DNA of 64,000 nt, taken from assembly GCF_018448935.1 (NCBI RefSeq), contig NZ_RCWC01000020.1, positions 1-64,000 on the forward strand, in the 5' to 3' direction. This document shows positions 1 to 64,000 of the stretch, piece by piece. Origin of the DNA: Photorhabdus noenieputensis. Its GTDB lineage: Bacteria; Pseudomonadota; Gammaproteobacteria; Enterobacterales; Enterobacteriaceae. The notes under the pieces are model-generated. The model was given only the letters and a program-made list of their open reading frames with translations. It was not told where the DNA came from and searched no databases. The translations under genes were made by a program, and so were the position numbers. The first letter of the stretch is position 1. Each line of letters opens with the position of its first letter.

Positions 1-167
1 AGCAGGCGGGCATGAGCGCGCTGGCACAACAACATTACCGCCACCTGCGCCAGGCAGGACAACACCTGTCGCTCGCCGACTGGGAACCCGGCCTGCTGGC
101 GGCACTGGCAGAAAAAGCCCCGATGACAACAACGGCAGCAGCTTTACCCTGTCCCGCCACACCCCTG

Positions 168-258
168 ACCGCATTCTCCGCCCGGTTGTTGTCTATCGGC
201 ACCCGGCCATCATCCAGATAACACACCAGCGCCGGCCAGCGCTTCAACGTATAACCTA
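168..258 (-). pseudogene. IS66-family transposase fragment
   Basis: Read on the minus strand, this stretch encodes a short segment that matches the conserved C-terminal part of IS66 TnpC transposases: an RW.AL.YL.DDGR stretch followed by IDNNRAENAVR, which carries the usual NN.AE catalytic-region signature. The similarity stops abruptly after AENAVR and there is no start or upstream domain, so this is a remnant and not an active element. Positions 1-167 carry GC-rich open frames on both strands that I could not assign; they are not annotated. The fragment lies at the window edge, so more of the element may exist to the left. Confidence 0.5.
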
Positions 259-609
259 TCTACCTGAAATTGATGGAAATCGATTTTGATGTGGAAGGAA
301 TGGTTAACCGGCGGCAATTGGTTTATTCGATAATAATTTCGTTAGTGACTATTTACATGGTTTTTTATTAGGCGTAGCATCAGGAGTGCTTGATGACTTT
401 TTATACGATATTCATCCGGTACATGTGAGTCAGCTTAGTTACACACACCTTTCTAAGTTGCGTTGTTTTGGATGGTTCTTATTCATCTAATCTAAGGTCA
501 AGCAAGCTCAAGTCATTTTTAATCTATCCAATGAAAGGAGCGCAACAATTAATTAACTCTTTACAAAACAACCTTTTATTTCCTTTAACACTAACGAAGA
601 GGAAAAACC
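259..609. other. Intergenic, possible decayed gene
   Basis: No intact gene is seen. From about 310 to 490 one forward frame encodes a segment containing SDYLHGFLLGVASGVLDD and ending in a hydrophobic GWFLFI before a stop, but it has no start in frame; a start beginning MEIDFDVEG near 271 lies in another frame. This could be a frameshifted relic of an unrecognised protein. The last 60 bases hold the leader of the next gene, with GAGGAAAAACC as its ribosome binding site. Confidence 0.3.
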
Positions 610-1116
610 ATGAAAAATCACAACTGGTTATCGTTATTCACGCTTTTAGTATTCACTACCAGCGCGTCGGCATTTGTGGTGAAGAATAGTTGGCCCGGCA
701 CGAAAGTAGGTGAACCAATACCTAAAGTCAATATTCCCCGAGTTCTAGCAAAGAATTTGGCTAACTTTGACGACCTTGATTTTCGTGTCTATACAAACCA
801 AAAATGGAATGAGCTACAGAAGAGCCATGCCGAGAACATTATTGTTCACTATCCTGATGGTAGTATTACTCAGGGCCTTCAAGCGCATATTGACAAGCTG
901 AAGGTGAGTACATCCCCTGATATCCAGATCACAGAGCACCCGGTACGGTTTGGTACAAATGATGGGGTATGGACCGCGGTAATAGGATTCGTTAGTAGGA
1001 AACCTAAGGATGGTAAACCTACAGGTGGTCAATCCTCGATGGTAACACTTGGGCACTGGAACAACAAAGGAGTTATGGATGAAGAGTATCTGTTTAGTCA
1101 ACAGGCGAAGAAATAG
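610..1116 (+). CDS. Secreted SnoaL-like (NTF2-fold) protein
   Basis: This is a 168-residue protein with a clear Sec signal peptide (positively charged start, hydrophobic LSLFTLLVFTTSASA, cleavage near residue 21), so it should be periplasmic or secreted. The mature part resembles the SnoaL-like/ester cyclase branch of the NTF2 fold: a helix with NELQKSHAENIIVHYPDG, then GLQAHIDKL, a beta segment with DGVWTAVIGFVSR, and a final sheet with MVTLGHWNNKGVMDEEYLF. Family members range from polyketide cyclases to proteins of unknown role, so no substrate is proposed. The start is supported by the strong GAGGAA ribosome binding site. The gene stands alone and is followed by a strong hairpin. Confidence 0.7.
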   Translation: MKNHNWLSLFTLLVFTTSASAFVVKNSWPGTKVGEPIPKVNIPRVLAKNLANFDDLDFRVYTNQKWNELQKSHAENIIVHYPDGSITQGLQAHIDKLKVSTSPDIQITEHPVRFGTNDGVWTAVIGFVSRKPKDGKPTGGQSSMVTLGHWNNKGVMDEEYLFSQQAKK

Positions 1117-1152
1117 TTAGGTATTAGTAATTGAATTGATTCAACAACTTCG

Positions 1153-1180
1153 TACGGACTTGCTTAAGGGCAAGTCCGTA
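1153..1180 (+). terminator. Hairpin after SnoaL-like gene
   Basis: A perfect 11-bp inverted repeat (TACGGACTTGC / GCAAGTCCGTA) with a six-base loop lies 36 bases after the stop codon. No long T-run follows, so termination may be weak or factor-assisted. Confidence 0.5.
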
Positions 1181-1263
1181 ATAATTACTATTCTGCCAAA
1201 GTAGACGTGTATTTGGTTGAGGCTAAAAAATATAATCATCTGATAATTGCAAATTGATATTAG

Positions 1264-1992
1264 TTATATATAGCCAAGTAATGCAGCTTTAGCTATTGCC
1301 TGGAATTTATTCTTACAATCCAGTTTTTTGACGATATTCATTAGGTGAAAATCAACTGTACTTTTAGTGACACAAATGGTTGATGCAATTTCACTTGATG
1401 TCATCCCATCTGCGGTATATCTTAATACTTCTAATTCTCTATTTGAAAATGAAGTTTCATCTATATAAAACGATTGCAAATACTTTGTGTGTGATGTTAA
1501 ATATCTGATTATCCTAATATATACTGCTAAAATTTCTCCACTGCATTTATACATTGTCTCGTTATCAATAGGCCCATCTTTTCCTGCAACAGAAAATATT
1601 CCATCCGTTCCTGAAAATGCAGGAAGACCAAACGTGATCCCAGAGCGAAACCCATATTTCTGATTAACATACCAAAGCTCTTGCCCATTGGATTTGGAAA
1701 AAAAATCCAAGTCCCATATTTTTGAAAAAGAAGGTGGAACAGGTCGGAAATTTAAAACGGGATCAATCATCCAATACTTTTTTTCTATATAAATGGTTCT
1801 CCAAGATTCATTATAATTATTAAAGAAATACACTTCTCGGTTAGAGATAGGAAAACGCGCCTTTAATAAAAGGGAGAACAAACTAAATCCCGAAATTTTG
1901 TTAATAAGCTCACAAATTTCAGCTACAAAATGGGGGTCTACATCTAATTTATGAAAATTATAGGGTAAGGCGTATGGTCGATTAATATTCAT
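1264..1992 (-). CDS. LuxR-family solo with autoinducer-binding domain
   Basis: This 242-residue regulator has an N-terminal autoinducer-binding-type domain (about residues 25-165), with a tryptophan/tyrosine-rich ligand pocket, the DP pair in MIDPVLNF, a downstream KIWD tryptophan and FRSGITFGLP. A C-terminal LuxR helix-turn-helix follows (about 175-240; SNRELEVLRYTADGMTSSEIA and STVDFHLMNIVKKL). No luxI-like synthase is present in the window, so it is a LuxR solo, as is common in Photorhabdus. The start is supported by an AAGAGGA ribosome binding site. It is divergent from two PixA/AidA-like genes; aidA genes in Ralstonia and Burkholderia are known LuxR targets, so control of the neighbours is a reasonable inference. 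Whether it binds acyl-homoserine lactones or another signal cannot be decided here, and I do not equate it with PluR. Confidence 0.85.
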   Translation of the reverse strand: MNINRPYALPYNFHKLDVDPHFVAEICELINKISGFSLFSLLLKARFPISNREVYFFNNYNESWRTIYIEKKYWMIDPVLNFRPVPPSFSKIWDLDFFSKSNGQELWYVNQKYGFRSGITFGLPAFSGTDGIFSVAGKDGPIDNETMYKCSGEILAVYIRIIRYLTSHTKYLQSFYIDETSFSNRELEVLRYTADGMTSSEIASTICVTKSTVDFHLMNIVKKLDCKNKFQAIAKAALLGYI

Positions 1993-2484
1993 TCAATGTC
2001 CTCTTGAAAATTAAGAATATTGATAGTGAATCCTAATATTTATTATAGTAGCAGAATTTACATTTAATAAAGAAAATAATTATTTACTGTTATACAAAAG
2101 CAAGATTTGATAAGCCACAATGTATTATTTGTAAACGAAAGAAATTATATCAATAGGATTGAAATTTTAATAATCATGAAAAATAATATATATAAAAATA
2201 TATTATAGCCACATTAAGAATTTTAAACTACTTTTAAGAAAATATAAGTTATTATTTAACATCTTAATATAAAATTCTTATGTTTTATCCTTTGCAACAA
2301 AAAATCAACTAAAATATTGAACTATATGAAGCAATACCTAATAAAAGTATGAGTAATTTTCCCATATAAACTATGATTTATACTAGTAGCTGTTTCAACC
2401 TTAATAGTTAATTATTAATCCGAAAGATCATTAGAGAATAACAAATTCAAAATAATTAAATTTAAAATATAAAGAGGAGATATA
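1993..2484 (+). promoter_or_regulatory. Divergent promoter region of luxR solo and first PixA/AidA gene
   Basis: This is an AT-rich 490-base intergenic region without genes. A block from about 2035 to 2420 is repeated, with divergence, ahead of the second PixA/AidA gene (about 3400-3790). Its best conserved portion contains a 20-bp dyad at 2364-2383. The downstream gene has an AGAGGAGA ribosome binding site. Confidence 0.55.
2364..2383. promoter_or_regulatory. Candidate lux-box-like operator
   Basis: A 20-bp dyad with arms (A)TATAAA and TTTATA(C) around a CTATGA spacer lies about 100 bases before the start of the first PixA/AidA gene. It is conserved ahead of the second gene, where the arms are perfect over 7 bp. 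The 20-bp length is typical of LuxR-family operators; binding is inferred only. Confidence 0.4.
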
Positions 2485-3054
2485 ATGAGCAATACGATTT
2501 TATCTGGCAATACTGTTACAGCTGACGTTACCTTTGTTATTGATGTTGAGAAAATTCGTCAATCCGTTATGCAAGGACATCCGGCAATATCTATGGACCC
2601 CCTCCATCCAACAACAATCAACTCTGGAGTATATATAGCCACTTATACTCCAAAGGATGGACTGAAAGTGACTTCTTCATCTGGTGCCAATATAACAGTT
2701 CCCATTAGTTCAAATATTAGATGGAGGGCGACAACTGTATCTAATAATTTCGACTATTCTATTGTATTATATAAATTCCAGAAGCTAAGCTCAGGCCACG
2801 ATATCATATCGCACCCATCACAAATATGGTCACAGCGCCCTGGAGGTAAAGAAGTTCCAGTAATTCCTTCCGGAGTAAATGCTAATGAGGACGCACCTAA
2901 ACTAGATTTTATTGAACTTAACGATAGTTATTTTCAAGCGATCGCTCTGAATAGAGGCTCCGAACAATATACATGGTGGTTTGCCGCTTATGACGGTAGA
3001 AATCTCTTAGGATATTTCCGATACGATCCATATATTGAAGTAACTAATAGCTAA
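2485..3054 (+). CDS. PixA/AidA-family inclusion body protein
   Basis: This 189-residue cytoplasmic-type protein (no signal peptide) belongs to the PixA/AidA family, which is named for the Xenorhabdus methionine-rich inclusion protein and for Ralstonia/Burkholderia AidA. Family-typical features include the start TVTADVTFVIDVEKI, the central VPISSNIRWRATTVSNNFDYSIVLYKF and the C-terminal WWFAAYDGRNLLGYFRYDP. In known cases these proteins are made abundantly at high density, often under quorum-sensing control. It forms a tandem pair with the gene at 3874 and lies next to a LuxR solo. It should not be confused with the E. coli autotransporter AIDA-I. Molecular function is not established. Confidence 0.8.
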   Translation: MSNTILSGNTVTADVTFVIDVEKIRQSVMQGHPAISMDPLHPTTINSGVYIATYTPKDGLKVTSSSGANITVPISSNIRWRATTVSNNFDYSIVLYKFQKLSSGHDIISHPSQIWSQRPGGKEVPVIPSGVNANEDAPKLDFIELNDSYFQAIALNRGSEQYTWWFAAYDGRNLLGYFRYDPYIEVTNS

Positions 3055-3061
3055 ATACTTG

Positions 3062-3188
3062 TATACCCTTCATCTTTCAAGTTGCCTCTTTGTTGGCGGC
3101 ACTCGGTCACCCCGGTCACATAGTTACCTATGCTGCTGGGGATTCGCTCTCTTGCCGTCGCGATGCGTCTTGAAATCCATAGGGTATA
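3062..3188. repeat. ERIC element, copy 1 (127 bp)
   Basis: This is an imperfect palindrome bounded by TATACCC and GGGTATA, exactly 127 bp, with the ERIC core (CACCCCGGTCACATAGTTA then GGGGATTCGCTCTCTTGCCG). It lies directly after the first PixA/AidA gene. Two further copies are at 26571 and 33756. Confidence 0.9.
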
Positions 3189-3203
3189 TACTGTCATTTT
3201 CTA

Positions 3204-3240
3204 CTGGGAAATTATTAAAATAATTTTCCAGTATTTTTAA
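3204..3240 (+). terminator. Rho-independent terminator after first PixA/AidA gene
   Basis: A 13-bp stem with one wobble pair (CTGGGAAATTATT / AATAATTTTCCAG) is followed by TATTTTTAATTTT. The ERIC element is inserted between the stop codon and this hairpin. The same hairpin follows the paralogue at 4489. Confidence 0.75.
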
Positions 3241-3873
3241 TTTTCACTAAATATCTGTAACAGACATCGACTCATATAACAATAAAATTAAATGACATTA
3301 TTAATTTATAAAGAAAATATTCCAATATATAAGTAAATTTTATTACCCTCCATAAATTCAATAATCTCCCAATGCCCTCTTTAAAATTAATAGTGAATCC
3401 TAGTGTTTATTATAGCGATTAAATTTAAACTTAATAAAGAAAGCAATTATTTACTGTTATACAAAAGCAAGATTTGATAAGCCACAATGTATTTATTCGT
3501 AAACAAAAGAAATTATATCAATAGGATTGAAATTTTCATAATCAGGTAAAATAATATATATAAAAACATATTACAGCCATATGAAGAACATTAAACTATT
3601 TTCAAATCAATATAAGTGATTATTTTATATTTTAATCTTAAGTTTTTATGTTTTATTTTTCACAACAATAAATTAACTAATATATTGGGCAATATGAAGT
3701 AATACCTGATAAATGTATGAGTAATTTTCCCGTATAAACTATGATTTATACCAGTAGCTGTTTCAACTTTAATAGTTAATTATATAAAAAGAAAGTTATT
3801 ATAATAATAATGAGTAAACAAAATAATCTTTCGATTACTAATAAATAGTTTAAATATGTAAAGAGGTGTTATA
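3241..3873 (+). promoter_or_regulatory. Duplicated promoter region of second PixA/AidA gene
   Basis: From about 3400 this is a diverged copy of the 2035-2480 region. Around 3370-3400 it also retains bases matching the ribosome binding site and first codon region of the LuxR gene in inverted orientation, although the second LuxR gene itself is gone. It includes the dyad at 3732-3751. An AGAGGTG ribosome binding site precedes the start at 3874. Confidence 0.55.
3732..3751. promoter_or_regulatory. Candidate lux-box-like operator, second copy
   Basis: GTATAAA-CTATGA-TTTATAC is a 20-bp dyad with perfect 7-bp arms, about 120 bases before the second PixA/AidA gene. It is the better-formed counterpart of the site at 2364. 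It survives in otherwise diverged flanking sequence, which supports function. Confidence 0.45.
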
Positions 3874-4464
3874 ATGAGTGAAATCATTCAGGGTAAAAAT
3901 GATACTGTTACAGCCAGAAACTCTGTTACAGCTGATGTGACCTTTGTTATTGATATTGAGTCAATAATTGAATATCTTCGCAATAATCATCTTACAAGTT
4001 CTCTGGACCCTACAAATCCAACAATTATCCGTCAGCATGTATATATCGCTAATTATACTCCAGAGTTTGGACTAAAAGTGGCGAGTTCATCTGGTGCCCG
4101 TGTCACTGTTCCCATTAATGCAAATATTAGATGGAGGGCGACAACTGTATCTAATAATTTCGACTATACAATTATACTGTATAAATTCCAAAAGCTTAGT
4201 AAAGGAGAAGATGTCATCTCTGTCCCATCACAAATATGGTCACAGAACCCTATGGGCAAAAAAATTCCAATGGTCCCTTCAGGCGTTAATGCAGATGAAG
4301 ATGCACCTAAGGTAATTTTCGTTGAATCACAAGATAGCTATTTCCAAGCAACCGCTCATAGACCCGGCGTAGAACAATATACATGGTTCTTTGCTGCTTA
4401 TGATGGCAAAAAGCTCCTAGGCTATTATCGATATGATCCATATGTTGAAGTAACTAATAACTAA
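3874..4464 (+). CDS. PixA/AidA-family inclusion body protein, paralogue
   Basis: This 196-residue paralogue of the preceding gene shares its central core (INANIRWRATTVSNNFDYTI) and C-terminus (WFFAAYDGKKLLGYYRYDP). It differs mainly in a longer N-terminus, where SVTADVTFVIDIE is preceded by a repeat-like DTVTARN, and in the region around residues 25-50. No signal peptide is seen. Both genes have separate promoters and terminators, so they are independently transcribed duplicates and not an operon. Biochemical function is unknown. Confidence 0.8.
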   Translation: MSEIIQGKNDTVTARNSVTADVTFVIDIESIIEYLRNNHLTSSLDPTNPTIIRQHVYIANYTPEFGLKVASSSGARVTVPINANIRWRATTVSNNFDYTIILYKFQKLSKGEDVISVPSQIWSQNPMGKKIPMVPSGVNADEDAPKVIFVESQDSYFQATAHRPGVEQYTWFFAAYDGKKLLGYYRYDPYVEVTNN

Positions 4465-4488
4465 TCATTTGTATCTTGTCATTTTCTA

Positions 4489-4529
4489 CTGGGAAATTAT
4501 TTAAATAGTTTTCCAGTATTTTTATTTTT
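4489..4529 (+). terminator. Terminator after second PixA/AidA gene
   Basis: The stem CTGGGAAATTATT / AATAGTTTTCCAG is followed by TATTTTTATTTTTC. It is homologous to the hairpin at 3204 and marks the 3' end of the duplicated unit. Confidence 0.75.
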
Positions 4530-5119
4530 CCTTTATCAACTTTACCTAAATACCTATAACTATTACCTTATAAAGAGAAATTTTCCAACATTATCAGTAA
4601 ATTTCATTCCCATCCATAAATTCACCAATCTTCCGACAATTATTCTGTTATCGGCTCAAATGACTTTCTCTCTATTATTTATTTCTTTAGCTAAAATAAC
4701 TTACAGGAACTATTACATCTGACATTATCGTCTATCCGGCTAAATAACAGTGAATTAAAATTTAGCTTATTATTACTTGATTAGGTTAAGCTTTCCTTTC
4801 TTTAAAAATCTTCCTAGTACAACCCACGCTATTCTTTAAAAAACTCATTGCCTGTTACTTATTCCACTTAAGTTAATTCATTAATAAGCAATAAAATCAT
4901 TGCTCTTATTAACTCATTATTATCCGAATAACCAACTAATTAAAATTTCTAATAGAAAATCGAGATATAAAAGAAACGCCACTCGTTAATCAGAGCAAGA
5001 TATAACCAGGAGTGTGCTTTAATAACGAATAAATTAGCCAATATGTGTGTCATTACTATCAGGCTATCATCCTATATTTATGTTTTATGGAATAAAATAT
5101 CATCCTTATCGGTGAATGA
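4530..5119 (+). promoter_or_regulatory. Long AT-rich region upstream of phlB
   Basis: No gene is seen. At about 4590-4630 it still resembles 3320-3380, so the PixA/AidA tandem unit extends to here. The remainder should carry the phlBA promoter; phlA expression is reported to rise under low iron, but I could not find a convincing 19-bp Fur box by eye. Confidence 0.4.
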
Positions 5120-6787
5120 ATGATAAAAAGAATATCTATTTTAGTATTGGGTTGTATTTCCTTTCAGATAATCGCTTCACCGGCAGAGGTAAATGATAAT
5201 CTGCCAATGACTGAGGCTAGAAGAACTCTGCAAGATAGTTCCAGAGAAATTAACCAACTGATAGAACAACGCCGATATCAGCAATTAAAGCAGCAGGCTA
5301 ATACCGTTCCTGAGTCAACTCCTGCGCCAATATTGCCGGAATCTAAGCAATGTCTGCCGTTAACCGGTGTTTACCTTAAAGGGATATCTCTGCTCTCGAT
5401 TCGGGATTTAAGTACGCTCAGCGCTTTGTCCCCGACGTGTATCAGCAGTCATGATATCAATCGGCTCAGCCACGAACTGACTCATCTTTATATCAGTAAA
5501 GGCTACATCACCGCCCGTATTCAGTTTATTGCGCCTAATATCGATGGAGAGTTAGGGATAAATGTTATCGAAGGGTTTATTGAAAAAATCGAAGGCGGTG
5601 ATCGCTGGGTGAATAGTAGTATGTTATTTCCCGGTCTGGAAAAACAACCACTCAATATCACACAACTCGATCAAGGTTTAGATCAGGCTAACCGGCTACA
5701 GTCCAATAAAACCACCCTGGATATTTTACCGGGAACGGTGAATGGTGGTTCAGTGATTAAACTGCATAATCAGCGCAGTAAGCCTTGGTTATTGAATATC
5801 AAAACTGATAATTATGGACAAAAGAGTACTGGGAAATGGCTGGTCCGCACAAATGCCAGTTTTGATAGTCCATTTGGTTTATCCGATTTCATCAGTCTGA
5901 ATGCCAGTAGTACGTTAGATAGCCCATCAAACCGGTATAGCCGTGCTTATACTCTGCTTTATTCAGTGCCCTATGGCGCAGCAACATTCAGTGGGTTTGG
6001 TAGTTATTCCCAATATGCCAGCCGCCCCCATTTACAAATGAGAACCATAAAGATTTATGGTGATACTCAGCAAATCGGCATGCGTTCCGATTTTGCCTTC
6101 TATCGTAATCAATCTCAGATTAATAGTGTCAGCGGGCAATTAACTTACAAGAATTACAATAATTACATCGACAATGCCAAGATTGGCGTCAGTAGCCAAA
6201 CATTGAGTGTCTTTGAGCTCGGTGTTAATCATTTACATATCATTCCAACCGGATTAATCACGCTCAATCTGAGTGTTGAACAGGGTTTGCCCTGGTTTGG
6301 AGCACAAACCGGAACCGCTTATCTCGATAAACAGTTCACCAAAGGCAAGTTGATGGTCAATCTGCATCAGCGTTTTATGCTGTTCAACTCGCCTTATCAG
6401 CTCAATAACCTGTTTTATGGACAATACAACCGGCGAGGTCTGCCCGGCGTCGAATGGCTAAATATCACTGATCGGAATGCAGTCCGGGGATTTAGCAAAA
6501 ATACGCTATCCGGGGATAACGGCTGGTATCTGCAAAATACGTTATCCCGGACATTTCCCCTCGCCAACAGCACATTATCAATGCGTATCGGCATTGATAC
6601 CGGCCGGGTTCAGGGATATCGCAGCCCACAAGGCTGGCAAAGCAGTGCCGGAATCAGTTCTGGCGTCACGCTGAAATACCAGCGCATGGTATTCGATATA
6701 GAAACCAGCCGAGGAAAGCTACTTTCCAATCGCCAAGCATCTGATGAACCCATTCAGGTGCTAGTCCGTTTTTCTTACTCCTTTTGA
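5120..6787 (+). CDS. phlB: PhlB-type two-partner secretion outer membrane transporter
   Basis: This 555-residue protein is the TpsB partner that exports and activates the haemolysin encoded just downstream. It has a signal peptide (about 1-20), an N-terminal helix/linker rich in Q and R, a POTRA region at about residues 75-155 (GVYLKGISLLSIRDL through INVIEGFIEKIEGG) and a C-terminal 16-strand FhaC-type barrel. The conserved L6 loop motif is present as AVRGF near residue 455, and the last residue is aromatic (FSYSF), as expected for BAM-assembled barrels. It precedes phlA by 65 bases on the same strand, matching the published phlBA order in Photorhabdus. Confidence 0.9.
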   Translation: MIKRISILVLGCISFQIIASPAEVNDNLPMTEARRTLQDSSREINQLIEQRRYQQLKQQANTVPESTPAPILPESKQCLPLTGVYLKGISLLSIRDLSTLSALSPTCISSHDINRLSHELTHLYISKGYITARIQFIAPNIDGELGINVIEGFIEKIEGGDRWVNSSMLFPGLEKQPLNITQLDQGLDQANRLQSNKTTLDILPGTVNGGSVIKLHNQRSKPWLLNIKTDNYGQKSTGKWLVRTNASFDSPFGLSDFISLNASSTLDSPSNRYSRAYTLLYSVPYGAATFSGFGSYSQYASRPHLQMRTIKIYGDTQQIGMRSDFAFYRNQSQINSVSGQLTYKNYNNYIDNAKIGVSSQTLSVFELGVNHLHIIPTGLITLNLSVEQGLPWFGAQTGTAYLDKQFTKGKLMVNLHQRFMLFNSPYQLNNLFYGQYNRRGLPGVEWLNITDRNAVRGFSKNTLSGDNGWYLQNTLSRTFPLANSTLSMRIGIDTGRVQGYRSPQGWQSSAGISSGVTLKYQRMVFDIETSRGKLLSNRQASDEPIQVLVRFSYSF

Positions 6788-6852
6788 TGGTTTTAAGCAG
6801 TACCCAACGCTGTACACACAGTAATATAACTAAATATATAGAGACTTAATGT

Positions 6853-9800
6853 ATGAAAAACAAAAAATTCAGGTTATCCCCTACCGGCAAGCTTGCCGCT
6901 TCTATGGCAATCATTCTTGTCTCTTGTTCTACCAGTTTTGCCAGTGAAATCGTTGGTGGTGGCGATTCAGCACACCATCCCGATATTTTCGCGGCCGAAG
7001 GTAAAGCAACGGTTGTAAATATCGTAACACCCTCTTCTTCCGGGCTGTCACATAACCAATATCTGGATTACAACGTCGGTCAGATGGGCGTCGTGCTAAA
7101 TAACGCGCTGGAGGAGGGGCAATCACAATTAGCCGGTCAGCTCGCCGCTAACCCTAATTTAAATGGTCAAGCCGCTAGCCTGATTCTGAATGAAGTTATC
7201 AGCAGGAACCCTTCCTTGTTATTAGGTCAACAGGAGGTGTTTGGCATAGCAGCAGATTATGTACTGGCAAACCCAAACGGCATCACCTGTAATGGATGTG
7301 GTTTTATCAATACTAACCGCGCTTCTCTGGTTGTGGGTAATCCATTGGTAGAACAAGGTGATTTGCAAGGTTTTAATATGTTTAATAATCAGAATAGTCT
7401 GAAAATTAAATCGGATGGTTTAATCGCTAATGCAATTCTTGATCTTATCGCACCCAAAATTGACAGCCGGGGCCCAGTCACTGCTCAAAAAGAGATTAAT
7501 GCGATCAGTGGTGAAAATAAAACCTCAGCCACAGGAGAGATCCTTGATTCTCAGCAAGAGTTAACCAGTGTGCTGGATAGCTATTATCTCGGTAGTATGC
7601 AAGCCGGTCGTATCCGTCTACTTAATACCGCAAAAGGCAGTGGAGTTAATTTGCAAGGTTCTCTCACTGCTAGTGATGAGATTATGGTTAATTCCCACGG
7701 CAATCTCAATTTAGAAGCGGCGCATCTGCAAGGCGGAAATATCGATCTCACAGGCAATAATATTGAGGCAAAAGGTAAAGTCAGCGAATCAGCATATAGC
7801 CGTGATGGTAGTAATAATTACCAAAGCTATTTCAGCGGTTCTTATGCTAATGATAGTAAAAGTAGCCAGTCACTTGCTCGCACTCAACTCGCAGGCAAAA
7901 ATATCTCATTGGTCGCCAAGAGTAATAACCGGATTACAGCCACAGATATCGTGGGTGATGATGTTAATCTAAGTGGCGCTAATCTGACTTTAGATGGGCA
8001 GCAGTTAAAGCAATCCACTAAAAATATTGATAACCAATGGAGTTATTCCCGGCGCAATGAGGTGACTCGGGAAAGTGAAAAACTGCATCAGGCAAGGAAT
8101 ACGATAACCGCCCGGCAGAATGTGAATTTAAATGCCGTTGAAGGCGATGTTAAGATCCGTGGCAGCCAAATAAAGGCCAACGATAAGCTGGCCATTACAG
8201 CGAAAAAAGATGTACAGATTGCCGGTTTAACTGAAATAGAAACATCACTAGAAAAAGGTTATAAAAAAAATCAAACGGCTAAATTGCAGACCGGAAGTTG
8301 GGAAGAGAGTAAGCAGACCGAGCGCTTGATTGCCAGTGAATTACAAGCAGGTAGTAATCTTGATATTAAAGCAGGAAATCAAGCCGAGATTTTGGGGGCG
8401 AAAGTCCATGCAGGTCAAAATTTGACACTGGAAGCCGGTAAACAACTGCAAATCGATGTTCAGAAAACGGCTAACAGCAGTGCTGTACGTGATGATAAAA
8501 GGTACTGGGGCGGTATCGGTGGCGGCAAGAATAAAGACAATAGTGAGTTAAAAGAAACTAGCCATGCGTCTGAACTGACGGCGAATGGACGTTTATTGCT
8601 ATCAGGTCATGAAGGTATAGCGATTACCGGCAGTAAAGTAAAAGCGACTCAAGGTGCCTTTGTACATGCTAATAGTGGTGAAGTAACCATCGATAATGCG
8701 GTCAGTCATATCAATCACAAAGTTGATGAGCGAACAGGCACCGTACTTAACATCACTAATAGTTCAAAAAGAACCAATAGCCAGCAACAGAAATCTCATG
8801 GCAGCGAGTTGGTTTCAGAAGCGGATCTCAAACTACTCGGTGATGAAGATATCAATATTATTGGCAGTCAGGTGCAAAGTACCGGCGCGCTTAGCCTGAA
8901 CACATCCGGCAATATCAACGTGCTCTCTTATGGCGAACAGAAACAGGTTGATAAACAAAGCACCTCTCTGGAGCCGCAAATCCACTTCCAACCAAAGGGG
9001 GATAAACAGTATCGTGCCGGAATAGGCATTGAACATACCAGTAACGGCCAAAAAAATCAGACGATAACACAGCAAGCTTCCACGTTGAGTGGAGGTAGCA
9101 TTACTATCGATGCGGATAAAGATGTCACCCTGCGCGGTTCCAATCTGGTGACGACTACAGGTGATGCTAAGATTACCGGCGCGAATGTTCATCTGTTAGC
9201 CGCGGATAATAAAAAATCCGAACAGAAATCTCAGAGTAAAAAATACGTTGGTGCCTATCTTACTGGAGGAATCGATAAAGTCGGCTCCGGCATTCATGGT
9301 AGTTATGAAGGTAACAACAACAATCATACCAGTACGACCGCCGTTGTTTCCGGCTCTCAAATCGCAGGTAATTTGAACATTAAAACCAACGGTGAATTGG
9401 TTCAGGAAGGCACGAAGCATGAAGTCAATGGCACTTATACCGCAGAAGCAGGCAAAGTCAGCAATCTGGCCGTATCGAATACGACATCAAATGCCAACCA
9501 CAAACTACAAGTTGGCGCGGATATTGGTGTCAATGTCGATTATAGCGCGGTCACCCGTCCAATGGAGAAATTGGTCAAAGAACCCGGTAAATCTGCGCTG
9601 GATGGCACTTTAACCAAAAAAGGCATACCCAATTTCGGGGCAGATATTGGTGCCAACGGCGGTAGCAGCCAGACCACAGATAAAAAGTCCGAAGCAGTCG
9701 TGACCTCTGTTCAGGCCGGCAATGTTGTCATCAAAACCAATGGCGAACTGTATGATCAGGGCACTCAATATCGTGCTGATAAGGGTAACGTTCTACTGAC

Positions 9801-11295
9801 TGCCGGTAGCCATAACAGTGAAGCAGCACAGAATCACCACGAAAGCAGTCACAGTGAAACCCGCGGCAATGCTGACTTACGTGTTTATACCACTACCGGT
9901 GAAGATATTTCCGGTAATGGTAAAGGCAAAGGCGGCATACAAAGCAGCCATACCACGACAACCGAAGCAGTAACCAGCCGGATTACCGCTGCGGATGACA
10001 TTAATATTCGCGTCGAAAGGGATGCTGAATATCAAGGCACATCTCTGAATGCTGGGTCTGGCAAAGCTAATATAGATGCTAAAGGTGATATCCGTTTTGA
10101 TAATGCTACCAATAGCATGACGAAAACAACAACCGGTTATAACGGAGAAGCATCTGCTAAAGGGGGGAACTCGCCAGAGGGTAAGAATGTTCATATTGGT
10201 CTTGGCGGCGGTTACAACACAGATAGCAAAAATAGTACCACAGCTCAGGTCAGTGAAATTGGCGGTAAACAAGGCATCAACCTAAGTGCGGGCAATAATT
10301 TGACGTTGAAAGGTGCAGAAGTGACCGGCAAGCAAATCGACCTGAATGCTAAACAAGGTAATGTTGAACTGGTATCTGCTCAGGATCGCATTAACAACGA
10401 TGGTTGGGAATTTAACCTGAAAGGCAGTGGAGGTAATGCAAGTTCGCTCAAGAAAGCGGAAGATGACAGTACAACCACTACCACAAAACAGAACTTTGGC
10501 GGGGAAGTCAAAGTAGGGATTGATCGCCTGCAAGCAACAACCCAACGTAATAGCCATATCAAAGGTGAAAATGTCGTCATCAACAGCGGCGGTGATACGA
10601 CCGTGGCCGGAGCACGAATAGAGGCGGCTCAGGTAACAGGCAGTATTGGTGGTGATCTACGAGTTGAAAGCCGTAAGGATACTGAACATGGGTTAAATGT
10701 CGGTGTTGATGCTGGCATGAATTACACCAAAGAATCCAAAGTAAAAAGTGACGATATCCCTAAAGACGAGTCAACTAAGGATGATTCGTCTAAAGACGAT
10801 GTGTCGAAAGATGAGATATTGAAAGATGATCCAGCTAAAAACCCAACCGAAGAGCCACAACCGAAAGGATGGCAGGAAAGATTAACCTCTGCGTTTGATA
10901 GTCTTAATAATATTAAAGGCATTAATGGGGTTACAGGTAAACTTAAAAGCAATGTCGATATTAAAGATCGAGAAAATGTCGGCGAACAATCGGTTATTTC
11001 CGGTAATCAAGGGGTTAATTTAGATGTAAAAGGAAATACTCATCTGATTGGTGGGCAGATTGGTAGCGAGAAAGGCAATGTCATTCTTAATACCCAAAAT
11101 GTGGAACAACAATCTGTTACTAGTTATGACAATAGTAAAGGCGGTAACGTTGCATTACCTGATTCTGTTAGCGGAATTGTTAAAGCAGTTCAGGAAGGTG
11201 TATTGTCCGGCAAAATACCTTTGGTGAAAACTTATAGCAATGAAACCGAAAGTAGTACAACTAATGGCGAAATAATTAATCGTAAATCTGATTAA
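6853..11295 (+). CDS. phlA: PhlA-type haemolysin (TpsA exoprotein)
   Basis: This 1480-residue ShlA/HpmA-family pore-forming haemolysin matches the length reported for Photorhabdus PhlA. An extended signal peptide runs to about residue 30. The TPS secretion domain (about 31-260) shows the ANPNL and NPNGI motifs and the CNGC cysteine pair seen in ShlA/HpmA. The rest is a filamentous beta-helix of degenerate repeats with many GNL.I.AG and G..V.L.A-type strands. A charged insert near residues 1296-1335 is rich in KDD/KDE repeats. There is no VENN motif or CdiA-type toxic tip, so contact-dependent inhibition is unlikely. It is cotranscribed with phlB and followed by a strong terminator. Confidence 0.92.
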   Translation: MKNKKFRLSPTGKLAASMAIILVSCSTSFASEIVGGGDSAHHPDIFAAEGKATVVNIVTPSSSGLSHNQYLDYNVGQMGVVLNNALEEGQSQLAGQLAANPNLNGQAASLILNEVISRNPSLLLGQQEVFGIAADYVLANPNGITCNGCGFINTNRASLVVGNPLVEQGDLQGFNMFNNQNSLKIKSDGLIANAILDLIAPKIDSRGPVTAQKEINAISGENKTSATGEILDSQQELTSVLDSYYLGSMQAGRIRLLNTAKGSGVNLQGSLTASDEIMVNSHGNLNLEAAHLQGGNIDLTGNNIEAKGKVSESAYSRDGSNNYQSYFSGSYANDSKSSQSLARTQLAGKNISLVAKSNNRITATDIVGDDVNLSGANLTLDGQQLKQSTKNIDNQWSYSRRNEVTRESEKLHQARNTITARQNVNLNAVEGDVKIRGSQIKANDKLAITAKKDVQIAGLTEIETSLEKGYKKNQTAKLQTGSWEESKQTERLIASELQAGSNLDIKAGNQAEILGAKVHAGQNLTLEAGKQLQIDVQKTANSSAVRDDKRYWGGIGGGKNKDNSELKETSHASELTANGRLLLSGHEGIAITGSKVKATQGAFVHANSGEVTIDNAVSHINHKVDERTGTVLNITNSSKRTNSQQQKSHGSELVSEADLKLLGDEDINIIGSQVQSTGALSLNTSGNINVLSYGEQKQVDKQSTSLEPQIHFQPKGDKQYRAGIGIEHTSNGQKNQTITQQASTLSGGSITIDADKDVTLRGSNLVTTTGDAKITGANVHLLAADNKKSEQKSQSKKYVGAYLTGGIDKVGSGIHGSYEGNNNNHTSTTAVVSGSQIAGNLNIKTNGELVQEGTKHEVNGTYTAEAGKVSNLAVSNTTSNANHKLQVGADIGVNVDYSAVTRPMEKLVKEPGKSALDGTLTKKGIPNFGADIGANGGSSQTTDKKSEAVVTSVQAGNVVIKTNGELYDQGTQYRADKGNVLLTAGSHNSEAAQNHHESSHSETRGNADLRVYTTTGEDISGNGKGKGGIQSSHTTTTEAVTSRITAADDINIRVERDAEYQGTSLNAGSGKANIDAKGDIRFDNATNSMTKTTTGYNGEASAKGGNSPEGKNVHIGLGGGYNTDSKNSTTAQVSEIGGKQGINLSAGNNLTLKGAEVTGKQIDLNAKQGNVELVSAQDRINNDGWEFNLKGSGGNASSLKKAEDDSTTTTTKQNFGGEVKVGIDRLQATTQRNSHIKGENVVINSGGDTTVAGARIEAAQVTGSIGGDLRVESRKDTEHGLNVGVDAGMNYTKESKVKSDDIPKDESTKDDSSKDDVSKDEILKDDPAKNPTEEPQPKGWQERLTSAFDSLNNIKGINGVTGKLKSNVDIKDRENVGEQSVISGNQGVNLDVKGNTHLIGGQIGSEKGNVILNTQNVEQQSVTSYDNSKGGNVALPDSVSGIVKAVQEGVLSGKIPLVKTYSNETESSTTNGEIINRKSD

Positions 11296-11308
11296 TTTGT
11301 TCTTTTAT

Positions 11309-11340
11309 AAAAGATCCTTCAAATGAGGGATCTTTTTATT
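11309..11340 (+). terminator. phlBA terminator
   Basis: The stem AAAGATCC / GGATCTTT with a ten-base loop is followed by a T-run (TTTTTATT). It starts 14 bases after the phlA stop codon. Confidence 0.85.
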
Positions 11341-11434
11341 GCTACGTATATTGAATGTTTCAATAGTTCCAATTGACAATGTTAATTCTTTTTCATATTG
11401 TTAAAAAATTAACAAATGACTTGGGAATATAATT

Positions 11435-11764
11435 TTGTTTAGAATTTACAAGAGAAAATTAGAACTTAAAAAATACTATAAATCACAGACTGGAATAAAT
11501 GGAATATTTAGAAAGGAAACTATTTGTTCAAATATATTCACTACATATATTATTTTTATGATTGCATTTAAGTTCAATAATCCATTGTTTAGATATGTGG
11601 ATTACGCGATGGCAATAATGCTAGTCATTACGTTAATAAGTCTGTCTATTAAGATAAGTAGAGAATTTAATATATTAATAAGCAGATATCAATCAGAGGA
11701 TACTAATTACTCTAACGATAGGGTGAGATCTCACATTTTTAGTAAGGTTATTAAGATTAAATAA
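11435..11764 (+). CDS. Small predicted membrane protein, unknown
   Basis: This is a 109-residue open frame starting with TTG. Two hydrophobic segments are visible (about 33-47, TTYIIFMIAFKF, and 56-72, VDYAMAIMLVITLISLSI), flanked by basic residues, so it looks like a small inner membrane protein with a basic tail. I do not recognise a family. It lies between the phlBA terminator and an IS element and may be a short gene truncated by the insertion. Low GC and the non-ATG start make it uncertain. Confidence 0.4.
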   Translation: MFRIYKRKLELKKYYKSQTGINGIFRKETICSNIFTTYIIFMIAFKFNNPLFRYVDYAMAIMLVITLISLSIKISREFNILISRYQSEDTNYSNDRVRSHIFSKVIKIK

Positions 11765-11769
11765 AAACC

Positions 11770-12972
11770 CGTGATCACTTCTTATGGCCATCTCCCTCAT
11801 TAAAACGCTAAGATCACTCTATTCTATTAAAATAGTGATTATAACAATGAATATTTTCAGCTTTATCAGCAAGATAGACGACCCCCGTTCTGACATCAAT
11901 AAAAAACATGAATTAATGGATGTGATTTTTTTGGCTTTTGCTGCCGTGTTATGTGGGGCTTCTGGCTGGAAATCCATTCAGGAATTTGGGGAGATACAAA
12001 TTGAGTGGCTTAAACAATATACGCGCTTTACTCATGGCATTCCTCGTCGTCACTGTATTGCTAATATTATCAAAATGATAGAACAAGATGCACTGGTTGA
12101 AGCCTTTTATGGCTGGATCAACCAGCGCCGGACCAAGGCAGGAAAAAGTCTTATCGCTATTGATGGAAAAACAATGAGAGGGACTTGCAAAGGAACCCTA
12201 TTTGAAGCTCTGCATGTGGTCAGTGCTTATGATGTGGAATCCGGTGTTGCCCTATATCACCGGGCAGCTGAAAGTAAAGGCAAAGAAGGTCCGATTGCAA
12301 GACAACTGATTGAATTATTGGCACTTGATGGAGCGATAGTCACAATGGATGCCCTGCATTGTCAGAAAGAAACCCTTGAGTTAATTACTCAACGGGGCGG
12401 CGATTTTATTGTGGGTGTCAAAAGTAATCAAAAAAAACTTTCTGAGTTTGTTAAATCACATTTTGCTGCGCATTATGAAAGTAATGAACTTTTTGAATTT
12501 ACAGAGAAAACCAAAGGTCATGGGCGAGAAGAGTACCGCCACGTTATGCAAATTCGTGCCGGGTTGCCGGAAGAACTTCAGACAAAATGGCCTTCAATAC
12601 AATCGATTATTGAAATAGTCAGTGAACGAAAAGTGAAAGGTCAGCCCCCCCACCGTGATTCACGCTGGTATGTCAGTTCACTCCCTTTAGATGCAGAACT
12701 GGCAGCTACGGCAATAAGAAAACACTGGTCGGTGGAAAATGAGCTGCACTGGGTTTTGGACGTGACTTTTAGGGAAGATGCTATCTCGCTTAAAGATCCT
12801 GATGGAGCAGCACAAATGGCTCTTTTTAATCGAATTGCATTAAATGTAATTAAACAAAATACCAGTATAAAGGATAGTCAGGCGGCTAAACGTCGAAGAG
12901 CAATATGGTCAGCGGAATTTCGTAGTCAACTTATCTTTGATTAAATTAAATACAAAGTGAAATCCCGCCCTG
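11770..12972 (+). mobile_element. ISAs1-family insertion sequence
   Basis: The element encodes one intact transposase. The right end shows a terminal repeat typical of ISAs1: read inward from 12972 it begins CAGGGCGGGATTTCACT. The left end near 11770 (CCCGTGATCACTT) is only partly complementary, so it is degenerate or the true boundary is slightly off. No clear target duplication was found. Confidence 0.65.
11847..12944 (+). CDS. ISAs1-family (H-repeat type) DDE transposase
   Basis: This protein of about 365 residues matches the E. coli H-repeat-associated/ISAs1 transposases throughout. Recognisable parts are the N-terminal DDPRSDINKKHELMDVIFLA, the catalytic AIDGKTMRG (first Asp), IVTMDALHCQK (second Asp), GHGREEYR, and the C-terminal RKHWSVENELHWVLDVTF with its glutamate. 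All three acidic residues are present and the frame is uninterrupted, so it may be active. The start at MNIFSFISKIDDPR is chosen by similarity; the frame stays open upstream to 11784 but without family similarity. Confidence 0.88.
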   Translation: MNIFSFISKIDDPRSDINKKHELMDVIFLAFAAVLCGASGWKSIQEFGEIQIEWLKQYTRFTHGIPRRHCIANIIKMIEQDALVEAFYGWINQRRTKAGKSLIAIDGKTMRGTCKGTLFEALHVVSAYDVESGVALYHRAAESKGKEGPIARQLIELLALDGAIVTMDALHCQKETLELITQRGGDFIVGVKSNQKKLSEFVKSHFAAHYESNELFEFTEKTKGHGREEYRHVMQIRAGLPEELQTKWPSIQSIIEIVSERKVKGQPPHRDSRWYVSSLPLDAELAATAIRKHWSVENELHWVLDVTFREDAISLKDPDGAAQMALFNRIALNVIKQNTSIKDSQAAKRRRAIWSAEFRSQLIFD

Positions 12973-13184
12973 ACTCTAACGAAAAGATAAAAACTTCACG
13001 TAAAGTATTAATTTCAATTATCTTAATATCTGTTTCAACATTAATGTGGATACCAATCTCATATTTATCCAGCATTATTATATATAATTTTTCACTAAAA
13101 GTGTTTTCACTGATGATTATCAGCATATCAATATACCTAATCATGAAAATATTTAATCAGAGAGTACTCACTATGCATGAATAA
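12957..13184 (+). CDS. Possible small membrane protein beside the IS
   Basis: This 75-codon frame has two strongly hydrophobic stretches (VLISIILISVSTLMWIPI and a second from SLMIISISIYLIMKIF) and a GTG start. That start lies inside the right terminal repeat of the IS, so the first residues are IS-derived and the frame may be the 3' part of a gene cut by the insertion, joined by chance to IS sequence. A hairpin follows at 13235. No family recognised. Confidence 0.3.
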   Translation: MKSRPDSNEKIKTSRKVLISIILISVSTLMWIPISYLSSIIIYNFSLKVFSLMIISISIYLIMKIFNQRVLTMHE

Positions 13185-13234
13185 GGGTATTAACTCAATA
13201 CAAGTACGCTTTATACTTTGAATTGTTAGATAAT

Positions 13235-13262
13235 AAGCCGCCACAATGAAAGCGGCTTTTAA
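13235..13262. terminator. Bidirectional terminator between convergent genes
   Basis: The hairpin AAGCCGC / GCGGCTT is followed by TTTT on the plus strand. It lies 12 bases beyond the stop codon of the minus-strand immunity-like gene and can serve both directions. Confidence 0.7.
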
Positions 13263-13274
13263 ATAAAGTTAGCA

Positions 13275-13748
13275 TCAATATTCTTTTATTTCCTTTGAAA
13301 TTTGATAAATATTTTCTATACCGATAGAACATTCATCATCTGAAGCTAAAGTCGTTGTTATGAAACTGAGTTTATCCCTAGATTTGTTGGTAAATGTTAC
13401 ATGATACATTTGCCTATAAATCGGCTGAGATAAATAAACATCATCAAACTCATGTTTATCAATCAGTACTTTTTCCCTTTCAGCCTTAGCTATTTCACGT
13501 TGTAGAATAATAGCCACTTCACTTTTATTTAATCTCTCAGAAAGAATTAATGATGTTTGCGTTTTATCGAAATCGATACTATGTCTATCAATACCAAAGT
13601 CATTCAAACTATTCGCAGTAAGCTGAGTTGCCCATCCATTTATATCTGAACAATCAGGCCCTGCGGCAATAGCAGATATTGAAAATGATAATACAACTAC
13701 CGATAGTAATATTATTCTACCGTTAAATCGTGATCGCCACTGACCCAT
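13275..13748 (-). CDS. Putative periplasmic immunity protein (Tldi1-like position)
   Basis: This 157-residue protein has a strong signal peptide (basic N-terminus, then IILLSVVVLSFSISAIAAG, cleavage near residue 29) and a mature domain with two spaced cysteines (one near the mature N-terminus, one in DDECSIGIEN), so it is probably periplasmic. The start is supported by an AGGAAA ribosome binding site. Its first 37 bases overlap the end of the Tlde1-like remnant upstream. Tlde1 effectors act in the periplasm on peptidoglycan and are paired with periplasmic immunity proteins, so immunity is the likely role. I do not recognise the sequence family directly, so the call rests on position and localisation. 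Confidence 0.5.
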   Translation of the reverse strand: MGQWRSRFNGRIILLSVVVLSFSISAIAAGPDCSDINGWATQLTANSLNDFGIDRHSIDFDKTQTSLILSERLNKSEVAIILQREIAKAEREKVLIDKHEFDDVYLSQPIYRQMYHVTFTNKSRDKLSFITTTLASDDECSIGIENIYQISKEIKEY

Positions 13749-13882
13749 ATTTGTTTCCTGATGGATAAATTAAGAACAATACAACCGTCAGAGCCTGTTC
13801 CAAGATGTTTCCTATTATCGCCATCAATTTTAAAAGCATCTCTTCCACACATATTATTACTGCCATCCGGGTACACGGCCAT
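13712..13882 (-). pseudogene. Remnant of Tlde1 (DUF2778) L,D-transpeptidase-type effector
   Basis: The 56-codon frame, with an AGGAGGT site seven bases before its ATG, corresponds to the C-terminal third of Tlde1-family peptidoglycan-targeting T6SS effectors. These have GR..F.IHGD followed by S.GCIVL and a closing R..W.SGDH.L.V. Here the segment reads GRDAFKIDGDN, then GTGSDGCIVLN and IWVSGDHDLTVE. The nucleophilic cysteine is present, but the catalytic histidine is aspartate (CAT to GAT). The N-terminal two thirds of the domain are missing; upstream sequence is unrelated. The product should be inactive. It overlaps the probable immunity gene. Confidence 0.6.
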
Positions 13883-14110
13883 ACTAATTACCTCCTGAGT
13901 TATTATTTCATTGGTCAATATTATATCAATGACATTAATAAATGGAAGATTAAATTTCACCCAAGACTATCGCCTGGAAAATCTTTCCTCGTTGGGCTGG
14001 TGGCATATCACTTTGACAAGTGACCTAGATTTGACAACGGAATCATCTCGTAGAAACATGGCATGATGAGATTACTCATATTCAAGCAAGGTAACTATTT
14101 GAGGCTATAC

Positions 14111-15103
14111 ATGCCAAAGCGTACAAAAAAACAGGAAACAACCCAACATCAGCCAAAACGGTTGTCCAGAACACCTTTGGAGAAGGGAATTCATCACGGT
14201 AAAAAAGCGATTTCTCTGACGGTCAGAGTAGGAAATTATATCCGCACTATTCCTATTATCGCTCACTTTATCCGTGCAACGCTGCGTTTTAATGATCGGA
14301 TGGGTAATCAGTTTGGTGCCGCAATAACGTATTTTTCCTTCTTATCACTTATCCCAATTCTGATGCTCTCTTTCGCCATTGCCGGTTTTATTCTGGCCTC
14401 TAATCCCGATTTGCTGGCAAAACTGATTAACGGTATCGCCAACAGTATTAGTGATCCGACTCTTGCCAATACGCTGAAAAATAGTGTCGATACAGCAATT
14501 AAACAACGTACTACCGTGGGATTAACCGGTTTGGCAATTGCGCTGTATTCCGGTGTGAATTGGGTCAGTAATTTACGTCAAGCCATTCTTGCCCAATTCC
14601 ACCCTGTCTGGGTAAGAAATCAGGAAGATAACGAGAAAATCTATTTTAAATATCTTCGTGATTCTATTTCTCTGATTGGGCTATTATTAGCGCTGGTCAT
14701 CACGCTATCATTGACCTCTATCGCAGGTTCTGCCCAAGCAACCATCGTCAATATGTTAGGGTTAGATGGCATTGAATGGCTGCGTCCATCCTGGTTCTTG
14801 ATTGGATTAGCCATTTCTATTTCAGCTAATTATCTGCTTTTCCTATGGCTATTTTGGGTGCTGCCTCGCCACCAGCCAGAACGCAAAGCGCTATTGAAAG
14901 GAACATTGATGGCAGCAATAGGTTTTGAAGTGATCAAGTATATTATGACCATGACATTGCCGCGCCTCGCCAATTCTCCCTCTGGTGCCGCATTTGGTTC
15001 TGTTATCGGCCTGATGACATTTTTCTATCTCTTTGCCCGCTTAACGCTATTCTGCGCTGCCTGGATAGCCACCGCGGATAATAATTATAAAAATACCGAA
15101 TAA
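14111..15103 (+). CDS. yhjD: YhjD/YihY-family inner membrane protein
   Basis: The 330-residue protein aligns along its length with E. coli YhjD (BrkB/YihY family). Shared blocks include RFNDRMGNQFGAAITYFSFL, SDPTLANTLKNS, RTTVGLTGLAIALYSG, KYLRDSISLIGLLLAL, SPSGAAFGS.IGLM and a C-terminal FCAAWIATA. About six membrane segments are visible after a basic cytosolic N-terminus of some 60 residues. YhjD has been linked genetically to lipid A precursor transport in E. coli, but the transport role is unproven. The start at MPKRTKK is preferred because TGAGGC precedes it; an upstream in-frame ATG at 14063 lacks a ribosome binding site. Confidence 0.88.
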   Translation: MPKRTKKQETTQHQPKRLSRTPLEKGIHHGKKAISLTVRVGNYIRTIPIIAHFIRATLRFNDRMGNQFGAAITYFSFLSLIPILMLSFAIAGFILASNPDLLAKLINGIANSISDPTLANTLKNSVDTAIKQRTTVGLTGLAIALYSGVNWVSNLRQAILAQFHPVWVRNQEDNEKIYFKYLRDSISLIGLLLALVITLSLTSIAGSAQATIVNMLGLDGIEWLRPSWFLIGLAISISANYLLFLWLFWVLPRHQPERKALLKGTLMAAIGFEVIKYIMTMTLPRLANSPSGAAFGSVIGLMTFFYLFARLTLFCAAWIATADNNYKNTE

Positions 15104-15157
15104 ATATGCCCTGGCAGAGCGATCTGCTAATAATAACCCAATGAAAAGGAGCTGTTT

Positions 15158-15364
15158 ATGCCGTTTGTTAATATCAGAATTACTCGTGAAGGTGCTACAG
15201 CAGAACAAAAGAAGCAATTAATTGAAGGAGCCACTCAGTTACTGGTCGATGTATTAGGAAAAAATCCGGCGACCACTTTTGTCATTATTGATGAAGTCGA
15301 TACTGATAATTGGGGAATCGGCGGTCAGAATGTGACTGAACTTAGAGCTGAGGCTAAAAAGTAG
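15158..15364 (+). CDS. 4-oxalocrotonate tautomerase-family protein
   Basis: The 68-residue protein has Pro immediately after the initiator Met (PFVNIRITREG), which is the catalytic base of the 4-OT superfamily. The helix TAEQKKQLIEGATQLLVDVLGK and the strand TTFVIIDEVDTDNWGIGG are typical of small 4-OT-like tautomerases, which work as hexamers. Family members catalyse keto-enol tautomerisation; the natural substrate cannot be read from sequence. An AAAAGGAG ribosome binding site supports the start. It follows yhjD by 54 bases and ends at a terminator. Confidence 0.85.
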   Translation: MPFVNIRITREGATAEQKKQLIEGATQLLVDVLGKNPATTFVIIDEVDTDNWGIGGQNVTELRAEAKK

Positions 15365-15376
15365 TCCCCAATGATG

Positions 15377-15403
15377 AAGGGCGGTATTGTCCGCCCTTTT
15401 TGT
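15377..15403 (+). terminator. Terminator between tautomerase gene and yhjJ
   Basis: The hairpin AAGGGCGG / CCGCCCTT with a six-base loop continues into TTTTTG. It separates the convergent tautomerase and yhjJ genes. Confidence 0.85.
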
Positions 15404-15407
15404 TGCT

Positions 15408-16898
15408 TTAAGACGCTTTTTCCTCAGGCTTAGGTATCGGTGGTTGTGCCGGAATATCAACCTTATCCTCATGTGGTGTCAGCGACATAATCTGATTAAA
15501 GCTGTTTCTTAACTGGTCAACATCCATCTCCGCTTCCCCTTTCGGTTGAATCAGAATAAATGCCACCTCTTGTGACAGGATCTGCTTCAATTCACGATTA
15601 AGCATTTCAGGGGTCAAGGAAGCTAAAAATGCTTGTCTCAAACGCTGATACTGCTCAGGGGCGATATCCACCACATTGCTCTGTTGGGACAAAAGGCGCT
15701 GATTAATCAGAATATCCGTGCTGGTATGACCATACATGGCAAATAACTGGCTAAGTTGAGCTTGCTTTTGCGTATATAGCTCATCAAATTGCCCCTTCGG
15801 CAATCCTTTATCGCGTAGCGTGGCCAACTCAGCCGCCAGATATTCCATTGCCGGTTTTAGATTACCGGCTGCCGTGTTGAGATTCAGGGCGCAACTCGCA
15901 CGATGATACTGGACTTTACAATCCAGCCCCAATTTCAACGCTTTATCATTTTTCCTTTCCAGCCCAAGTTGCAAATAGCGATAAAGCGCCTCGCGGGTAA
16001 TATCACTGATCCAATAGTGATTTAGCACATGTGAATCATTAATTGGCTGCCAATTGAGATCCCAAATCAAGGATAAAGTATCTTCTTTCTTTTTATCGCT
16101 GATAACCCCGATGGTCTCCGGTTTCATTGGTGACAACGCTGCAATAGTGGCCGGAGTATGGCGTTTACCTTTCAATGATGAAAACGCTTGGCTGATATTT
16201 TCCGGCAGAGTACGGCTATCCACATGACCCGCAACGTATAACGTCATCATGTCAGGGGTATACCACTGCCGGTAAAACTGCTTAAGCTTCTCCAAATCAA
16301 TAGGTCGAGACGCATTTTGCGCCGGATCGTGCCCTAACAGCGTTGAACCTTTCAAACGTCTACGCCACACAGGATCTTGTATATCGGGTGGATAGGTTGC
16401 GACGGATGCACCAGCCATTTTCATGGCATGTTGCAGTGTCTCAGGTGTAAATACCGCTTTGCCCGCTGCATCAGCCAACCAGTTCAATGCGTCTTTTAGT
16501 AGTTCAGGCCGATTATGTGGCAAGCTCAAGCTATAAAGTGTGAAATCATATGAAACAATAGCTGGAGGCAGTGGGTATTTTGGATCAATAGCACTGTTCC
16601 ATAACTGCTCTAATTTGGTGGAAGATAAACTTTTGCTACTAAAGAGCACGACTTTCGGAATCAACCAGGTATAACCCGCTTGTTGGGTTTTCTCCGCCAG
16701 TGACCCTGTTTTCACGACCAGGCGCAACTGTATTCTGTCGTTAGGACGTTGTGGTGTCTGCAAAATTTGCCAGTTAAAACCGTTTTCCAGTTTACCTTGT
16801 TTCCAGGCAGGGTCAGGCTGCAAGGCTTCTGCCTGCGTCTGGCCCGCAACTGCCAGCATTATCCCACCAATAACATAACGAATCTTCGTACCCTGCAT
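15408..16898 (-). CDS. yhjJ: YhjJ, M16-family peptidase-like protein without zinc motif
   Basis: The 496-residue protein matches E. coli YhjJ from the first residues (MQGTKIR, signal peptide ending near residue 23, LQPDPAWKQG) through FYRQWYTPDMMTLYVAGHV and the C-terminal VVDIAPEQYQ.LR. It has the insulinase/pitrilysin M16 fold with two repeat halves. At the place where active M16 enzymes carry HxxEH it reads YTWLIPKVVLF, so zinc-dependent proteolysis is not expected; E. coli YhjJ also lacks the motif. Likely periplasmic. It lies next to hmsP, as in other Enterobacterales. Confidence 0.9.
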   Translation of the reverse strand: MQGTKIRYVIGGIMLAVAGQTQAEALQPDPAWKQGKLENGFNWQILQTPQRPNDRIQLRLVVKTGSLAEKTQQAGYTWLIPKVVLFSSKSLSSTKLEQLWNSAIDPKYPLPPAIVSYDFTLYSLSLPHNRPELLKDALNWLADAAGKAVFTPETLQHAMKMAGASVATYPPDIQDPVWRRRLKGSTLLGHDPAQNASRPIDLEKLKQFYRQWYTPDMMTLYVAGHVDSRTLPENISQAFSSLKGKRHTPATIAALSPMKPETIGVISDKKKEDTLSLIWDLNWQPINDSHVLNHYWISDITREALYRYLQLGLERKNDKALKLGLDCKVQYHRASCALNLNTAAGNLKPAMEYLAAELATLRDKGLPKGQFDELYTQKQAQLSQLFAMYGHTSTDILINQRLLSQQSNVVDIAPEQYQRLRQAFLASLTPEMLNRELKQILSQEVAFILIQPKGEAEMDVDQLRNSFNQIMSLTPHEDKVDIPAQPPIPKPEEKAS

Positions 16899-17075
16899 GT
16901 GAACCCCTATAGATGTCTATCCTTGGTTTTAGCCTTCGAAGGTTTAACCATTGATGACAGAATATGTTCCCTTCGACCAATAATAACGGTAGAAAAAGCA
17001 AAAACCTGAATTTTAGCAGGCGAAATCCTGTCAGGATTATAAAGAGGATTAGACCTCAAACCGCCATGAATGGTT

Positions 17076-17789
17076 TCATGATGACGGAGGTTTATGCTTA
17101 TCAAATTGACGATTATATCCCCTGATTAGCAGACCCAGTTCATCATCCTGATGGTATTTAGGGCAAGCCATTGGCTCTGATGGTTGATCGTTATTAAGAT
17201 CCCGCGCAATGTCTCGTAATGGGTGCACAATAATCCGGTTGATACACCAGCTTATTGACACCGTAAGGATAAGGGCCAGTAATAAATAAGTTGTCAGCAT
17301 CAGTGCCAACGTATTAATAGCAAAACGATATACTCGGTTGGAATCCACTTGCAGAATTAGATGCCCTAGCGGTTTAGTATCTGTCGATACTGAACCATAA
17401 ACATGAAGAGGAATACTCACTTCCACAGGGATACCAAAAACACGTTTGGCCAGTTCAGGGATTGGGCGATGGGTAGCAAAACTCAATCGTATCACCCGGA
17501 TATCCTCCGGCAACACCACATCTGCCCGCCCTAAAATACCTACAGTACGCAACCCTATCAGCAACTCTTTTGCTTTACTCAGATCGGAATTAAGTAGTGC
17601 TTCCGTTAAAGGTGCCTGTACCTGAACTGCCGCATTATTAAGCTGGCTGATATAATCATCTTTACGTTGCTGTATAAAATGACACAATTGAATCGTAATA
17701 AAAATAGCAATGGTCACCAGCGTGACGCCGGTCACTGCGGCCATCTGTTTAATGGTTAACGAACGTTTGACGCGCAATTTCATTTTCAC
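17076..17789 (-). CDS. hmsP: Truncated HmsP (sensor and HAMP only)
   Basis: The 237-residue product corresponds to the N-terminal third of HmsP/YhjK (PdeK). It starts VKRSLTIKQMAAVTGVTLVTIAIFI, has a first membrane helix, a periplasmic sensor region to about residue 155, a second membrane helix (LALMLTTYLLLALILTVSISWCIN) and a HAMP segment ending HQDDELGLLIRGYNRQ. The frame stops a few residues later. Full-length HmsP continues with GGDEF and EAL domains (about 650 residues in all), which are absent here and not recognisable in the 177 bases before yhjJ. The encoded protein therefore cannot hydrolyse cyclic di-GMP. The reading frame itself is open. Confidence 0.85.
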   Translation of the reverse strand: MKMKLRVKRSLTIKQMAAVTGVTLVTIAIFITIQLCHFIQQRKDDYISQLNNAAVQVQAPLTEALLNSDLSKAKELLIGLRTVGILGRADVVLPEDIRVIRLSFATHRPIPELAKRVFGIPVEVSIPLHVYGSVSTDTKPLGHLILQVDSNRVYRFAINTLALMLTTYLLLALILTVSISWCINRIIVHPLRDIARDLNNDQPSEPMACPKYHQDDELGLLIRGYNRQFDKHKPPSS

Positions 17790-18007
17790 TTAAACCAATG
17801 CCTGTGGATATCGCAGTTATAACACGTGATCAATGGAGTTGAGTATACTTGATTTTATCGCTAACGCCCCTGTTTCACTTATCCAAGTCGTTATTTTCCT
17901 GAAATAATTGCCTTTAGTAGCTATCAGAAATATAAGTAAATATTTAAATGGTGATACTGGCTAACCCAATATCACCAAAGATGTTTTATTGAATAATTGC
18001 CAACCAA
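17790..18007 (-). terminator. dpp operon 3' region with hairpin
   Basis: A hairpin at 17950-17976 (GGTGATA / TATCACC, 13-base loop) lies 32 bases after the dppF stop on the minus strand and is followed by an AT-rich tract. It is a plausible but weak terminator. The rest contains the short upstream region of hmsP. Confidence 0.45.
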
Positions 18008-19027
18008 TTATTCCACTGCAACATTTTCATCCTGATCAACTGCAAAACAAGCGATTAATTGATTACCATATTGATTCAGTTTTGGCTGAAACTGAGTACA
18101 AACACTAAGTGCCCGGCGGCAACGCGCGGCAAATGCACAACCGGGTGGTGGATTCATCGGGCTTGGCAATTCGCCTGTCAATTTTATCCGTTCACGGCGT
18201 AATTCAGGGTTCAACCTTGGCGTTGCTGATAATAACGCCTGTGTATAGGGGTGACGTGGATGACTAAAAATCATCTCTTTACTGCCTTTTTCCACACAAC
18301 GACCAAGATACATCACCATTACTTCATCAGCGATATGTTCAACCACCGATAAGTCATGGGAAATAAAGACATAAGAGAGCCCCAACTCTTGCTGCAAATC
18401 CATCATCAGATTCAATACCTGCGCCCGCACCGAGACATCCAATGCCGAAACCGGTTCATCCGCAATCACCACATCCGGGTCTAACATCAGACCACGGGCA
18501 ATCGCAATCCGTTGGCGTTGACCACCAGAGAACATGTGTGGATAACGGCTGTAGTGTTCGGTTTTTAGCCCCACTTTTTCCATCATCTGCAACACTTTTT
18601 CTTTACGTTCCTGTGCGCTCAACTTGGTGTTGATCCGCAAAGGTTCCTCCAGAATCTGACCAACTTTCTTACGCGGATTAAGTGAACCATAAGGATTTTG
18701 AAACACAATCTGGATTTTCTGACGGCGTAGCTTTTCAGCATCTTTATTGGGTACCAGCAGATCTTGTCCCTGATAATAGAGCTCTCCGTCAGTTGGTTTT
18801 TCAATCATCGTCAGCAATCGCCCCAACGTAGATTTACCACACCCTGATTCACCAACAACTGCCAGCGTTTTTCCCTTTTCCAGTTCGAAAGAGACGCCAT
18901 CCAGCGCTTTTACCGTTCTAGCAGGTGAAAATAACCCTCCCTTAATTGGGTAATATTTTTTTAGATCTGTCGCTTTTAATAACGGCACAGCGGATATTTG
19001 CTGCGCCGGATAGAGATACTCACTCAT
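18008..19027 (-). CDS. dppF: Dipeptide ABC transporter ATP-binding protein DppF
   Basis: This 339-residue ATPase is one of the two nucleotide-binding subunits of the dipeptide/haem-type permease. Visible motifs are Walker [10 protein letters not shown] (about residues 58-66), the Q-loop region [15 protein letters not shown], the signature FSGGQRQR, Walker [13 protein letters not shown], the H-loop FISHDLSVV, and the oligopeptide/dipeptide C-terminal extension with [16 protein letters not shown], including cysteines known to bind an Fe-S cluster in this family. It overlaps the end of dppD by four bases (ATGA) and is the last gene of dppABCDF. Confidence 0.95.
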
Positions 19028-20004
19028 GCTGTCGGCCTCCCCGCATCATCCAACGGTATATGGCATTTCACCTGACGTTCCCCCACTGTTCTTAATTCCG
19101 GCTCCACCTGACGACAATGGTCATTTGCATAGGGGCAACGTGGATTCAGTAAACACCCGATAGGCCGGTCATATTTCCCCGGCACAACTCCCGGTAAAGA
19201 GGCAAGGCGAGATTTATCCGTGGCAAATTCAGGTAATGCCCGGAGTAACGCCTGAGTATACGGATGACGCGGTGCTCGGAAGATCTCCGATGCCTTGGCG
19301 GATTCCACAACCTGCCCGGCATACATTACGATAATATGATGAGCAGCTTCTGCCACTAATGCTAAGTCATGGGTGATTAATATTAGTGCCATATTTTCCC
19401 GCTGTTGTAACTCCAACAACAGTTCAATAACCTGCGCCTGAATGGTGACATCCAAAGCGGTTGTCGGTTCATCAGCAATCAGTAATTTTGGTCGGCAGGC
19501 AATCGCCATTGCGATCATCACTCGTTGGCTCATACCACCTGATAACTGATGCGGATACACATCCAGACGTGATGCAGGATCAGGGATACCAACCAAGGTC
19601 AACAGATCAATCGCTCGCTGGCGACGGGTACGACGATTGCCACCTTGATGCACTTTCAGCGCCTCCATAATCTGAAACCCAACGGTATAACAGGGATTCA
19701 AGCTGGTCATCGGATCTTGGAAGATCATCGCCACTTCCGCACCAACTAATTGGCGGCGTTCCTGTTCAGAAATTTTGGTCAAATCACGCTGGTTAAATTC
19801 CAGTTTGTCAGCCATTACCTTGCCAGGATAATCAATCAATCCCATCACAGCCAATGAACTGACCGATTTACCCGAGCCAGATTCTCCGACAATCCCGACA
19901 ACCTGCCCTTGCTCAACTCGGTAACTGATGCGGTCAACGGCGCGGAATGGTGCTTCTTCGTCACCGAAGTGAACCGATAATTTTTCTACATTTAACAGTG
20001 CCAT
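19024..20004 (-). CDS. dppD: Dipeptide ABC transporter ATP-binding protein DppD
   Basis: This 326-residue partner ATPase has Walker [10 protein letters not shown], the signature LSGGMSQRV, Walker [13 protein letters not shown], the H-loop LITHDLALV and a cysteine-containing C-terminal extension ([15 protein letters not shown]). It pairs with DppF to energise the DppBC channel. It starts 12 bases after dppC stops and overlaps dppF by four bases, so translation is probably coupled. Confidence 0.95.
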
Positions 20005-20016
20005 TTCGCCACCTCA

Positions 20017-20916
20017 CTACTGCTTGAGTTTAGGATCAAGTGCATCACGCAAACCATCACCCATCAGGTTAAACGCCAACACTGTCAGCAGAATCGCTAT
20101 CCCAGGGAACGTCACTACCCACCAAGCGCTTTGTGCAAACTGCAATACATCAGACAGCATTGTTCCCCATTCCGGCGTGGGTGGCTGCGCCCCCATCCCC
20201 AGAAAACCCAAAGCAGCCATATCAAGAATGGCATTGGAAAAACCCAGAGAAGCCTGCACAATCAGCGGAGCCAAGCAATTAGGCAGAATATTGATAAACA
20301 TCTGACGCATGGAACCCGCCCCCGCCACCTGCGAAGCCGTCACATAGTCACGATTAACTTCGACTAATACCGCAGCACGAGTTAAACGGATGTAATGTGG
20401 CAGAGAGACAAAAGTCAACGCCAACGAAGCATTGACAATGGATGGCCCAAAGATCGCCACGAGCACCAAAGCAAGCAACAGGCTTGGCAATGCCAGCATA
20501 ATATCCACGATACGCATGATGATAATATCCACCACACCACCGAAATAACCCGCCAGCACCCCCAGAAAAACCCCCATCAACAGGGATAACACCACCACCA
20601 GACAACCTACCAGCAATGAAAGCCGAGCGCCGTACATCAGACGTGAAAGTAAATCACGCCCAACATCATCAGTACCCAGAATAAACTGCCAACTTCCCCC
20701 TTCCTGCCATGCCGGCGGCGTCAGCAAAGAATCGCGGAACTGTTCAGCCGCGCCGTGTGGGGCAAGCACCCCCGCCAACAGAGCAACCAACAACATCAGC
20801 ACAATATAAACCAAGCCAGCAACGGCCCCTTTATTGCGCTTAAAGTAATACCAGAACTCCTGCATCGGCGTCATAATCTTAGGCGCACTGTTTGCAGGCT
20901 CAGTCACTTGAGACAT
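20017..20916 (-). CDS. dppC: Dipeptide ABC transporter permease DppC
   Basis: The product is about 299 residues. The EAA loop is visible as YVTASQVAGAGSMRQMFINI, and the C-terminal GMGAQPPTPEWGTMLSD and LMGDGLRDALDPKLKQ are highly conserved with E. coli DppC. An N-terminal cytosolic stretch (MTPMQEFWYYFKRNKG) precedes about six membrane helices. The start at MSQVTE is chosen because E. coli DppC begins identically; the frame is open 20 codons further into dppB. Confidence 0.95.
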   Translation of the reverse strand: MSQVTEPANSAPKIMTPMQEFWYYFKRNKGAVAGLVYIVLMLLVALLAGVLAPHGAAEQFRDSLLTPPAWQEGGSWQFILGTDDVGRDLLSRLMYGARLSLLVGCLVVVLSLLMGVFLGVLAGYFGGVVDIIIMRIVDIMLALPSLLLALVLVAIFGPSIVNASLALTFVSLPHYIRLTRAAVLVEVNRDYVTASQVAGAGSMRQMFINILPNCLAPLIVQASLGFSNAILDMAALGFLGMGAQPPTPEWGTMLSDVLQFAQSAWWVVTFPGIAILLTVLAFNLMGDGLRDALDPKLKQ

Positions 20917-20926
20917 AATGTGCTCC

Positions 20927-21946
20927 CTATTTCTTATGCCGGATACGCGGGTTAACGACGCCGTATAGCAAGTCAACGATCAAATTAACCAAGATGATCA
21001 TGATCGCCACCAGTAATACGCCTCCCTGCACCACCGGATAATCCCGACGTTGAAGTGCATCGATCAGCCAGCGTCCAAGCCCCGGCCAAGAAAAAATAGT
21101 TTCAGTCAGGATCGCCCCCGCCAGCATAATGCCGACCTGCAAGCCGATAACAGTGACAACCGGCAGCAATGCATTGCGAAGCGCATGGACCACAATCACA
21201 CGCATACGACTCAAACCTTTAGCACGTGCAGTACGGATATAATCTTCACCTAATACTTCCAACATCGAAGAGCGGGTCATACGGACAATCACTGCCAGTG
21301 GAATCGTTCCCAAGACAACGGCGGGCAAAATGATATGCATCACCGCATCTTTAAAATCACCGGCTTCACCCCAGAATAGCGTGTCGATTAGCATAAAACC
21401 GGTGAGTGGATAACTGTCATCAAGGAAAACACTGTCGCTTATCCGCCCGGATACCGGCGTCAGATCCAACTGGACAGAAACCAGCATGATCAACATGATC
21501 CCCCACCAAAAGATCGGCATGGAGTATCCGGTTAGGGAAAGTCCTATCGCCGTATGATCAAAAACAGAACCACGCTTTACCGCCGCGAGAACGCCAACGG
21601 GAATACCAACAGCGATAGCGAACAGCATGGCGCATATCCCCAGTTCCAGCGTTGCCTGGAAACGGGGAACAAACTCTTCCCACACCGAGATACGACTTTT
21701 CATGGAGATACCAAGATCACCATGTAACACATTACTTACATAATGAAAGTATTGCTGCCAAAGTGGTTTATCCAACCCCATTTCGGCCATTAGCTGGGCA
21801 TAGCGCTCAGCAGATATTCCACGTTCCCCGGCCATAATGGTCACCGGATCGCCGGGGATCATATGGACAAAAGCAAAAGTCAGTAAAGTAATGCCAATAA
21901 ACGTTGGGATTACCAACCCCAGACGTCGGAGTATGAACTGCAACAT
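20927..21946 (-). CDS. dppB: Dipeptide ABC transporter permease DppB
   Basis: This 339-residue integral membrane subunit starts MLQFILRRLGLVIPTFIGITLLTF, as in OppB/DppB proteins. It contains MIPGDP and the EAA loop YIRTARAKGLSRMRVIVVHALRNALLPV, and ends VVNPRIRHKK. It forms the translocation channel with DppC. It is separated from dppA by 228 bases that contain an attenuator-like hairpin, and from dppC by 10 bases. Confidence 0.95.
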   Translation of the reverse strand: MLQFILRRLGLVIPTFIGITLLTFAFVHMIPGDPVTIMAGERGISAERYAQLMAEMGLDKPLWQQYFHYVSNVLHGDLGISMKSRISVWEEFVPRFQATLELGICAMLFAIAVGIPVGVLAAVKRGSVFDHTAIGLSLTGYSMPIFWWGIMLIMLVSVQLDLTPVSGRISDSVFLDDSYPLTGFMLIDTLFWGEAGDFKDAVMHIILPAVVLGTIPLAVIVRMTRSSMLEVLGEDYIRTARAKGLSRMRVIVVHALRNALLPVVTVIGLQVGIMLAGAILTETIFSWPGLGRWLIDALQRRDYPVVQGGVLLVAIMIILVNLIVDLLYGVVNPRIRHKK

Positions 21947-22110
21947 ATCCCAAACTCTCTTTTTTTAAATGCCGGTTACAGCTCTCAGGCCGTTTGGCTT
22001 GATAAGGGGGAGGACTTTCCCCCTTTTGGCTTACAATCTTTTGGCTCACAACGTAATCAACACCTTGCCTCTACTTTTTTGTTAGTTTTCCACCGGTCAT
22101 AACCATCTGG

Positions 22111-22150
22111 AGAAAACCGCCATCTTCGTTTAAAAATCAGTAAGATGGCG
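22111..22150 (-). terminator. Intercistronic hairpin between dppA and dppB
   Basis: A perfect 9-bp stem (CGCCATCTT / AAGATGGCG) with a 15-base loop is followed on the minus strand by GGTTTTCT. It lies shortly after the dppA stop. Such partial terminators usually keep the binding protein in excess over the membrane subunits. Confidence 0.6.
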
Positions 22151-22174
22151 TATCACAACAAAGCAAAAACAGGA

Positions 22175-23785
22175 TTATTCGAGAGACACGGTATCGAAGC
22201 GGTGTTTATTACCCAATGGCTCAACGACATAACCTTTAACTTCTTTACGGATGGGTTCATAAACAACGGAATGAGCGATAATCAGCGCCGGGACCTGCTC
22301 GTGCATCACAACCTGTGCTTGTTTGTAAAGCTCGACACGTTTGGCGTGATCAGAAGCGACACGCGCTGGCTGAATGATGTCTTCAAATGGCTTGTAGCAC
22401 CATTTAGAGTAGTTGGAGCCTCGCTCTTTGGCCGCACAGCTAAATAGGGTTGCGAAGAAGTTATCTGGATCGCCATTGTCCCCGGTCCAACCCATCATCA
22501 CAACTTGATGCTCGCCGTCTTTAGCTCGTTTCAGATATTCGCCCCATTCATAACTGACAATTTTGGCTTTCACACCAATTTTCTCCCAGTCAGCCTGGAT
22601 CATTTCAGCCATACGACGAGCATTTGGGTTATACGGCCGCTGTACTGGCATTGCCCACAGATCGATAGTAAAACCACCTGCCAAACCCGCTTCTTTTAGT
22701 AACTGTTTCGCCTTTTCCGGATCATATGGATAATCTTTAATGTTATCGTTGTAACCCCATATCGTCGGTGGAATCAGGTTCTTCGCTTTTTGGCCCGCGC
22801 CCTGATAAACCGCCTCAACGATAGCGTCTTTATTGACCGCCATCGTCAACGCCTGACGAACTTTAAGATTATCCAATGGTTTTTTGGTGACATTGAACGA
22901 AACATAACCAACATTCAACCCCGGCTGTTCTAACAAGACAATATCTTTATCCTTCTTCATGCGGGCAATATCCGCTGGATTTGGATATGGCATGATCTGA
23001 CATTCATTTTTCTGTAGTTTTGCATAACGAACAGATGCATCAGGAGTAATAGAGAAGACCAACCGATCCACTTTCGCTTTATCACCCCAGTAGGATTTGA
23101 ACGCTTTATACAGGATACGAGAATCTTTCTGATATTGAAGCAACTGGAATGGACCCGTGCCGATTGGATTCAGATCGACATTTTCCGGCGTACCAGCTTT
23201 CATCATCTTATCTGCATATTCTGCGGACATAATAGAGGCGAAATCCATCCCTATATCAGCCAGGAACGGGGCTTCTGGACGGGTCAGTTCAAACCGGACA
23301 GTATAATCGTCAACTTTTACAATCTTATCGATCATCTCACTCATGCCCATACCAATGAAATACTCATAACTACCGCCTGAGACTTTATGGTATGGGTGAT
23401 TTTTATCTTTTTGACGCATGAAAGAGTAGAGCACATCGTCAGCATTAAAATCACGAGTGGGTTTAAACTCTTTATTTTCGTGCCATTTAACGCCTTTGCG
23501 CAGATGGAAAGTATATGTCTTGCCATCATCACTAATATCCCATCTCTCCGCCAATCCCGGTATGATTTCGGTGGTACCGGCTTTGAACTCAACCAAACGG
23601 TTATACAGTGGTACAGAGCTGGCGTCATAGCTTGTACCGGCAGTGAATAATTGTGGATTAAAGCCTTCCGGTGAGCCTTCGGAACAGTAAACCAATGTTT
23701 TTGCCTGAACGCTGGCGGTTACTGCCAATGCAACTAAGCTGACCCCTAGCTTCAATAACTTCGCTCTTTTAGAGAAAGTAGTCAT
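22175..23785 (-). CDS. dppA: Periplasmic dipeptide-binding protein DppA
   Basis: This 536-residue solute-binding protein has a signal peptide cleaved after about residue 28 (TASVQA / KTLVYCSEG). Its SBP_bac_5 domain carries the family signatures [31 protein letters not shown] and [10 protein letters not shown]. It delivers dipeptides (and in E. coli haem and 5-aminolevulinate) to DppBCDF. The start at MTTFSKR has GGAG eight bases before it; an open extension to 23833 lacks support. As first gene of the operon it is separately attenuated (see 22111). Confidence 0.95.
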
Positions 23786-24259
23786 TTCTTGCACTCCATT
23801 TGTGATGTTGTTGTGTACAGCCAGAATCTGCACTTCCTGTCCGAAACTGCGCTGTTTAGGTTTTGTTTATTATTTTCAGCTTATCAATTAAACAACTGTT
23901 GTCTCTTGCGTCAATAAGATCTCAACAGATGTCATAAACAACAGGAAAACACAAAGGAAACCAATAATTAACATAGTTAGCACAAAAACATGACAATGCG
24001 CACATTTTATAGACAAAAAGACCATAAAAAACACATAGTGATAGTATTAATCACTATTCACCTAGGCGCAAAATTTGTGGTTGTTTGATTAATTAGTAAA
24101 CGATTATTTCACAAGAAAAGATGATAACTGGTATAAAATGCTGTGTGCCAAATAAAATCGGTACCTGAAAAGTTAATCCAATAAGAGTAACATTAATAAC
24201 ATAAATAAATACAAAAATCTGTTACTAGCTTTATTTACTTTTCATCACTTTTGGTTTCA
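23786..24259 (-). promoter_or_regulatory. dppA: dppA leader and promoter region
   Basis: No gene lies here. The first 100 bases (dppA 5' leader, 23790-23885) are duplicated at 26327-26425 on the far side of the MFS gene. The rest is AT-rich and should contain the dpp promoter. No GcvB-like or other small RNA gene was recognised. Confidence 0.5.
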
Positions 24260-24502
24260 TTAATGATTGATCAATAAATTAGTGACCATTGCCATTATCA
24301 AGTCGCTATTAATGCTAGGTTGGCTAAAGACATCTTTAGTTATTTCGACCTCATCACCTTTATCAACACAATAAACAGCTTCATAGAAAGAAAGTAATTT
24401 TTTCATAATCGTAAATACTGGTATTAGCAATATAGTGAAGAGATATAAAAAAGTTTCATTGTTTTCTGCGCGAGATAGATGTTGCCCTAAGCTAAAAATC
24501 AC
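24260..24502 (-). pseudogene. Chimeric relic of EamA exporter and ATP-grasp genes
   Basis: This 80-codon frame joins two pieces of the cluster found downstream. The first part (FLYLFTILLIPVFTI) matches the C-terminal helix of the EamA exporters (SLLFLLIPVFTIL). The second (KKLLSFYEAVYCVDKGDEVEITKDVFSQPS) matches the C-terminal region of the ATP-grasp protein (KKLPSFCEAIFYADEDDEIEITKDVFSQPG). The region between was deleted. It is evidence of a third, decayed copy of the cluster and is unlikely to make a functional protein. Confidence 0.65.
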
Positions 24503-24655
24503 TGTGGAAAAGATGGAATAGGAACATAAAGTTCATGTGATGGTGTAACGAGGAACTCTGTCACCTTAAATTTGTGTGAAATAGCTCAAAAGATTCATCT
24601 GAAGTACTGCTCAAAGGGACGCCAAAAGCGGGCATCTCTTGAAATAATGACACTT
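24495..24655. repeat. Dispersed repeat, degraded copy
   Basis: The block (GATGGAATAGGAACATAAAG, then GTGTAACGAGGAACTCTGTC, ending in a damaged hairpin with GGGCATCTCTTGAAATAA) is a diverged copy of 35104-35310. A segment of about 60 bases present in that copy is absent here. Confidence 0.6.
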
Positions 24656-24792
24656 AATCCCGAACTAGAGAAAATACCACTAAAGCAAGCCGCTTTAAAA
24701 TCAGCTAAGGTAACAATCGGTATGTTTACCAATAGCTGTCTTACCCATTCGCGTTCAGGCAAGAAAAACTTTATTGGCGGCGGAGATATATC

Positions 24793-26175
24793 ATGACCAA
24801 AAATAGTTATTCTGAGCAGCCAACATCTTTAAATCGATACCAACGCTGGGTTATCACATGTCTTGTTATCGGGATTTGTTTACCGCTATTAGATGCAACA
24901 ATCATTGGCGTTGCCATTCCATCTCTGACAGTCAGTCTTTCGACTTCAGTTGCGCAGTTACAGTGGGTTTCAACACTGTATACCTTGAGTGCGACAGTCA
25001 CAGTCACGATTTGTGCTTGGGCGACACGCCGAGTGGGAGCCAAGAACCTTTGGCTAACCGGTCTGGCCGTTTTTACGTTAGGTTCGTTATTTTGCGGTTT
25101 TGCCTCTCACATTGATTTTCTTTTAGCCAGTAGAGTCATACAGGGCATAGGTGCCGGTATTCTGATGCCTGTAATGCAAACAGTATTGGTTAATGCAGTT
25201 GGCAAGCAAAACTTGAAAGGGGCTATGGCAACCATTGCTGTACCCACAGTTATTGCGCCTATCGCCGGGCCTATCGTTGCAGGCTATTTATTACATATTG
25301 GTGATTGGCGCTTAATCTTCTTTATCAATGTGCCCATTGGGATAGTAGCCATTGCGCTTAGCGCCGTGTATATCACCAAAAATGATAAATCGGAATCTAT
25401 ACGTTTTGATCTAATGGGATTTTTACTGCTAACGCCATCGCTATTGTTCATGATTTACAGTCTGTCATTACTGACAAAAGCAAATACAATGAGCACCCTC
25501 CATTGGTTAATTATGGCTGGGATCTTACTTGCAAGCCTAATATTCATATTGCTTTTTGTTCGCCATACACGAAATAAAACCTCTGATGCTTTAATTCAAC
25601 TTGCACCGTTTAAAATAAGATCTTTTACTGCATCCATTTGGTTATTACTTCTTTCAAGTATTAGTTTTTATGGCGGCCTTTTTGCTTTACCAATTATGTT
25701 TATACATGGCTTTCAACAAAGTGAATTACTTGCCAGCATTTGGATAGGCGCTCACGGAGTAGGCGCACTTCTTTCACGCTCTTACCTTAAATCATTAAGT
25801 GGACGTTTTGGTGTCAGTAATACAGCTCTGATTGGAACAATAATGGCTATATTCGGCACAGTGCCGCTATTTCTACACAATATCCCATCTCATCCAGAAA
25901 TCATCATAGTAACAATGCTGCTCAGAGGTGCTGGTATAGGTTTACTTACATTGTTAGCTATGTCCCATGCTTATCATGAGTTACCTGCTACTCAAATTCC
26001 CGATGCTAGCGTAATTACCAGAATCGGAACCTTATTTGGTGCATCGCTAGGTACAGCCACTGTCGCTGTGCTTTACAGTATTGCCCCAAGTCGTGAGGAT
26101 TTTTCCCTAATTTTACTTGGGCTACTATTTATTACTTTCTGTTGTACAATTCCAGCCCTCAAACTACGGCGTTAA
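24793..26175 (+). CDS. DHA2-family MFS drug efflux transporter
   Basis: This 460-residue multispan protein resembles EmrB/QacA-type drug:H+ antiporters. The motif D1 equivalent is LLDATIIGVAIPSLTVSL in the first helix. A loop-2 ATRRVGAKNLWLTGL and the antiporter motif C region AVPTVIAPIAGPIVAGYLLHIGDWRLIFFINVPIGI are clearly visible. About 14 hydrophobic segments can be counted. There is no adjacent membrane-fusion gene, so it probably acts alone in the inner membrane. A GGCGGAG ribosome binding site supports the start. It is flanked by duplicated dppA leader sequence on the right and by cluster relics on the left, suggesting it arrived with the island. Substrate unknown. Confidence 0.85.
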   Translation: MTKNSYSEQPTSLNRYQRWVITCLVIGICLPLLDATIIGVAIPSLTVSLSTSVAQLQWVSTLYTLSATVTVTICAWATRRVGAKNLWLTGLAVFTLGSLFCGFASHIDFLLASRVIQGIGAGILMPVMQTVLVNAVGKQNLKGAMATIAVPTVIAPIAGPIVAGYLLHIGDWRLIFFINVPIGIVAIALSAVYITKNDKSESIRFDLMGFLLLTPSLLFMIYSLSLLTKANTMSTLHWLIMAGILLASLIFILLFVRHTRNKTSDALIQLAPFKIRSFTASIWLLLLSSISFYGGLFALPIMFIHGFQQSELLASIWIGAHGVGALLSRSYLKSLSGRFGVSNTALIGTIMAIFGTVPLFLHNIPSHPEIIIVTMLLRGAGIGLLTLLAMSHAYHELPATQIPDASVITRIGTLFGASLGTATVAVLYSIAPSREDFSLILLGLLFITFCCTIPALKLRR

Positions 26176-26570
26176 TCCCAGTATATAGTACGGGTACATA
26201 ATTATGTGCCCGATTTTTAGATGGAATACCTGACACCTTGATGTTCAATGCATATGGTGCCGTTATGAATCAGCCGAAGAAAACACTTAGCACTGTTGGG
26301 AGAACAACTGTGGATTAAATCCTTTGCTTACACTCGATTTGTGATGTTGTTGTGTACAGCCAGAATCCGCATTTCCTGTCAAAAACTGCGCTGTCTGGGT
26401 TTTGTTTATTATTTTCAGCTTTATTTCCATCACCTTAGGTTTCATTAATGGTTTCTCGGTAAATTTAGGTGATATCTAAACGACTAAATCTGATTTTATC
26501 CATCATAGCCGCCAGAGCCAGAATTTTACTGGAAGATATAACGCATCTCCGGTTAGCGACCATTATTATC
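26176..26570. repeat. Duplicated dppA leader segment (26327-26460)
   Basis: From about 26327 to 26425 the sequence closely repeats the dppA 5' leader at 23790-23885 (shared GATGTTGTTGTGTACAGCCA and TTTGTTTATTATTTTCAGCT), in the same orientation. A further stretch to about 26460 (TTTCATTAATGGTTT) matches the 24240 region. There is no dppA coding sequence attached. The first 150 bases hold nothing recognised. Confidence 0.7.
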
Positions 26571-26697
26571 TATACCCGTCATCTTTCAAGCTGCCTCTTT
26601 GTTGGCTGCACTCTCTCACCCCGGTCACATAGTTATCTATGCTCCCGGGGATTCGCTCCCTTGCCGTCGCGATGCAACTTGAAATCCATAGGGTATA
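26571..26697. repeat. ERIC element, copy 2 (127 bp)
   Basis: Bounded by TATACCC and GGGTATA and exactly 127 bp, with core CACCCCGGTCACATAGTTAT and CCGGGGATTCGCTCCCTTGC. It lies immediately after the stop codon of the convergent ATP-grasp gene and may affect its mRNA 3' end. Confidence 0.92.
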
Positions 26698-26707
26698 ACA
26701 TATAATT

Positions 26708-27955
26708 CTAAACAGGTTTCAAATACCCACCCAGTTCTTCCATTATCCTAATTTTTTCGTAATCCTTATGAATAACATTCTTATCATTATGAACTAAGTA
26801 AACGGTTCCAGGTTGGCTAAAAACATCTTTAGTTATTTCGATTTCATCATCTTCATCAGCATAAAAAATAGCTTCACAAAAAGAGGGCAATTTCTTTAAT
26901 TCTGCCACAAAATCATTAGCAGTAAATATACCAGGACGATGATTAATCAAACATACATTATAGGAATGATTAATAAGAATATAAGCTTCTCTTTGTATAA
27001 CCTCATGGAAATTTTCCGGTTCAACAATAGATATGGCAGCAGCACTAATTTGCCCTAAACCTGTTGTTAATTTTGCTATCGTCGGTCGTAATATTCCATC
27101 TATTCTCGCGGCAATTTCAACAAGTTTTGGACCATCAGGCGTTAACATCACTTCCGCATGACTGGGACCATTAAATATGCCTAAAGCAATGACAACTTTC
27201 CTCGTATATTCTACTAAAACATTATATTCTGGATAAGAGGAATCAATAATGTCATCAATATCATAGATTATACTACCCGTATCAAGTTTACGTTTCTTAT
27301 ATTTTACTACTTCGGTAACTAATTGATGACGATTAAGCGATACCATATTAACGACATATTCAGTCCCGTTAAGAAATTCTTGTATTAAAACCTGATGATT
27401 ACAGAGATTAAGTTTATTGGATTTTCCCAGTATTTTATGAAAAGCTTCCTTAGCAGAATGCACATCTTTACAAATATAAACACCATCAGAGCCCGCACTC
27501 TCTAATGGTTTAAGTACTACAGGAAAGTTATTAAAGGCTTTAATCCATTGTTCCGCCGCAGGCCAATCTGAAAATTTGCCCTGCTCAGCCGCAGGAATTT
27601 CATATTTTTTTAGTGTATCAATCATCTCATATTTATTGCGCCTTGCAGATGTCTTGGCAAAATCATTTTTATAATTCAATTCAAAATGATTATTAAGCTC
27701 ATCAGCAAGCGAAACACCACTTTCACTCCCGGCAATAATAAATTCAACTCCCTGTTTTTCAAGGAAGTTGACTGTATCCTCTATCGTGTCGTGAATATGG
27801 TGCTCTTGGTAGATTGAATAATCAAATCCTTTATAATAATAACTATGTAAATCTGATTTCGAAGCAATATGCAAGAGATAACACCCCTTCTCATAAAGCT
27901 CTTTAGCCATAAATTTACCAGAAGAAAAACCATCTACAATAGCAACCTTTTTCAT
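26708..27955 (-). CDS. ATP-grasp ligase (dipeptide-synthase-like)
   Basis: This enzyme of about 415 residues has an ATP-grasp fold. It starts with a Rossmann-like KKVAIVDGFSSGKFMAKEL. The pre-ATP-grasp segment contains IIAGSESGVSLADEL. The nucleotide-binding core has FPVVLKPLESAGSDGVYIC and QVLIQEFLNGTEYVVNMV, and the metal-binding part has GPSHAEVMLTPDGPKLVEIAARIDG. These features match carboxylate-amine ligases of the BacD/L-amino acid ligase type, which activate a carboxylate as acyl phosphate and couple it to an amine. It is the last gene of a four-gene operon-like set. The start at 27955 has GGGG six bases upstream; an alternative ATG at 27967 overlaps the exporter stop (TAATG). Confidence 0.75.
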   Translation of the reverse strand: MKKVAIVDGFSSGKFMAKELYEKGCYLLHIASKSDLHSYYYKGFDYSIYQEHHIHDTIEDTVNFLEKQGVEFIIAGSESGVSLADELNNHFELNYKNDFAKTSARRNKYEMIDTLKKYEIPAAEQGKFSDWPAAEQWIKAFNNFPVVLKPLESAGSDGVYICKDVHSAKEAFHKILGKSNKLNLCNHQVLIQEFLNGTEYVVNMVSLNRHQLVTEVVKYKKRKLDTGSIIYDIDDIIDSSYPEYNVLVEYTRKVVIALGIFNGPSHAEVMLTPDGPKLVEIAARIDGILRPTIAKLTTGLGQISAAAISIVEPENFHEVIQREAYILINHSYNVCLINHRPGIFTANDFVAELKKLPSFCEAIFYADEDDEIEITKDVFSQPGTVYLVHNDKNVIHKDYEKIRIMEELGGYLKPV

Positions 27956-27966
27956 TTTATACCCCA

Positions 27967-28887
27967 TTATACCCTATTTGTCTTTTTTATCTTACTTACA
28001 CCAAGAATGGTTAATAAAGAAACGATAACCGAAACCGCAATCAGACTTTCAACAGAAAAAGCTATCCGTGAATCAAGATATTGAAAAAGAATCGTAAATA
28101 CAGGTATTAATAAAAATAACAAAGAGACATGAAGCGGGGTAATGGCATTAATTGTTTTCTGTACGAGATAGATTGGAAGTAAATGTCCGACTATAACAAG
28201 AATCAACATCGGAAGAATCATCTCAATATCCAAGCTAAGAGAAACATCGGATATTGAAATATAGCAAAATGAAATTACTACCATTAAAATATTTCTAACA
28301 GACAATATCTCATATGTTTGCCATTTTGCCTTGAATAATTTCTTAGAAAAAATAGTGTATAATACTGTTCCTACCGCACTGAGTATCACACTAACAATAC
28401 CAATAATCCGATCCTGAATTGAGGTTGATGATAATCCACTATTTCCTAAAAACGAATTTACCAGCATCACACCTACGCCAATAAGAACCAACCAGGATAT
28501 GACAACTTCCAATCTTTCTGTTTTTGCCTCGCTTTTATCGATAAAAGATGAGAGGAGGATAGTTATCGCAGGGCCGCAAGCTACTGAAGCGACACCCACT
28601 ATTGCAGGCTCAAGAAAACGCAATGCAATGATTAATCCTCCCCAATTTAGTAAAATTGAGACATTAACAATTAACACCAATAAGGTGTTCTTGCGGACCT
28701 TCACGATTAATTGATTAATCCCTTTGCAAATACTTATCGTCACAAACAACAAAGTAGATGATACAAAGCAATAAAAGATAACAATAGCTGAATTTATCGA
28801 TTGCGTTAAATACGCAACAAACACATCAAACGCTGCACTGATGAGGCAAAAAATAACCCCATATACTACGCCATTATATGAAGACAT
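27967..28887 (-). CDS. EamA/DMT-family exporter, cluster copy
   Basis: This 306-residue protein has about ten hydrophobic helices in two repeats, as in drug/metabolite transporters (EamA domains). Examples are YGVIFCLISAAFDVFVAYL, LEPAIVGVASVACGPAITILLSSF and ITPLHVSLLFLLIPVFTILFQYLDSR. DMT proteins commonly export amino acids or small metabolites. Placed between the ligase and the phosphoribosyltransferase gene, it is likely to export the cluster product or protect from it. A second copy (25 differences in 306 residues, about 92% identical) is at 31051. Confidence 0.8.
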   Translation of the reverse strand: MSSYNGVVYGVIFCLISAAFDVFVAYLTQSINSAIVIFYCFVSSTLLFVTISICKGINQLIVKVRKNTLLVLIVNVSILLNWGGLIIALRFLEPAIVGVASVACGPAITILLSSFIDKSEAKTERLEVVISWLVLIGVGVMLVNSFLGNSGLSSTSIQDRIIGIVSVILSAVGTVLYTIFSKKLFKAKWQTYEILSVRNILMVVISFCYISISDVSLSLDIEMILPMLILVIVGHLLPIYLVQKTINAITPLHVSLLFLLIPVFTILFQYLDSRIAFSVESLIAVSVIVSLLTILGVSKIKKTNRV

Positions 28888-28990
28888 ATATCACCTATTG
28901 CTCTTTTATTCCAAAAAGTAAATTTCCGACATTGAATTCCCCTTATTATTGTAAATTCATCTTTAATCGTTATTGTCTTCATATTTGTTA

Positions 28991-29554
28991 TTAATCAATA
29001 ACCTTAACACTTTTGTGATCAAGATAAATTTTAATAATCGTTTTCACCTCTATGCCAGTTTTATCTTTCACCTTATTTTTACCATTATTCTGGATTTTCT
29101 CTACCGCACAGATAACATCTTTAATCTCACCCCCTCTCTTTTGTACGGCTTCTATAAGAGATATCACTGCCCCTCCGGTACTTAACGTATCATCAATAAT
29201 AGAGACGCGATCACCTGGTTCTATTCCATTGAGATACATTTTTCCTTCAAAATATTCAGAGCTGATCTGTACAACAGTATTATTCATCTCGTCCAAACCA
29301 TAGGGATACCATCTAGCCATTGCTAATGGTATTCCTGTAAAGAGAGAGATAGCTGTTGCCAGTGGAGCGCCTTTATCCTCTTCTGTAACAATTTTATCTA
29401 CTTTAAGATCCATTAATTGGATTATTCTATGAGCAACTTCGATCAAAACTTGGGGCCTCAACGCGGGTAGTTGATCTGTAAATTCATTAACTGTTGTAAG
29501 TGCTTTCCCCGAATTAACAACTCTTGCGTTTTCATAAACATCTTCTAATAACAT
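28991..29554 (-). CDS. Phosphoribosyltransferase-family protein
   Basis: This 187-residue type I PRTase-like protein has a clear PRPP-binding motif, RVSIIDDTLSTGGAV, with the two aspartates at residues 121-122. The fold otherwise resembles adenine/orotate phosphoribosyltransferases: a flexible-loop region around KIVTEEDKGAPLATAISLFTG and a C-terminal VICAVEKIQ. It starts three bases after the PLP enzyme stops. Such enzymes join a base to PRPP or cleave a nucleotide. Within a ligase/PLP cluster it may make or handle an unusual base or ribosylated intermediate, but this is inference. It is not a core salvage enzyme by context. Confidence 0.75.
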   Translation of the reverse strand: MLLEDVYENARVVNSGKALTTVNEFTDQLPALRPQVLIEVAHRIIQLMDLKVDKIVTEEDKGAPLATAISLFTGIPLAMARWYPYGLDEMNNTVVQISSEYFEGKMYLNGIEPGDRVSIIDDTLSTGGAVISLIEAVQKRGGEIKDVICAVEKIQNNGKNKVKDKTGIEVKTIIKIYLDHKSVKVID

Positions 29555-29556
29555 TT

Positions 29557-30522
29557 TTAATCTGCCTTATATTCAGGATAAATACCATCCCAACGACTTT
29601 TATATTTCCATGCACTATCAAAGAATAACGTAATGAATACTTTATTATGTACTTTTTGCAGCATCCTCTCACATACTAGTAAATTAGCACCACAGGTAGG
29701 ACCTATACCAAGATCATCGCTCAATATAAATTCTTTCATTCTTTTCCATGCTTCATCCCCCTCTACTGTATATACCTCATCAATTAATTCTTGGACAGTA
29801 TTGACCGAGAGAACACCAGCACCAAGCCCCATCAAATTATGATTATGATGTTCAAAATGAAGGCCGTTTCTCAGTGCATATAATGGCGCAGAACTGTTTA
29901 CTTCAATACCAATTGTTTTTATATTGCTATATTCTCTTTTTAATATTTCTGCAATTCCTGAGAAAGTTCCCCCTGTACCTATCGAGCAAATAAAATAATC
30001 AGGAATAAGATTATTTTCTTTTAATTCTTTAACGATCTCCTCTCCACATATATTCCAAGCTTCCTTATTTAATGTTGTACCTGACTGGTCAAGAAAAAAG
30101 ACATTATCTTCGCTTTCAGCACAATCTTTTGCTGCCGAAACTGCCCCATTCAGAAACAATTCCTTTGGTGTCTCATAAATTTCCGCACCATAAAATCTTA
30201 TCTGCTCTTTACGCTCATCTGTCATACCTTCTGGCATAAATATTTTGACCTTATACCCTTTCTCTCTTCCTATCCATGCTAATGCCGCCCCTCCATTGCC
30301 TGTCGAACAGTCAATCAACGTCATGCCTGGTCGTATCTTACCTTCTTTTTCTAACGTATTAACTATATGCAAAAACGTCCTATCTTTATGGCTACCAGTA
30401 GGATTTTGATATTCACACTTCGAAAACACTCGATTACCGTTTATTCTAAACTGATCAAGTTCGAGTAAAATCGTGTTACCTATGTCATTTAATTTCACAT
30501 TTACATTCCATTTGATATTCAT
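29557..30522 (-). CDS. PLP-dependent cysteine synthase-family enzyme
   Basis: This 321-residue fold-type II PLP enzyme has the Schiff-base lysine at residue 46 in NPTGSHKDR, the substrate loop STGNGGAALAW, and a phosphate-binding glycine loop, SIGTGGTFSGIA. Members do beta-replacement or beta-elimination on serine/cysteine derivatives (O-acetylserine sulfhydrylase, beta-substituted alanine synthases). Divergence at the STGN.G loop and C-terminus, and its place in a cluster, suggest secondary metabolism and not cysteine supply, for example making a beta-substituted alanine. It is the first gene of the set; the promoter is expected in 30523-30750. Confidence 0.78.
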   Translation of the reverse strand: MNIKWNVNVKLNDIGNTILLELDQFRINGNRVFSKCEYQNPTGSHKDRTFLHIVNTLEKEGKIRPGMTLIDCSTGNGGAALAWIGREKGYKVKIFMPEGMTDERKEQIRFYGAEIYETPKELFLNGAVSAAKDCAESEDNVFFLDQSGTTLNKEAWNICGEEIVKELKENNLIPDYFICSIGTGGTFSGIAEILKREYSNIKTIGIEVNSSAPLYALRNGLHFEHHNHNLMGLGAGVLSVNTVQELIDEVYTVEGDEAWKRMKEFILSDDLGIGPTCGANLLVCERMLQKVHNKVFITLFFDSAWKYKSRWDGIYPEYKAD

Positions 30523-30924
30523 AGAAGATAATATTCATACACCATTCCTATGTTTTTTCAAACAAGTCATTTAATGAATGAGATATATTTCTCAAATGGA
30601 TAAATTAAGCTTTATTTATCATGATATTAATAAAATCAGAGAATAAAAATAAATACATTAAATATCATTAATAATAATTAATTGTTATTTTTTTACTACG
30701 ATATTATTAGTATATACGTAATTTTTCCACAGGGATTACTGGCACAAACGATTAAGTGATTCAACAATAGAACATTGTTAAAAACCGGCCTTTTTTAAGT
30801 TGAACATCGGCTATCTTTCTGTTTCGGTCAGCTATTTATAGTTCATCGTACATTTTCCTTTAGCTAGAAAGATGCTTACTATAGCAACTGACCGTTTTTC
30901 TGAAAAATTACATTATTAGTCGAA
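30523..30924 (-). promoter_or_regulatory. Promoter region of the metabolite cluster
   Basis: This is an AT-rich region without genes. From the PLP gene start to about 30750 it matches the region at 32372-32530 ahead of the decayed copy. Shared blocks are TCAAACAAGTCATTTAATGA and a stretch with GATATTATTAGTATATA. Conservation in both copies marks it as the likely promoter and regulator-binding segment. Confidence 0.5.
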
Positions 30925-31050
30925 TCCTTCATATAAATCTGATTTATAGGCCACATGCCAAAGATAATATTTCTTCTCATAAAGCTCTAACCATAAACTT
31001 ACCAGAAGAAAAACCATCTACAATAGCAACCTTTCTCATTTTATATCCCA
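30925..31050 (-). pseudogene. Relic of ATP-grasp gene 5' end (second cluster copy)
   Basis: Read on the minus strand this matches the first 45 codons of the ATP-grasp gene (start, VAIVDGFSSGK, then CYLWHVA/KSDLYEG-like codons) with small deletions that break the frame. The remainder of the ligase gene is missing. It directly follows the second EamA gene, as in the intact cluster. Confidence 0.75.
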
Positions 31051-31971
31051 TTATACCCTATTTGTCTTTTTTATCTTACTCACACCAAGAATGATTAATA
31101 AAGAAACTATAACCGAAGCTGCGATCAGGCTTTCAACAGAAAACGCGATACGTGAATCAAGATATTGAAAAAGAATCGTAAATACAGGTAGTAACAGAAA
31201 TAACAGAGAGACATGAAGCGGGGTAATGGCATTAATTGTCTTCAATACAAGATAGATTGGAAGTAAATGTCCAATTATGACAAGAATCGACATTGGAAGA
31301 ATTATCTCGATATCTAAACTAAGAGAAACATCGGATATTGAAACATAAAAAAATGAAAGTACTACCATTAAAATACTTCTAACAGACAATATCTCATATG
31401 TTTGCCATTTCTCCTTGAATAATTTCTTAGAAAAAATAGTGTATAACACTGTTCCTACAGCACCACATATCACGCTAACAATACCAATAATTCTATCCTG
31501 AATTGAAGTTGATGATAATCCACTATTTCCCAAAAATGAATTTACCAGCATCACGCCTACCCCAATGAGAACTAACCAGGATATAACAACTTCCAATTTT
31601 TCTGTTTTTGCCTCGTCTTTATCGATAAAAGATGAGAGGAGGATGGTTATCGCCGGGCCGCAAGCTACCGAAGCAACCCCCACTATTGCAGGCTCAAGAA
31701 AACGCAGCGCAATGATTAATCCTCCCCAGTTTAGTAAAATTGAGACATTAATAATTAACACCAATAAGGTGTTCTTGCGGACTTTCACGATTAATTGATC
31801 AAACCCTTTGTAAATACTTATCGCCATAAATAACAAAGTGGATGATATAAAGCAATAAAAGATAACAATAGCTGAATTTACCGATTGAGTTAAATACGCA
31901 ACAAACACATCAAATGCTGCACTGATGAGGCAAAAAATAACCCCATATACTACGCCACTATATGAAGACAT
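31051..31971 (-). CDS. EamA/DMT-family exporter, second copy
   Basis: This 306-residue protein is about 92% identical to the one at 27967 and has the same start (MSSY.GVVYGVIFCLISAAF) and end (GVSKIKKTNRV). All differences are single substitutions, mostly conservative and concentrated in membrane helices, with no frame damage, while the biosynthetic genes around it are relics. Selection seems to have kept the exporter alone, for example as extra export capacity or self-resistance. No separate promoter was recognised. Confidence 0.8.
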   Translation of the reverse strand: MSSYSGVVYGVIFCLISAAFDVFVAYLTQSVNSAIVIFYCFISSTLLFMAISIYKGFDQLIVKVRKNTLLVLIINVSILLNWGGLIIALRFLEPAIVGVASVACGPAITILLSSFIDKDEAKTEKLEVVISWLVLIGVGVMLVNSFLGNSGLSSTSIQDRIIGIVSVICGAVGTVLYTIFSKKLFKEKWQTYEILSVRSILMVVLSFFYVSISDVSLSLDIEIILPMSILVIIGHLLPIYLVLKTINAITPLHVSLLFLLLPVFTILFQYLDSRIAFSVESLIAASVIVSLLIILGVSKIKKTNRV

Positions 31972-32239
31972 ATATCACCTATGATTCTCTCATTCCAAAA
32001 ATTAAATTTCCGACATTTGACCAATTTTATTATTGAAAATTCATCTTTAATCTCAATATTTCCTATACTTAACATATTACCAATAATAAAGAAGCAATCA
32101 CCCGATTTAATACTATTGAGATACATTTTTACTGCAAAATGTTCAGAACTGATCTGTACAACAGTATTATTTATCTCATCCAAACAATAGGCATACCATC
32201 TAACCATTGCTAATGGTATTCCTGTAAAGAGAGAGATAA
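31972..32239 (-). pseudogene. Relic of phosphoribosyltransferase gene
   Basis: A broken minus-strand frame retains parts of the PRTase sequence (ARWY.YGLDEMNNTVVQISSE becomes VRWYAYCLDEINNTVVQISSE; MYLNGIEPGDRVSIIDDTLS becomes MYLNSIKSGDCFFIIGNMLS). The PRPP-binding aspartates are lost and both gene ends are missing. It could not bind PRPP. Confidence 0.75.
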
Positions 32240-32370
32240 CAGTTGCCAGTGATATTCACGCGTTGAAAATACTCGATTACCGTCTATTCTAAACTTATTA
32301 ATTTCAAGTAAAACTGTGTTACCGCTGTCATTTAATTTCATATTTACATTCCATTTTATGTTCATAGAAT
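32240..32370 (-). pseudogene. Relic of PLP enzyme 5' end
   Basis: The sequence up to 32368 matches the first 40 codons of the cysteine synthase-family gene at 30522 (MNIKWNVNMKLND, then a NTVLLEI-like stretch), then jumps directly into PRTase-like sequence, so most of the PLP gene including the catalytic lysine was deleted. Confidence 0.75.
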
Positions 32371-33755
32371 ATAATATTCATACACCATTCTTATGTTTTT
32401 TCAAACAAGTCATTTAATGAATGAGAGATATTTCTCAGATGGATAAATTAAATATCGCGAATAGTAATTAAATGTTATTTTTTACTATGATATTATTAGT
32501 ATATATGTAATTTTTCTACCGGGATTACGAGTAAAAGCGATTAAATAAAATTTAAGTTAAATAGCGTAATTTATATATGTATTTTATTGAGCAATTATTT
32601 TTAATTATTTAATTAATCAATAAAAACCGATGAAATATCTGTCAATATAATCAAATAAAGTCGCCACGTGAATAATATGGCGAAGCATGTTGATGTAAAA
32701 TTAACAATACAGCCTTAGGCGTTGTTATCTGAACACTCCTCTTATTAGAGAATGCTATCTGTTCCCAAGGGCGACGATGCATTTTTGTACCAGACTTTCT
32801 TATCACTTTTTCAACAATAGCCAGAATTTGATAAAGACTGATTTCATATCAATTCGTTTATCGGCTCGAAATACGGTTTATCTCACTCCGACTTTCGATA
32901 ATTTTTGACATTTTTACGAGATTAAATTATGTATAAATTTTTTAACGAAACCAACGATCAAATATAGTCACTAAATTCAGTATTGTTACACGAGAATTTA
33001 TCATCATTTACTGTCCACGGTGAAACTTCTCGTTGTGACCAGATTATTCAAGAGATGATTATGCACTAATATACGGCGGGATCTAATTCATTTTGTGTGG
33101 TTAATTCAGTTGCAAAAAACCAAATAAATCTCAAAAAAACACCTTTGAATAAGATTCCAAAATAGTATTACATCTTATACTACTCATAATTTTATGTATA
33201 ACAATGAGTTGAAGAAGGCCATGCGTAGCAGAATTATGAAACGTTATTTAATTCTATTGACAATAGAATTAAACTTCAAAGAACATTGTTTTATTATTTT
33301 TAATAAAAGTTAAATTTGACTTAATAAGCACCTTTTTCAGAAGGACAGTTAGTTGTATTCAATCGGGTCAATTAATCATTAACAAAGAATTGAAAAGAAA
33401 TCAGCTCGCAAAAAATATTATCTGAACAGGATCATATTTAATTGCTTTCTAGCTATTATTTTACGAATCAAGTCATGAAAATAATGCAATAAAAAATAGT
33501 GTAAAACAGAATTAATAAAAATAAAAAACGGGTATGATTAACGTTAGTTGAATGTAAAACACAATATCCCATGATGATTAAATTTAACAAAAAGCGAACG
33601 TTAAAAGTGACAAAAAGATCGTTAAAAATTTATACCAATTAAACCAGAAACCCAAATAATGGTTTTTAATAAAAGTTTAAATGAGCTTGTCGTCGGTAGA
33701 GAGAATCCAAATGTCTTACTTGTGCGTAAGTGCAAAAATCATCTACAGAGATGTA
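32371..33755. other. Gene-poor AT-rich stretch
   Basis: 32371-32530 repeats the cluster promoter region. A minus-strand segment around 32690-32860 reads KMHRRPWEQIAFSNKRSVQI in a frame without a start and may be a relic of an unrecognised gene. A block at about 33089-33140 (TCATTTTGTGTGGTTA, then TTCAGTTG) recurs at 34852-34905. A perfect 12-bp inverted repeat with a three-base loop lies at 33247-33273. No supported gene was seen. Confidence 0.5.
33247..33273. repeat. Perfect inverted repeat
   Basis: TTTAATTCTATT / AATAGAATTAAA with loop GAC. It is not followed by a T-run on the plus strand and no adjacent gene explains it. It could be an operator or an IS relic. Confidence 0.5.
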
Positions 33756-33882
33756 TATACCCTATGGATTTCAAGATGCATCGCGACGGCAAGGGAGTGA
33801 ATCCCCGGGAGCATAGATAACGATGTGACCGGGGTGAGCGAGTGCAGCCAACAAAGAGGCAACTTGAAAGATAACGGGTATA
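33756..33882. repeat. ERIC element, copy 3 (127 bp)
   Basis: Bounded by TATACCC and GGGTATA, exactly 127 bp and opposite in orientation to the other two. The core GTGAATCCCCGGGAGC and GTGACCGGGGTGAGCG is close to the classical ERIC consensus. It sits 80 bases beyond the stop of the PAS4-LuxR gene. Confidence 0.93.
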
Positions 33883-33962
33883 GGAACTTCTACGCTCTGA
33901 GACGTAGGGTTCTGCTAAGTAGAACCCTAATCGAATAGTGACGACAACTATATTGCTCATTG

Positions 33963-34685
33963 TTATGCCAGAGGTATATAGGGGTTAGGGTTAATAAATC
34001 TAGTAGGAGCATAGTTATCATATCCTTTACCCCTGCAATATTCTTTTAACTGACTTAATGAATTTATCCCCATTTTTTGATAAATTATTTGTAGCCTACT
34101 TTGTACCGTTCTATATGAAATACCTAATCTTTTAGCTATATCTTTGGCGCTTAGTGATTGCAAAGCAAAAAATACTATATCGAACTCTCTATCAGTAAAT
34201 AAATCAGTTGGTGTGCCAAAAGTTAATGAGTCGGGATGCCTATTGTTTTCAAAATGATACATGGAATAAATTTCAAGTTTTCTACCATGTCCAACAACCC
34301 CAATACATTTTCCATCCTTCATTAGTGGTGTAATATGGGCTAGAAATGGTTGGATAATTTTTTCTCTCCCGCCATAAATGAAAGTGTTTAGTACTGGAAT
34401 GGTTTTTTGACTAGTCATTACGTTTTTATCATTAGCTTGTATAATATCTGCAAACTCAGCCGATGGTGCTGGACATTCACTATCAAGCCTACCTTCTATG
34501 TTAAAACCCTTAGGAAGGCCACTGTAATAAAGCGTAGCATCATTAGCATAGACGAATCGAGATTCTTTGTCTTTTATAACCCAAAGATCGTTGCTGTTTT
34601 CCATATACGATATGAAGGCATCAAAACTTTTTGAATGAACATCTAGTTCCTTGTTTACAGAGAAACTCATAGTTTTATCTTTCAT
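33963..34685 (-). CDS. PAS4-LuxR solo transcriptional regulator
   Basis: The regulator has about 240 residues. An N-terminal PAS_4-type sensor spans about residues 15-140 (SNDLWVIKDKESRFVYANDATLYYSGLP, then EGRLDSECPAPSAEF), and a C-terminal LuxR-type helix-turn-helix (about 165-230) reads LTDREFDIVFFALQSLSAKDIAKRLGISYRTVQSRL. Photorhabdus genomes carry a large family of such PAS4-LuxR solos, thought to sense host-derived or hormone-like molecules. The start at MKDKTMSF is chosen because GGGGGA lies just upstream; the frame opens 17 codons earlier. It is the nearest regulator to the metabolite cluster. Confidence 0.85.
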   Translation of the reverse strand: MKDKTMSFSVNKELDVHSKSFDAFISYMENSNDLWVIKDKESRFVYANDATLYYSGLPKGFNIEGRLDSECPAPSAEFADIIQANDKNVMTSQKTIPVLNTFIYGGREKIIQPFLAHITPLMKDGKCIGVVGHGRKLEIYSMYHFENNRHPDSLTFGTPTDLFTDREFDIVFFALQSLSAKDIAKRLGISYRTVQSRLQIIYQKMGINSLSQLKEYCRGKGYDNYAPTRFINPNPYIPLA

Positions 34686-34910
34686 AATTTCCCCCATCAT
34701 GATTAAACTGTAATAACTTCCATGTGAGGTTATCACTTTTACAATTCAACAAGTAGTTATATTTATGATTTTCAAACAATAATCTCTAGAAAAACCGTTT
34801 TTTATGATTAAATGCATTAGTTTACCTTGTGGTAAACTACAGGGAGGGATATAACTCATTTTGTGTGGTTACTTCAGTTGTAAAAAGCCAAATCAAAAAA
34901 CATTCTTTAA

Positions 34911-35110
34911 GGGGCTGTCCTAGATAACGATTATATTTTTCCTTTAACTATTTGTTTTAGAATATGTAATTGGTCTTTTACACCTGGTGTATTAAATCTC
35001 CACTCACATTCCTTGAGAAAGAGCTCAAAATGCTCTTTTGAGATGCCATTTCTGAGTTTTGATCCAAAAATATCTTCCATTCCAAGACATGGTAGCCTGA
35101 TCTGAAAATG
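34911..35110 (-). pseudogene. IS1595/ISXO2-like transposase 3' remnant
   Basis: A minus-strand frame ending at 34931 carries a C-terminal transposase piece (HSHFQI, then GSKLRNGISKEHFELFLKECEWRFN) typical of the DDE_Tnp_IS1595 family, whose last conserved block is K.H...L.E...RFN. Just beyond the stop, GGGGCTGTCCTAGATAAC at 34911-34928 looks like the element's terminal repeat. The catalytic core is missing; 5' of the fragment the frame runs into an unrelated repeat. Confidence 0.6.
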
Positions 35111-35310
35111 ACTATGGGAGCGATGGAATAGGAACGTAAAGTTCATACTATGGTGTAACGAGGAACACTGCCACCTATACGGTACAGCGACATAATGGTA
35201 AGTATGTGGCAATTCTAGAAAAACATCAGACTTGTGTGAAACAGTTCAGAATGTCCATCTGCAATACTATTTCAAGGGATGCCGGAGATAGGCATCCCTT
35301 GAAATAGGAT
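35104..35310. repeat. Dispersed repeat with long hairpin
   Basis: A fuller copy of the block at 24495-24655. It ends in a perfect 17-bp inverted repeat at 35267-35307 (arms CTATTTCAAGGGATGCC and its complement, seven-base loop). No T-run follows on either strand, so it is not an obvious terminator. It abuts the IS1595-like remnant. Confidence 0.65.
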
Positions 35311-35420
35311 GTATGAACTCAGACCTTTATTTGGCAGGTTATCCACTCTAGTTTCGGTGCTTGTCAGATTATGCAAGCCAATGCACTAAACGGTTGTAAC
35401 TTTTAGAGTAAACATAAAAA

Positions 35421-35457
35421 CGACAAAAAGCCTTACAGCAGTCACTGTAAGGCTTTT
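35421..35457 (-). terminator. tRNA-Pro terminator
   Basis: A 13-bp stem (AAAAGCCTTACAG / CTGTAAGGCTTTT) reads on the minus strand into TTTTTGTCG about 50 bases after the tRNA 3' end. Confidence 0.85.
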
Positions 35458-35504
35458 CTATTTTCTTTAAGTCCGCGGCTTATTGACAGCCCCAAACCCT
35501 AAAT

Positions 35505-35581
35505 TGGTCGGCGAGAGAGGATTCGAACCTCCGACCCACTGGTCCCAAACCAGTTGCGCTACCAAGCTGCGCTACTCGCCG
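35505..35581 (-). tRNA. tRNA-Pro (UGG anticodon)
   Basis: The 77-base gene on the minus strand folds as a cloverleaf: acceptor CGGCGAG pairing with CUCGCCG, encoded ACCA end, anticodon loop TTTGGGA with anticodon TGG, and a T-loop GGTTCGAATCC. It reads proline codons CCN, mainly CCA. It sits between the accessory island and glyS, a position where islands often attach, but I saw no repeated tRNA 3' end in the window. Confidence 0.97.
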
Positions 35582-35805
35582 AAAACGAGCCGAATCTTAC
35601 TGCGCTCGCTACAGGCCGTCAATACCTTTTTGATAATCATAGGTTAGTTGCTGATAAAAACAACTGAAACTCAGTTATGTCGCACTTTCTCACGGATTTC
35701 ACAGAAATACGTCATTAGGTAAAAAAATAATGTTGTAGCTAAATCTGGACTTTCTTTTTCCTAACTAAGTTATTTTAACCTGCTACCCAGCGCACCTAGA
35801 AAGGT

Positions 35806-36078
35806 TTATTCATCAAATAGGTCAGAATGTCTTCCTGTTCGTTCAAACCTAACAACATCACCAACTACTTTGTAAATCAACAACCAGTCAGGCTCAATGT
35901 GAGCATCACGAAACTCCTTCCATTCACCACGGAGAAGATGATCCTGATAGTTAGCAGGCAATGGTCTATTATCAATCAACAAACTCATTAGGACCTTAAG
36001 TTTGTTCATATCCTTGCCACGTTTTTGTGCGGATTTCACATCACGCTTAAATTGACTTGAATATCTTGGCTGGCACAT
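35806..36078 (-). CDS. yafQ: YafQ-family mRNA endonuclease toxin
   Basis: The 90-residue RelE-superfamily toxin has the YafQ pattern: a helical N-terminus (YSSQFKRDVKSAQKRGKDM), PLPANYQDHLLRGEWKEFRDAHIEPDWLLIYKV and a C-terminal RFERTGRHSDLFDE. The conserved histidines (DHLL, AHIEPDW, GRHSDLF) that serve catalysis in YafQ are present. The toxin should cleave mRNA on the ribosome when free. It is the second gene of the module and overlaps the antitoxin stop by one base (TGATG). Confidence 0.9.
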   Translation of the reverse strand: MCQPRYSSQFKRDVKSAQKRGKDMNKLKVLMSLLIDNRPLPANYQDHLLRGEWKEFRDAHIEPDWLLIYKVVGDVVRFERTGRHSDLFDE

Positions 36079-36338
36079 CAGATACCAAGCTGATCGAATA
36101 AATCGTCAGCATCCTTTGCTTGATGAATGTCTTCACCACGATCACTCTTAGCCAAAGTTTCGGCAGTCAATTTATTAGGTACTCTCATTTCAAACGGTAA
36201 TGCTTTTTCCTTCGCAACTTTAGTCAAGGTGATACGCACTAGATCAGATATGGTTAACCCCATACCAGCCAAAACCTCGGTAGCTTCTGCTTTTAATGTC
36301 TCATCGATTCTTGCCCGAACAAATGCACTTGCAGCCAT
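36078..36338 (-). CDS. dinJ: DinJ/RelB-family antitoxin
   Basis: The 86-residue antitoxin has a ribbon-helix-helix N-terminus (FVRARIDETLKAEATEVLAGMGLTISDLVRITLTKVAKE) for dimerisation and DNA binding. Its C-terminal tail (ETLAKSDRGEDIHQAKDADDLFDQLGI) wraps the toxin. The start has a GGGGGA ribosome binding site. The product neutralises YafQ and should repress its own operon. The module lies between glyS and tRNA-Pro and is isolated from glyS by hairpins. Confidence 0.9.
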   Translation of the reverse strand: MAASAFVRARIDETLKAEATEVLAGMGLTISDLVRITLTKVAKEKALPFEMRVPNKLTAETLAKSDRGEDIHQAKDADDLFDQLGI

Positions 36339-36359
36339 AAATCCCCCTTTTAATTTATA

Positions 36360-36440
36360 AATAAAACGTAGCTCGAATGAGCTACAAAATCAAGGTTAGA
36401 GGTATTAAGTTCCGGCTATCGCATTTCACAACAGCCGGAA
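36360..36440 (-). terminator. glyS terminator region
   Basis: Two hairpins follow glyS: TTCCGGCT / AGCCGGAA (36410-36440), then GTAGCTC / GAGCTAC (36368-36385), which on the minus strand continues into GTTTTATTT. Confidence 0.75.
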
Positions 36441-36457
36441 TTGACTATTTCAGATTA

Positions 36458-38527
36458 CTATTGCAGTAACGAAATATCAGCAACTCTCAGGAATAGGTCA
36501 CGCAATTCACTTAACAGGGTTAAGCGATTTATTCGCACCTGTAAGTCTTCATCCATCACCATCACATTGTCAAAGAAAGCATCGACAGCTTCACGCAAAG
36601 ATGCCAACTCAACCAACGCTTCCTGATAGCATCCTTGAGCAAATAAAGGTGCCAGCTTATCCTGTAAAGCCACCAGATGTGTTGCTAGTTTCACCTCTTC
36701 TGGCGCTTTCAGCGCGGAAACATCTACCTTCTCGTTCAATGTCTCTTCTGATTTCGCCAGAATGTTAGAAACACGCTTATTCGCTGCGGCTAACGCTGCG
36801 GCTTCATCCAGTGTACGGAAGTGAGTCACCGCTTTAACACGAGCATCGAAATCAGCAGGCTGCGTCGGACGACGTGCTAATACTGCCTGAATGGTATCAA
36901 CGCCGTAACCTTGCTCCTGATACCAAGCACGGAAACGGCCAAGCATAAACTCCACCACATCATCCGTAACCTTGCTATTCGTTAGCTTGTCGCCATACAG
37001 GCGAACCGCTTCTTCTGTCAGTGTCTGCAAATCCAGCGGCAGTTTTTTCTCAACGATAATACGCAGAGCACCCAACGCAGCACGACGCAACGCAAACGGA
37101 TCTTTATCGCCTTTCGGATGCTGACCAATACCAAAAATACCCGCCAGAGTATCCATTTTGTCAGCAATCGCTAACGCACAAGAAACGCCAGTAGAAGGCA
37201 GTTCGTCCCCCGCAAAACGCGGCTGATATTGCTCATTCAATGCCAGAGCAACATCCTCTGCTTCACCATCATGACGGGCGTAATGCATTCCCATCACACC
37301 TTGTGTATCAGTGAACTCAAATACCATGTTGGTCATCAAGTCACATTTAGACAATAAACCAGCACGGGTAGCATGATTTACATCAGCGCCGATTTTTTCT
37401 GCAATCCAACCGGCCAACGCCTGAATACGATCCGTTTTATCACGCAAAGTACCAAGTTGTTTCTGGAACAAAACCGTCTCCAGACGAGGTAAATTATCTT
37501 CCAGACGCTGTTTACGATCCGTCTTAAAGAAGAATTCCGCGTCAGCCAAGCGTGGACGGACCACCTTTTCGTTACCGTCAATGATTTGCTGTGGATCAGA
37601 AGATTCAATGTTGGCAACAAAAATAAAGTTCGCCATCAGCTTGCCGGCACTATCGTAAACCGGGAAGTATTTTTGGTCACCTTTCATGGTGTAAACCAAC
37701 GCTTCTGACGGCACAGCAAGGAATTTCTCTTCAAATTTCGCCGTCAGCACAACCGGCCATTCAACCAATGAAGTGACTTCTTCCAGCAGGCTGTCACTGA
37801 TATCAGCAACGCCACCCAACTTAATCGCGGCCTGTTCTACATCTTGCTTAATGAGTGCCTTACGGATTGTATAATCTGCAATCACTTTACCGCGTTGCTG
37901 CAAAATCGCTGGATATTGTTCCGCGTCATCAATCGTAAACTCAGATTCACCCATAAAGTGGTGACCACGAATAACACGTGCGGATTTAATACCCAGAATT
38001 TCGCCTTCAATCAGTTCATCGCCAAACAACATGGTAACGGTATGAACCGGTCGAACAAACTGAGTCTCTTTATCGCTCCAACGCATCAGTTTAGGAATTG
38101 GCAACTTACTCAGCGCCTGATTGACCATACCCGCCAATAGCTCTTTTGCACCGAGGCCCTTAACCAGCGCGCGATACAATAGCCATTCGCCTTTATCTGT
38201 CACTAAACGTTCAGCCTGAGCAGCCGTGATACCACAACCGCGAGCCCAACCTTCCGCCGCTTTTGTCGGTTTACCCTCAGCATCAAATGCTTGAGCAATC
38301 GCCGGACCGCGTTTTTCTACTTCACGATCAGCTTGAGCCTTATCCAGATTAGCAACTTTCAGTGCCAAACGGCGCGGCGCGGCAAACCAACTCACTTCAC
38401 CATACGCCAAATTCGCGTTATCCAATTCCGCCGCAAAATTAGCAGCAAATGCTTCAGCTAATGAACGAAGAGCCTTCGGCGGCAACTCTTCTGTGCCGAT
38501 TTCCACCAGGAAAGTCTGTTGAGTCAT
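36458..38527 (-). CDS. glyS: Glycyl-tRNA synthetase beta subunit
   Basis: The 689-residue protein is full length for the bacterial alpha2beta2-type GlyRS beta subunit. Recognisable regions are the start [66 protein letters not shown], the HD-like segment [20 protein letters not shown], and the C-terminal anticodon-binding part with [22 protein letters not shown]. It works with GlyQ to charge tRNA-Gly. It begins nine bases after glyQ stops. Confidence 0.97.
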
Positions 38528-38536
38528 GACAGCCTC

Positions 38537-39451
38537 TTAGTTCTGATTCTTGTTACACATAGGGAAGCCTAACGCCTCGCGGGAGGCATAATAAGCTTCG
38601 GCAACAGCTTTGGTCAGGGTACGGATACGCAGGATATAACGCTGACGTTCAGTCACCGAGATAGCTTTACGGGCATCCAGCAAGTTGAATGTATGGCCCG
38701 CTTTGAGAATACGTTCATAAGCTGGCAACGGTAGCGGCGTTTCTAACGCCAGCAGGTCCTGAGCCTCTTTTTCATATTGTTCGAAGCAGGTAAACAGGAA
38801 ATCGACATCCGCATGTTCAAAGTTATAGGTGGATTGTTCCACTTCATTTTGGTGGTAAATATCGCCATAGGTGGTTCTACCCAGAGGACCATCGCTCCAA
38901 ACCAGATCGTAAACACTGTCTACGCCTTGGATATACATTGCCAGACGTTCAAGACCGTAAGTAATCTCACCAGTGACAGGCTTACACTCAAGGCCGCCTA
39001 CCTGTTGGAAGTAAGTAAACTGAGTCACTTCCATCCCGTTAAGCCACACTTCCCAACCCAATCCCCAAGCGCCTAACGTTGGGTTTTCCCAGTTATCTTC
39101 AACAAAACGGATGTCATGAACTGTTGGATCTAATCCTAGCTCTTTCAGAGAGCCCAGATATAGCTCCTGAATATTGTCTGGGGATGGTTTAATAATGACT
39201 TGAAACTGATAGTAATGTTGTAAACGGTTAGGGTTTTCACCATAACGGCCATCTGTCGGACGACGGGAAGGTTGCACATAAGCGGCGGCAATTGGCTCGG
39301 GGCCAAGTGCACGCAAGCAAGTTATTGGATGAGAAGTACCCGCACCGACTTCCATGTCCAGTGGTTGGACAATGGTACAGCCCTGGCGCGCCCAATAATC
39401 CTGTAATGTCAGGATCAGCCCCTGAAAGGTCTTGGTATCAAACTTTTGCAT
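38537..39451 (-). CDS. glyQ: Glycyl-tRNA synthetase alpha subunit
   Basis: This 304-residue class II catalytic subunit opens with [19 protein letters not shown] and contains the motif-2-like [56 protein letters not shown] and [18 protein letters not shown] are signature stretches of GlyQ. It is the first gene of glyQS. The intergenic region to the divergent tag gene (39452-39646) should hold both promoters. Confidence 0.97.
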
Positions 39452-39661
39452 GTTAGATCCGCACGCGATACATATGAATTTGAAAGGAAGCTGGTCAGTA
39501 TACCCTTTGACTTTAAGATATACAGCCCTGAATTCGCTCTTAATTTCGCCTTGAAATAAAAAAATCTCAATTTGGTTATTTTACTTGTATATCTATACAG
39601 TTAAGGTACTGTCAATGACCAACCACTGATACCGAAAATAACGATTATGGAATTAACACGT

Positions 39662-40219
39662 ATGGAATTAACACGCTGCCATTGGGTTACCTCTGATCCG
39701 GAATATCTGGCTTATCATGACAATGAATGGGGAAAGCCGCTAAAAGATAGCCAAAAGTTGTTTGAAATGATCTGCCTGGAAGGGCAACAATCTGGGCTAT
39801 CATGGCTGACTATTCTGAAAAAACGCGAAGGTTATCGTAAATGTTTTCATCAGTTTGATCCGGCCAAAATTGCTGTCATGGATGAAAACGATGTAGAACG
39901 GCTGATGCTTGATCCCACTATTATCCGTAACCGCACCAAAATTAACGCTATTATTAACAATGCACGAGCCTATCTTAAGATGCAGCAGCAAGGAGAGGAA
40001 TTCAGCACTTTTATCTGGCGCTTCGTCGATGACAACCCCATTATTAATCAGTGGGAAACGATCACTGAGGTACCGGTAAAAACAGAGATTTCAGAGGCGT
40101 TATCGCAAGCGCTGAAAAAGAGGGGATTCAAATTCATTGGCAGCACCACTTGCTATGCATTTATGCAAGCTACCGGTTTGGTCAATGACCATATAATAAA
40201 CTGTTTATGTAGAAAATAA
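39662..40219 (+). CDS. tag: DNA-3-methyladenine glycosylase I
   Basis: The protein of about 185 residues excises 3-methyladenine from alkylated DNA. It has RCHWV near the start, YHDNEWGKPL, FEMICLEGQQSGLSWLTILKKRE, the helix-hairpin region and KKRGFKFIGSTTCYAFMQATGLVNDHIINC. The zinc ligands of Tag (Cys near residue 6, His in YHDNEWG, and His/Cys in the C-terminal DHIINC) are all present. The first five codons are tandemly duplicated: ATGGAATTAACACG occurs at 39647 and again at 39662, giving two in-frame starts. The second is chosen because the protein then aligns with E. coli Tag; the first copy offers it a GGAA. Confidence 0.92.
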   Translation: MELTRCHWVTSDPEYLAYHDNEWGKPLKDSQKLFEMICLEGQQSGLSWLTILKKREGYRKCFHQFDPAKIAVMDENDVERLMLDPTIIRNRTKINAIINNARAYLKMQQQGEEFSTFIWRFVDDNPIINQWETITEVPVKTEISEALSQALKKRGFKFIGSTTCYAFMQATGLVNDHIINCLCRK

Positions 40220-40431
40220 ATTCAGTGAATTACTATCGCACTTAAGATTAAAATGAATAATAAAGCTGGATATTAACCAAACATTCAGTTCTTTATTTTA
40301 AATGCTAAATTAAACGCAATATTAAATAACTAATAGTCATAACTTTCCAGATTGCACCCCAATAGTGCGCGGAGTATGGTGTTATGTCTCTTATTCTTAT
40401 TCCTAACAACACACCGACAACGAACGTGGCT

Positions 40432-41685
40432 ATGATTTTTTCTCAATTTGGTAACAAATTCACACAAGATGCAGGCATCACCCGCCTGATGAATGACCTT
40501 AATCAAGGGTTGAGGACGCCCGGTGCAATTATGCTTGGCGGTGGCAACCCGGCACATATCCCGGAAATGGATGACTATTTTCAGCAACTACTGACAGAGA
40601 TGGTCGCCAACGGCCAACTCACTGACACGCTATGCAACTATGATGGACCTCAAGGAAAGGATACCTTGATTCAAGCATTAGCAGAGATGTTGCGCGAAAA
40701 ATTGGGTTGGGAGATTGGTACACAAAATATTGCCCTGACCAATGGCAGCCAAAGTGCGTTCTTCTATCTATTTAACCTGCTGGCTGGACGCGGAGAAGAT
40801 GGCTCTGTCCGCAAGGTGCTATTTCCACTAGCACCGGAATATATTGGTTATTCTGATTCAGGGCTAGATGAAGGCTTATTTGTTGCCAATAAACCCAATA
40901 TTGAATTATTGCCAGAAGGCCAATTCAAATATCATGTTGATTTTGACCATCTAAATATTACCGAAGATATTGGCCTGATCTGTGTTTCTCGCCCAACCAA
41001 CCCAACGGGTAACGTTATCACTGATGAAGAATTACAACGGTTAGATTATCTGGCTCAACAACACCAGATTCCATTACTCATTGATAATGCTTATGGCGTG
41101 CCATTCCCAGGTATTATTTTTAGTGAAGCTACACCATTGTGGAATCCCAATATTATTCTGTGCATGAGTTTATCCAAATTAGGCTTGCCGGGTTCACGCT
41201 GCGGAATCATCATCGCTAACGAGAAAATCATCAATGCCGTCAGTAATATGAATGGCATCATCAGCCTTGCGCCGGGCGGTGTGGGCCCCTCAATGGCATT
41301 GGAAATGATCCGTCGTAATGACTTGCTTCGTTTGTCACAAGAAATTATCCGCCCATTCTATCAACAACGGGTTCAGGACGTGATTCAGATTATCCGTCGT
41401 TATCTGCCGACAGAACTTTGCCTTATCCATAAACCAGAAGGTGCCATTTTTCTGTGGCTGTGGTTTAAAAATTTGCCGATAACCACAGAAATGCTTTATC
41501 AAAGACTGAAAAAGCGTGGTGTGTTAATGGTTCCAGGTCACTATTTCTTCCCCGGACTGGAACAAGACTGGCCGCATACTCATGAATGCATGCGTATGAA
41601 TTATGTCCCTGATCCGGAAAGTATTGCCAAAGGGATTGCGATTCTGGCGGAAGAAATTAAATTAGCACATCAGCAAGCAGCCTGA
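40432..41685 (+). CDS. avtA: Valine-pyruvate aminotransferase
   Basis: The protein of about 417 residues is a fold-type I PLP aminotransferase that interconverts valine and alanine (alanine plus 2-ketoisovalerate). It matches E. coli AvtA closely: FGNKFTQDAGITRLMNDLN, GAIMLGGGNPAHIPEM, CNYDGPQGK, LTNGSQSAFFYLFNL, VSRPTNPTGNVITDEEL and the PLP-lysine segment CMSLSKLGLPGSRCG. The start at MIFSQFG is chosen by similarity to E. coli. The frame also opens at 40384, 16 codons upstream, where a GGAG lies at good spacing, so a slightly extended protein is possible. Confidence 0.93.
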   Translation: MIFSQFGNKFTQDAGITRLMNDLNQGLRTPGAIMLGGGNPAHIPEMDDYFQQLLTEMVANGQLTDTLCNYDGPQGKDTLIQALAEMLREKLGWEIGTQNIALTNGSQSAFFYLFNLLAGRGEDGSVRKVLFPLAPEYIGYSDSGLDEGLFVANKPNIELLPEGQFKYHVDFDHLNITEDIGLICVSRPTNPTGNVITDEELQRLDYLAQQHQIPLLIDNAYGVPFPGIIFSEATPLWNPNIILCMSLSKLGLPGSRCGIIIANEKIINAVSNMNGIISLAPGGVGPSMALEMIRRNDLLRLSQEIIRPFYQQRVQDVIQIIRRYLPTELCLIHKPEGAIFLWLWFKNLPITTEMLYQRLKKRGVLMVPGHYFFPGLEQDWPHTHECMRMNYVPDPESIAKGIAILAEEIKLAHQQAA

Positions 41686-42294
41686 AATCACCTAAGATCA
41701 TCTGAAATCAATAGTAAAAAAAGTAAAAAAGCTCCTGCTCGGAAATGCAGGAGCTAAATGACAACGAGGACTTTACATAATTATTTTCAGAATTTGTAGA
41801 ATGCTTTGTGCATAAGAAGGGAAAGAAACGCTCCTTGTTTGCCTACTCTCCTTAAGCAGCCTCTATTCAACCAGAAATTTCTAAATCCAATGCCTTGAAT
41901 AGGCGGGTTTTTGTGCGTTTACTGGCAGTCAAAGTAAAAGCGCACTTCTATTGATATCACTATGTGATCTGGAATAGTGATCATCTCAGACGATCTCATT
42001 AGCCGCATCGTTTCAGCCTTAAGAATTATTTAATTTATAGACTATTCGAATCATTATAATAACTCACATTATTTTTTATTAATTAAAAAACAGAAAAAAA
42101 TCCTGTTACATAAAAAATTCACGACTTTTTGATCTCAATGCTATGGTCAACGTTGCGTGACGTGATTATAGTGATTGATGTCAAAACCCTTCGTTAAGGG
42201 ATTTGGAGAAATTTGGGGAAATAAAGATCACCCAACAAACTCACTCAAGGGCGAACTATTTCAGCGGCTTAGCCATACGAGATCGATAGAACCG
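41686..42294. other. Intergenic region with hairpin (41730-41755)
   Basis: The hairpin AGCTCCTGC / GCAGGAGCT has its T-run on the minus-strand side (AAAAAAG precedes it on the plus strand), so it would stop minus-strand transcription and is at best a weak avtA terminator. A weaker dyad (ATCACTAT / ATAGTGAT) lies near 41960. The frame of yidQ is open back to 42175 but shows no family similarity there. No other gene is seen. Confidence 0.45.
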
Positions 42295-42615
42295 ATGAAG
42301 AGTAATAAACTAATTCTATTTTGCGTCACATTAGGATGGCTGTTAATCAGCGGGTGTACCAGCATCATGACACATTCAGGGCCTGGCCGCGGTTATTATC
42401 CCGGAACTAAAACTGACATTGAAATGTTAAAAGACCAAGATACAGGTTGGGTAATAAAACCACTACTCGCGATTGATCTACCTTTTTCCGCGCTATTAGA
42501 TACTCTGTTATTACCTTATGACTATATAAAATCTGACGAAGATCAATCAGCAAATTCACCAAAAGAGCGAATTGAAAAAATAGAAAAAGCACAAAGTCAA
42601 ACCAAAAACAATTAA
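42295..42615 (+). CDS. yidQ: YidQ/YceK-family lipoprotein
   Basis: The protein of about 106 residues has a lipoprotein signal: a basic start, a hydrophobic LILFCVTLGWLL and the lipobox ISGC, with the cysteine near residue 19. The mature part has the YidQ/YceK pattern SIMTHSGPGRGYYPGT, followed by LLAIDLPFSALLDTLLLPYD, then a short polar tail. The residue after the cysteine is Thr, so outer membrane sorting is expected. Function is unknown in E. coli as well. It faces yidR, as in Enterobacterales. Confidence 0.85.
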   Translation: MKSNKLILFCVTLGWLLISGCTSIMTHSGPGRGYYPGTKTDIEMLKDQDTGWVIKPLLAIDLPFSALLDTLLLPYDYIKSDEDQSANSPKERIEKIEKAQSQTKNN

Positions 42616-42683
42616 TCGATAATCCGTTTCGATTTATTTATTGCCACCAGCAGGAAAAGGCAGTGAACTGGCGGCAAATATAC

Positions 42684-43973
42684 TTATTTCAGTCCTGTTT
42701 CCACCAGGAAAATTTGCATATAGCCATTAACTTCACGTATAAAGGCAACATGATGGTTATCCGGTGAAATCACAACCGCATCCGCGGCAGGCGCTTTCTC
42801 TGTACGCTTCGTTAAACGCTGCATTTGACCATTGTTTACATCACACAACATCACGCTGTTATCACAAATGAAAGCAACAAACTGCCCTCTGTTTTCCCAA
42901 CTAAAAGCGGACTGAATGTCACAATGGCTCTGCGTTATTTGACGAGGCTCACCGCCATTTGGCGATATTGTCCACAGTTGCACAATGCCATTGTCATCTT
43001 TCATCAGAAAACCAATTTGCTCACCATCCGGTGAAGCCCGCAACCAATGGCGTGGATTATTCACTACCCCCGGCCAACGCCTATGACTGGTCAATGTCAG
43101 ACGACGCTGCATGATATTAGCAGGCGGTGCAGGTAATGTCGTTTCCGTACCTTGCAACGGTTTTTCCCCTGCCACGGCATAATCAGCATCCTGTTCAGGC
43201 AGATCAACGATATAGACTTCCGGTACTTTTTCCCCTGTTGCAGAAATAGTATCGCCAATAAATGCCAGCGCCCAACGCTGCCAATTTCCATCCGCTTTAC
43301 GATATCCTGCTTGACCTATCCAACACTCTTCATAAGCACGATTAATCTCATCACTGCCCGGCTGCGGCTGAAAAGTAGTACTACTGACGACAACGGAGAA
43401 ATAGCTGCCATCATATTCACGAGGATGGTGTTTAGGTGGTTTAACTGATTTGAGGGGCACAGCAACAGCGATATTGCGTAAATCCAACGCTGGATCAAGC
43501 TCATGCATAACATGGTCGTTATAAGTAAAACTCAAACGACTGCCATCCGGGCTGAATACATGAACGTGACTGCCACCGCGCAGTGCTCCCAGTGTATAAG
43601 GGGAAGTAATATCCATCGCATCCAAGGTGACCGCTTTTCCCGGTAAATCTTCACTGACAATCACCCCTCGCCGGTGATGAAAATCGTAATGCCATTGCTC
43701 ATCTGGAAATTCAGGCCCATGAATAAACGCATAACGGACAGGTTCTGTTGGGCTGACTGTCACCACGCCAACATGCGCCCCCTCTTTAGCCTGATAGATA
43801 ATTTCTGTTTTACCACTATGTACATGAATTTTTTCTATCGTTAAACCAGTAAAAGAAGCGCCATGAGGACGAACATCATAAACTAACCACTGGCTGTCTG
43901 GTGTCCAGACATTAATATTGGTAAGCTGGTGGCTACGATTATCAAACGTGATTTGCCGTTCCTGAAAGGCCAT
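42684..43973 (-). CDS. yidR: YidR, TolB-like beta-propeller protein
   Basis: The 429-residue protein aligns with E. coli YidR (DUF3748) end to end: ITFDNRSHQLTN.N.WTPDSQWLVYDVRP, HGPEFPDEQWHYDFHHRRGVIV, GGSHVHVFSPDGSRLSFTYNDHVMHELDPALDLRN, HPREYDGSYFSV and LMKDDNGIVQLWTISPNGGEPRQIT. Several WD/TolB-type blades with SPDG turns are visible. No signal peptide is seen. The biological role is unknown. It is convergent with yidQ. Confidence 0.9.
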   Translation of the reverse strand: MAFQERQITFDNRSHQLTNINVWTPDSQWLVYDVRPHGASFTGLTIEKIHVHSGKTEIIYQAKEGAHVGVVTVSPTEPVRYAFIHGPEFPDEQWHYDFHHRRGVIVSEDLPGKAVTLDAMDITSPYTLGALRGGSHVHVFSPDGSRLSFTYNDHVMHELDPALDLRNIAVAVPLKSVKPPKHHPREYDGSYFSVVVSSTTFQPQPGSDEINRAYEECWIGQAGYRKADGNWQRWALAFIGDTISATGEKVPEVYIVDLPEQDADYAVAGEKPLQGTETTLPAPPANIMQRRLTLTSHRRWPGVVNNPRHWLRASPDGEQIGFLMKDDNGIVQLWTISPNGGEPRQITQSHCDIQSAFSWENRGQFVAFICDNSVMLCDVNNGQMQRLTKRTEKAPAADAVVISPDNHHVAFIREVNGYMQIFLVETGLK

Positions 43974-44107
43974 TTTATTATCCTTATATCAGGTTTTTTC
44001 GGATAAATAATATTAATCCGAAATGGATGGAACTAAAAAATTTCAGTCGAGACTTTACCACTTCGACATTACTCTTACCTTTTTACGTTATGCACATCGA
44101 ATAATCT

Positions 44108-46712
<2,605 letters not shown>

Positions 46713-46747
46713 TTGACACCTCACAAACTTATCATATAAGATAAGTT
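46713..46747 (+). promoter_or_regulatory. HigBA promoter and operator
   Basis: TTGACA at 46713 is followed after 16 bases by TATAAG. A dyad with perfect 8-bp arms (AACTTATC / GATAAGTT, 46726-46747) covers the -10 region, the usual arrangement for antitoxin autorepression. Confidence 0.65.
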
Positions 46748-46765
46748 AGAGGATCGATATTTAAT

Positions 46766-47086
46766 ATGAACTGGAACATTGAGCTCTATGATGGTGTCGA
46801 GGATGCGATCCTCAATATGCCACCCAGAATTCAGGCTCGTATGCTAAAACTGCTTGAACTCATTGAAGAATATGGTGCTAATCTTGGAGAGCCGCGCACT
46901 AAGTCAATGGGAAAAGGTCTATTCAAGATTCGAGCCAAAGCACAAGAAGGTATTGGACGCGGATTGTTTTGCTATCTACAAGATTCAAACATCATTGTCC
47001 TTCATGCATTTATTAAGAAAAACCAGAAGATATCTAAAAAGGATCTTGATCTCGCTTATGAACGAATGAAAGAGGTTACAAAATGA
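46766..47086 (+). CDS. HigB/RelE-family toxin
   Basis: The 106-residue toxin belongs to the phage-derived Gp49-like/HigB branch of the RelE superfamily. It shows the pattern WNIELYDGVEDAILNMPPRIQARMLKLLELI, EPRTKSMGKGLFKIRAKAQEGIGRGLFCYL and the closing VLHAFIKKNQKISKKDLDLAYERMKE. The arginine/lysine-rich active region is intact. It is expected to cleave mRNA at ribosomes. Toxin-first order and a four-base overlap (ATGA) with the HTH antitoxin fit HigBA modules. Confidence 0.88.
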   Translation: MNWNIELYDGVEDAILNMPPRIQARMLKLLELIEEYGANLGEPRTKSMGKGLFKIRAKAQEGIGRGLFCYLQDSNIIVLHAFIKKNQKISKKDLDLAYERMKEVTK

Positions 47087-47361
47087 GTAGCTTAAAGTCT
47101 CTAAAATCCAAAGCATTAGCTAACCCAGATGTAAAAGCTGAGTATGATGCGCTAGAACCAGAATTCGAGCTAATTAATACTCTATTACGCATGCGGCATG
47201 CTGCTGGTCTAACGCAAAACCAAGTTGCACAGCGTATGGGAACAAAAGAAGCGAATATTTCCAGGCTTGAAAAAGGAAACGGAAACCCAACACTTAAAAC
47301 ACTATTGAACTACGCCAAAGCTTGCAATTGTGAACTGCATTTTGGTTTTAAAACAATTTAA
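47083..47361 (+). CDS. HigA-family XRE antitoxin
   Basis: The 92-residue antitoxin has a Cro/C1-type helix-turn-helix in its C-terminal half (LLRMRHAAGLTQNQVAQRMGTKEANISRLEKGNGNPTLKTLLNYAKA) and an N-terminal acidic helix likely to bind toxin. It neutralises the upstream HigB-like protein and probably represses the promoter through the dyad at 46726. Confidence 0.88.
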   Translation: MSSLKSLKSKALANPDVKAEYDALEPEFELINTLLRMRHAAGLTQNQVAQRMGTKEANISRLEKGNGNPTLKTLLNYAKACNCELHFGFKTI

Positions 47362-47477
47362 TCCAAACGATATAGAAAAGCATCTTCGGGTATTTTAACT
47401 ATTTCTTGCATTGCAATTAATAATTAAATGCATATGCTACTCTAAATATTTGCATATAAATAACCAAGAAGACATTT

Positions 47478-47684
47478 ATGGTCACAGAAAAAATTGATGA
47501 CTCCACACTAAATCGACCAGACTGTGCGGAAGCACTGAAACGGGTACATGAATCTGCTACCTATAATGCATGGTTCCGTAAGCAGGTGCAGGCCGCCATC
47601 GACGATCCCCGCCCCAACGTTCCTTATGGGGAGGCTAAAACACTATTTACCGCCAAGAAAACAGCTCTATGTAAGGGGATATAA
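47478..47684 (+). CDS. RelB/StbD-like antitoxin, probably orphaned
   Basis: The 68-residue protein resembles short RelB-family antitoxins with the hallmark segment YNAWFRKQVQAAIDDPRPNVPYGEA followed by a basic helix. The full expected length is present and AAGAAG precedes the start. Directly after its stop, a GGGGAT ribosome binding site leads into a toxin gene start that carries a nonsense codon, so no partner toxin is made. It may persist as a neutral remnant or protect against related toxins. Confidence 0.65.
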   Translation: MVTEKIDDSTLNRPDCAEALKRVHESATYNAWFRKQVQAAIDDPRPNVPYGEAKTLFTAKKTALCKGI

Positions 47685-47686
47685 TA

Positions 47687-47728
47687 ATGAAGCTAGAATG
47701 AAAGCCAATGGCTCTAGCTAAATTACAG
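47687..47728 (+). pseudogene. ParE/RelE toxin relic
   Basis: Three bases after the antitoxin stop, ATG opens a frame reading MKLE, stop, KPMALAKLQ. ParE/RelE toxins of this type begin MKLEW.PMALA, so TGG has become TGA at codon 5 and the rest of the gene is gone. Confidence 0.6.
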
Positions 47729-48230
47729 TCTTGCAGACAAATGACCAAAATCAATTTTCAAATAAATATCAACATGAAATAACTCCCCAAAACAGTTTGA
47801 AAAACAAATAGTAAAAACCTCAAAATAACCGGCAATTTCATAAACAGAGCAGAACGAATATTACGGCAACCACTCTGGTAATTTTTACTCTTTTTTTACA
47901 ATTAATACTTAGTAAAGTAAGTTACATATTCATGTATTAATCAATAGCCATAAAGATGTACATTTCCTCTAAATTCCGTCGTTCAAGCCTCATAATTTTA
48001 ACCTTCATCACTTATCGATAAAAAATAATCCAAAACCAACTACCAAAAAATCAATTTAGTATTAACCTATAGTTATTAGCCGATAACCTCTCTCTATTAT
48101 CTTACTCATCAACGAATGGCTAGTATTAAATCAGCTTAACCCGCAAAGGATAAGTTTTATGGCATAGATTCCCATGTGGGTAATGTAGGTAAAAAGGTCA
48201 ATCCGATATCACCATCATTAGGAGGGTAAT

Positions 48231-48284
48231 ATGCATCAAAACGATTTCTCCTCAAACATGAGTTCCAGCAATACTCTTATATGA
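48231..48284 (+). CDS. Conserved leader peptide, unit 1
   Basis: A 17-codon ORF (MHQNDFSSNMSSSNTLI) with an AGGAGGG ribosome binding site. The two other array units have the same ORF length with the same start and stop positions relative to the hairpin, the sequence differing at a few residues. It may act as an attenuation-type leader peptide; it has no obvious run of one regulatory amino acid, though serine and asparagine are frequent. Confidence 0.5.
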   Translation: MHQNDFSSNMSSSNTLI

Positions 48285-48304
48285 ATGCAACCTGTAATAA
48301 CGGC

Positions 48305-48326
48305 CTGCACGGGTAACCCGATGCAG
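48305..48326 (+). promoter_or_regulatory. Leader hairpin, unit 1
   Basis: The 22-nt stem-loop pairs CTGCA with TGCAG and CGGG with CCCG around loop TAA, with one bulged A. It is conserved at 50702, 52399 and (minus strand) 60202, with mostly pairing-preserving changes. Confidence 0.65.
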
Positions 48327-48399
48327 AAAATAATCATTTAAAAAAGGAGTGCCCTTAAAAGGCCAATGTAATCTGGCCGGGACAGGGTTATCACAGAGA

Positions 48400-49995
48400 A
48401 TGAAAATTTTTAATATGCCAACCGGGGAACAATCCCCGCCAGAGCATCCGATGAATACTGAAAAAACGTTCATCAATAGAGTGAAGCAGAATGTTAGCCG
48501 AAATCGCCGGTGGTCGGCATGGGTAATGTGCGTATCTATAGGGGCGCTTTTTTTCACCTCAGTATTGGCTGCTACTGAATACCCCAGTAAACCAACACCA
48601 GACCTAGGGGACGCAGAATACATATTCAAATCTCTCGGGCAACCAATAATCAATGGGAAAGACAACAAGGTCTCCATCACCTCCACTTACACCGCAACCG
48701 CCATGTTATTAACCAATGGCAGAATGGTCGCCTGGGGAGATGAGAGCGGTGGCGGCTCTATACCGTCAGAAATTGCCAAATTACAAGATATCGTCAGCCT
48801 GAGTTCAACAGGCTATGCATTCGCAGCCCTGCGGGCAGACCGTAGCGTGGTCGCTTGGGGAGATGAGAAGTATGGCGGCTCTATACCGCCAGAAATTGCC
48901 AAATTACAGGATATTGTCAGCCTGAGTTCAACAAATTATGCTTTCGCTGCCCTACGGGCAGACGGTAGTGTAGTCGCTTGGGGAGATCAGAAATATGGCG
49001 GCAAATTACCAGCAGAAATTGCTGAATTAAAGGACATTATAAGCATAAGTTCAATACATAACATTTCGGATAGTGTCTGTGCAGCCTGGTGGCCAGACCG
49101 TAATCAAGCCTATTGCGGAGATGACAACCGTGGCAAGTACAAAGTAGTTGCACAATATAGCTTTACAAATGATACCTTTACCGCCCTTAGGGCAAACGGT
49201 AGGGTGGTCGCTTGGGGAAAAGTCCCGGTCCCGCCAGACATTAAAAAGTTAGAGGATATTATTAGTCTAAGTTCAATAAATAATATTTTTATCGCCCGGC
49301 GAGCAGATCTCAGCGTAGTCACTTGGCCCGGGTATCCCATACCTCCTGAAATTGCAAAATGGCAGGATATTATCCACCTGGATGTAACAACCTATGCTGT
49401 AGCCGCCCTGCGGGCAAACCGTAGCGTGGTCGCTTGGGGGCATCAAAACTATGGCGGCCAAGTCCCACCAGAAATTGCCGCATTACGAGATATTGTCAGC
49501 TTAAGTGCAACAAATGGTGCTTTCGCCGCTTTGCGTACCGATCGCAGTGTCGTCGCCTGGGGGGACCCGGGCTCTGGTGGTCAGGTTCCACCCGAAATTG
49601 CCGTATTAAAAGATATCGTCAGCCTATACTCATCAAGGAACACATTTATAGCTCTACGGGCAGACCGCAGTGTGGTCTCCTGGGGTCTTATTAGTGTCCC
49701 ACCCGAGATTGCTAAATTAAAGGATATCGTCAGCTTGAAAACTACTGATATTGATGATTCCGTGAATCGAGGTAATTATGCTTTCGCAGCTCTACGAGCA
49801 AATCGTAGCGTGGTCGCTTGGGGGTTCAAAGAGCTTAATATCCAGATACCACCTGGAATAACCCAACTACAAGATATCATCAGCCTAAGTGCATCCAGCA
49901 GCGCATTCACCGTTTTACGGGCGAATGGCCAAAGATTAGCCTGGGACCTTTTGGATCTGGGTGACAATATAGTACATAGCGAATATGATGATTAG
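48400..49995 (+). CDS. Secreted RCC1-repeat propeller protein with adhesin-family leader
   Basis: The protein of about 531 residues has the same first 50 residues as its neighbours (MKIFNMPTGEQSPPEHPMNTEKTF, then a signal peptide with WVMCVSIGALFFTSVLAA). The mature part differs: about nine repeats of 40-55 residues with the pattern DIVSLSS...AFAALRADRSVVAWG...GG.VPPEIA.L, typical of RCC1/beta-propeller repeats. It is therefore a swap of a new mature domain onto a family leader. RCC1-like proteins mediate protein or DNA contacts; here secretion suggests host or surface binding. An in-frame GTG at 48349 behind AAGGAG and an ATG at 48451 are alternative starts. Confidence 0.75.
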   Translation: MKIFNMPTGEQSPPEHPMNTEKTFINRVKQNVSRNRRWSAWVMCVSIGALFFTSVLAATEYPSKPTPDLGDAEYIFKSLGQPIINGKDNKVSITSTYTATAMLLTNGRMVAWGDESGGGSIPSEIAKLQDIVSLSSTGYAFAALRADRSVVAWGDEKYGGSIPPEIAKLQDIVSLSSTNYAFAALRADGSVVAWGDQKYGGKLPAEIAELKDIISISSIHNISDSVCAAWWPDRNQAYCGDDNRGKYKVVAQYSFTNDTFTALRANGRVVAWGKVPVPPDIKKLEDIISLSSINNIFIARRADLSVVTWPGYPIPPEIAKWQDIIHLDVTTYAVAALRANRSVVAWGHQNYGGQVPPEIAALRDIVSLSATNGAFAALRTDRSVVAWGDPGSGGQVPPEIAVLKDIVSLYSSRNTFIALRADRSVVSWGLISVPPEIAKLKDIVSLKTTDIDDSVNRGNYAFAALRANRSVVAWGFKELNIQIPPGITQLQDIISLSASSSAFTVLRANGQRLAWDLLDLGDNIVHSEYDD

Positions 49996-50034
49996 CCGAT
50001 TGGTATTATGAATCACTAAAAAACACGAAAACCA

Positions 50035-50064
50035 AGGCTGAACCACAATACCTCGGTTCAGCCT
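50035..50064 (+). terminator. Hairpin after array unit 1
   Basis: Perfect 10-bp stem AGGCTGAACC / GGTTCAGCCT. A homologous hairpin with one wobble pair follows unit 2 at 51716. No strong T-run. Confidence 0.6.
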
Positions 50065-50627
50065 ATCGTTTATTCCATTTGAAATATCAACTCATTCGCC
50101 CGCTGTTATTACCAATATCAACTGACAAATAAAGTTCAAAAGACAATAACTTTACGAAATAGTTTGAAAAATAAATATTAAAAATCTCAAAACAACTAAT
50201 TATTTATAAACTATGTAGAGCAAAAATTACGACAACAACTTAACAATTTTTTATTTCCTGCCTGACAATTAATTGTTAGTTAATTAAGTTACTCATTCAA
50301 GTAATAATAGCCATAAAGATGTATATCCCCTCTAAATCCTTCTGTCTAAATCTCATTACTATCACTCTTATCATTTACCTATGAAAAGCCACCAACAATC
50401 AACTTTAGAGTTAACCAATAGTTATAGACTGATAATCTTTTATTATCACATTCTGTTAATTTTTTGTTTTTCTATTATCTTTTTCTTAAAGAGTTGCTAA
50501 ACTTATTTATGTCTTGTTAGTCGCAATAGAAAATCAGCGTAATCTGCAAGGGATTCAGTTTTGCGGTATAGCTCCCCTGTGGGTAAAAAAGGTCAATCCA
50601 ATACAACCTTAAATTTAGGAGCACAAT

Positions 50628-50681
50628 ATGAATCAAGACGATTTCTCCTCAAACATAAGTTCCAGCAATACTCTTATATAA
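50628..50681 (+). CDS. Conserved leader peptide, unit 2
   Basis: 17 codons (MNQDDFSSNISSSNTLI) behind AGGAG. Differs from unit 1 at residues 2, 4 and 10 and uses TAA where the other two use TGA; ORF length is unchanged. Confidence 0.5.
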   Translation: MNQDDFSSNISSSNTLI

Positions 50682-50701
50682 ATGCAATCTGTAATAACGG
50701 C

Positions 50702-50723
50702 CTGCGCGGGTAACCCGATGCAG
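50702..50723 (+). promoter_or_regulatory. Leader hairpin, unit 2
   Basis: Same 22-nt hairpin as unit 1 except that the fifth base is G instead of A, which still pairs with U (wobble). Confidence 0.65.
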
Positions 50724-50796
50724 AAAATAATCATTTAAAGAAGGAGGGCCCTTAAAAGGCCAATGCAATCTGGCCGGGACAGGGTTATCACAGAGA

Positions 50797-51648
50797 ATGA
50801 AAATTTTTAACATGCCAATCGGGGAACAATCCCCGTCAGAGCATCCGATGAATACTGAAAAAACGTTCATCAACAGCGTCAAGCAGAATGTTGGCCGAAA
50901 TCGACGGTGGCCGGTATGGATAATGTGCGTGTCCATCGGGGCGCTTTTTTCCACTTCGGTATTAGCCGCGCCTGAATGCCCCAGTAAACAACCAACACCA
51001 GACCCAGTATACCCTGCTAGCCCGCCCTGGAACGCAGAACTCATATTCAGAGCCCTCGGGCAGCCAATCATCAATGGGAAAGACAACAAAGGTCAGCCGG
51101 TTCATTACCCAACAAGAGCAAGTGGGTACACTAACTTACCGAATGTCTTTCCGCCAGTAGTCAATCATGAGTTTCCAACGCCGACCGGAGATTTAAAGTT
51201 AAAAGAGAGCCTGTTTTGGGTTAAAGCACCAAACGGAATCTTCAAGGTTCCGCATGTGATCACAGGTAAGTATTACTGTAAGATGACTGCCAAGCGTAAA
51301 GATGGCGCGCCCGGCAAAGCCACAGTAGACCTTTATACGGATGCTGTCGTTGCAAATCAGATCATCCACAGGTTCCAGGGAGACAAAAACGTTCTGCAAT
51401 CTAGCGTGACAGACCTGATTTACACAGCGGCCTGCAAAGGGACTGGATTTTCATGGGAACGTAAACCCGAAGAGAAATTTGAATGGGAAAGTGTATGGGA
51501 CAACCCAGCACTGTCAATTAAAATGCAAGACCTGTGCAATTGGGCTCATGATGTTGCTTTCTGGACACCACCAAGCGACAATCCGAATGATCGGTTTAAA
51601 GACCCTGCCGTCATGAGACCTACTGGTACGGATAGCAGCAATAAATAA
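50797..51648 (+). CDS. Secreted single-domain adhesin-like protein, unit 2
   Basis: The 283-residue protein carries the family leader (MKIFNMPIGEQSPSEHPMNTEKTF), a signal peptide ending near SVLAA, and one mature domain. Key shared features with the N-terminal domain of the fimbrial-tip-like protein at 58776 are WNAELIFRALGQP, IFKVPHVITGKYYCKM.AKRKDG, a V.LYTD strand, DLIYTAACKGTGFSWERKPEEKFEW and two cysteines in matching positions. It has no C-terminal pilin domain, so it cannot be polymerised into a pilus by donor strand exchange and is probably a free secreted or periplasmic protein. Function unknown; carbohydrate or host binding is a guess from the fimbrial relative. Confidence 0.75.
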   Translation: MKIFNMPIGEQSPSEHPMNTEKTFINSVKQNVGRNRRWPVWIMCVSIGALFSTSVLAAPECPSKQPTPDPVYPASPPWNAELIFRALGQPIINGKDNKGQPVHYPTRASGYTNLPNVFPPVVNHEFPTPTGDLKLKESLFWVKAPNGIFKVPHVITGKYYCKMTAKRKDGAPGKATVDLYTDAVVANQIIHRFQGDKNVLQSSVTDLIYTAACKGTGFSWERKPEEKFEWESVWDNPALSIKMQDLCNWAHDVAFWTPPSDNPNDRFKDPAVMRPTGTDSSNK

Positions 51649-51663
51649 AAATCGTCAACAAAA

Positions 51664-51742
51664 CAGCCGGGGAGTAATTCCCAGTTGAGCACGCAATAAT
51701 TGTTACTAAAACCAAGGCTGAGCCATAACACTCGGTTCAGCC
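51664..51742 (+). repeat. Relic of a further array gene start plus terminator hairpin
   Basis: GCCGGGGAGTAATTCCCAG at 51666 corresponds to the codons AGEQSPVEHP of the family leader, with a stop in frame, so it is the decayed beginning of another copy. The terminator hairpin GGCTGAGCC / GGTTCAGCC follows at 51716-51742. Confidence 0.55.
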
Positions 51743-52324
51743 CATCGCTTATTCCATTTAAAATATCATCCCACCCGCCCGCTGTTATTAGCAAAATCAA
51801 CTGCCAAATAAAGATTAAAAAAACAATAACTTTACGCAACCGTTTTAAAAATAAATATTAAAAACCCCAAAATAACTGATACTTTATAAATCATATAGAA
51901 CGTAAATTACGAAAATAACTTAACAACATCTTATTTTCGACTCGGCAATAGGTTATTAGTTAATTAAGTTACTCGTTCACGTAATAATAGCCATAAAGAT
52001 GTAAATCCCCATTAAATTCTTCTATTTAAATCTCATTATTTTCACTCTTATCATTTATTTGTGAAAAACAATCTTAGCAACCACCACCAACAATCAACTT
52101 TAGCGTTAACCTACAGTTATCAACTGATAACTTTTCGTTATCACATTTTTTTAATCTTTTGCTTTTTCTATTATCTTTTTTTTAAAGAGTTGCTAAACTT
52201 ATTTATGTCTTGTTAGTCGCAATAGAAAATCAGCGTAATCCACAAGGGATTCAGATTTACGGTATAGGCTCCCCTGTGGGTAAAAAAGGTCAATCCAATA
52301 CAACCTTAAATTTAGGAGCGTAAT

Positions 52325-52378
52325 ATGAATCAAGACGATTTCGCCTCAAACATAAGTTCCAGCAATACCCTTATATGA
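52325..52378 (+). CDS. Conserved leader peptide, unit 3
   Basis: 17 codons (MNQDDFASNISSSNTLI) behind AGGAG; one residue different from unit 2 plus a silent change and a TGA stop. Confidence 0.5.
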   Translation: MNQDDFASNISSSNTLI

Positions 52379-52398
52379 ATGCAATCTGTAATAACGGC

Positions 52399-52420
52399 CT
52401 GCACGGGTAACCCGATGCAG
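52399..52420 (+). promoter_or_regulatory. Leader hairpin, unit 3
   Basis: Identical to the unit 1 hairpin although surrounding leader sequence has diverged. Confidence 0.65.
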
Positions 52421-52493
52421 AAAATAATCATTTAAAGAAGGAGGACCCTTAAAAGGCCAATGCAATCTGGCCGGGACAGGGTTATCGCAGAGA

Positions 52494-53399
52494 ATGAAAA
52501 TTTTTAACATGCCAATCGGGGAACAATCCCCGTCAGAGTCTCCGATGAATACTGAAAAAACGTTCATCAACAGAGTAAAGCAGAATATTGGCCGAAATCG
52601 CCGCTGGTCGGCATGGGTAATGTGCGCGTCTATCGGGGCGCTTTTTTCCACCTCGGTATTAGCCGCGCCTGAATGCCCCAGTAAACAACCAACACCAGAC
52701 CCAATATACCCTGCTACTCCCCCTTGGAGAGCAGAATACATATTCAAAGCTCTCGGCCAACCAGTCATCAATGGGAAAGACAACCAAGGTAAGCCGGTTC
52801 ATTACCCAGCAAGGGGGGCCACTAACTTAACGCTTGCCTTTCCAACAGTAGTCGATCATGAGTTTCCAACGCCGACCGGAGATTTGATGTTAAAAGACGG
52901 CATGTTTTGGGTTAGAGCACAAAACAGAATCTTCAGGGTTCCACATGTGATCACAGGTAAGTATTACTGCAAGATGGTTGCCAAACGTAAAGATGGCGCG
53001 CCCGGCAAAGCCACAGTAGACCTTTATACGGATGCTGCCGTTGTAAATCATAAGATCCACAGGTTCCAGGGAGACCAAAACGTTATGGAATCCAGCATAA
53101 CAGACCTGGTTTACACAGCAACCTGCCGTGGAGCCGGATTTTCATGGGAACGTAAACCCGAAGAGAAATTTGAGTGGGAAAGTGAGTGGGAAAATGGAGT
53201 GCCGTCAATTGAGATGCAAGACAACTGCCATTGGATTCATAATGTCGCTTTCTGGACGCCACCAGACGATAATCCAAATGATAAGTTTAAAGACCCGGCC
53301 GTCCTGAGACCTACTAGTGCGGAAAGTGCTAACTCGAAGAAGCCAGTCTCCCAAGATAACCCCCCCTGGAAGAGAAAAGCAGATAGCAATAATCAATAA
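52494..53399 (+). CDS. Secreted single-domain adhesin-like protein, unit 3
   Basis: The 301-residue paralogue of the unit 2 protein shares leader, signal peptide and mature domain (PWRAEYIFKALGQPV, RIFRVPHVITGKYYCKM, DLVYTATCRGAGFSWERKPEEKFEWE, HNVAFWTPPDDNPNDKFKDPAVLRPT). It differs by a longer polar C-terminal tail ending KRKADSNNQ. Differences are spread along the mature domain, whereas the signal region is nearly constant, which fits diversification of the exposed part. No membrane anchor or pilin domain. Confidence 0.75.
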   Translation: MKIFNMPIGEQSPSESPMNTEKTFINRVKQNIGRNRRWSAWVMCASIGALFSTSVLAAPECPSKQPTPDPIYPATPPWRAEYIFKALGQPVINGKDNQGKPVHYPARGATNLTLAFPTVVDHEFPTPTGDLMLKDGMFWVRAQNRIFRVPHVITGKYYCKMVAKRKDGAPGKATVDLYTDAAVVNHKIHRFQGDQNVMESSITDLVYTATCRGAGFSWERKPEEKFEWESEWENGVPSIEMQDNCHWIHNVAFWTPPDDNPNDKFKDPAVLRPTSAESANSKKPVSQDNPPWKRKADSNNQ

Positions 53400-53410
53400 A
53401 GATCATTAAT

Positions 53411-53470
53411 AAAACAGCCGGGGAGCAATCCCCGGTTGAATATCCAATCAATACAGATAATTATACTGAG
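53411..53470 (+). repeat. Relic of a fourth array gene start
   Basis: The sequence reads AGEQSPVEYPINTDN in frame, matching the family leader TGEQSP.EHPMNTEK, then stops. The CCGGGGA / TCCCCGG hairpin of the functional copies is preserved. It marks the truncated end of the tandem array. Confidence 0.55.
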
Positions 53471-53640
53471 TTATAATTCATCTTATCTGCCATTAATCTG
53501 AAATATCATAATATTTAATTCCAGTTATTATACCGATTTTCTAATTCATTCACACTTAATCATATTATCCGCTTACTTGTTCATGTTACTCTTTCGATTA
53601 CTTTCATTCGCAAAATATCTCAATTTATGTGATATTTTAT

Positions 53641-54078
53641 TTAATGATGTAATGTAGTATTAACCGCTATATCTAACTTTCTATTTAACTGATGCAAAGC
53701 CAATTCAACAACTTCAACCTTTGATGAATGTTCAACATCAAGAAGCCGATCAATCTGTGGCCCCTTTTGCCCTAATCGTCGAGCAAGATCGGCTTTGCGT
53801 GTTCCTGTCTCTATCATTGCATTATGCAATGCCACTTTCATTGCGACGAGAATAGGGAGACTGACAACATATTCACCTGCCTCCAACAGGGATGCTTCAG
53901 ATATAGGCCGACGTTTGTCAATTTCTATAGCAATAGCCGTAACCAACCCATCAATAGATTCGAGAAGAGCTTCATCAACTGAGTCACCTACTGAGTTGAA
54001 TAAGGGAAGATCACGACAACTAGCCACATAGCTTCCTGTCTCTTCGTCATATTCTAGTTTTATCGGATAATTAAACAT
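53641..54078 (-). CDS. hicB: HicB-family antitoxin
   Basis: The 145-residue antitoxin has an N-terminal degenerate RNase H-like HicB domain (FNYPIKLEYDEETGSYVASCRDLPLFNSVGDSVDEALLES), and a C-terminal helix-turn-helix (TGTRKADLARRLGQKGPQIDRLLDV) for operator binding. It pairs with the HicA gene 31 bases upstream and should block its nuclease activity. Confidence 0.9.
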   Translation of the reverse strand: MFNYPIKLEYDEETGSYVASCRDLPLFNSVGDSVDEALLESIDGLVTAIAIEIDKRRPISEASLLEAGEYVVSLPILVAMKVALHNAMIETGTRKADLARRLGQKGPQIDRLLDVEHSSKVEVVELALHQLNRKLDIAVNTTLHH

Positions 54079-54109
54079 AATACCTCTCTTTAAGATAGAT
54101 AACCGGAAC

Positions 54110-54292
54110 TTAAAGCCCCAGATCCTTCATTATTTTCTTCCTCAATGGTTCAGGGATCTCTTTGGAGCCATGATCGGGGAAAACCAACGATTTACCATTT
54201 ATAGATACCTTTCGGTGGCTTCCTCCACCCCTAGCCTTCTCGATTAGAACCCCTTGAGAAATTAGCCATCGGCGGAACTCACTGTATTTCAT
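54110..54292 (-). CDS. hicA: HicA-family mRNA interferase toxin
   Basis: The 60-residue toxin has a double-stranded-RNA-binding-like fold. It contains the catalytic GGSHRK with His26, preceded by LISQGVLIEKARG and followed by FPDHGSKEIPEPLRKKIMKDLG. All hallmark residues are intact. Toxin-first order is usual for hicAB. Confidence 0.92.
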   Translation of the reverse strand: MKYSEFRRWLISQGVLIEKARGGGSHRKVSINGKSLVFPDHGSKEIPEPLRKKIMKDLGL

Positions 54293-55190
<898 letters not shown>

Positions 55191-55244
55191 ACCCAATTTC
55201 AGTATTATGCCCAGTCATTTCTTTACCTGTGGAGTCGCACACAT

Positions 55245-55520
55245 ATGGCACGCGTAACTGTTCAAGACGCTGTAGAAAAAATTGGTAACCGTTTTGACCT
55301 AGTGTTGGTCGCCGCTCGTCGAGCGCGTCAACTGCAAACAGGCGGTAAAGACCCGCTGGTGGCGGAAGAGAACGATAAAGTGACGGTTATCGCTCTGCGT
55401 GAAGTGGAAGAGGGGCTGATTAACGGTAAGATCCTGGATGTCCGTGAGCGCCAGGAACAACAAGAGCAGGAAGCCGCAGAGATGCAGGCGGTTTCCGCTA
55501 TCGCGGAAAGTCGTCGTTAA
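55245..55520 (+). CDS. rpoZ: RNA polymerase omega subunit
   Basis: The 91-residue protein ([39 protein letters not shown]) is a standard omega subunit, which assists assembly of beta' and binds ppGpp together with it. It sits between gmk and spoT as usual. Confidence 0.97.
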
Positions 55521-55537
55521 TCTACGGTAGGTCTGCC

Positions 55538-57655
55538 TTGTATCTGTTCGAAAGCCTGAATCTGCTTATCCAAAAATATCTGCCTGGGAGTCAAATTGAA
55601 CTCCTCAAGCAGGCTTACACTGTTGCGCGGGATGCCCATGACGGGCAAACCCGCACCAGTGGCGAACCCTACATTACGCACCCTGTCGCGGTTGCCTGTA
55701 TTCTGGCCGAAATGCGTCTCGACCATGAAACACTGATGGCCGCTTTGTTGCATGATGTTATTGAAGACACGCCCGCCACCTTTCAGGATATCGCCCAACC
55801 TTTCGGCCCGGTGGTCGCCGGGTTAGTCGAGGGAGTTTCCAAGCTTGATAAGCTCAATTTCCGCGATAAAAAAGAGGCGCAGGCGGAAAACTTCCGCAAA
55901 ATGATCATGGCGATGGTGCAAGATATTCGCGTCATTTTGATCAAACTAGCAGACCGTACCCATAATATGCGTACTCTCGGAGCGTTACGTCCAGATAAGC
56001 GCCGTCGTATCGCCCGGGAAACGTTAGAGATTTACAGCCCCTTAGCGCATCGTCTGGGTATTCACCACCTGAAAACCGAGTTAGAAGAACTGGGGTTTGA
56101 AGCTCTCCACCCTAACCGCTACCGGGTTATCAAAGAGGTGGTAAAAGCGGCCCGTGGCAACCGTAAAGAGATGATCCAGAAAATTCTGTCTGAAATTGCC
56201 GGCAGACTGGCCGAAGCCAATATTAAGTGCAAAGTCAGCGGCAGGGAAAAACATCTCTATTCTATCTACCGGAAAATGCACCTCAAAGAGCAGCGCTTCC
56301 ATTCCATTATGGATATCTATGCTTTTCGGGTCATCGTTAACAATGTTGATATCTGTTATCGAGTTTTGGGGCAGATGCACAGCCTGTATAAACCCCGTCC
56401 AGGCAGAGTCAAAGATTACATTGCTATCCCTAAAGCCAACGGCTATCAATCCTTGCATACTTCCCTGATTGGCCCTCACGGTGTACCGGTTGAAGTCCAG
56501 ATTCGCACCGAAGATATGGATCAAATGGCTGAAATGGGCGTTGCGGCACACTGGGCTTACAAAGAACAAGGGGAATCCAGTACCGCCGCGCAAGTTCGCG
56601 CACAACGCTGGATGCAGAGTCTGCTGGAATTACAGCAAAGTGCCGGCAACTCTTTTGAATTTATAGAAAGCGTTAAATCTGATCTGTTTCCTGATGAGAT
56701 TTATGTTTTTACCCCGAAAGGGCGCATTGTGGAACTCCCCGCAGGCGCTACCCCGGTTGACTTTGCTTACGCCGTACACACCGATATTGGTCATGCCTGT
56801 GTTGGTTCGCGAGTTGATCGCCAGCCATATCCACTCTCTCAATCGCTGACCAACGGCCAGACGGTTGAGATTATTACCGCGCCGGGCGCTCGGCCAAACG
56901 CAGCCTGGCTGAACTTTGTCGTTAGTTCAAAAGCGCGCGCCAAAATTCGCCAATTGCTAAAAAACCTTAAGCGGGAAGATTCGATTGGGCTAGGTCGCCG
57001 CCTGCTAAATCACGCGCTGGGCAGTGGGAAAAAGCTGGTTGATATTCCACAGGAAAATATCAATAAAGAGTTGACGAGAATGAAACTCGCGACAATAGAG
57101 GATCTGCTGGCTGAAATCGGACTTGGCAATACCATGAGTATCGTCGTCGCCCGCAACCTGCTAGGCGCACAGGAGAGCAGTGCAAGCACCAGTAGTAATA
57201 ACAACAGAGCGCGTAAATTACCGATCAAAGGCGCTGACGGTGTGCTCATTACTTTTGCCAAATGCTGCCGTCCCATCCCCGGCGACCCGATTATCGCCCA
57301 TATCAGCCCCGGCAAAGGGTTGGTTATCCACCATGAATCCTGTCGTAATATTCGCGGCTATCAGAAAGAGCCGGAGAAATTTATGGCGGTAGAGTGGGAT
57401 AAAGAAGTCAACAGTGATTTTATTGCTGAAATAAAAGTGGATATGTTTAACCATCAAGGGGCGCTGGCAAATCTGACGGCCGCGATTAACGCGGCAAACT
57501 CCAATATTCAGAGCATGAATACAGAAGAGAAAGATGGGCGTGTTTACTGCGCTTTTATCCGGCTGACCACCAAGGACCGCATCCAGTTAGCGAATATTAT
57601 GCGCAAAATCCGCATCATGCCGGATGTGATGCGAGTCAGCCGTAACAGAAACTAA
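55538..57655 (+). CDS. spoT: Bifunctional (p)ppGpp synthetase/hydrolase SpoT
   Basis: This 705-residue enzyme controls the stringent response. It has the HD hydrolase domain with His72-Asp73 in LLHDVIEDTPATF, the weak synthetase domain (about 230-350; GREKHLYSIYRKM, YKPRPGRVKDYIAIPKANGYQSLHTS), the TGS domain (about 390-450; DEIYVFTPKGRIVELPAGATPVDFAYAVH), the conserved CCRPIPGD region and a C-terminal ACT domain. The start is TTG, as in E. coli spoT, giving MYLFESLNLLIQKYLPG. It follows rpoZ by 17 bases. The next gene is not trmH, as in E. coli, but a convergent fimbrial operon. Confidence 0.97.
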   Translation: MYLFESLNLLIQKYLPGSQIELLKQAYTVARDAHDGQTRTSGEPYITHPVAVACILAEMRLDHETLMAALLHDVIEDTPATFQDIAQPFGPVVAGLVEGVSKLDKLNFRDKKEAQAENFRKMIMAMVQDIRVILIKLADRTHNMRTLGALRPDKRRRIARETLEIYSPLAHRLGIHHLKTELEELGFEALHPNRYRVIKEVVKAARGNRKEMIQKILSEIAGRLAEANIKCKVSGREKHLYSIYRKMHLKEQRFHSIMDIYAFRVIVNNVDICYRVLGQMHSLYKPRPGRVKDYIAIPKANGYQSLHTSLIGPHGVPVEVQIRTEDMDQMAEMGVAAHWAYKEQGESSTAAQVRAQRWMQSLLELQQSAGNSFEFIESVKSDLFPDEIYVFTPKGRIVELPAGATPVDFAYAVHTDIGHACVGSRVDRQPYPLSQSLTNGQTVEIITAPGARPNAAWLNFVVSSKARAKIRQLLKNLKREDSIGLGRRLLNHALGSGKKLVDIPQENINKELTRMKLATIEDLLAEIGLGNTMSIVVARNLLGAQESSASTSSNNNRARKLPIKGADGVLITFAKCCRPIPGDPIIAHISPGKGLVIHHESCRNIRGYQKEPEKFMAVEWDKEVNSDFIAEIKVDMFNHQGALANLTAAINAANSNIQSMNTEEKDGRVYCAFIRLTTKDRIQLANIMRKIRIMPDVMRVSRNRN

Positions 57656-57744
57656 ACCGGATAAATTCTTTTTAGGTACTGTTTTGATTATTGTTTTCTA
57701 CACCGGGCAGCCCGCGCAGATCCGCAGGTGAACAGCCAACAGCG

Positions 57745-58146
57745 CTATCCACCGCCACCCCACAAGAGACCACTATCGAATGACGTCGCCGGATAGAGCG
57801 CTGGCGACACATCATGCTGATGTTCAAGGAATAGACCCATCAATACTGAATCAAGCTTATCGAGTATGCGGCCTAACCATCCCTCACCATCCACACCAAA
57901 CATTAACACCAGCCCAATAGCAATAAACAATAGTGGCAAAATCCACGTCCTGCACCAATACGCCAACAGCATACGGGGATAGCGAGAGTAGCGAACTTTG
58001 TTGCCCAATAGCAACCCACAGACAGTAAACAGTACGATGCTGATAACCAATACCACTCGGCTTATCAGCATCCCATAAGGCACTACCCACAGAATCGATA
58101 AAAACTCATCCTCCATCACATCCCGCCAGACAACCACCTGTGTCAT
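57745..58146 (-). CDS. Predicted small membrane protein at fimbrial operon end
   Basis: The protein of about 133 residues has two or three hydrophobic segments (LISRVVLVISIVLFTVCGLLLG and WILPLLFIAIGLVLMFGV) and a glycine-rich tail. No family recognised. It starts six bases after the CaiF/GrlA-like gene ends, so it is probably the last gene of the operon. A TTG at 58191 would extend it into the upstream gene; ATG at 58146 is preferred but both lack strong ribosome binding sites. Confidence 0.5.
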   Translation of the reverse strand: MTQVVVWRDVMEDEFLSILWVVPYGMLISRVVLVISIVLFTVCGLLLGNKVRYSRYPRMLLAYWCRTWILPLLFIAIGLVLMFGVDGEGWLGRILDKLDSVLMGLFLEHQHDVSPALYPATSFDSGLLWGGGG

Positions 58147-58151
58147 ACCCT

Positions 58152-58643
58152 TTAAGAAATAAACGGACCGCAAGCGCGTTGCAAAAACCAAGTGCGCATA
58201 TGATGAATCCGTGATGATGTCAGGGAACGCGCCGACTTCACTGTTTTTGTTACCAGTATCGGGTTCCTCTGGGGCATAGGTTTAACCACTGCCGTAACAA
58301 TCAACATCAGACGCCGACTGCCATGTTTTTCACGAAAAAAGACTTTTTCACAGGAAATCACATCACGCCGCTCATTGTAGATATAATTCATCACATCCCT
58401 TGCCCGGCGTTCTGACACCCGAAACACCTGACTGATTTCACTTTTGGTAAATCCGCGACCCTTCAATAATCCCCAATACGCGACCGCCATGTACAACGGT
58501 GTATCATTCAAATGAGACAAACAGACAGGCAGACGAAAATCCCCATGATTACTTTGCTTGCCAGTAATAGTCTGACTTCCGAGCAAATCAGCCTGACTGC
58601 CGCTCATTTGAAGCGCCATTGAATCATTAACATTGATTGTCAT
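58152..58643 (-). CDS. CaiF/GrlA-family transcriptional regulator
   Basis: The 163-residue protein contains a helix-turn-helix domain resembling the CaiF/GrlA family. The relevant stretch is PLYMAVAYWGLLKGRGFTKSEISQVFRVSERRARDVMNYIYNERRDVISCEKVFF, followed by a basic beta segment (KHGSRRLMLIVTAVV). GrlA activates the LEE pathogenicity island and CaiF the carnitine operon. Related regulators are found at the ends of fimbrial operons, where they link adhesin expression to other functions. Here it follows the tip-like gene by about 130 bases and probably controls this operon or motility. Confidence 0.7.
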   Translation of the reverse strand: MTINVNDSMALQMSGSQADLLGSQTITGKQSNHGDFRLPVCLSHLNDTPLYMAVAYWGLLKGRGFTKSEISQVFRVSERRARDVMNYIYNERRDVISCEKVFFREKHGSRRLMLIVTAVVKPMPQRNPILVTKTVKSARSLTSSRIHHMRTWFLQRACGPFIS

Positions 58644-58775
58644 TTTACTCTCCCCTGGTGACTAACTGGTCGATCTGTTACCACATGAGAAATGAAATAG
58701 TGTGATTTATTGAGATGAAGCACTTAGGCGGCTAAAGCCACCATGCCATATTTAAATACCCTGCCATCGTAGGCG

Positions 58776-60125
58776 TTATCGTACGACTAACGTTGCGTTC
58801 ATGGTGGCCTGAAATTCACCAGAAGTACTAGGATCTAACTTCTTTACTTGCCAAAGTTCCACATAAAATTTGTTTTCAGATAAATAGGTGTTTGGCGTAT
58901 CACCCACAGTAAAGTACAGAACATCCGCCGGGTTAGTTGGAGGACCAAATTTTACTGGCCTATCCATCGCGTTTGACGCCGCCAGCTTAGTATTCCCACC
59001 TATCTCGTTCGGAGTCACTTTTATTCTCAACGCGTCATCGAAGCCAGGTACTACGATACTTTCATTATTATCAGCTAGCTGTGGGGCGGAAAACTGCAAA
59101 GTGGCCACTCCTCCGGCACTGCTCTTATCGCTCACCGTGCATGTAATGTTCATACGAAACCCTGCACTATACCCGCTGCTGAATCCATCTATTGGGAGCT
59201 GTGCCGGATATGGCCCAAGCGACCGGAGAACCTCTCCCATATCCGCTACCCACACAACAGCATGAGGGTCGCCAGCATTTAAACCGCAAACCGGCGGCTC
59301 CAGTACTGTCACCGGGTCTTTGATAGGCGGAAGAGTTGGTTTGGACCACGACATAAGCTCTTCTCCATCAATTAGGACACTCAAAATTGGTGAGTTATCG
59401 TCACGATTGAATTCGACTTTTTCATCAGGATTTCGCTGCCATGAAAAATTTACCCCTCGGCAAGACACATCAAAATAGAGGTCACTTATTCTTTCATGTG
59501 CTCGATCCCAATCACCTTGATTATTAGGGTGTTCCGGCTGGAGCTGTACTGATTCGGAAAGATTTTCATTGGGATATGGCTTATCAAGATTCACCGTAAG
59601 GTGTTGAATAGCTGTTCCTTTTGAAGGTTCATCATCTGGAAGCCATTTAGAATATTTAGTTTTGGCCATAATTGTACATTCGTAACTGCCTGAGACTAGT
59701 CTCGGGACTTTAAAGATTTCCCCACGTGCTCTGAGCTGGAACCGGACCTTATCCAGATCTTCCTGATCATACGAAGTTGTACGAGGCACCATATCCCTCA
59801 TACTATGAATTTGAAACAGATCTAAAGTCGCTTTACCCTCTGCCGGATAATTGATTACTCCATCACTCCGCTTTACCGTCCGCTCAGGCCCCAAGGCTTT
59901 CAAGGCTGCATCAGCGTTCCAATTTCGAAACTGATCAGCAAACACTGAGGGAGAAGAGAAGGTACTTACGGATAGGCATATCATTGCCGCCCATATCGGC
60001 CACTCACGACAACGAACCACCATCCAACCAATATCCTGTTTTAGCTTGTTAATAAACATCTTCTTCGTATTCATCGGCTGCCCAACCGGGAGTAACTTCC
60101 CAGTTGCCATATTAGAAATTTTCAT
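58776..60125 (-). CDS. Two-domain fimbrial tip adhesin-like protein
   Basis: The 449-residue product shares leader (MKISNMATGKLLPVGQPMNTKKMF), long signal peptide and N-terminal domain with the array proteins at 50797 and 52494 (WNADAALKALGPE, EIFKVPRLVSGSYECTIMAKTKYS, DLYFDVSCRGVNFSWQRNPDEKVEF). It adds a C-terminal region (about 290-449) that ends in a pilin-like final strand, GEFQATMNATLVVR, with a cysteine pair (PVCGLNAG, ITCTVSD), as in chaperone-usher tip adhesins. It directly follows the usher gene. The start at MKIS is chosen by family similarity. A receptor-binding role for the N-terminal domain is inferred from position in the operon. Confidence 0.7.
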   Translation of the reverse strand: MKISNMATGKLLPVGQPMNTKKMFINKLKQDIGWMVVRCREWPIWAAMICLSVSTFSSPSVFADQFRNWNADAALKALGPERTVKRSDGVINYPAEGKATLDLFQIHSMRDMVPRTTSYDQEDLDKVRFQLRARGEIFKVPRLVSGSYECTIMAKTKYSKWLPDDEPSKGTAIQHLTVNLDKPYPNENLSESVQLQPEHPNNQGDWDRAHERISDLYFDVSCRGVNFSWQRNPDEKVEFNRDDNSPILSVLIDGEELMSWSKPTLPPIKDPVTVLEPPVCGLNAGDPHAVVWVADMGEVLRSLGPYPAQLPIDGFSSGYSAGFRMNITCTVSDKSSAGGVATLQFSAPQLADNNESIVVPGFDDALRIKVTPNEIGGNTKLAASNAMDRPVKFGPPTNPADVLYFTVGDTPNTYLSENKFYVELWQVKKLDPSTSGEFQATMNATLVVR

Positions 60126-60201
60126 TCGTTGATCTCCCCCCATCCCGGCCAGATTACATCCACCTTTCAGCGGTTCCTCTTCCTCTAATAACGATGGTTC
60201 T

Positions 60202-60223
60202 CCACATCAGGTTATCTGTGCAG
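60202..60223 (-). promoter_or_regulatory. Leader hairpin of tip adhesin gene
   Basis: The 22-nt element is homologous to the hairpins at 48305, 50702 and 52399, lying between the usher stop and the adhesin start. Compared with them it has five changes: one compensatory pair (G-C to A-U), two that turn Watson-Crick pairs into wobble pairs, and one that opens the pair next to the loop. The following segment GATGTAATCTGGCCGGGA is also shared. Confidence 0.6.
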
Positions 60224-60259
60224 ACCCACAACACCACCTCATCTTAACCTTGCCCCATC

Positions 60260-63010
60260 TTAACGGCAGGTTTCGTTCAACTGCCTCATTGGGCTCCAGC
60301 TCTTATCTTGCTTCGCTTTTACCGGCGGTGGCCCTAGGTTAAACACCACCTCGCACTGACTGTCTGGTGCGCTGCCCCACTTCACTTTGAGTACCCCGTT
60401 GGGAGGCATGCCACTTAGGTACACCTGTCCTCCTTCCCCGACGATCGCCGCCAGATTTGTTGCTGTATCCCCTTTAAGCCCCGCCATTGCCCCAAACGGT
60501 ACTGGCTTACCGTGATAGAGCAAATTCATCAGCAATTGCTGCCCGATACGTACAGGGTAATCCACCATCACAACCGCCCCTTTGGTCGGGAATACGTTCT
60601 TGCTACCCTGTGCCATATCAGCCCCTTCCGGCAACGATGACGGATCTAAACTGATACTATTACGGCTGTACGTCTGGGCATAAGGCACAACCGCATATCC
60701 CCAACGATTAGTCGAAATCGAGCTGGAGTTCATCACACGAATACCGCCAACCCCCGATGTCCGCACTAATACCGCCGCATCACCAATACGCGATGCCAAC
60801 GTGACGCCATGCTGATGGGCGATCAATCCGCCACTAATCCCGTAGTTCACACCTCGCCCTCCCGATGAATCGTAGTTGTATCCCAGGTTAGCCTGCCCAA
60901 GGGAACCACTGTATCCCATTGATACTGACCCGCTATTTCCCTGCCCTTTATTAGCCTGACTTTGCGATACACTCCAGGACAGACTATTGTCATCCAGCAA
61001 TGAACCGCCCAAACCTAACTGGTTACTGCTGCGCCCCGTGCTATCGTGGAATAAGCTATAGTTGGCATACGCATTGTTCAGAGCCGCATAGGAGCCAAAC
61101 AGACTCAGAGGAATGTTGACGTTCAACGAAACTTGTCGGTTCTCAGGCCAGTCGCCGTTGCCGCGTATGCGATCGATGCTGTAATTAAGCCCCCAGCCCA
61201 CACGGTAGAAAGAACCATTCAATCCCATCGACAGGGTGGTGTTAGTTTTAGAACTGCCCCAGTAGTTATCCCGCTGACCACTGAGCCACAGGGAATAGTT
61301 ACCCGGCAATGACTGGCTCAATCTCATTTGCCAACTGCTACGACGTCGCTGAGACATCCAAGAGGGAAGCTCCCCCCAAACACTGTAACCTTGGGTATTA
61401 ACATCGGAAAAACTGAGGTAATTACGGGTGGAATAGCGGTATGCGGTTAAATCCACCGTCGTGCCGGAGGTCAGCATACTTTTCGAATACTTAGCCCGGT
61501 AAGATTCTCCGCGCTGAATATCCGCCATATTTTTCAACCGCGCCCGAGAAGTGGTGATATCCGCAGATAACGCTCCCATCATACCAAGGGAAAGCCCGGT
61601 CCCCAGCGCCGCGGACTGGTACGATTGTGCTACCAAACCCCCACCATATAATGTGACGTTGCCGGGCAGACCATAAATCATTGAGACCATGCCAAACACT
61701 GGCTTACGCCCGCCGCTACTATACCCACTAGTGTGATAGCGCCCTGCCGCCGCTTCGTACTTGAATTGCCCCTGCCGCAACATCATCGGCAGGCTAGAAT
61801 AAGCCTGACTGAACCCATGATGAGTACCATCAGCCTCGGTTATCGTTACCTGTAAATCCCCGCCGGTACTGCTCCCCACCAAATCTGTGATACGAAATGG
61901 CCCTGGCGCGACATTAGTTTGATAAATCACACTGCCATTCTGTGTCACCGTCACCTGAGCATTCGATTTAGCTATCCCACTGATAATCGGCGCAAAACCA
62001 CTCTGCCTACCCGGTATCATCGAATCGCTGGTGGCCAGCCCAATCCCACGATAGGGGAAACCATCAAATACCTGCCCCGCCACACTGCCGGTCGAAGTAT
62101 CCCCTATCGTCAGATCACTGCGTAACGCCACCACATCCCGCTGCAAATAGGTTTGCAGGAAGTTCCATCGTTGCCGGGATTGAGTGGTTTTTTTCATGGC
62201 GTCATTGAGTGAGTCATACCGGTTATAAGTTTGGGTACTATAAGAATAAGTCGCCGTGTTACGAAGACGCCAGGCCCCGAGATTCAATCCAGAGTTGAAG
62301 CTACCGAACAGACTCTGATTAGTCTGTTTATTACCAAATTGCGAGCGTTGATTCTGGCTGCCATTAATGTTGTAGTTCAATATGAAAGCCGGGATGCCCT
62401 CTTGCCATAACTTCGGATCAACCTGACCATTGGTTGCAGGCTTCATCGCTATTTGGGGTATACTCAAATTTAACCGCATCTGGGAAAAGTTCAGGCGGGC
62501 CGTAGCCTGAGGAATATATTTACCTAACGGATTCTCTATCGGCTTATCCGCCGGCAAGGTTTTCAGTGCCGGCGTGTCGCTGATATTGACACCGGCGGTA
62601 TCTAACAAATCTGGAGTAAGCACCGGGACCAGCTCGCTGTCGCCATGACGCTGGAACGTAATATCCCGTGAATCAAAAAAAGTGCCATTCACGTAAATAT
62701 CAACACGATAAGTCCCCGGTGCCTGACCTCCGGCGGTTTCAAACTGTGATAAATCCACCGCTTGCCCTGAATTCGAACCAAAGTCCAATAAGGCCGGGTC
62801 AAAATAGTCACGCGCTAGCGCCTGAGCACTCCATCCAGTCAGAAACGCCAGCACCATCCGACAGAAAACCAGAGAAAGGCGCAATTTCACCGGGCACTTT
62901 GATAGCACCAGAGAAATAAAAATACTTTGATTTACACGATGATAAATAGGCGGTCGCTCTAAACGACAACTTATCACCGGAATTAACATTTTCATTGTTA
63001 AAATCGCCAT
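60260..63010 (-). CDS. Fimbrial outer membrane usher
   Basis: The 916-residue PapC/FimD-type usher has an N-terminal domain beginning YFDPALLDFG after an unusually long, basic pre-sequence of about 66 residues. The large beta-barrel carries a plug domain (RGIGLATSDSMIPGRQSGFAPIISGIAKSNAQVTV), GPFRITDL and a C-terminal part with GLKGDTATNLAAIVGEGGQVYLSGMPPNGVLKVKWG. It assembles and exports pilin subunits delivered by the adjacent chaperones. The first in-frame ATG is annotated; a later start near the hydrophobic LVFCRMVLAFLTGW is possible. It lies downstream of the chaperone gene. Confidence 0.93.
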   Translation of the reverse strand: MAILTMKMLIPVISCRLERPPIYHRVNQSIFISLVLSKCPVKLRLSLVFCRMVLAFLTGWSAQALARDYFDPALLDFGSNSGQAVDLSQFETAGGQAPGTYRVDIYVNGTFFDSRDITFQRHGDSELVPVLTPDLLDTAGVNISDTPALKTLPADKPIENPLGKYIPQATARLNFSQMRLNLSIPQIAMKPATNGQVDPKLWQEGIPAFILNYNINGSQNQRSQFGNKQTNQSLFGSFNSGLNLGAWRLRNTATYSYSTQTYNRYDSLNDAMKKTTQSRQRWNFLQTYLQRDVVALRSDLTIGDTSTGSVAGQVFDGFPYRGIGLATSDSMIPGRQSGFAPIISGIAKSNAQVTVTQNGSVIYQTNVAPGPFRITDLVGSSTGGDLQVTITEADGTHHGFSQAYSSLPMMLRQGQFKYEAAAGRYHTSGYSSGGRKPVFGMVSMIYGLPGNVTLYGGGLVAQSYQSAALGTGLSLGMMGALSADITTSRARLKNMADIQRGESYRAKYSKSMLTSGTTVDLTAYRYSTRNYLSFSDVNTQGYSVWGELPSWMSQRRRSSWQMRLSQSLPGNYSLWLSGQRDNYWGSSKTNTTLSMGLNGSFYRVGWGLNYSIDRIRGNGDWPENRQVSLNVNIPLSLFGSYAALNNAYANYSLFHDSTGRSSNQLGLGGSLLDDNSLSWSVSQSQANKGQGNSGSVSMGYSGSLGQANLGYNYDSSGGRGVNYGISGGLIAHQHGVTLASRIGDAAVLVRTSGVGGIRVMNSSSISTNRWGYAVVPYAQTYSRNSISLDPSSLPEGADMAQGSKNVFPTKGAVVMVDYPVRIGQQLLMNLLYHGKPVPFGAMAGLKGDTATNLAAIVGEGGQVYLSGMPPNGVLKVKWGSAPDSQCEVVFNLGPPPVKAKQDKSWSPMRQLNETCR

Positions 63011-63060
63011 CTCTTATTTAAATATATTCAACTCATATCTACTCTGTCGGTATCTGCAAT

Positions 63061-63106
63061 ATTGCTATTAACCACAATTGCTATTAACCATATTGCTATT
63101 AGCCAC
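63061..63106. repeat. Triple short tandem repeat over chaperone stop
   Basis: ATTGCTATTAACCA(CA), ATTGCTATTAACCA(T) and ATTGCTATTAGCCA(C) follow each other. On the minus strand the unit contains TTAATAG, and the first copy supplies the chaperone stop codon, followed by repeated stops in more than one frame. Confidence 0.8.
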
Positions 63107-63893
63107 TGCCAAATACAGTAATAGATCGACTCTCTTCATCGGTGCTTAACCCAAATTCACCAATAGCACGCCACGATACCGTGACATTATTACCAAGGGA
63201 CATTTTGCCCACCGGCAGTGACCAGCTCTGCTGACCAAATGGCGGCACCATTCTAAATAAATCCTGATCCGGTACGGCAAACGAATTCACCTGTAAAGCC
63301 TGCAACGTTATCCAAAACGGCGACGGATTAGTCAGCGTCACAACACTCTCTTTTACTGATGCGCTTAATTGTTTCACCGCACCGGCAACGCCCTCTTTTG
63401 GCAACCCCTCGGGACGATAGAACACCTTCACCGCCAGCGCCGCCGTCATTTTCACCTTGCCGGAGAACCCCTTAGATACCGATGATGGTTTCTCAGAAGA
63501 CAACATACGCACATTCAGAAAGAACAGAGATTCTCGATCCTTCGGAAAATCTCCGCCGGTACGCAGGATTTTCAACACCTGCCGTTCATGTGCATCCACC
63601 TTGGCAATAGGCGGAATCACGATAAATGGTGCCTTAGCATCCAATGGTAAACCGGTGGCAGGGTCCAATTCCCGTACCGTTGACTGAATCAGATAATTGC
63701 TGTCGCTGTTATTAATGAATGTCGAAGGAACACCATTGCTGAATGATTCAAAGTAAATCACCCGGGCATCATTGATATATAACACTCCGTCCAGACTCTC
63801 TTCCGCCCTCAGTGGTAAAACCGGTGATACCATTGCCAGAGCGCATAACACAGACGTCACTCTCTGCTTTATTGAAACCTTACGCTCCGCCAT
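63099..63893 (-). CDS. Periplasmic fimbrial chaperone
   Basis: The PapD-like chaperone has about 264 residues and a signal peptide (basic start, then VLCALAMVSPVLPLRA). The first Ig-like domain has the G1-strand/PPI pattern (LIQSTVRELDP, FIVIPPIAKVDAHERQVLKILRTG, RESLFFLNVRMLSS). The second domain begins AALAVKVFYRPEGLP, the classical K.FYRP.G block. It stabilises pilin subunits by donor strand complementation. The start at MAERKVS follows GGAAG eight bases upstream. Confidence 0.9.
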   Translation of the reverse strand: MAERKVSIKQRVTSVLCALAMVSPVLPLRAEESLDGVLYINDARVIYFESFSNGVPSTFINNSDSNYLIQSTVRELDPATGLPLDAKAPFIVIPPIAKVDAHERQVLKILRTGGDFPKDRESLFFLNVRMLSSEKPSSVSKGFSGKVKMTAALAVKVFYRPEGLPKEGVAGAVKQLSASVKESVVTLTNPSPFWITLQALQVNSFAVPDQDLFRMVPPFGQQSWSLPVGKMSLGNNVTVSWRAIGEFGLSTDEESRSITVFGSG

Positions 63894-63921
63894 GTGATGC
63901 TCTTCCAATCTCAAAATATAC

Positions 63922-64000
63922 TCAGCCAGCCTGTAACGTACCGTTCTGTAGCTTACTCACCCCGCCAATATCGGTAATCATCGACCATTCCACCTTACTG
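63922..64000 (-). CDS. Partial upstream fimbrial gene, probably a second chaperone
   Basis: The window edge cuts this gene; only the last 25 residues are seen (VEWSMITDIGGVSKLQNGTLQAG at the end). The W..I.D.GG pattern is typical of the C-terminus of PapD-like chaperones. It ends 28 bases before the next start. Confidence 0.5.
   Translation of the reverse strand, partial: SKVEWSMITDIGGVSKLQNGTLQAG

Follow-up and report, generated by a model that had tools for sequence, protein, structure and literature searches.

Pilin-less relatives of a fimbrial tip adhesin and their common 5′ module in Photorhabdus

Work on fimbrial binding domains usually treats them as the terminal part of a pilus. Chaperone-usher assembly works on the pilin fold, and a lone binding domain offers none, so that such a domain should not enter a pilus. 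FimH, MrkD, UcaD, UclD, LpfD and MrpH are two-domain tip adhesins, and gene 58776 of the window (the whole stretch of 64,000 nucleotides of Photorhabdus noenieputensis DNA analysed here) likewise encodes a two-domain tip adhesin, with an usher and chaperones in its operon. In Photorhabdus, two reports describe a mad promoter whose inversion separates a mutualistic from a pathogenic form (PMC5333078, PMC5585154), and according to a third, a madA mutant fails to colonise the nematode (PMC9639317).

The tip gene, its operon and the neighbouring array

The tip adhesin (58776..60125, minus strand) comprises a leader, a binding domain (about 59933-59334) and a pilin domain (about 59333-58779), and its fold is that of an N-terminal binding domain followed by a C-terminal pilin domain. 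As the initial annotation had proposed, the gene belongs to a chaperone-usher operon: it is encoded together with an usher (60260..63010, minus strand; PF00577, E 2.1e-166) and a chaperone (63099..63914, minus strand; PF00345, E 1.9e-25), and past the window the operon runs on with two more chaperones, a PF00419 pilin and further small proteins. In the window's genome, the operon ends at 29 bp inverted repeats, 265 bp apart, which adjoin a tyrosine recombinase gene (identified by Pfam); in a second species the repeats are 35 bp long and 258 bp apart, and they are thus present in both genomes examined. With these repeats and the recombinase gene, the operon carries the sequence signature of an invertible promoter. 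It is probably the mad (maternal adhesion) operon of Photorhabdus; no mad locus tags were found in the open papers. A chaperone-usher operon beside an inverted-repeat element of 258-265 bp, adjoining a tyrosine recombinase gene in the window's genome, fits the inverting promoter described for mad (PMC5333078, PMC5585154). The tip requires a later start codon in two species. Faster change of its binding domain than of its pilin domain was considered and rejected, the median identities being 51% and 38% (66 pairs).

A plus-strand array of three genes sits between ligB/higBA and gmk, and gmk-rpoZ-spoT separates it from the pilus operon and the minus-strand tip gene beyond spoT. The tip gene is followed by a CaiF/GrlA-type regulator (58152..58643, minus strand; PF07180, E 1.9e-10) and a small protein with no family assigned (57745..58191, minus strand), which stands beside the regulator in the mapped species. 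Genes 48400, 50797 and 52494 on the plus strand and 58776 on the minus strand, which had been grouped from their common start and similar signal peptide, are all open frames; all four begin with MKI.NM...G...P.MN(T)(E/K)K, and their products all bear an uncharged hydrophobic stretch from about residue 42-44. The resemblance is not due to chance, since the 50797 product, searched against the genome to which the window belongs, matches itself and the products of the three other genes and nothing else (E 2.4e-161, 1.6e-39, 1.0e-21). At the DNA level, the likeness includes the coding start and extends about 650-770 bases upstream of 48400, 50797 and 52494. Rfam at gathering thresholds finds only a tRNA in the window, and a promoter scan is uninformative, since it returns 15 sites where 16.6 are expected.

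Stand-alone binding domains across the genus

Homology and the tip profile show that AdA (50797..51648, plus strand) and AdB (52494..53399, plus strand) each consist of a leader and a stand-alone tip-type binding domain. Their mature parts align, as claimed, to the N-terminal half of the 58776 product, and the C-terminal pilin domain is absent from both; the structure model of AdB likewise has no second domain. A profile built from the 12 tip proteins alone recovers 28 array domains in 12 Photorhabdus genomes, and on this profile of 378 positions the matches stop at 185-204, short of the pilin domain. The model of the AdB domain is confident, and its nearest solved structures are mostly fimbrial receptor-binding domains, at low Z. 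Foldseek with an array domain returns nothing at E <= 0.001 in the PDB or among viral models, a search of the array-domain profile against the sequences of solved structures returns only two ribosome-interacting GTPases (E about 0.1), and the array proteins and the tip match no credible Pfam family (best E 0.026) and no NCBIfam family.

The binding domain of AdB is 25-31% identical to those of the 12 tips, which leaves it uncertain whether array and tip share a ligand. The same figure bears on the idea that the array proteins are self-made decoys, free domains that fill the receptors of the tip so that the bacteria come off the host surface or fail to be retained on it: the array domains are indeed members of the tip's domain family lacking its anchor, but at so low an identity to the tips this function is unlikely.

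A genome scan returned nine loci, all from Photorhabdus, and the family is present in all 12 Photorhabdus genomes searched, the window's own included, which together hold 28 pilus-free domains. The other 11 genomes supplied twelve stretches for mapping alongside the window, and each has array domains on the gmk side, the tip past spoT, and the regulator and small protein between them. In one genome (G005), the array is split over two contigs. A profile of array and tip domains matches 3 of 246 family-sampled genomes, all three Photorhabdus, and none of the other 243, and a tip-only profile matches 12 of 58 relatives, which are the 12 Photorhabdus; these counts hold at the thresholds used, below which remoter homologues could fall.

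Leader fragments and short RCC1 remnants occur within the array, among them a leader fragment directly after AdB (53399..53461, plus strand; profile E 1.7e-4) that is possibly the remnant of another copy. Such debris would be expected if the array consisted of decaying duplicates without function; the presence of open array domains in all 12 genomes, 28 altogether, and dN/dS values well under 1 in the window's clade make this improbable. Mean dN/dS in this clade (15 pairs each) is 0.41 for AdA, 0.35 for AdB, 0.30 for the chimera described below, 0.50 for the tip and 0.07 for the usher; diversifying selection was not found in this clade, even for the tip. In four other species, protein change is elevated: the tip has a pN/pS of 1.06-3.48, and one signal-less array gene has 0.68-3.69, with one further pair without any synonymous change, as against 0.03-0.08 for the usher part, 0-0.05 for spoT and 0.09-1.18 for two other array genes. 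These ratios come from small counts and non-independent pairs in which recombination is possible, with Fisher p of 0.03-1 for the tip and 0.012-0.51 for the array member. The fold and the fast protein change lend some weight to a presumed binding role of the array domains.

Export is less uniform than had been supposed. A signal-peptide-like stretch is found in 19 of the 28 array domains, all 12 tips and all six chimeras, by a crude test that also flags two of 20 leaderless RCC1 frames, judged false (one begins inside the repeats). The stretch is absent from the other nine array domains; in one signal-less type, the first 16 residues of the leader run straight into the mature domain. The initial annotation had described secreted proteins on a constant leader. 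Because the export part is optional across the genus, constancy does not hold, and secretion stands as a prediction for 19 of the 28 domains, to the periplasm only. Since no exit route is recognised and nine of the 28 forms lack a signal peptide, the proteins might instead bind ligands in the periplasm or inside the cell, for example the bacterium's own glycans, and never meet the host. One of the signal-less members, however, changes fast at the protein level (pN/pS up to 3.69, on small counts), which fits host contact better, and an exclusively internal role appears distinctly unlikely.

The 5′ module and its probable recombination

What had been taken for a constant leader is really a 5′ module. 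An alignment of 43 genes shows a Shine-Dalgarno-like purine stretch, which mostly reads AAGGAG, then a two-part hairpin and, 50 columns on, the ATG; these are the genes with an MK(I/T) start among 66, the 23 left out being 20 RCC1 frames, one array domain and two tips. In the window, the module occupies 48344..48399 before the chimera (AAGGAG 48344-48349, hairpin 48350-48389, ATG at 48400), 50741..50796 before AdA (AAGGAG 50741-50746, hairpin 50747-50786) and 52438..52493 before AdB (AAGGAG 52438-52443, hairpin 52444-52483), all on the plus strand, and its homologue before the tip gene lies at 60126..60181 on the minus strand. Over 32 distinct rows, 89.7% of cells pair in the hairpin. Changes on both sides of a pair affect 26 cells; shuffles give 10.2, none of 500 being as high, and sliding the structure along the alignment gives no more than 6, a control over which the structure is favoured by having come from one aligned sequence. 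Counted by pairs, those with both-side changes number four, which does not exceed the shuffles (289 of 500); there are 10 further pair types, fewer than in shuffles. RNAalifold on a longer stretch of 40 distinct rows gives -11.2, as against -1.2 for column shuffles (0 of 100). Folded alone, the three array genes of the window beat shuffles (z -2.5 to -2.9), whereas the tip gene, in which the hairpin is not stable alone (+0.97), and two genes of other species (-0.80, +0.15) do no better than shuffles.

A covariance model of the 43 rows finds at least 46 places in the 12 genomes, namely the starts of 28 array domains, six chimeras and 12 tips. Of these, 43 are its own training rows and the new ones are one array domain and two tips; the search scored the best 150 of 2283-2713 first-look candidates per genome, so that weaker copies may escape. 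By this alignment-based prediction, each of the 28 domains, 12 tips and six chimeras is preceded by an RNA hairpin that shows covariation and is flanked by a Shine-Dalgarno-like AAGGAG on one side and the start codon on the other. The leader shared by the four genes is thus not peculiar to the window, the 5′ module being present in 12 of 12 Photorhabdus genomes, and the leader protein profile matches this locus alone, short leader fragments included. Inspection by eye spoke against a conserved upstream reading frame, which the tip and several array genes have not retained.

The comparison of AdA with AdB covers -700 to +950 in six species. In the segment from -325 to about +350 (50472..51146 in AdA, 52169..52843 in AdB, both on the plus strand), AdA and AdB of the same genome resemble each other as closely as AdA orthologues do, and copies taken from different genomes come near this level, AdB orthologues remaining somewhat more alike; in identity and trees, the two genes are indistinguishable across six species. 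From +425 onward, orthologues are clearly more alike than paralogues, and the tree of +425 to +790 splits A from B at 100% support, a split absent from the trees of -325 to +350, -100 to +170 and -700 to -330. The likely explanation is gene conversion in the 5′ part; strong constraint alone would not erase the split between A and B yet leave 8-19% divergence among AdA copies. Such recombination of the module among array copies might be taken to mean that the array is a set of donor cassettes feeding new sequence into the tip gene. At the 25-31% identity noted above, however, no recent transfer of a mature domain into the tip is visible, and the array frames are intact, with mean dN/dS of 0.35-0.41 in the window's clade; this reading is very improbable.

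The module has also reached an unrelated protein. Gene 48400 (48400..49995, plus strand) had been described as an RCC1-type propeller on the common leader; the repeats are present (PF13540, E 2.5e-26, 91.2 bits against a curated cut-off of 22), and the common part passes the leader to about residue 90 (base about 48673). Against the longer PF25390 model it scores 72.4 of 150, under that model's cut-off, and a search of the sequences of solved structures returns nothing at E <= 0.001. The gene is therefore a chimera that joins the upstream region, the leader and about 90 residues of the tip-domain family to a propeller. The fusion junction lies at or within a few bases of GACAACAA (48661..48673, plus strand), which also occurs in an array gene and in an unfused RCC1 gene. 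Among the RCC1 frames counted in the fetched stretches (more lie elsewhere), six of 26 carry the leader, in six species, and 20 do not; in P. caribbeanensis, an unfused RCC1 sister adjoins the chimera and is 85% identical to it over most of its length. The six species share the same junction, and a single fusion in an ancestor of theirs is the simplest reading. The proposal of a modular set built on one leader thus stands in that there is a common 5′ module and members are free of the pilus, but the export part is optional and the propeller usually lacks it.

Proposed role and comparison with described systems

We consider it somewhat more probable than otherwise that the duplicated tip gene, stripped of its pilin domain, gives rise to soluble binding proteins made from the 5′ module without chaperone or usher. 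The tip gene of the invertible-promoter operon would have been duplicated along with about 100 bases upstream, and the copies would have lost the pilin domain and become an array of stand-alone binding domains across gmk-rpoZ-spoT. Each copy would start from the common 5′ module, that is, the hairpin, usually followed by a tip-type signal peptide, by which Sec would take the signal-bearing forms to the periplasm. Lacking the pilin domain, the proteins would not be handled by chaperone and usher, and would act in soluble form, apart from the pilus, on host surfaces of the class that the tip recognises. The module would recombine, being common among the copies and joined once to an RCC1 propeller to give a second predicted exported protein. 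For the array proteins, the likeliest role is to bind host surfaces in soluble form. A fuller version, tentative at best, would have one binding activity delivered in two ways, by a switchable pilus tip and by soluble tip domains and the propeller, with a hairpin-bridged, recombining start; if true, these soluble proteins would affect a host that the cell itself does not touch, or would be competitors of the pilus on the same bacterium.

A conserved pilus-free domain family, placed beside what is apparently the locus by which Photorhabdus alternates mutualism with pathogenicity, would give host recognition a second arm that is open to direct test, and the recombining 5′ module shows a way for an export signal and a translation start to pass to an unrelated protein. 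The open literature, with most subscription papers outside the search, yielded no stand-alone domain family of this kind, and the open papers do not mention six presumed array locus tags (plu numbers). The accessible portions of the mad descriptions (PMC5333078, PMC5585154) do not mention the array either.

Several described systems resemble parts of the locus. In T4 genes 38 and 25, a hairpin bridges a distant Shine-Dalgarno sequence and shortens an overlong spacing, according to the accessible part of the report (PMC3014915), and it lies between the Shine-Dalgarno sequence and the ATG, as in the 5′ module. By analogy, the hairpin described here may bring a distant Shine-Dalgarno sequence near the ATG; unlike in T4, about 50 nt would drop to about 10-14, and every copy within a single gene family has the element. 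The PLL lectins of Photorhabdus are likewise propeller proteins acting on the host, and PLL2 and PLL3 were reported in the extracellular fraction, as far as the accessible text goes (PMC12203525), but these are seven-bladed, sugar-binding proteins, whereas 48400 is an RCC1-type chimera. With RCC1-repeat proteins (PF13540), 48400 shares repeats that score above the curated cut-off, and it differs from them in bearing a tip-family leader, which 20 of the 26 RCC1 frames do not. The pilus-free array is best regarded as a variant, with no earlier account found in the open literature, on the known two-domain tip adhesins: its domains share the binding domain of the 58776 tip but, unlike the two-domain tips, have no pilin domain and are encoded outside the operon.

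Possible joint copying of array and RCC1 starts

The stretches upstream of the array genes AdA and AdB (window about 50560-50670 and 52255-52366, or about -240 to -128) resemble the start region of an unfused RCC1 gene; the array starts and the RCC1 starts look as if they had been copied together. Two RCC1-type genes that do not carry the leader, the start shared by the tip family, are located past recG on the minus strand of the same contig, outside the window (13592-14905 and 14985-15947 of L056, the stretch of this contig beyond the window), and RCC1 relatives are present in 11 of the 12 Photorhabdus genomes covered by the genus-wide search.

Features within and around the array

Within the part coding for the signal peptide, both array genes contain a stem that resembles a terminator, with a run of T after it (window 50929-50944 in AdA and 52626-52641 in AdB). 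The array is flanked by genes named by resemblance, a HigB/HigA-like pair (window 46766-47361) and a HicB-like antitoxin gene (window 53641-54078).

Tip leader of P. namnaonensis

The tip gene at 13214-14557 of L044, a stretch from another Photorhabdus genome taken as P. namnaonensis, may also have recombined at its leader: compared by eye, the first ~50 residues of the leader are like the leader of another species group, and the remainder resembles its own clade.
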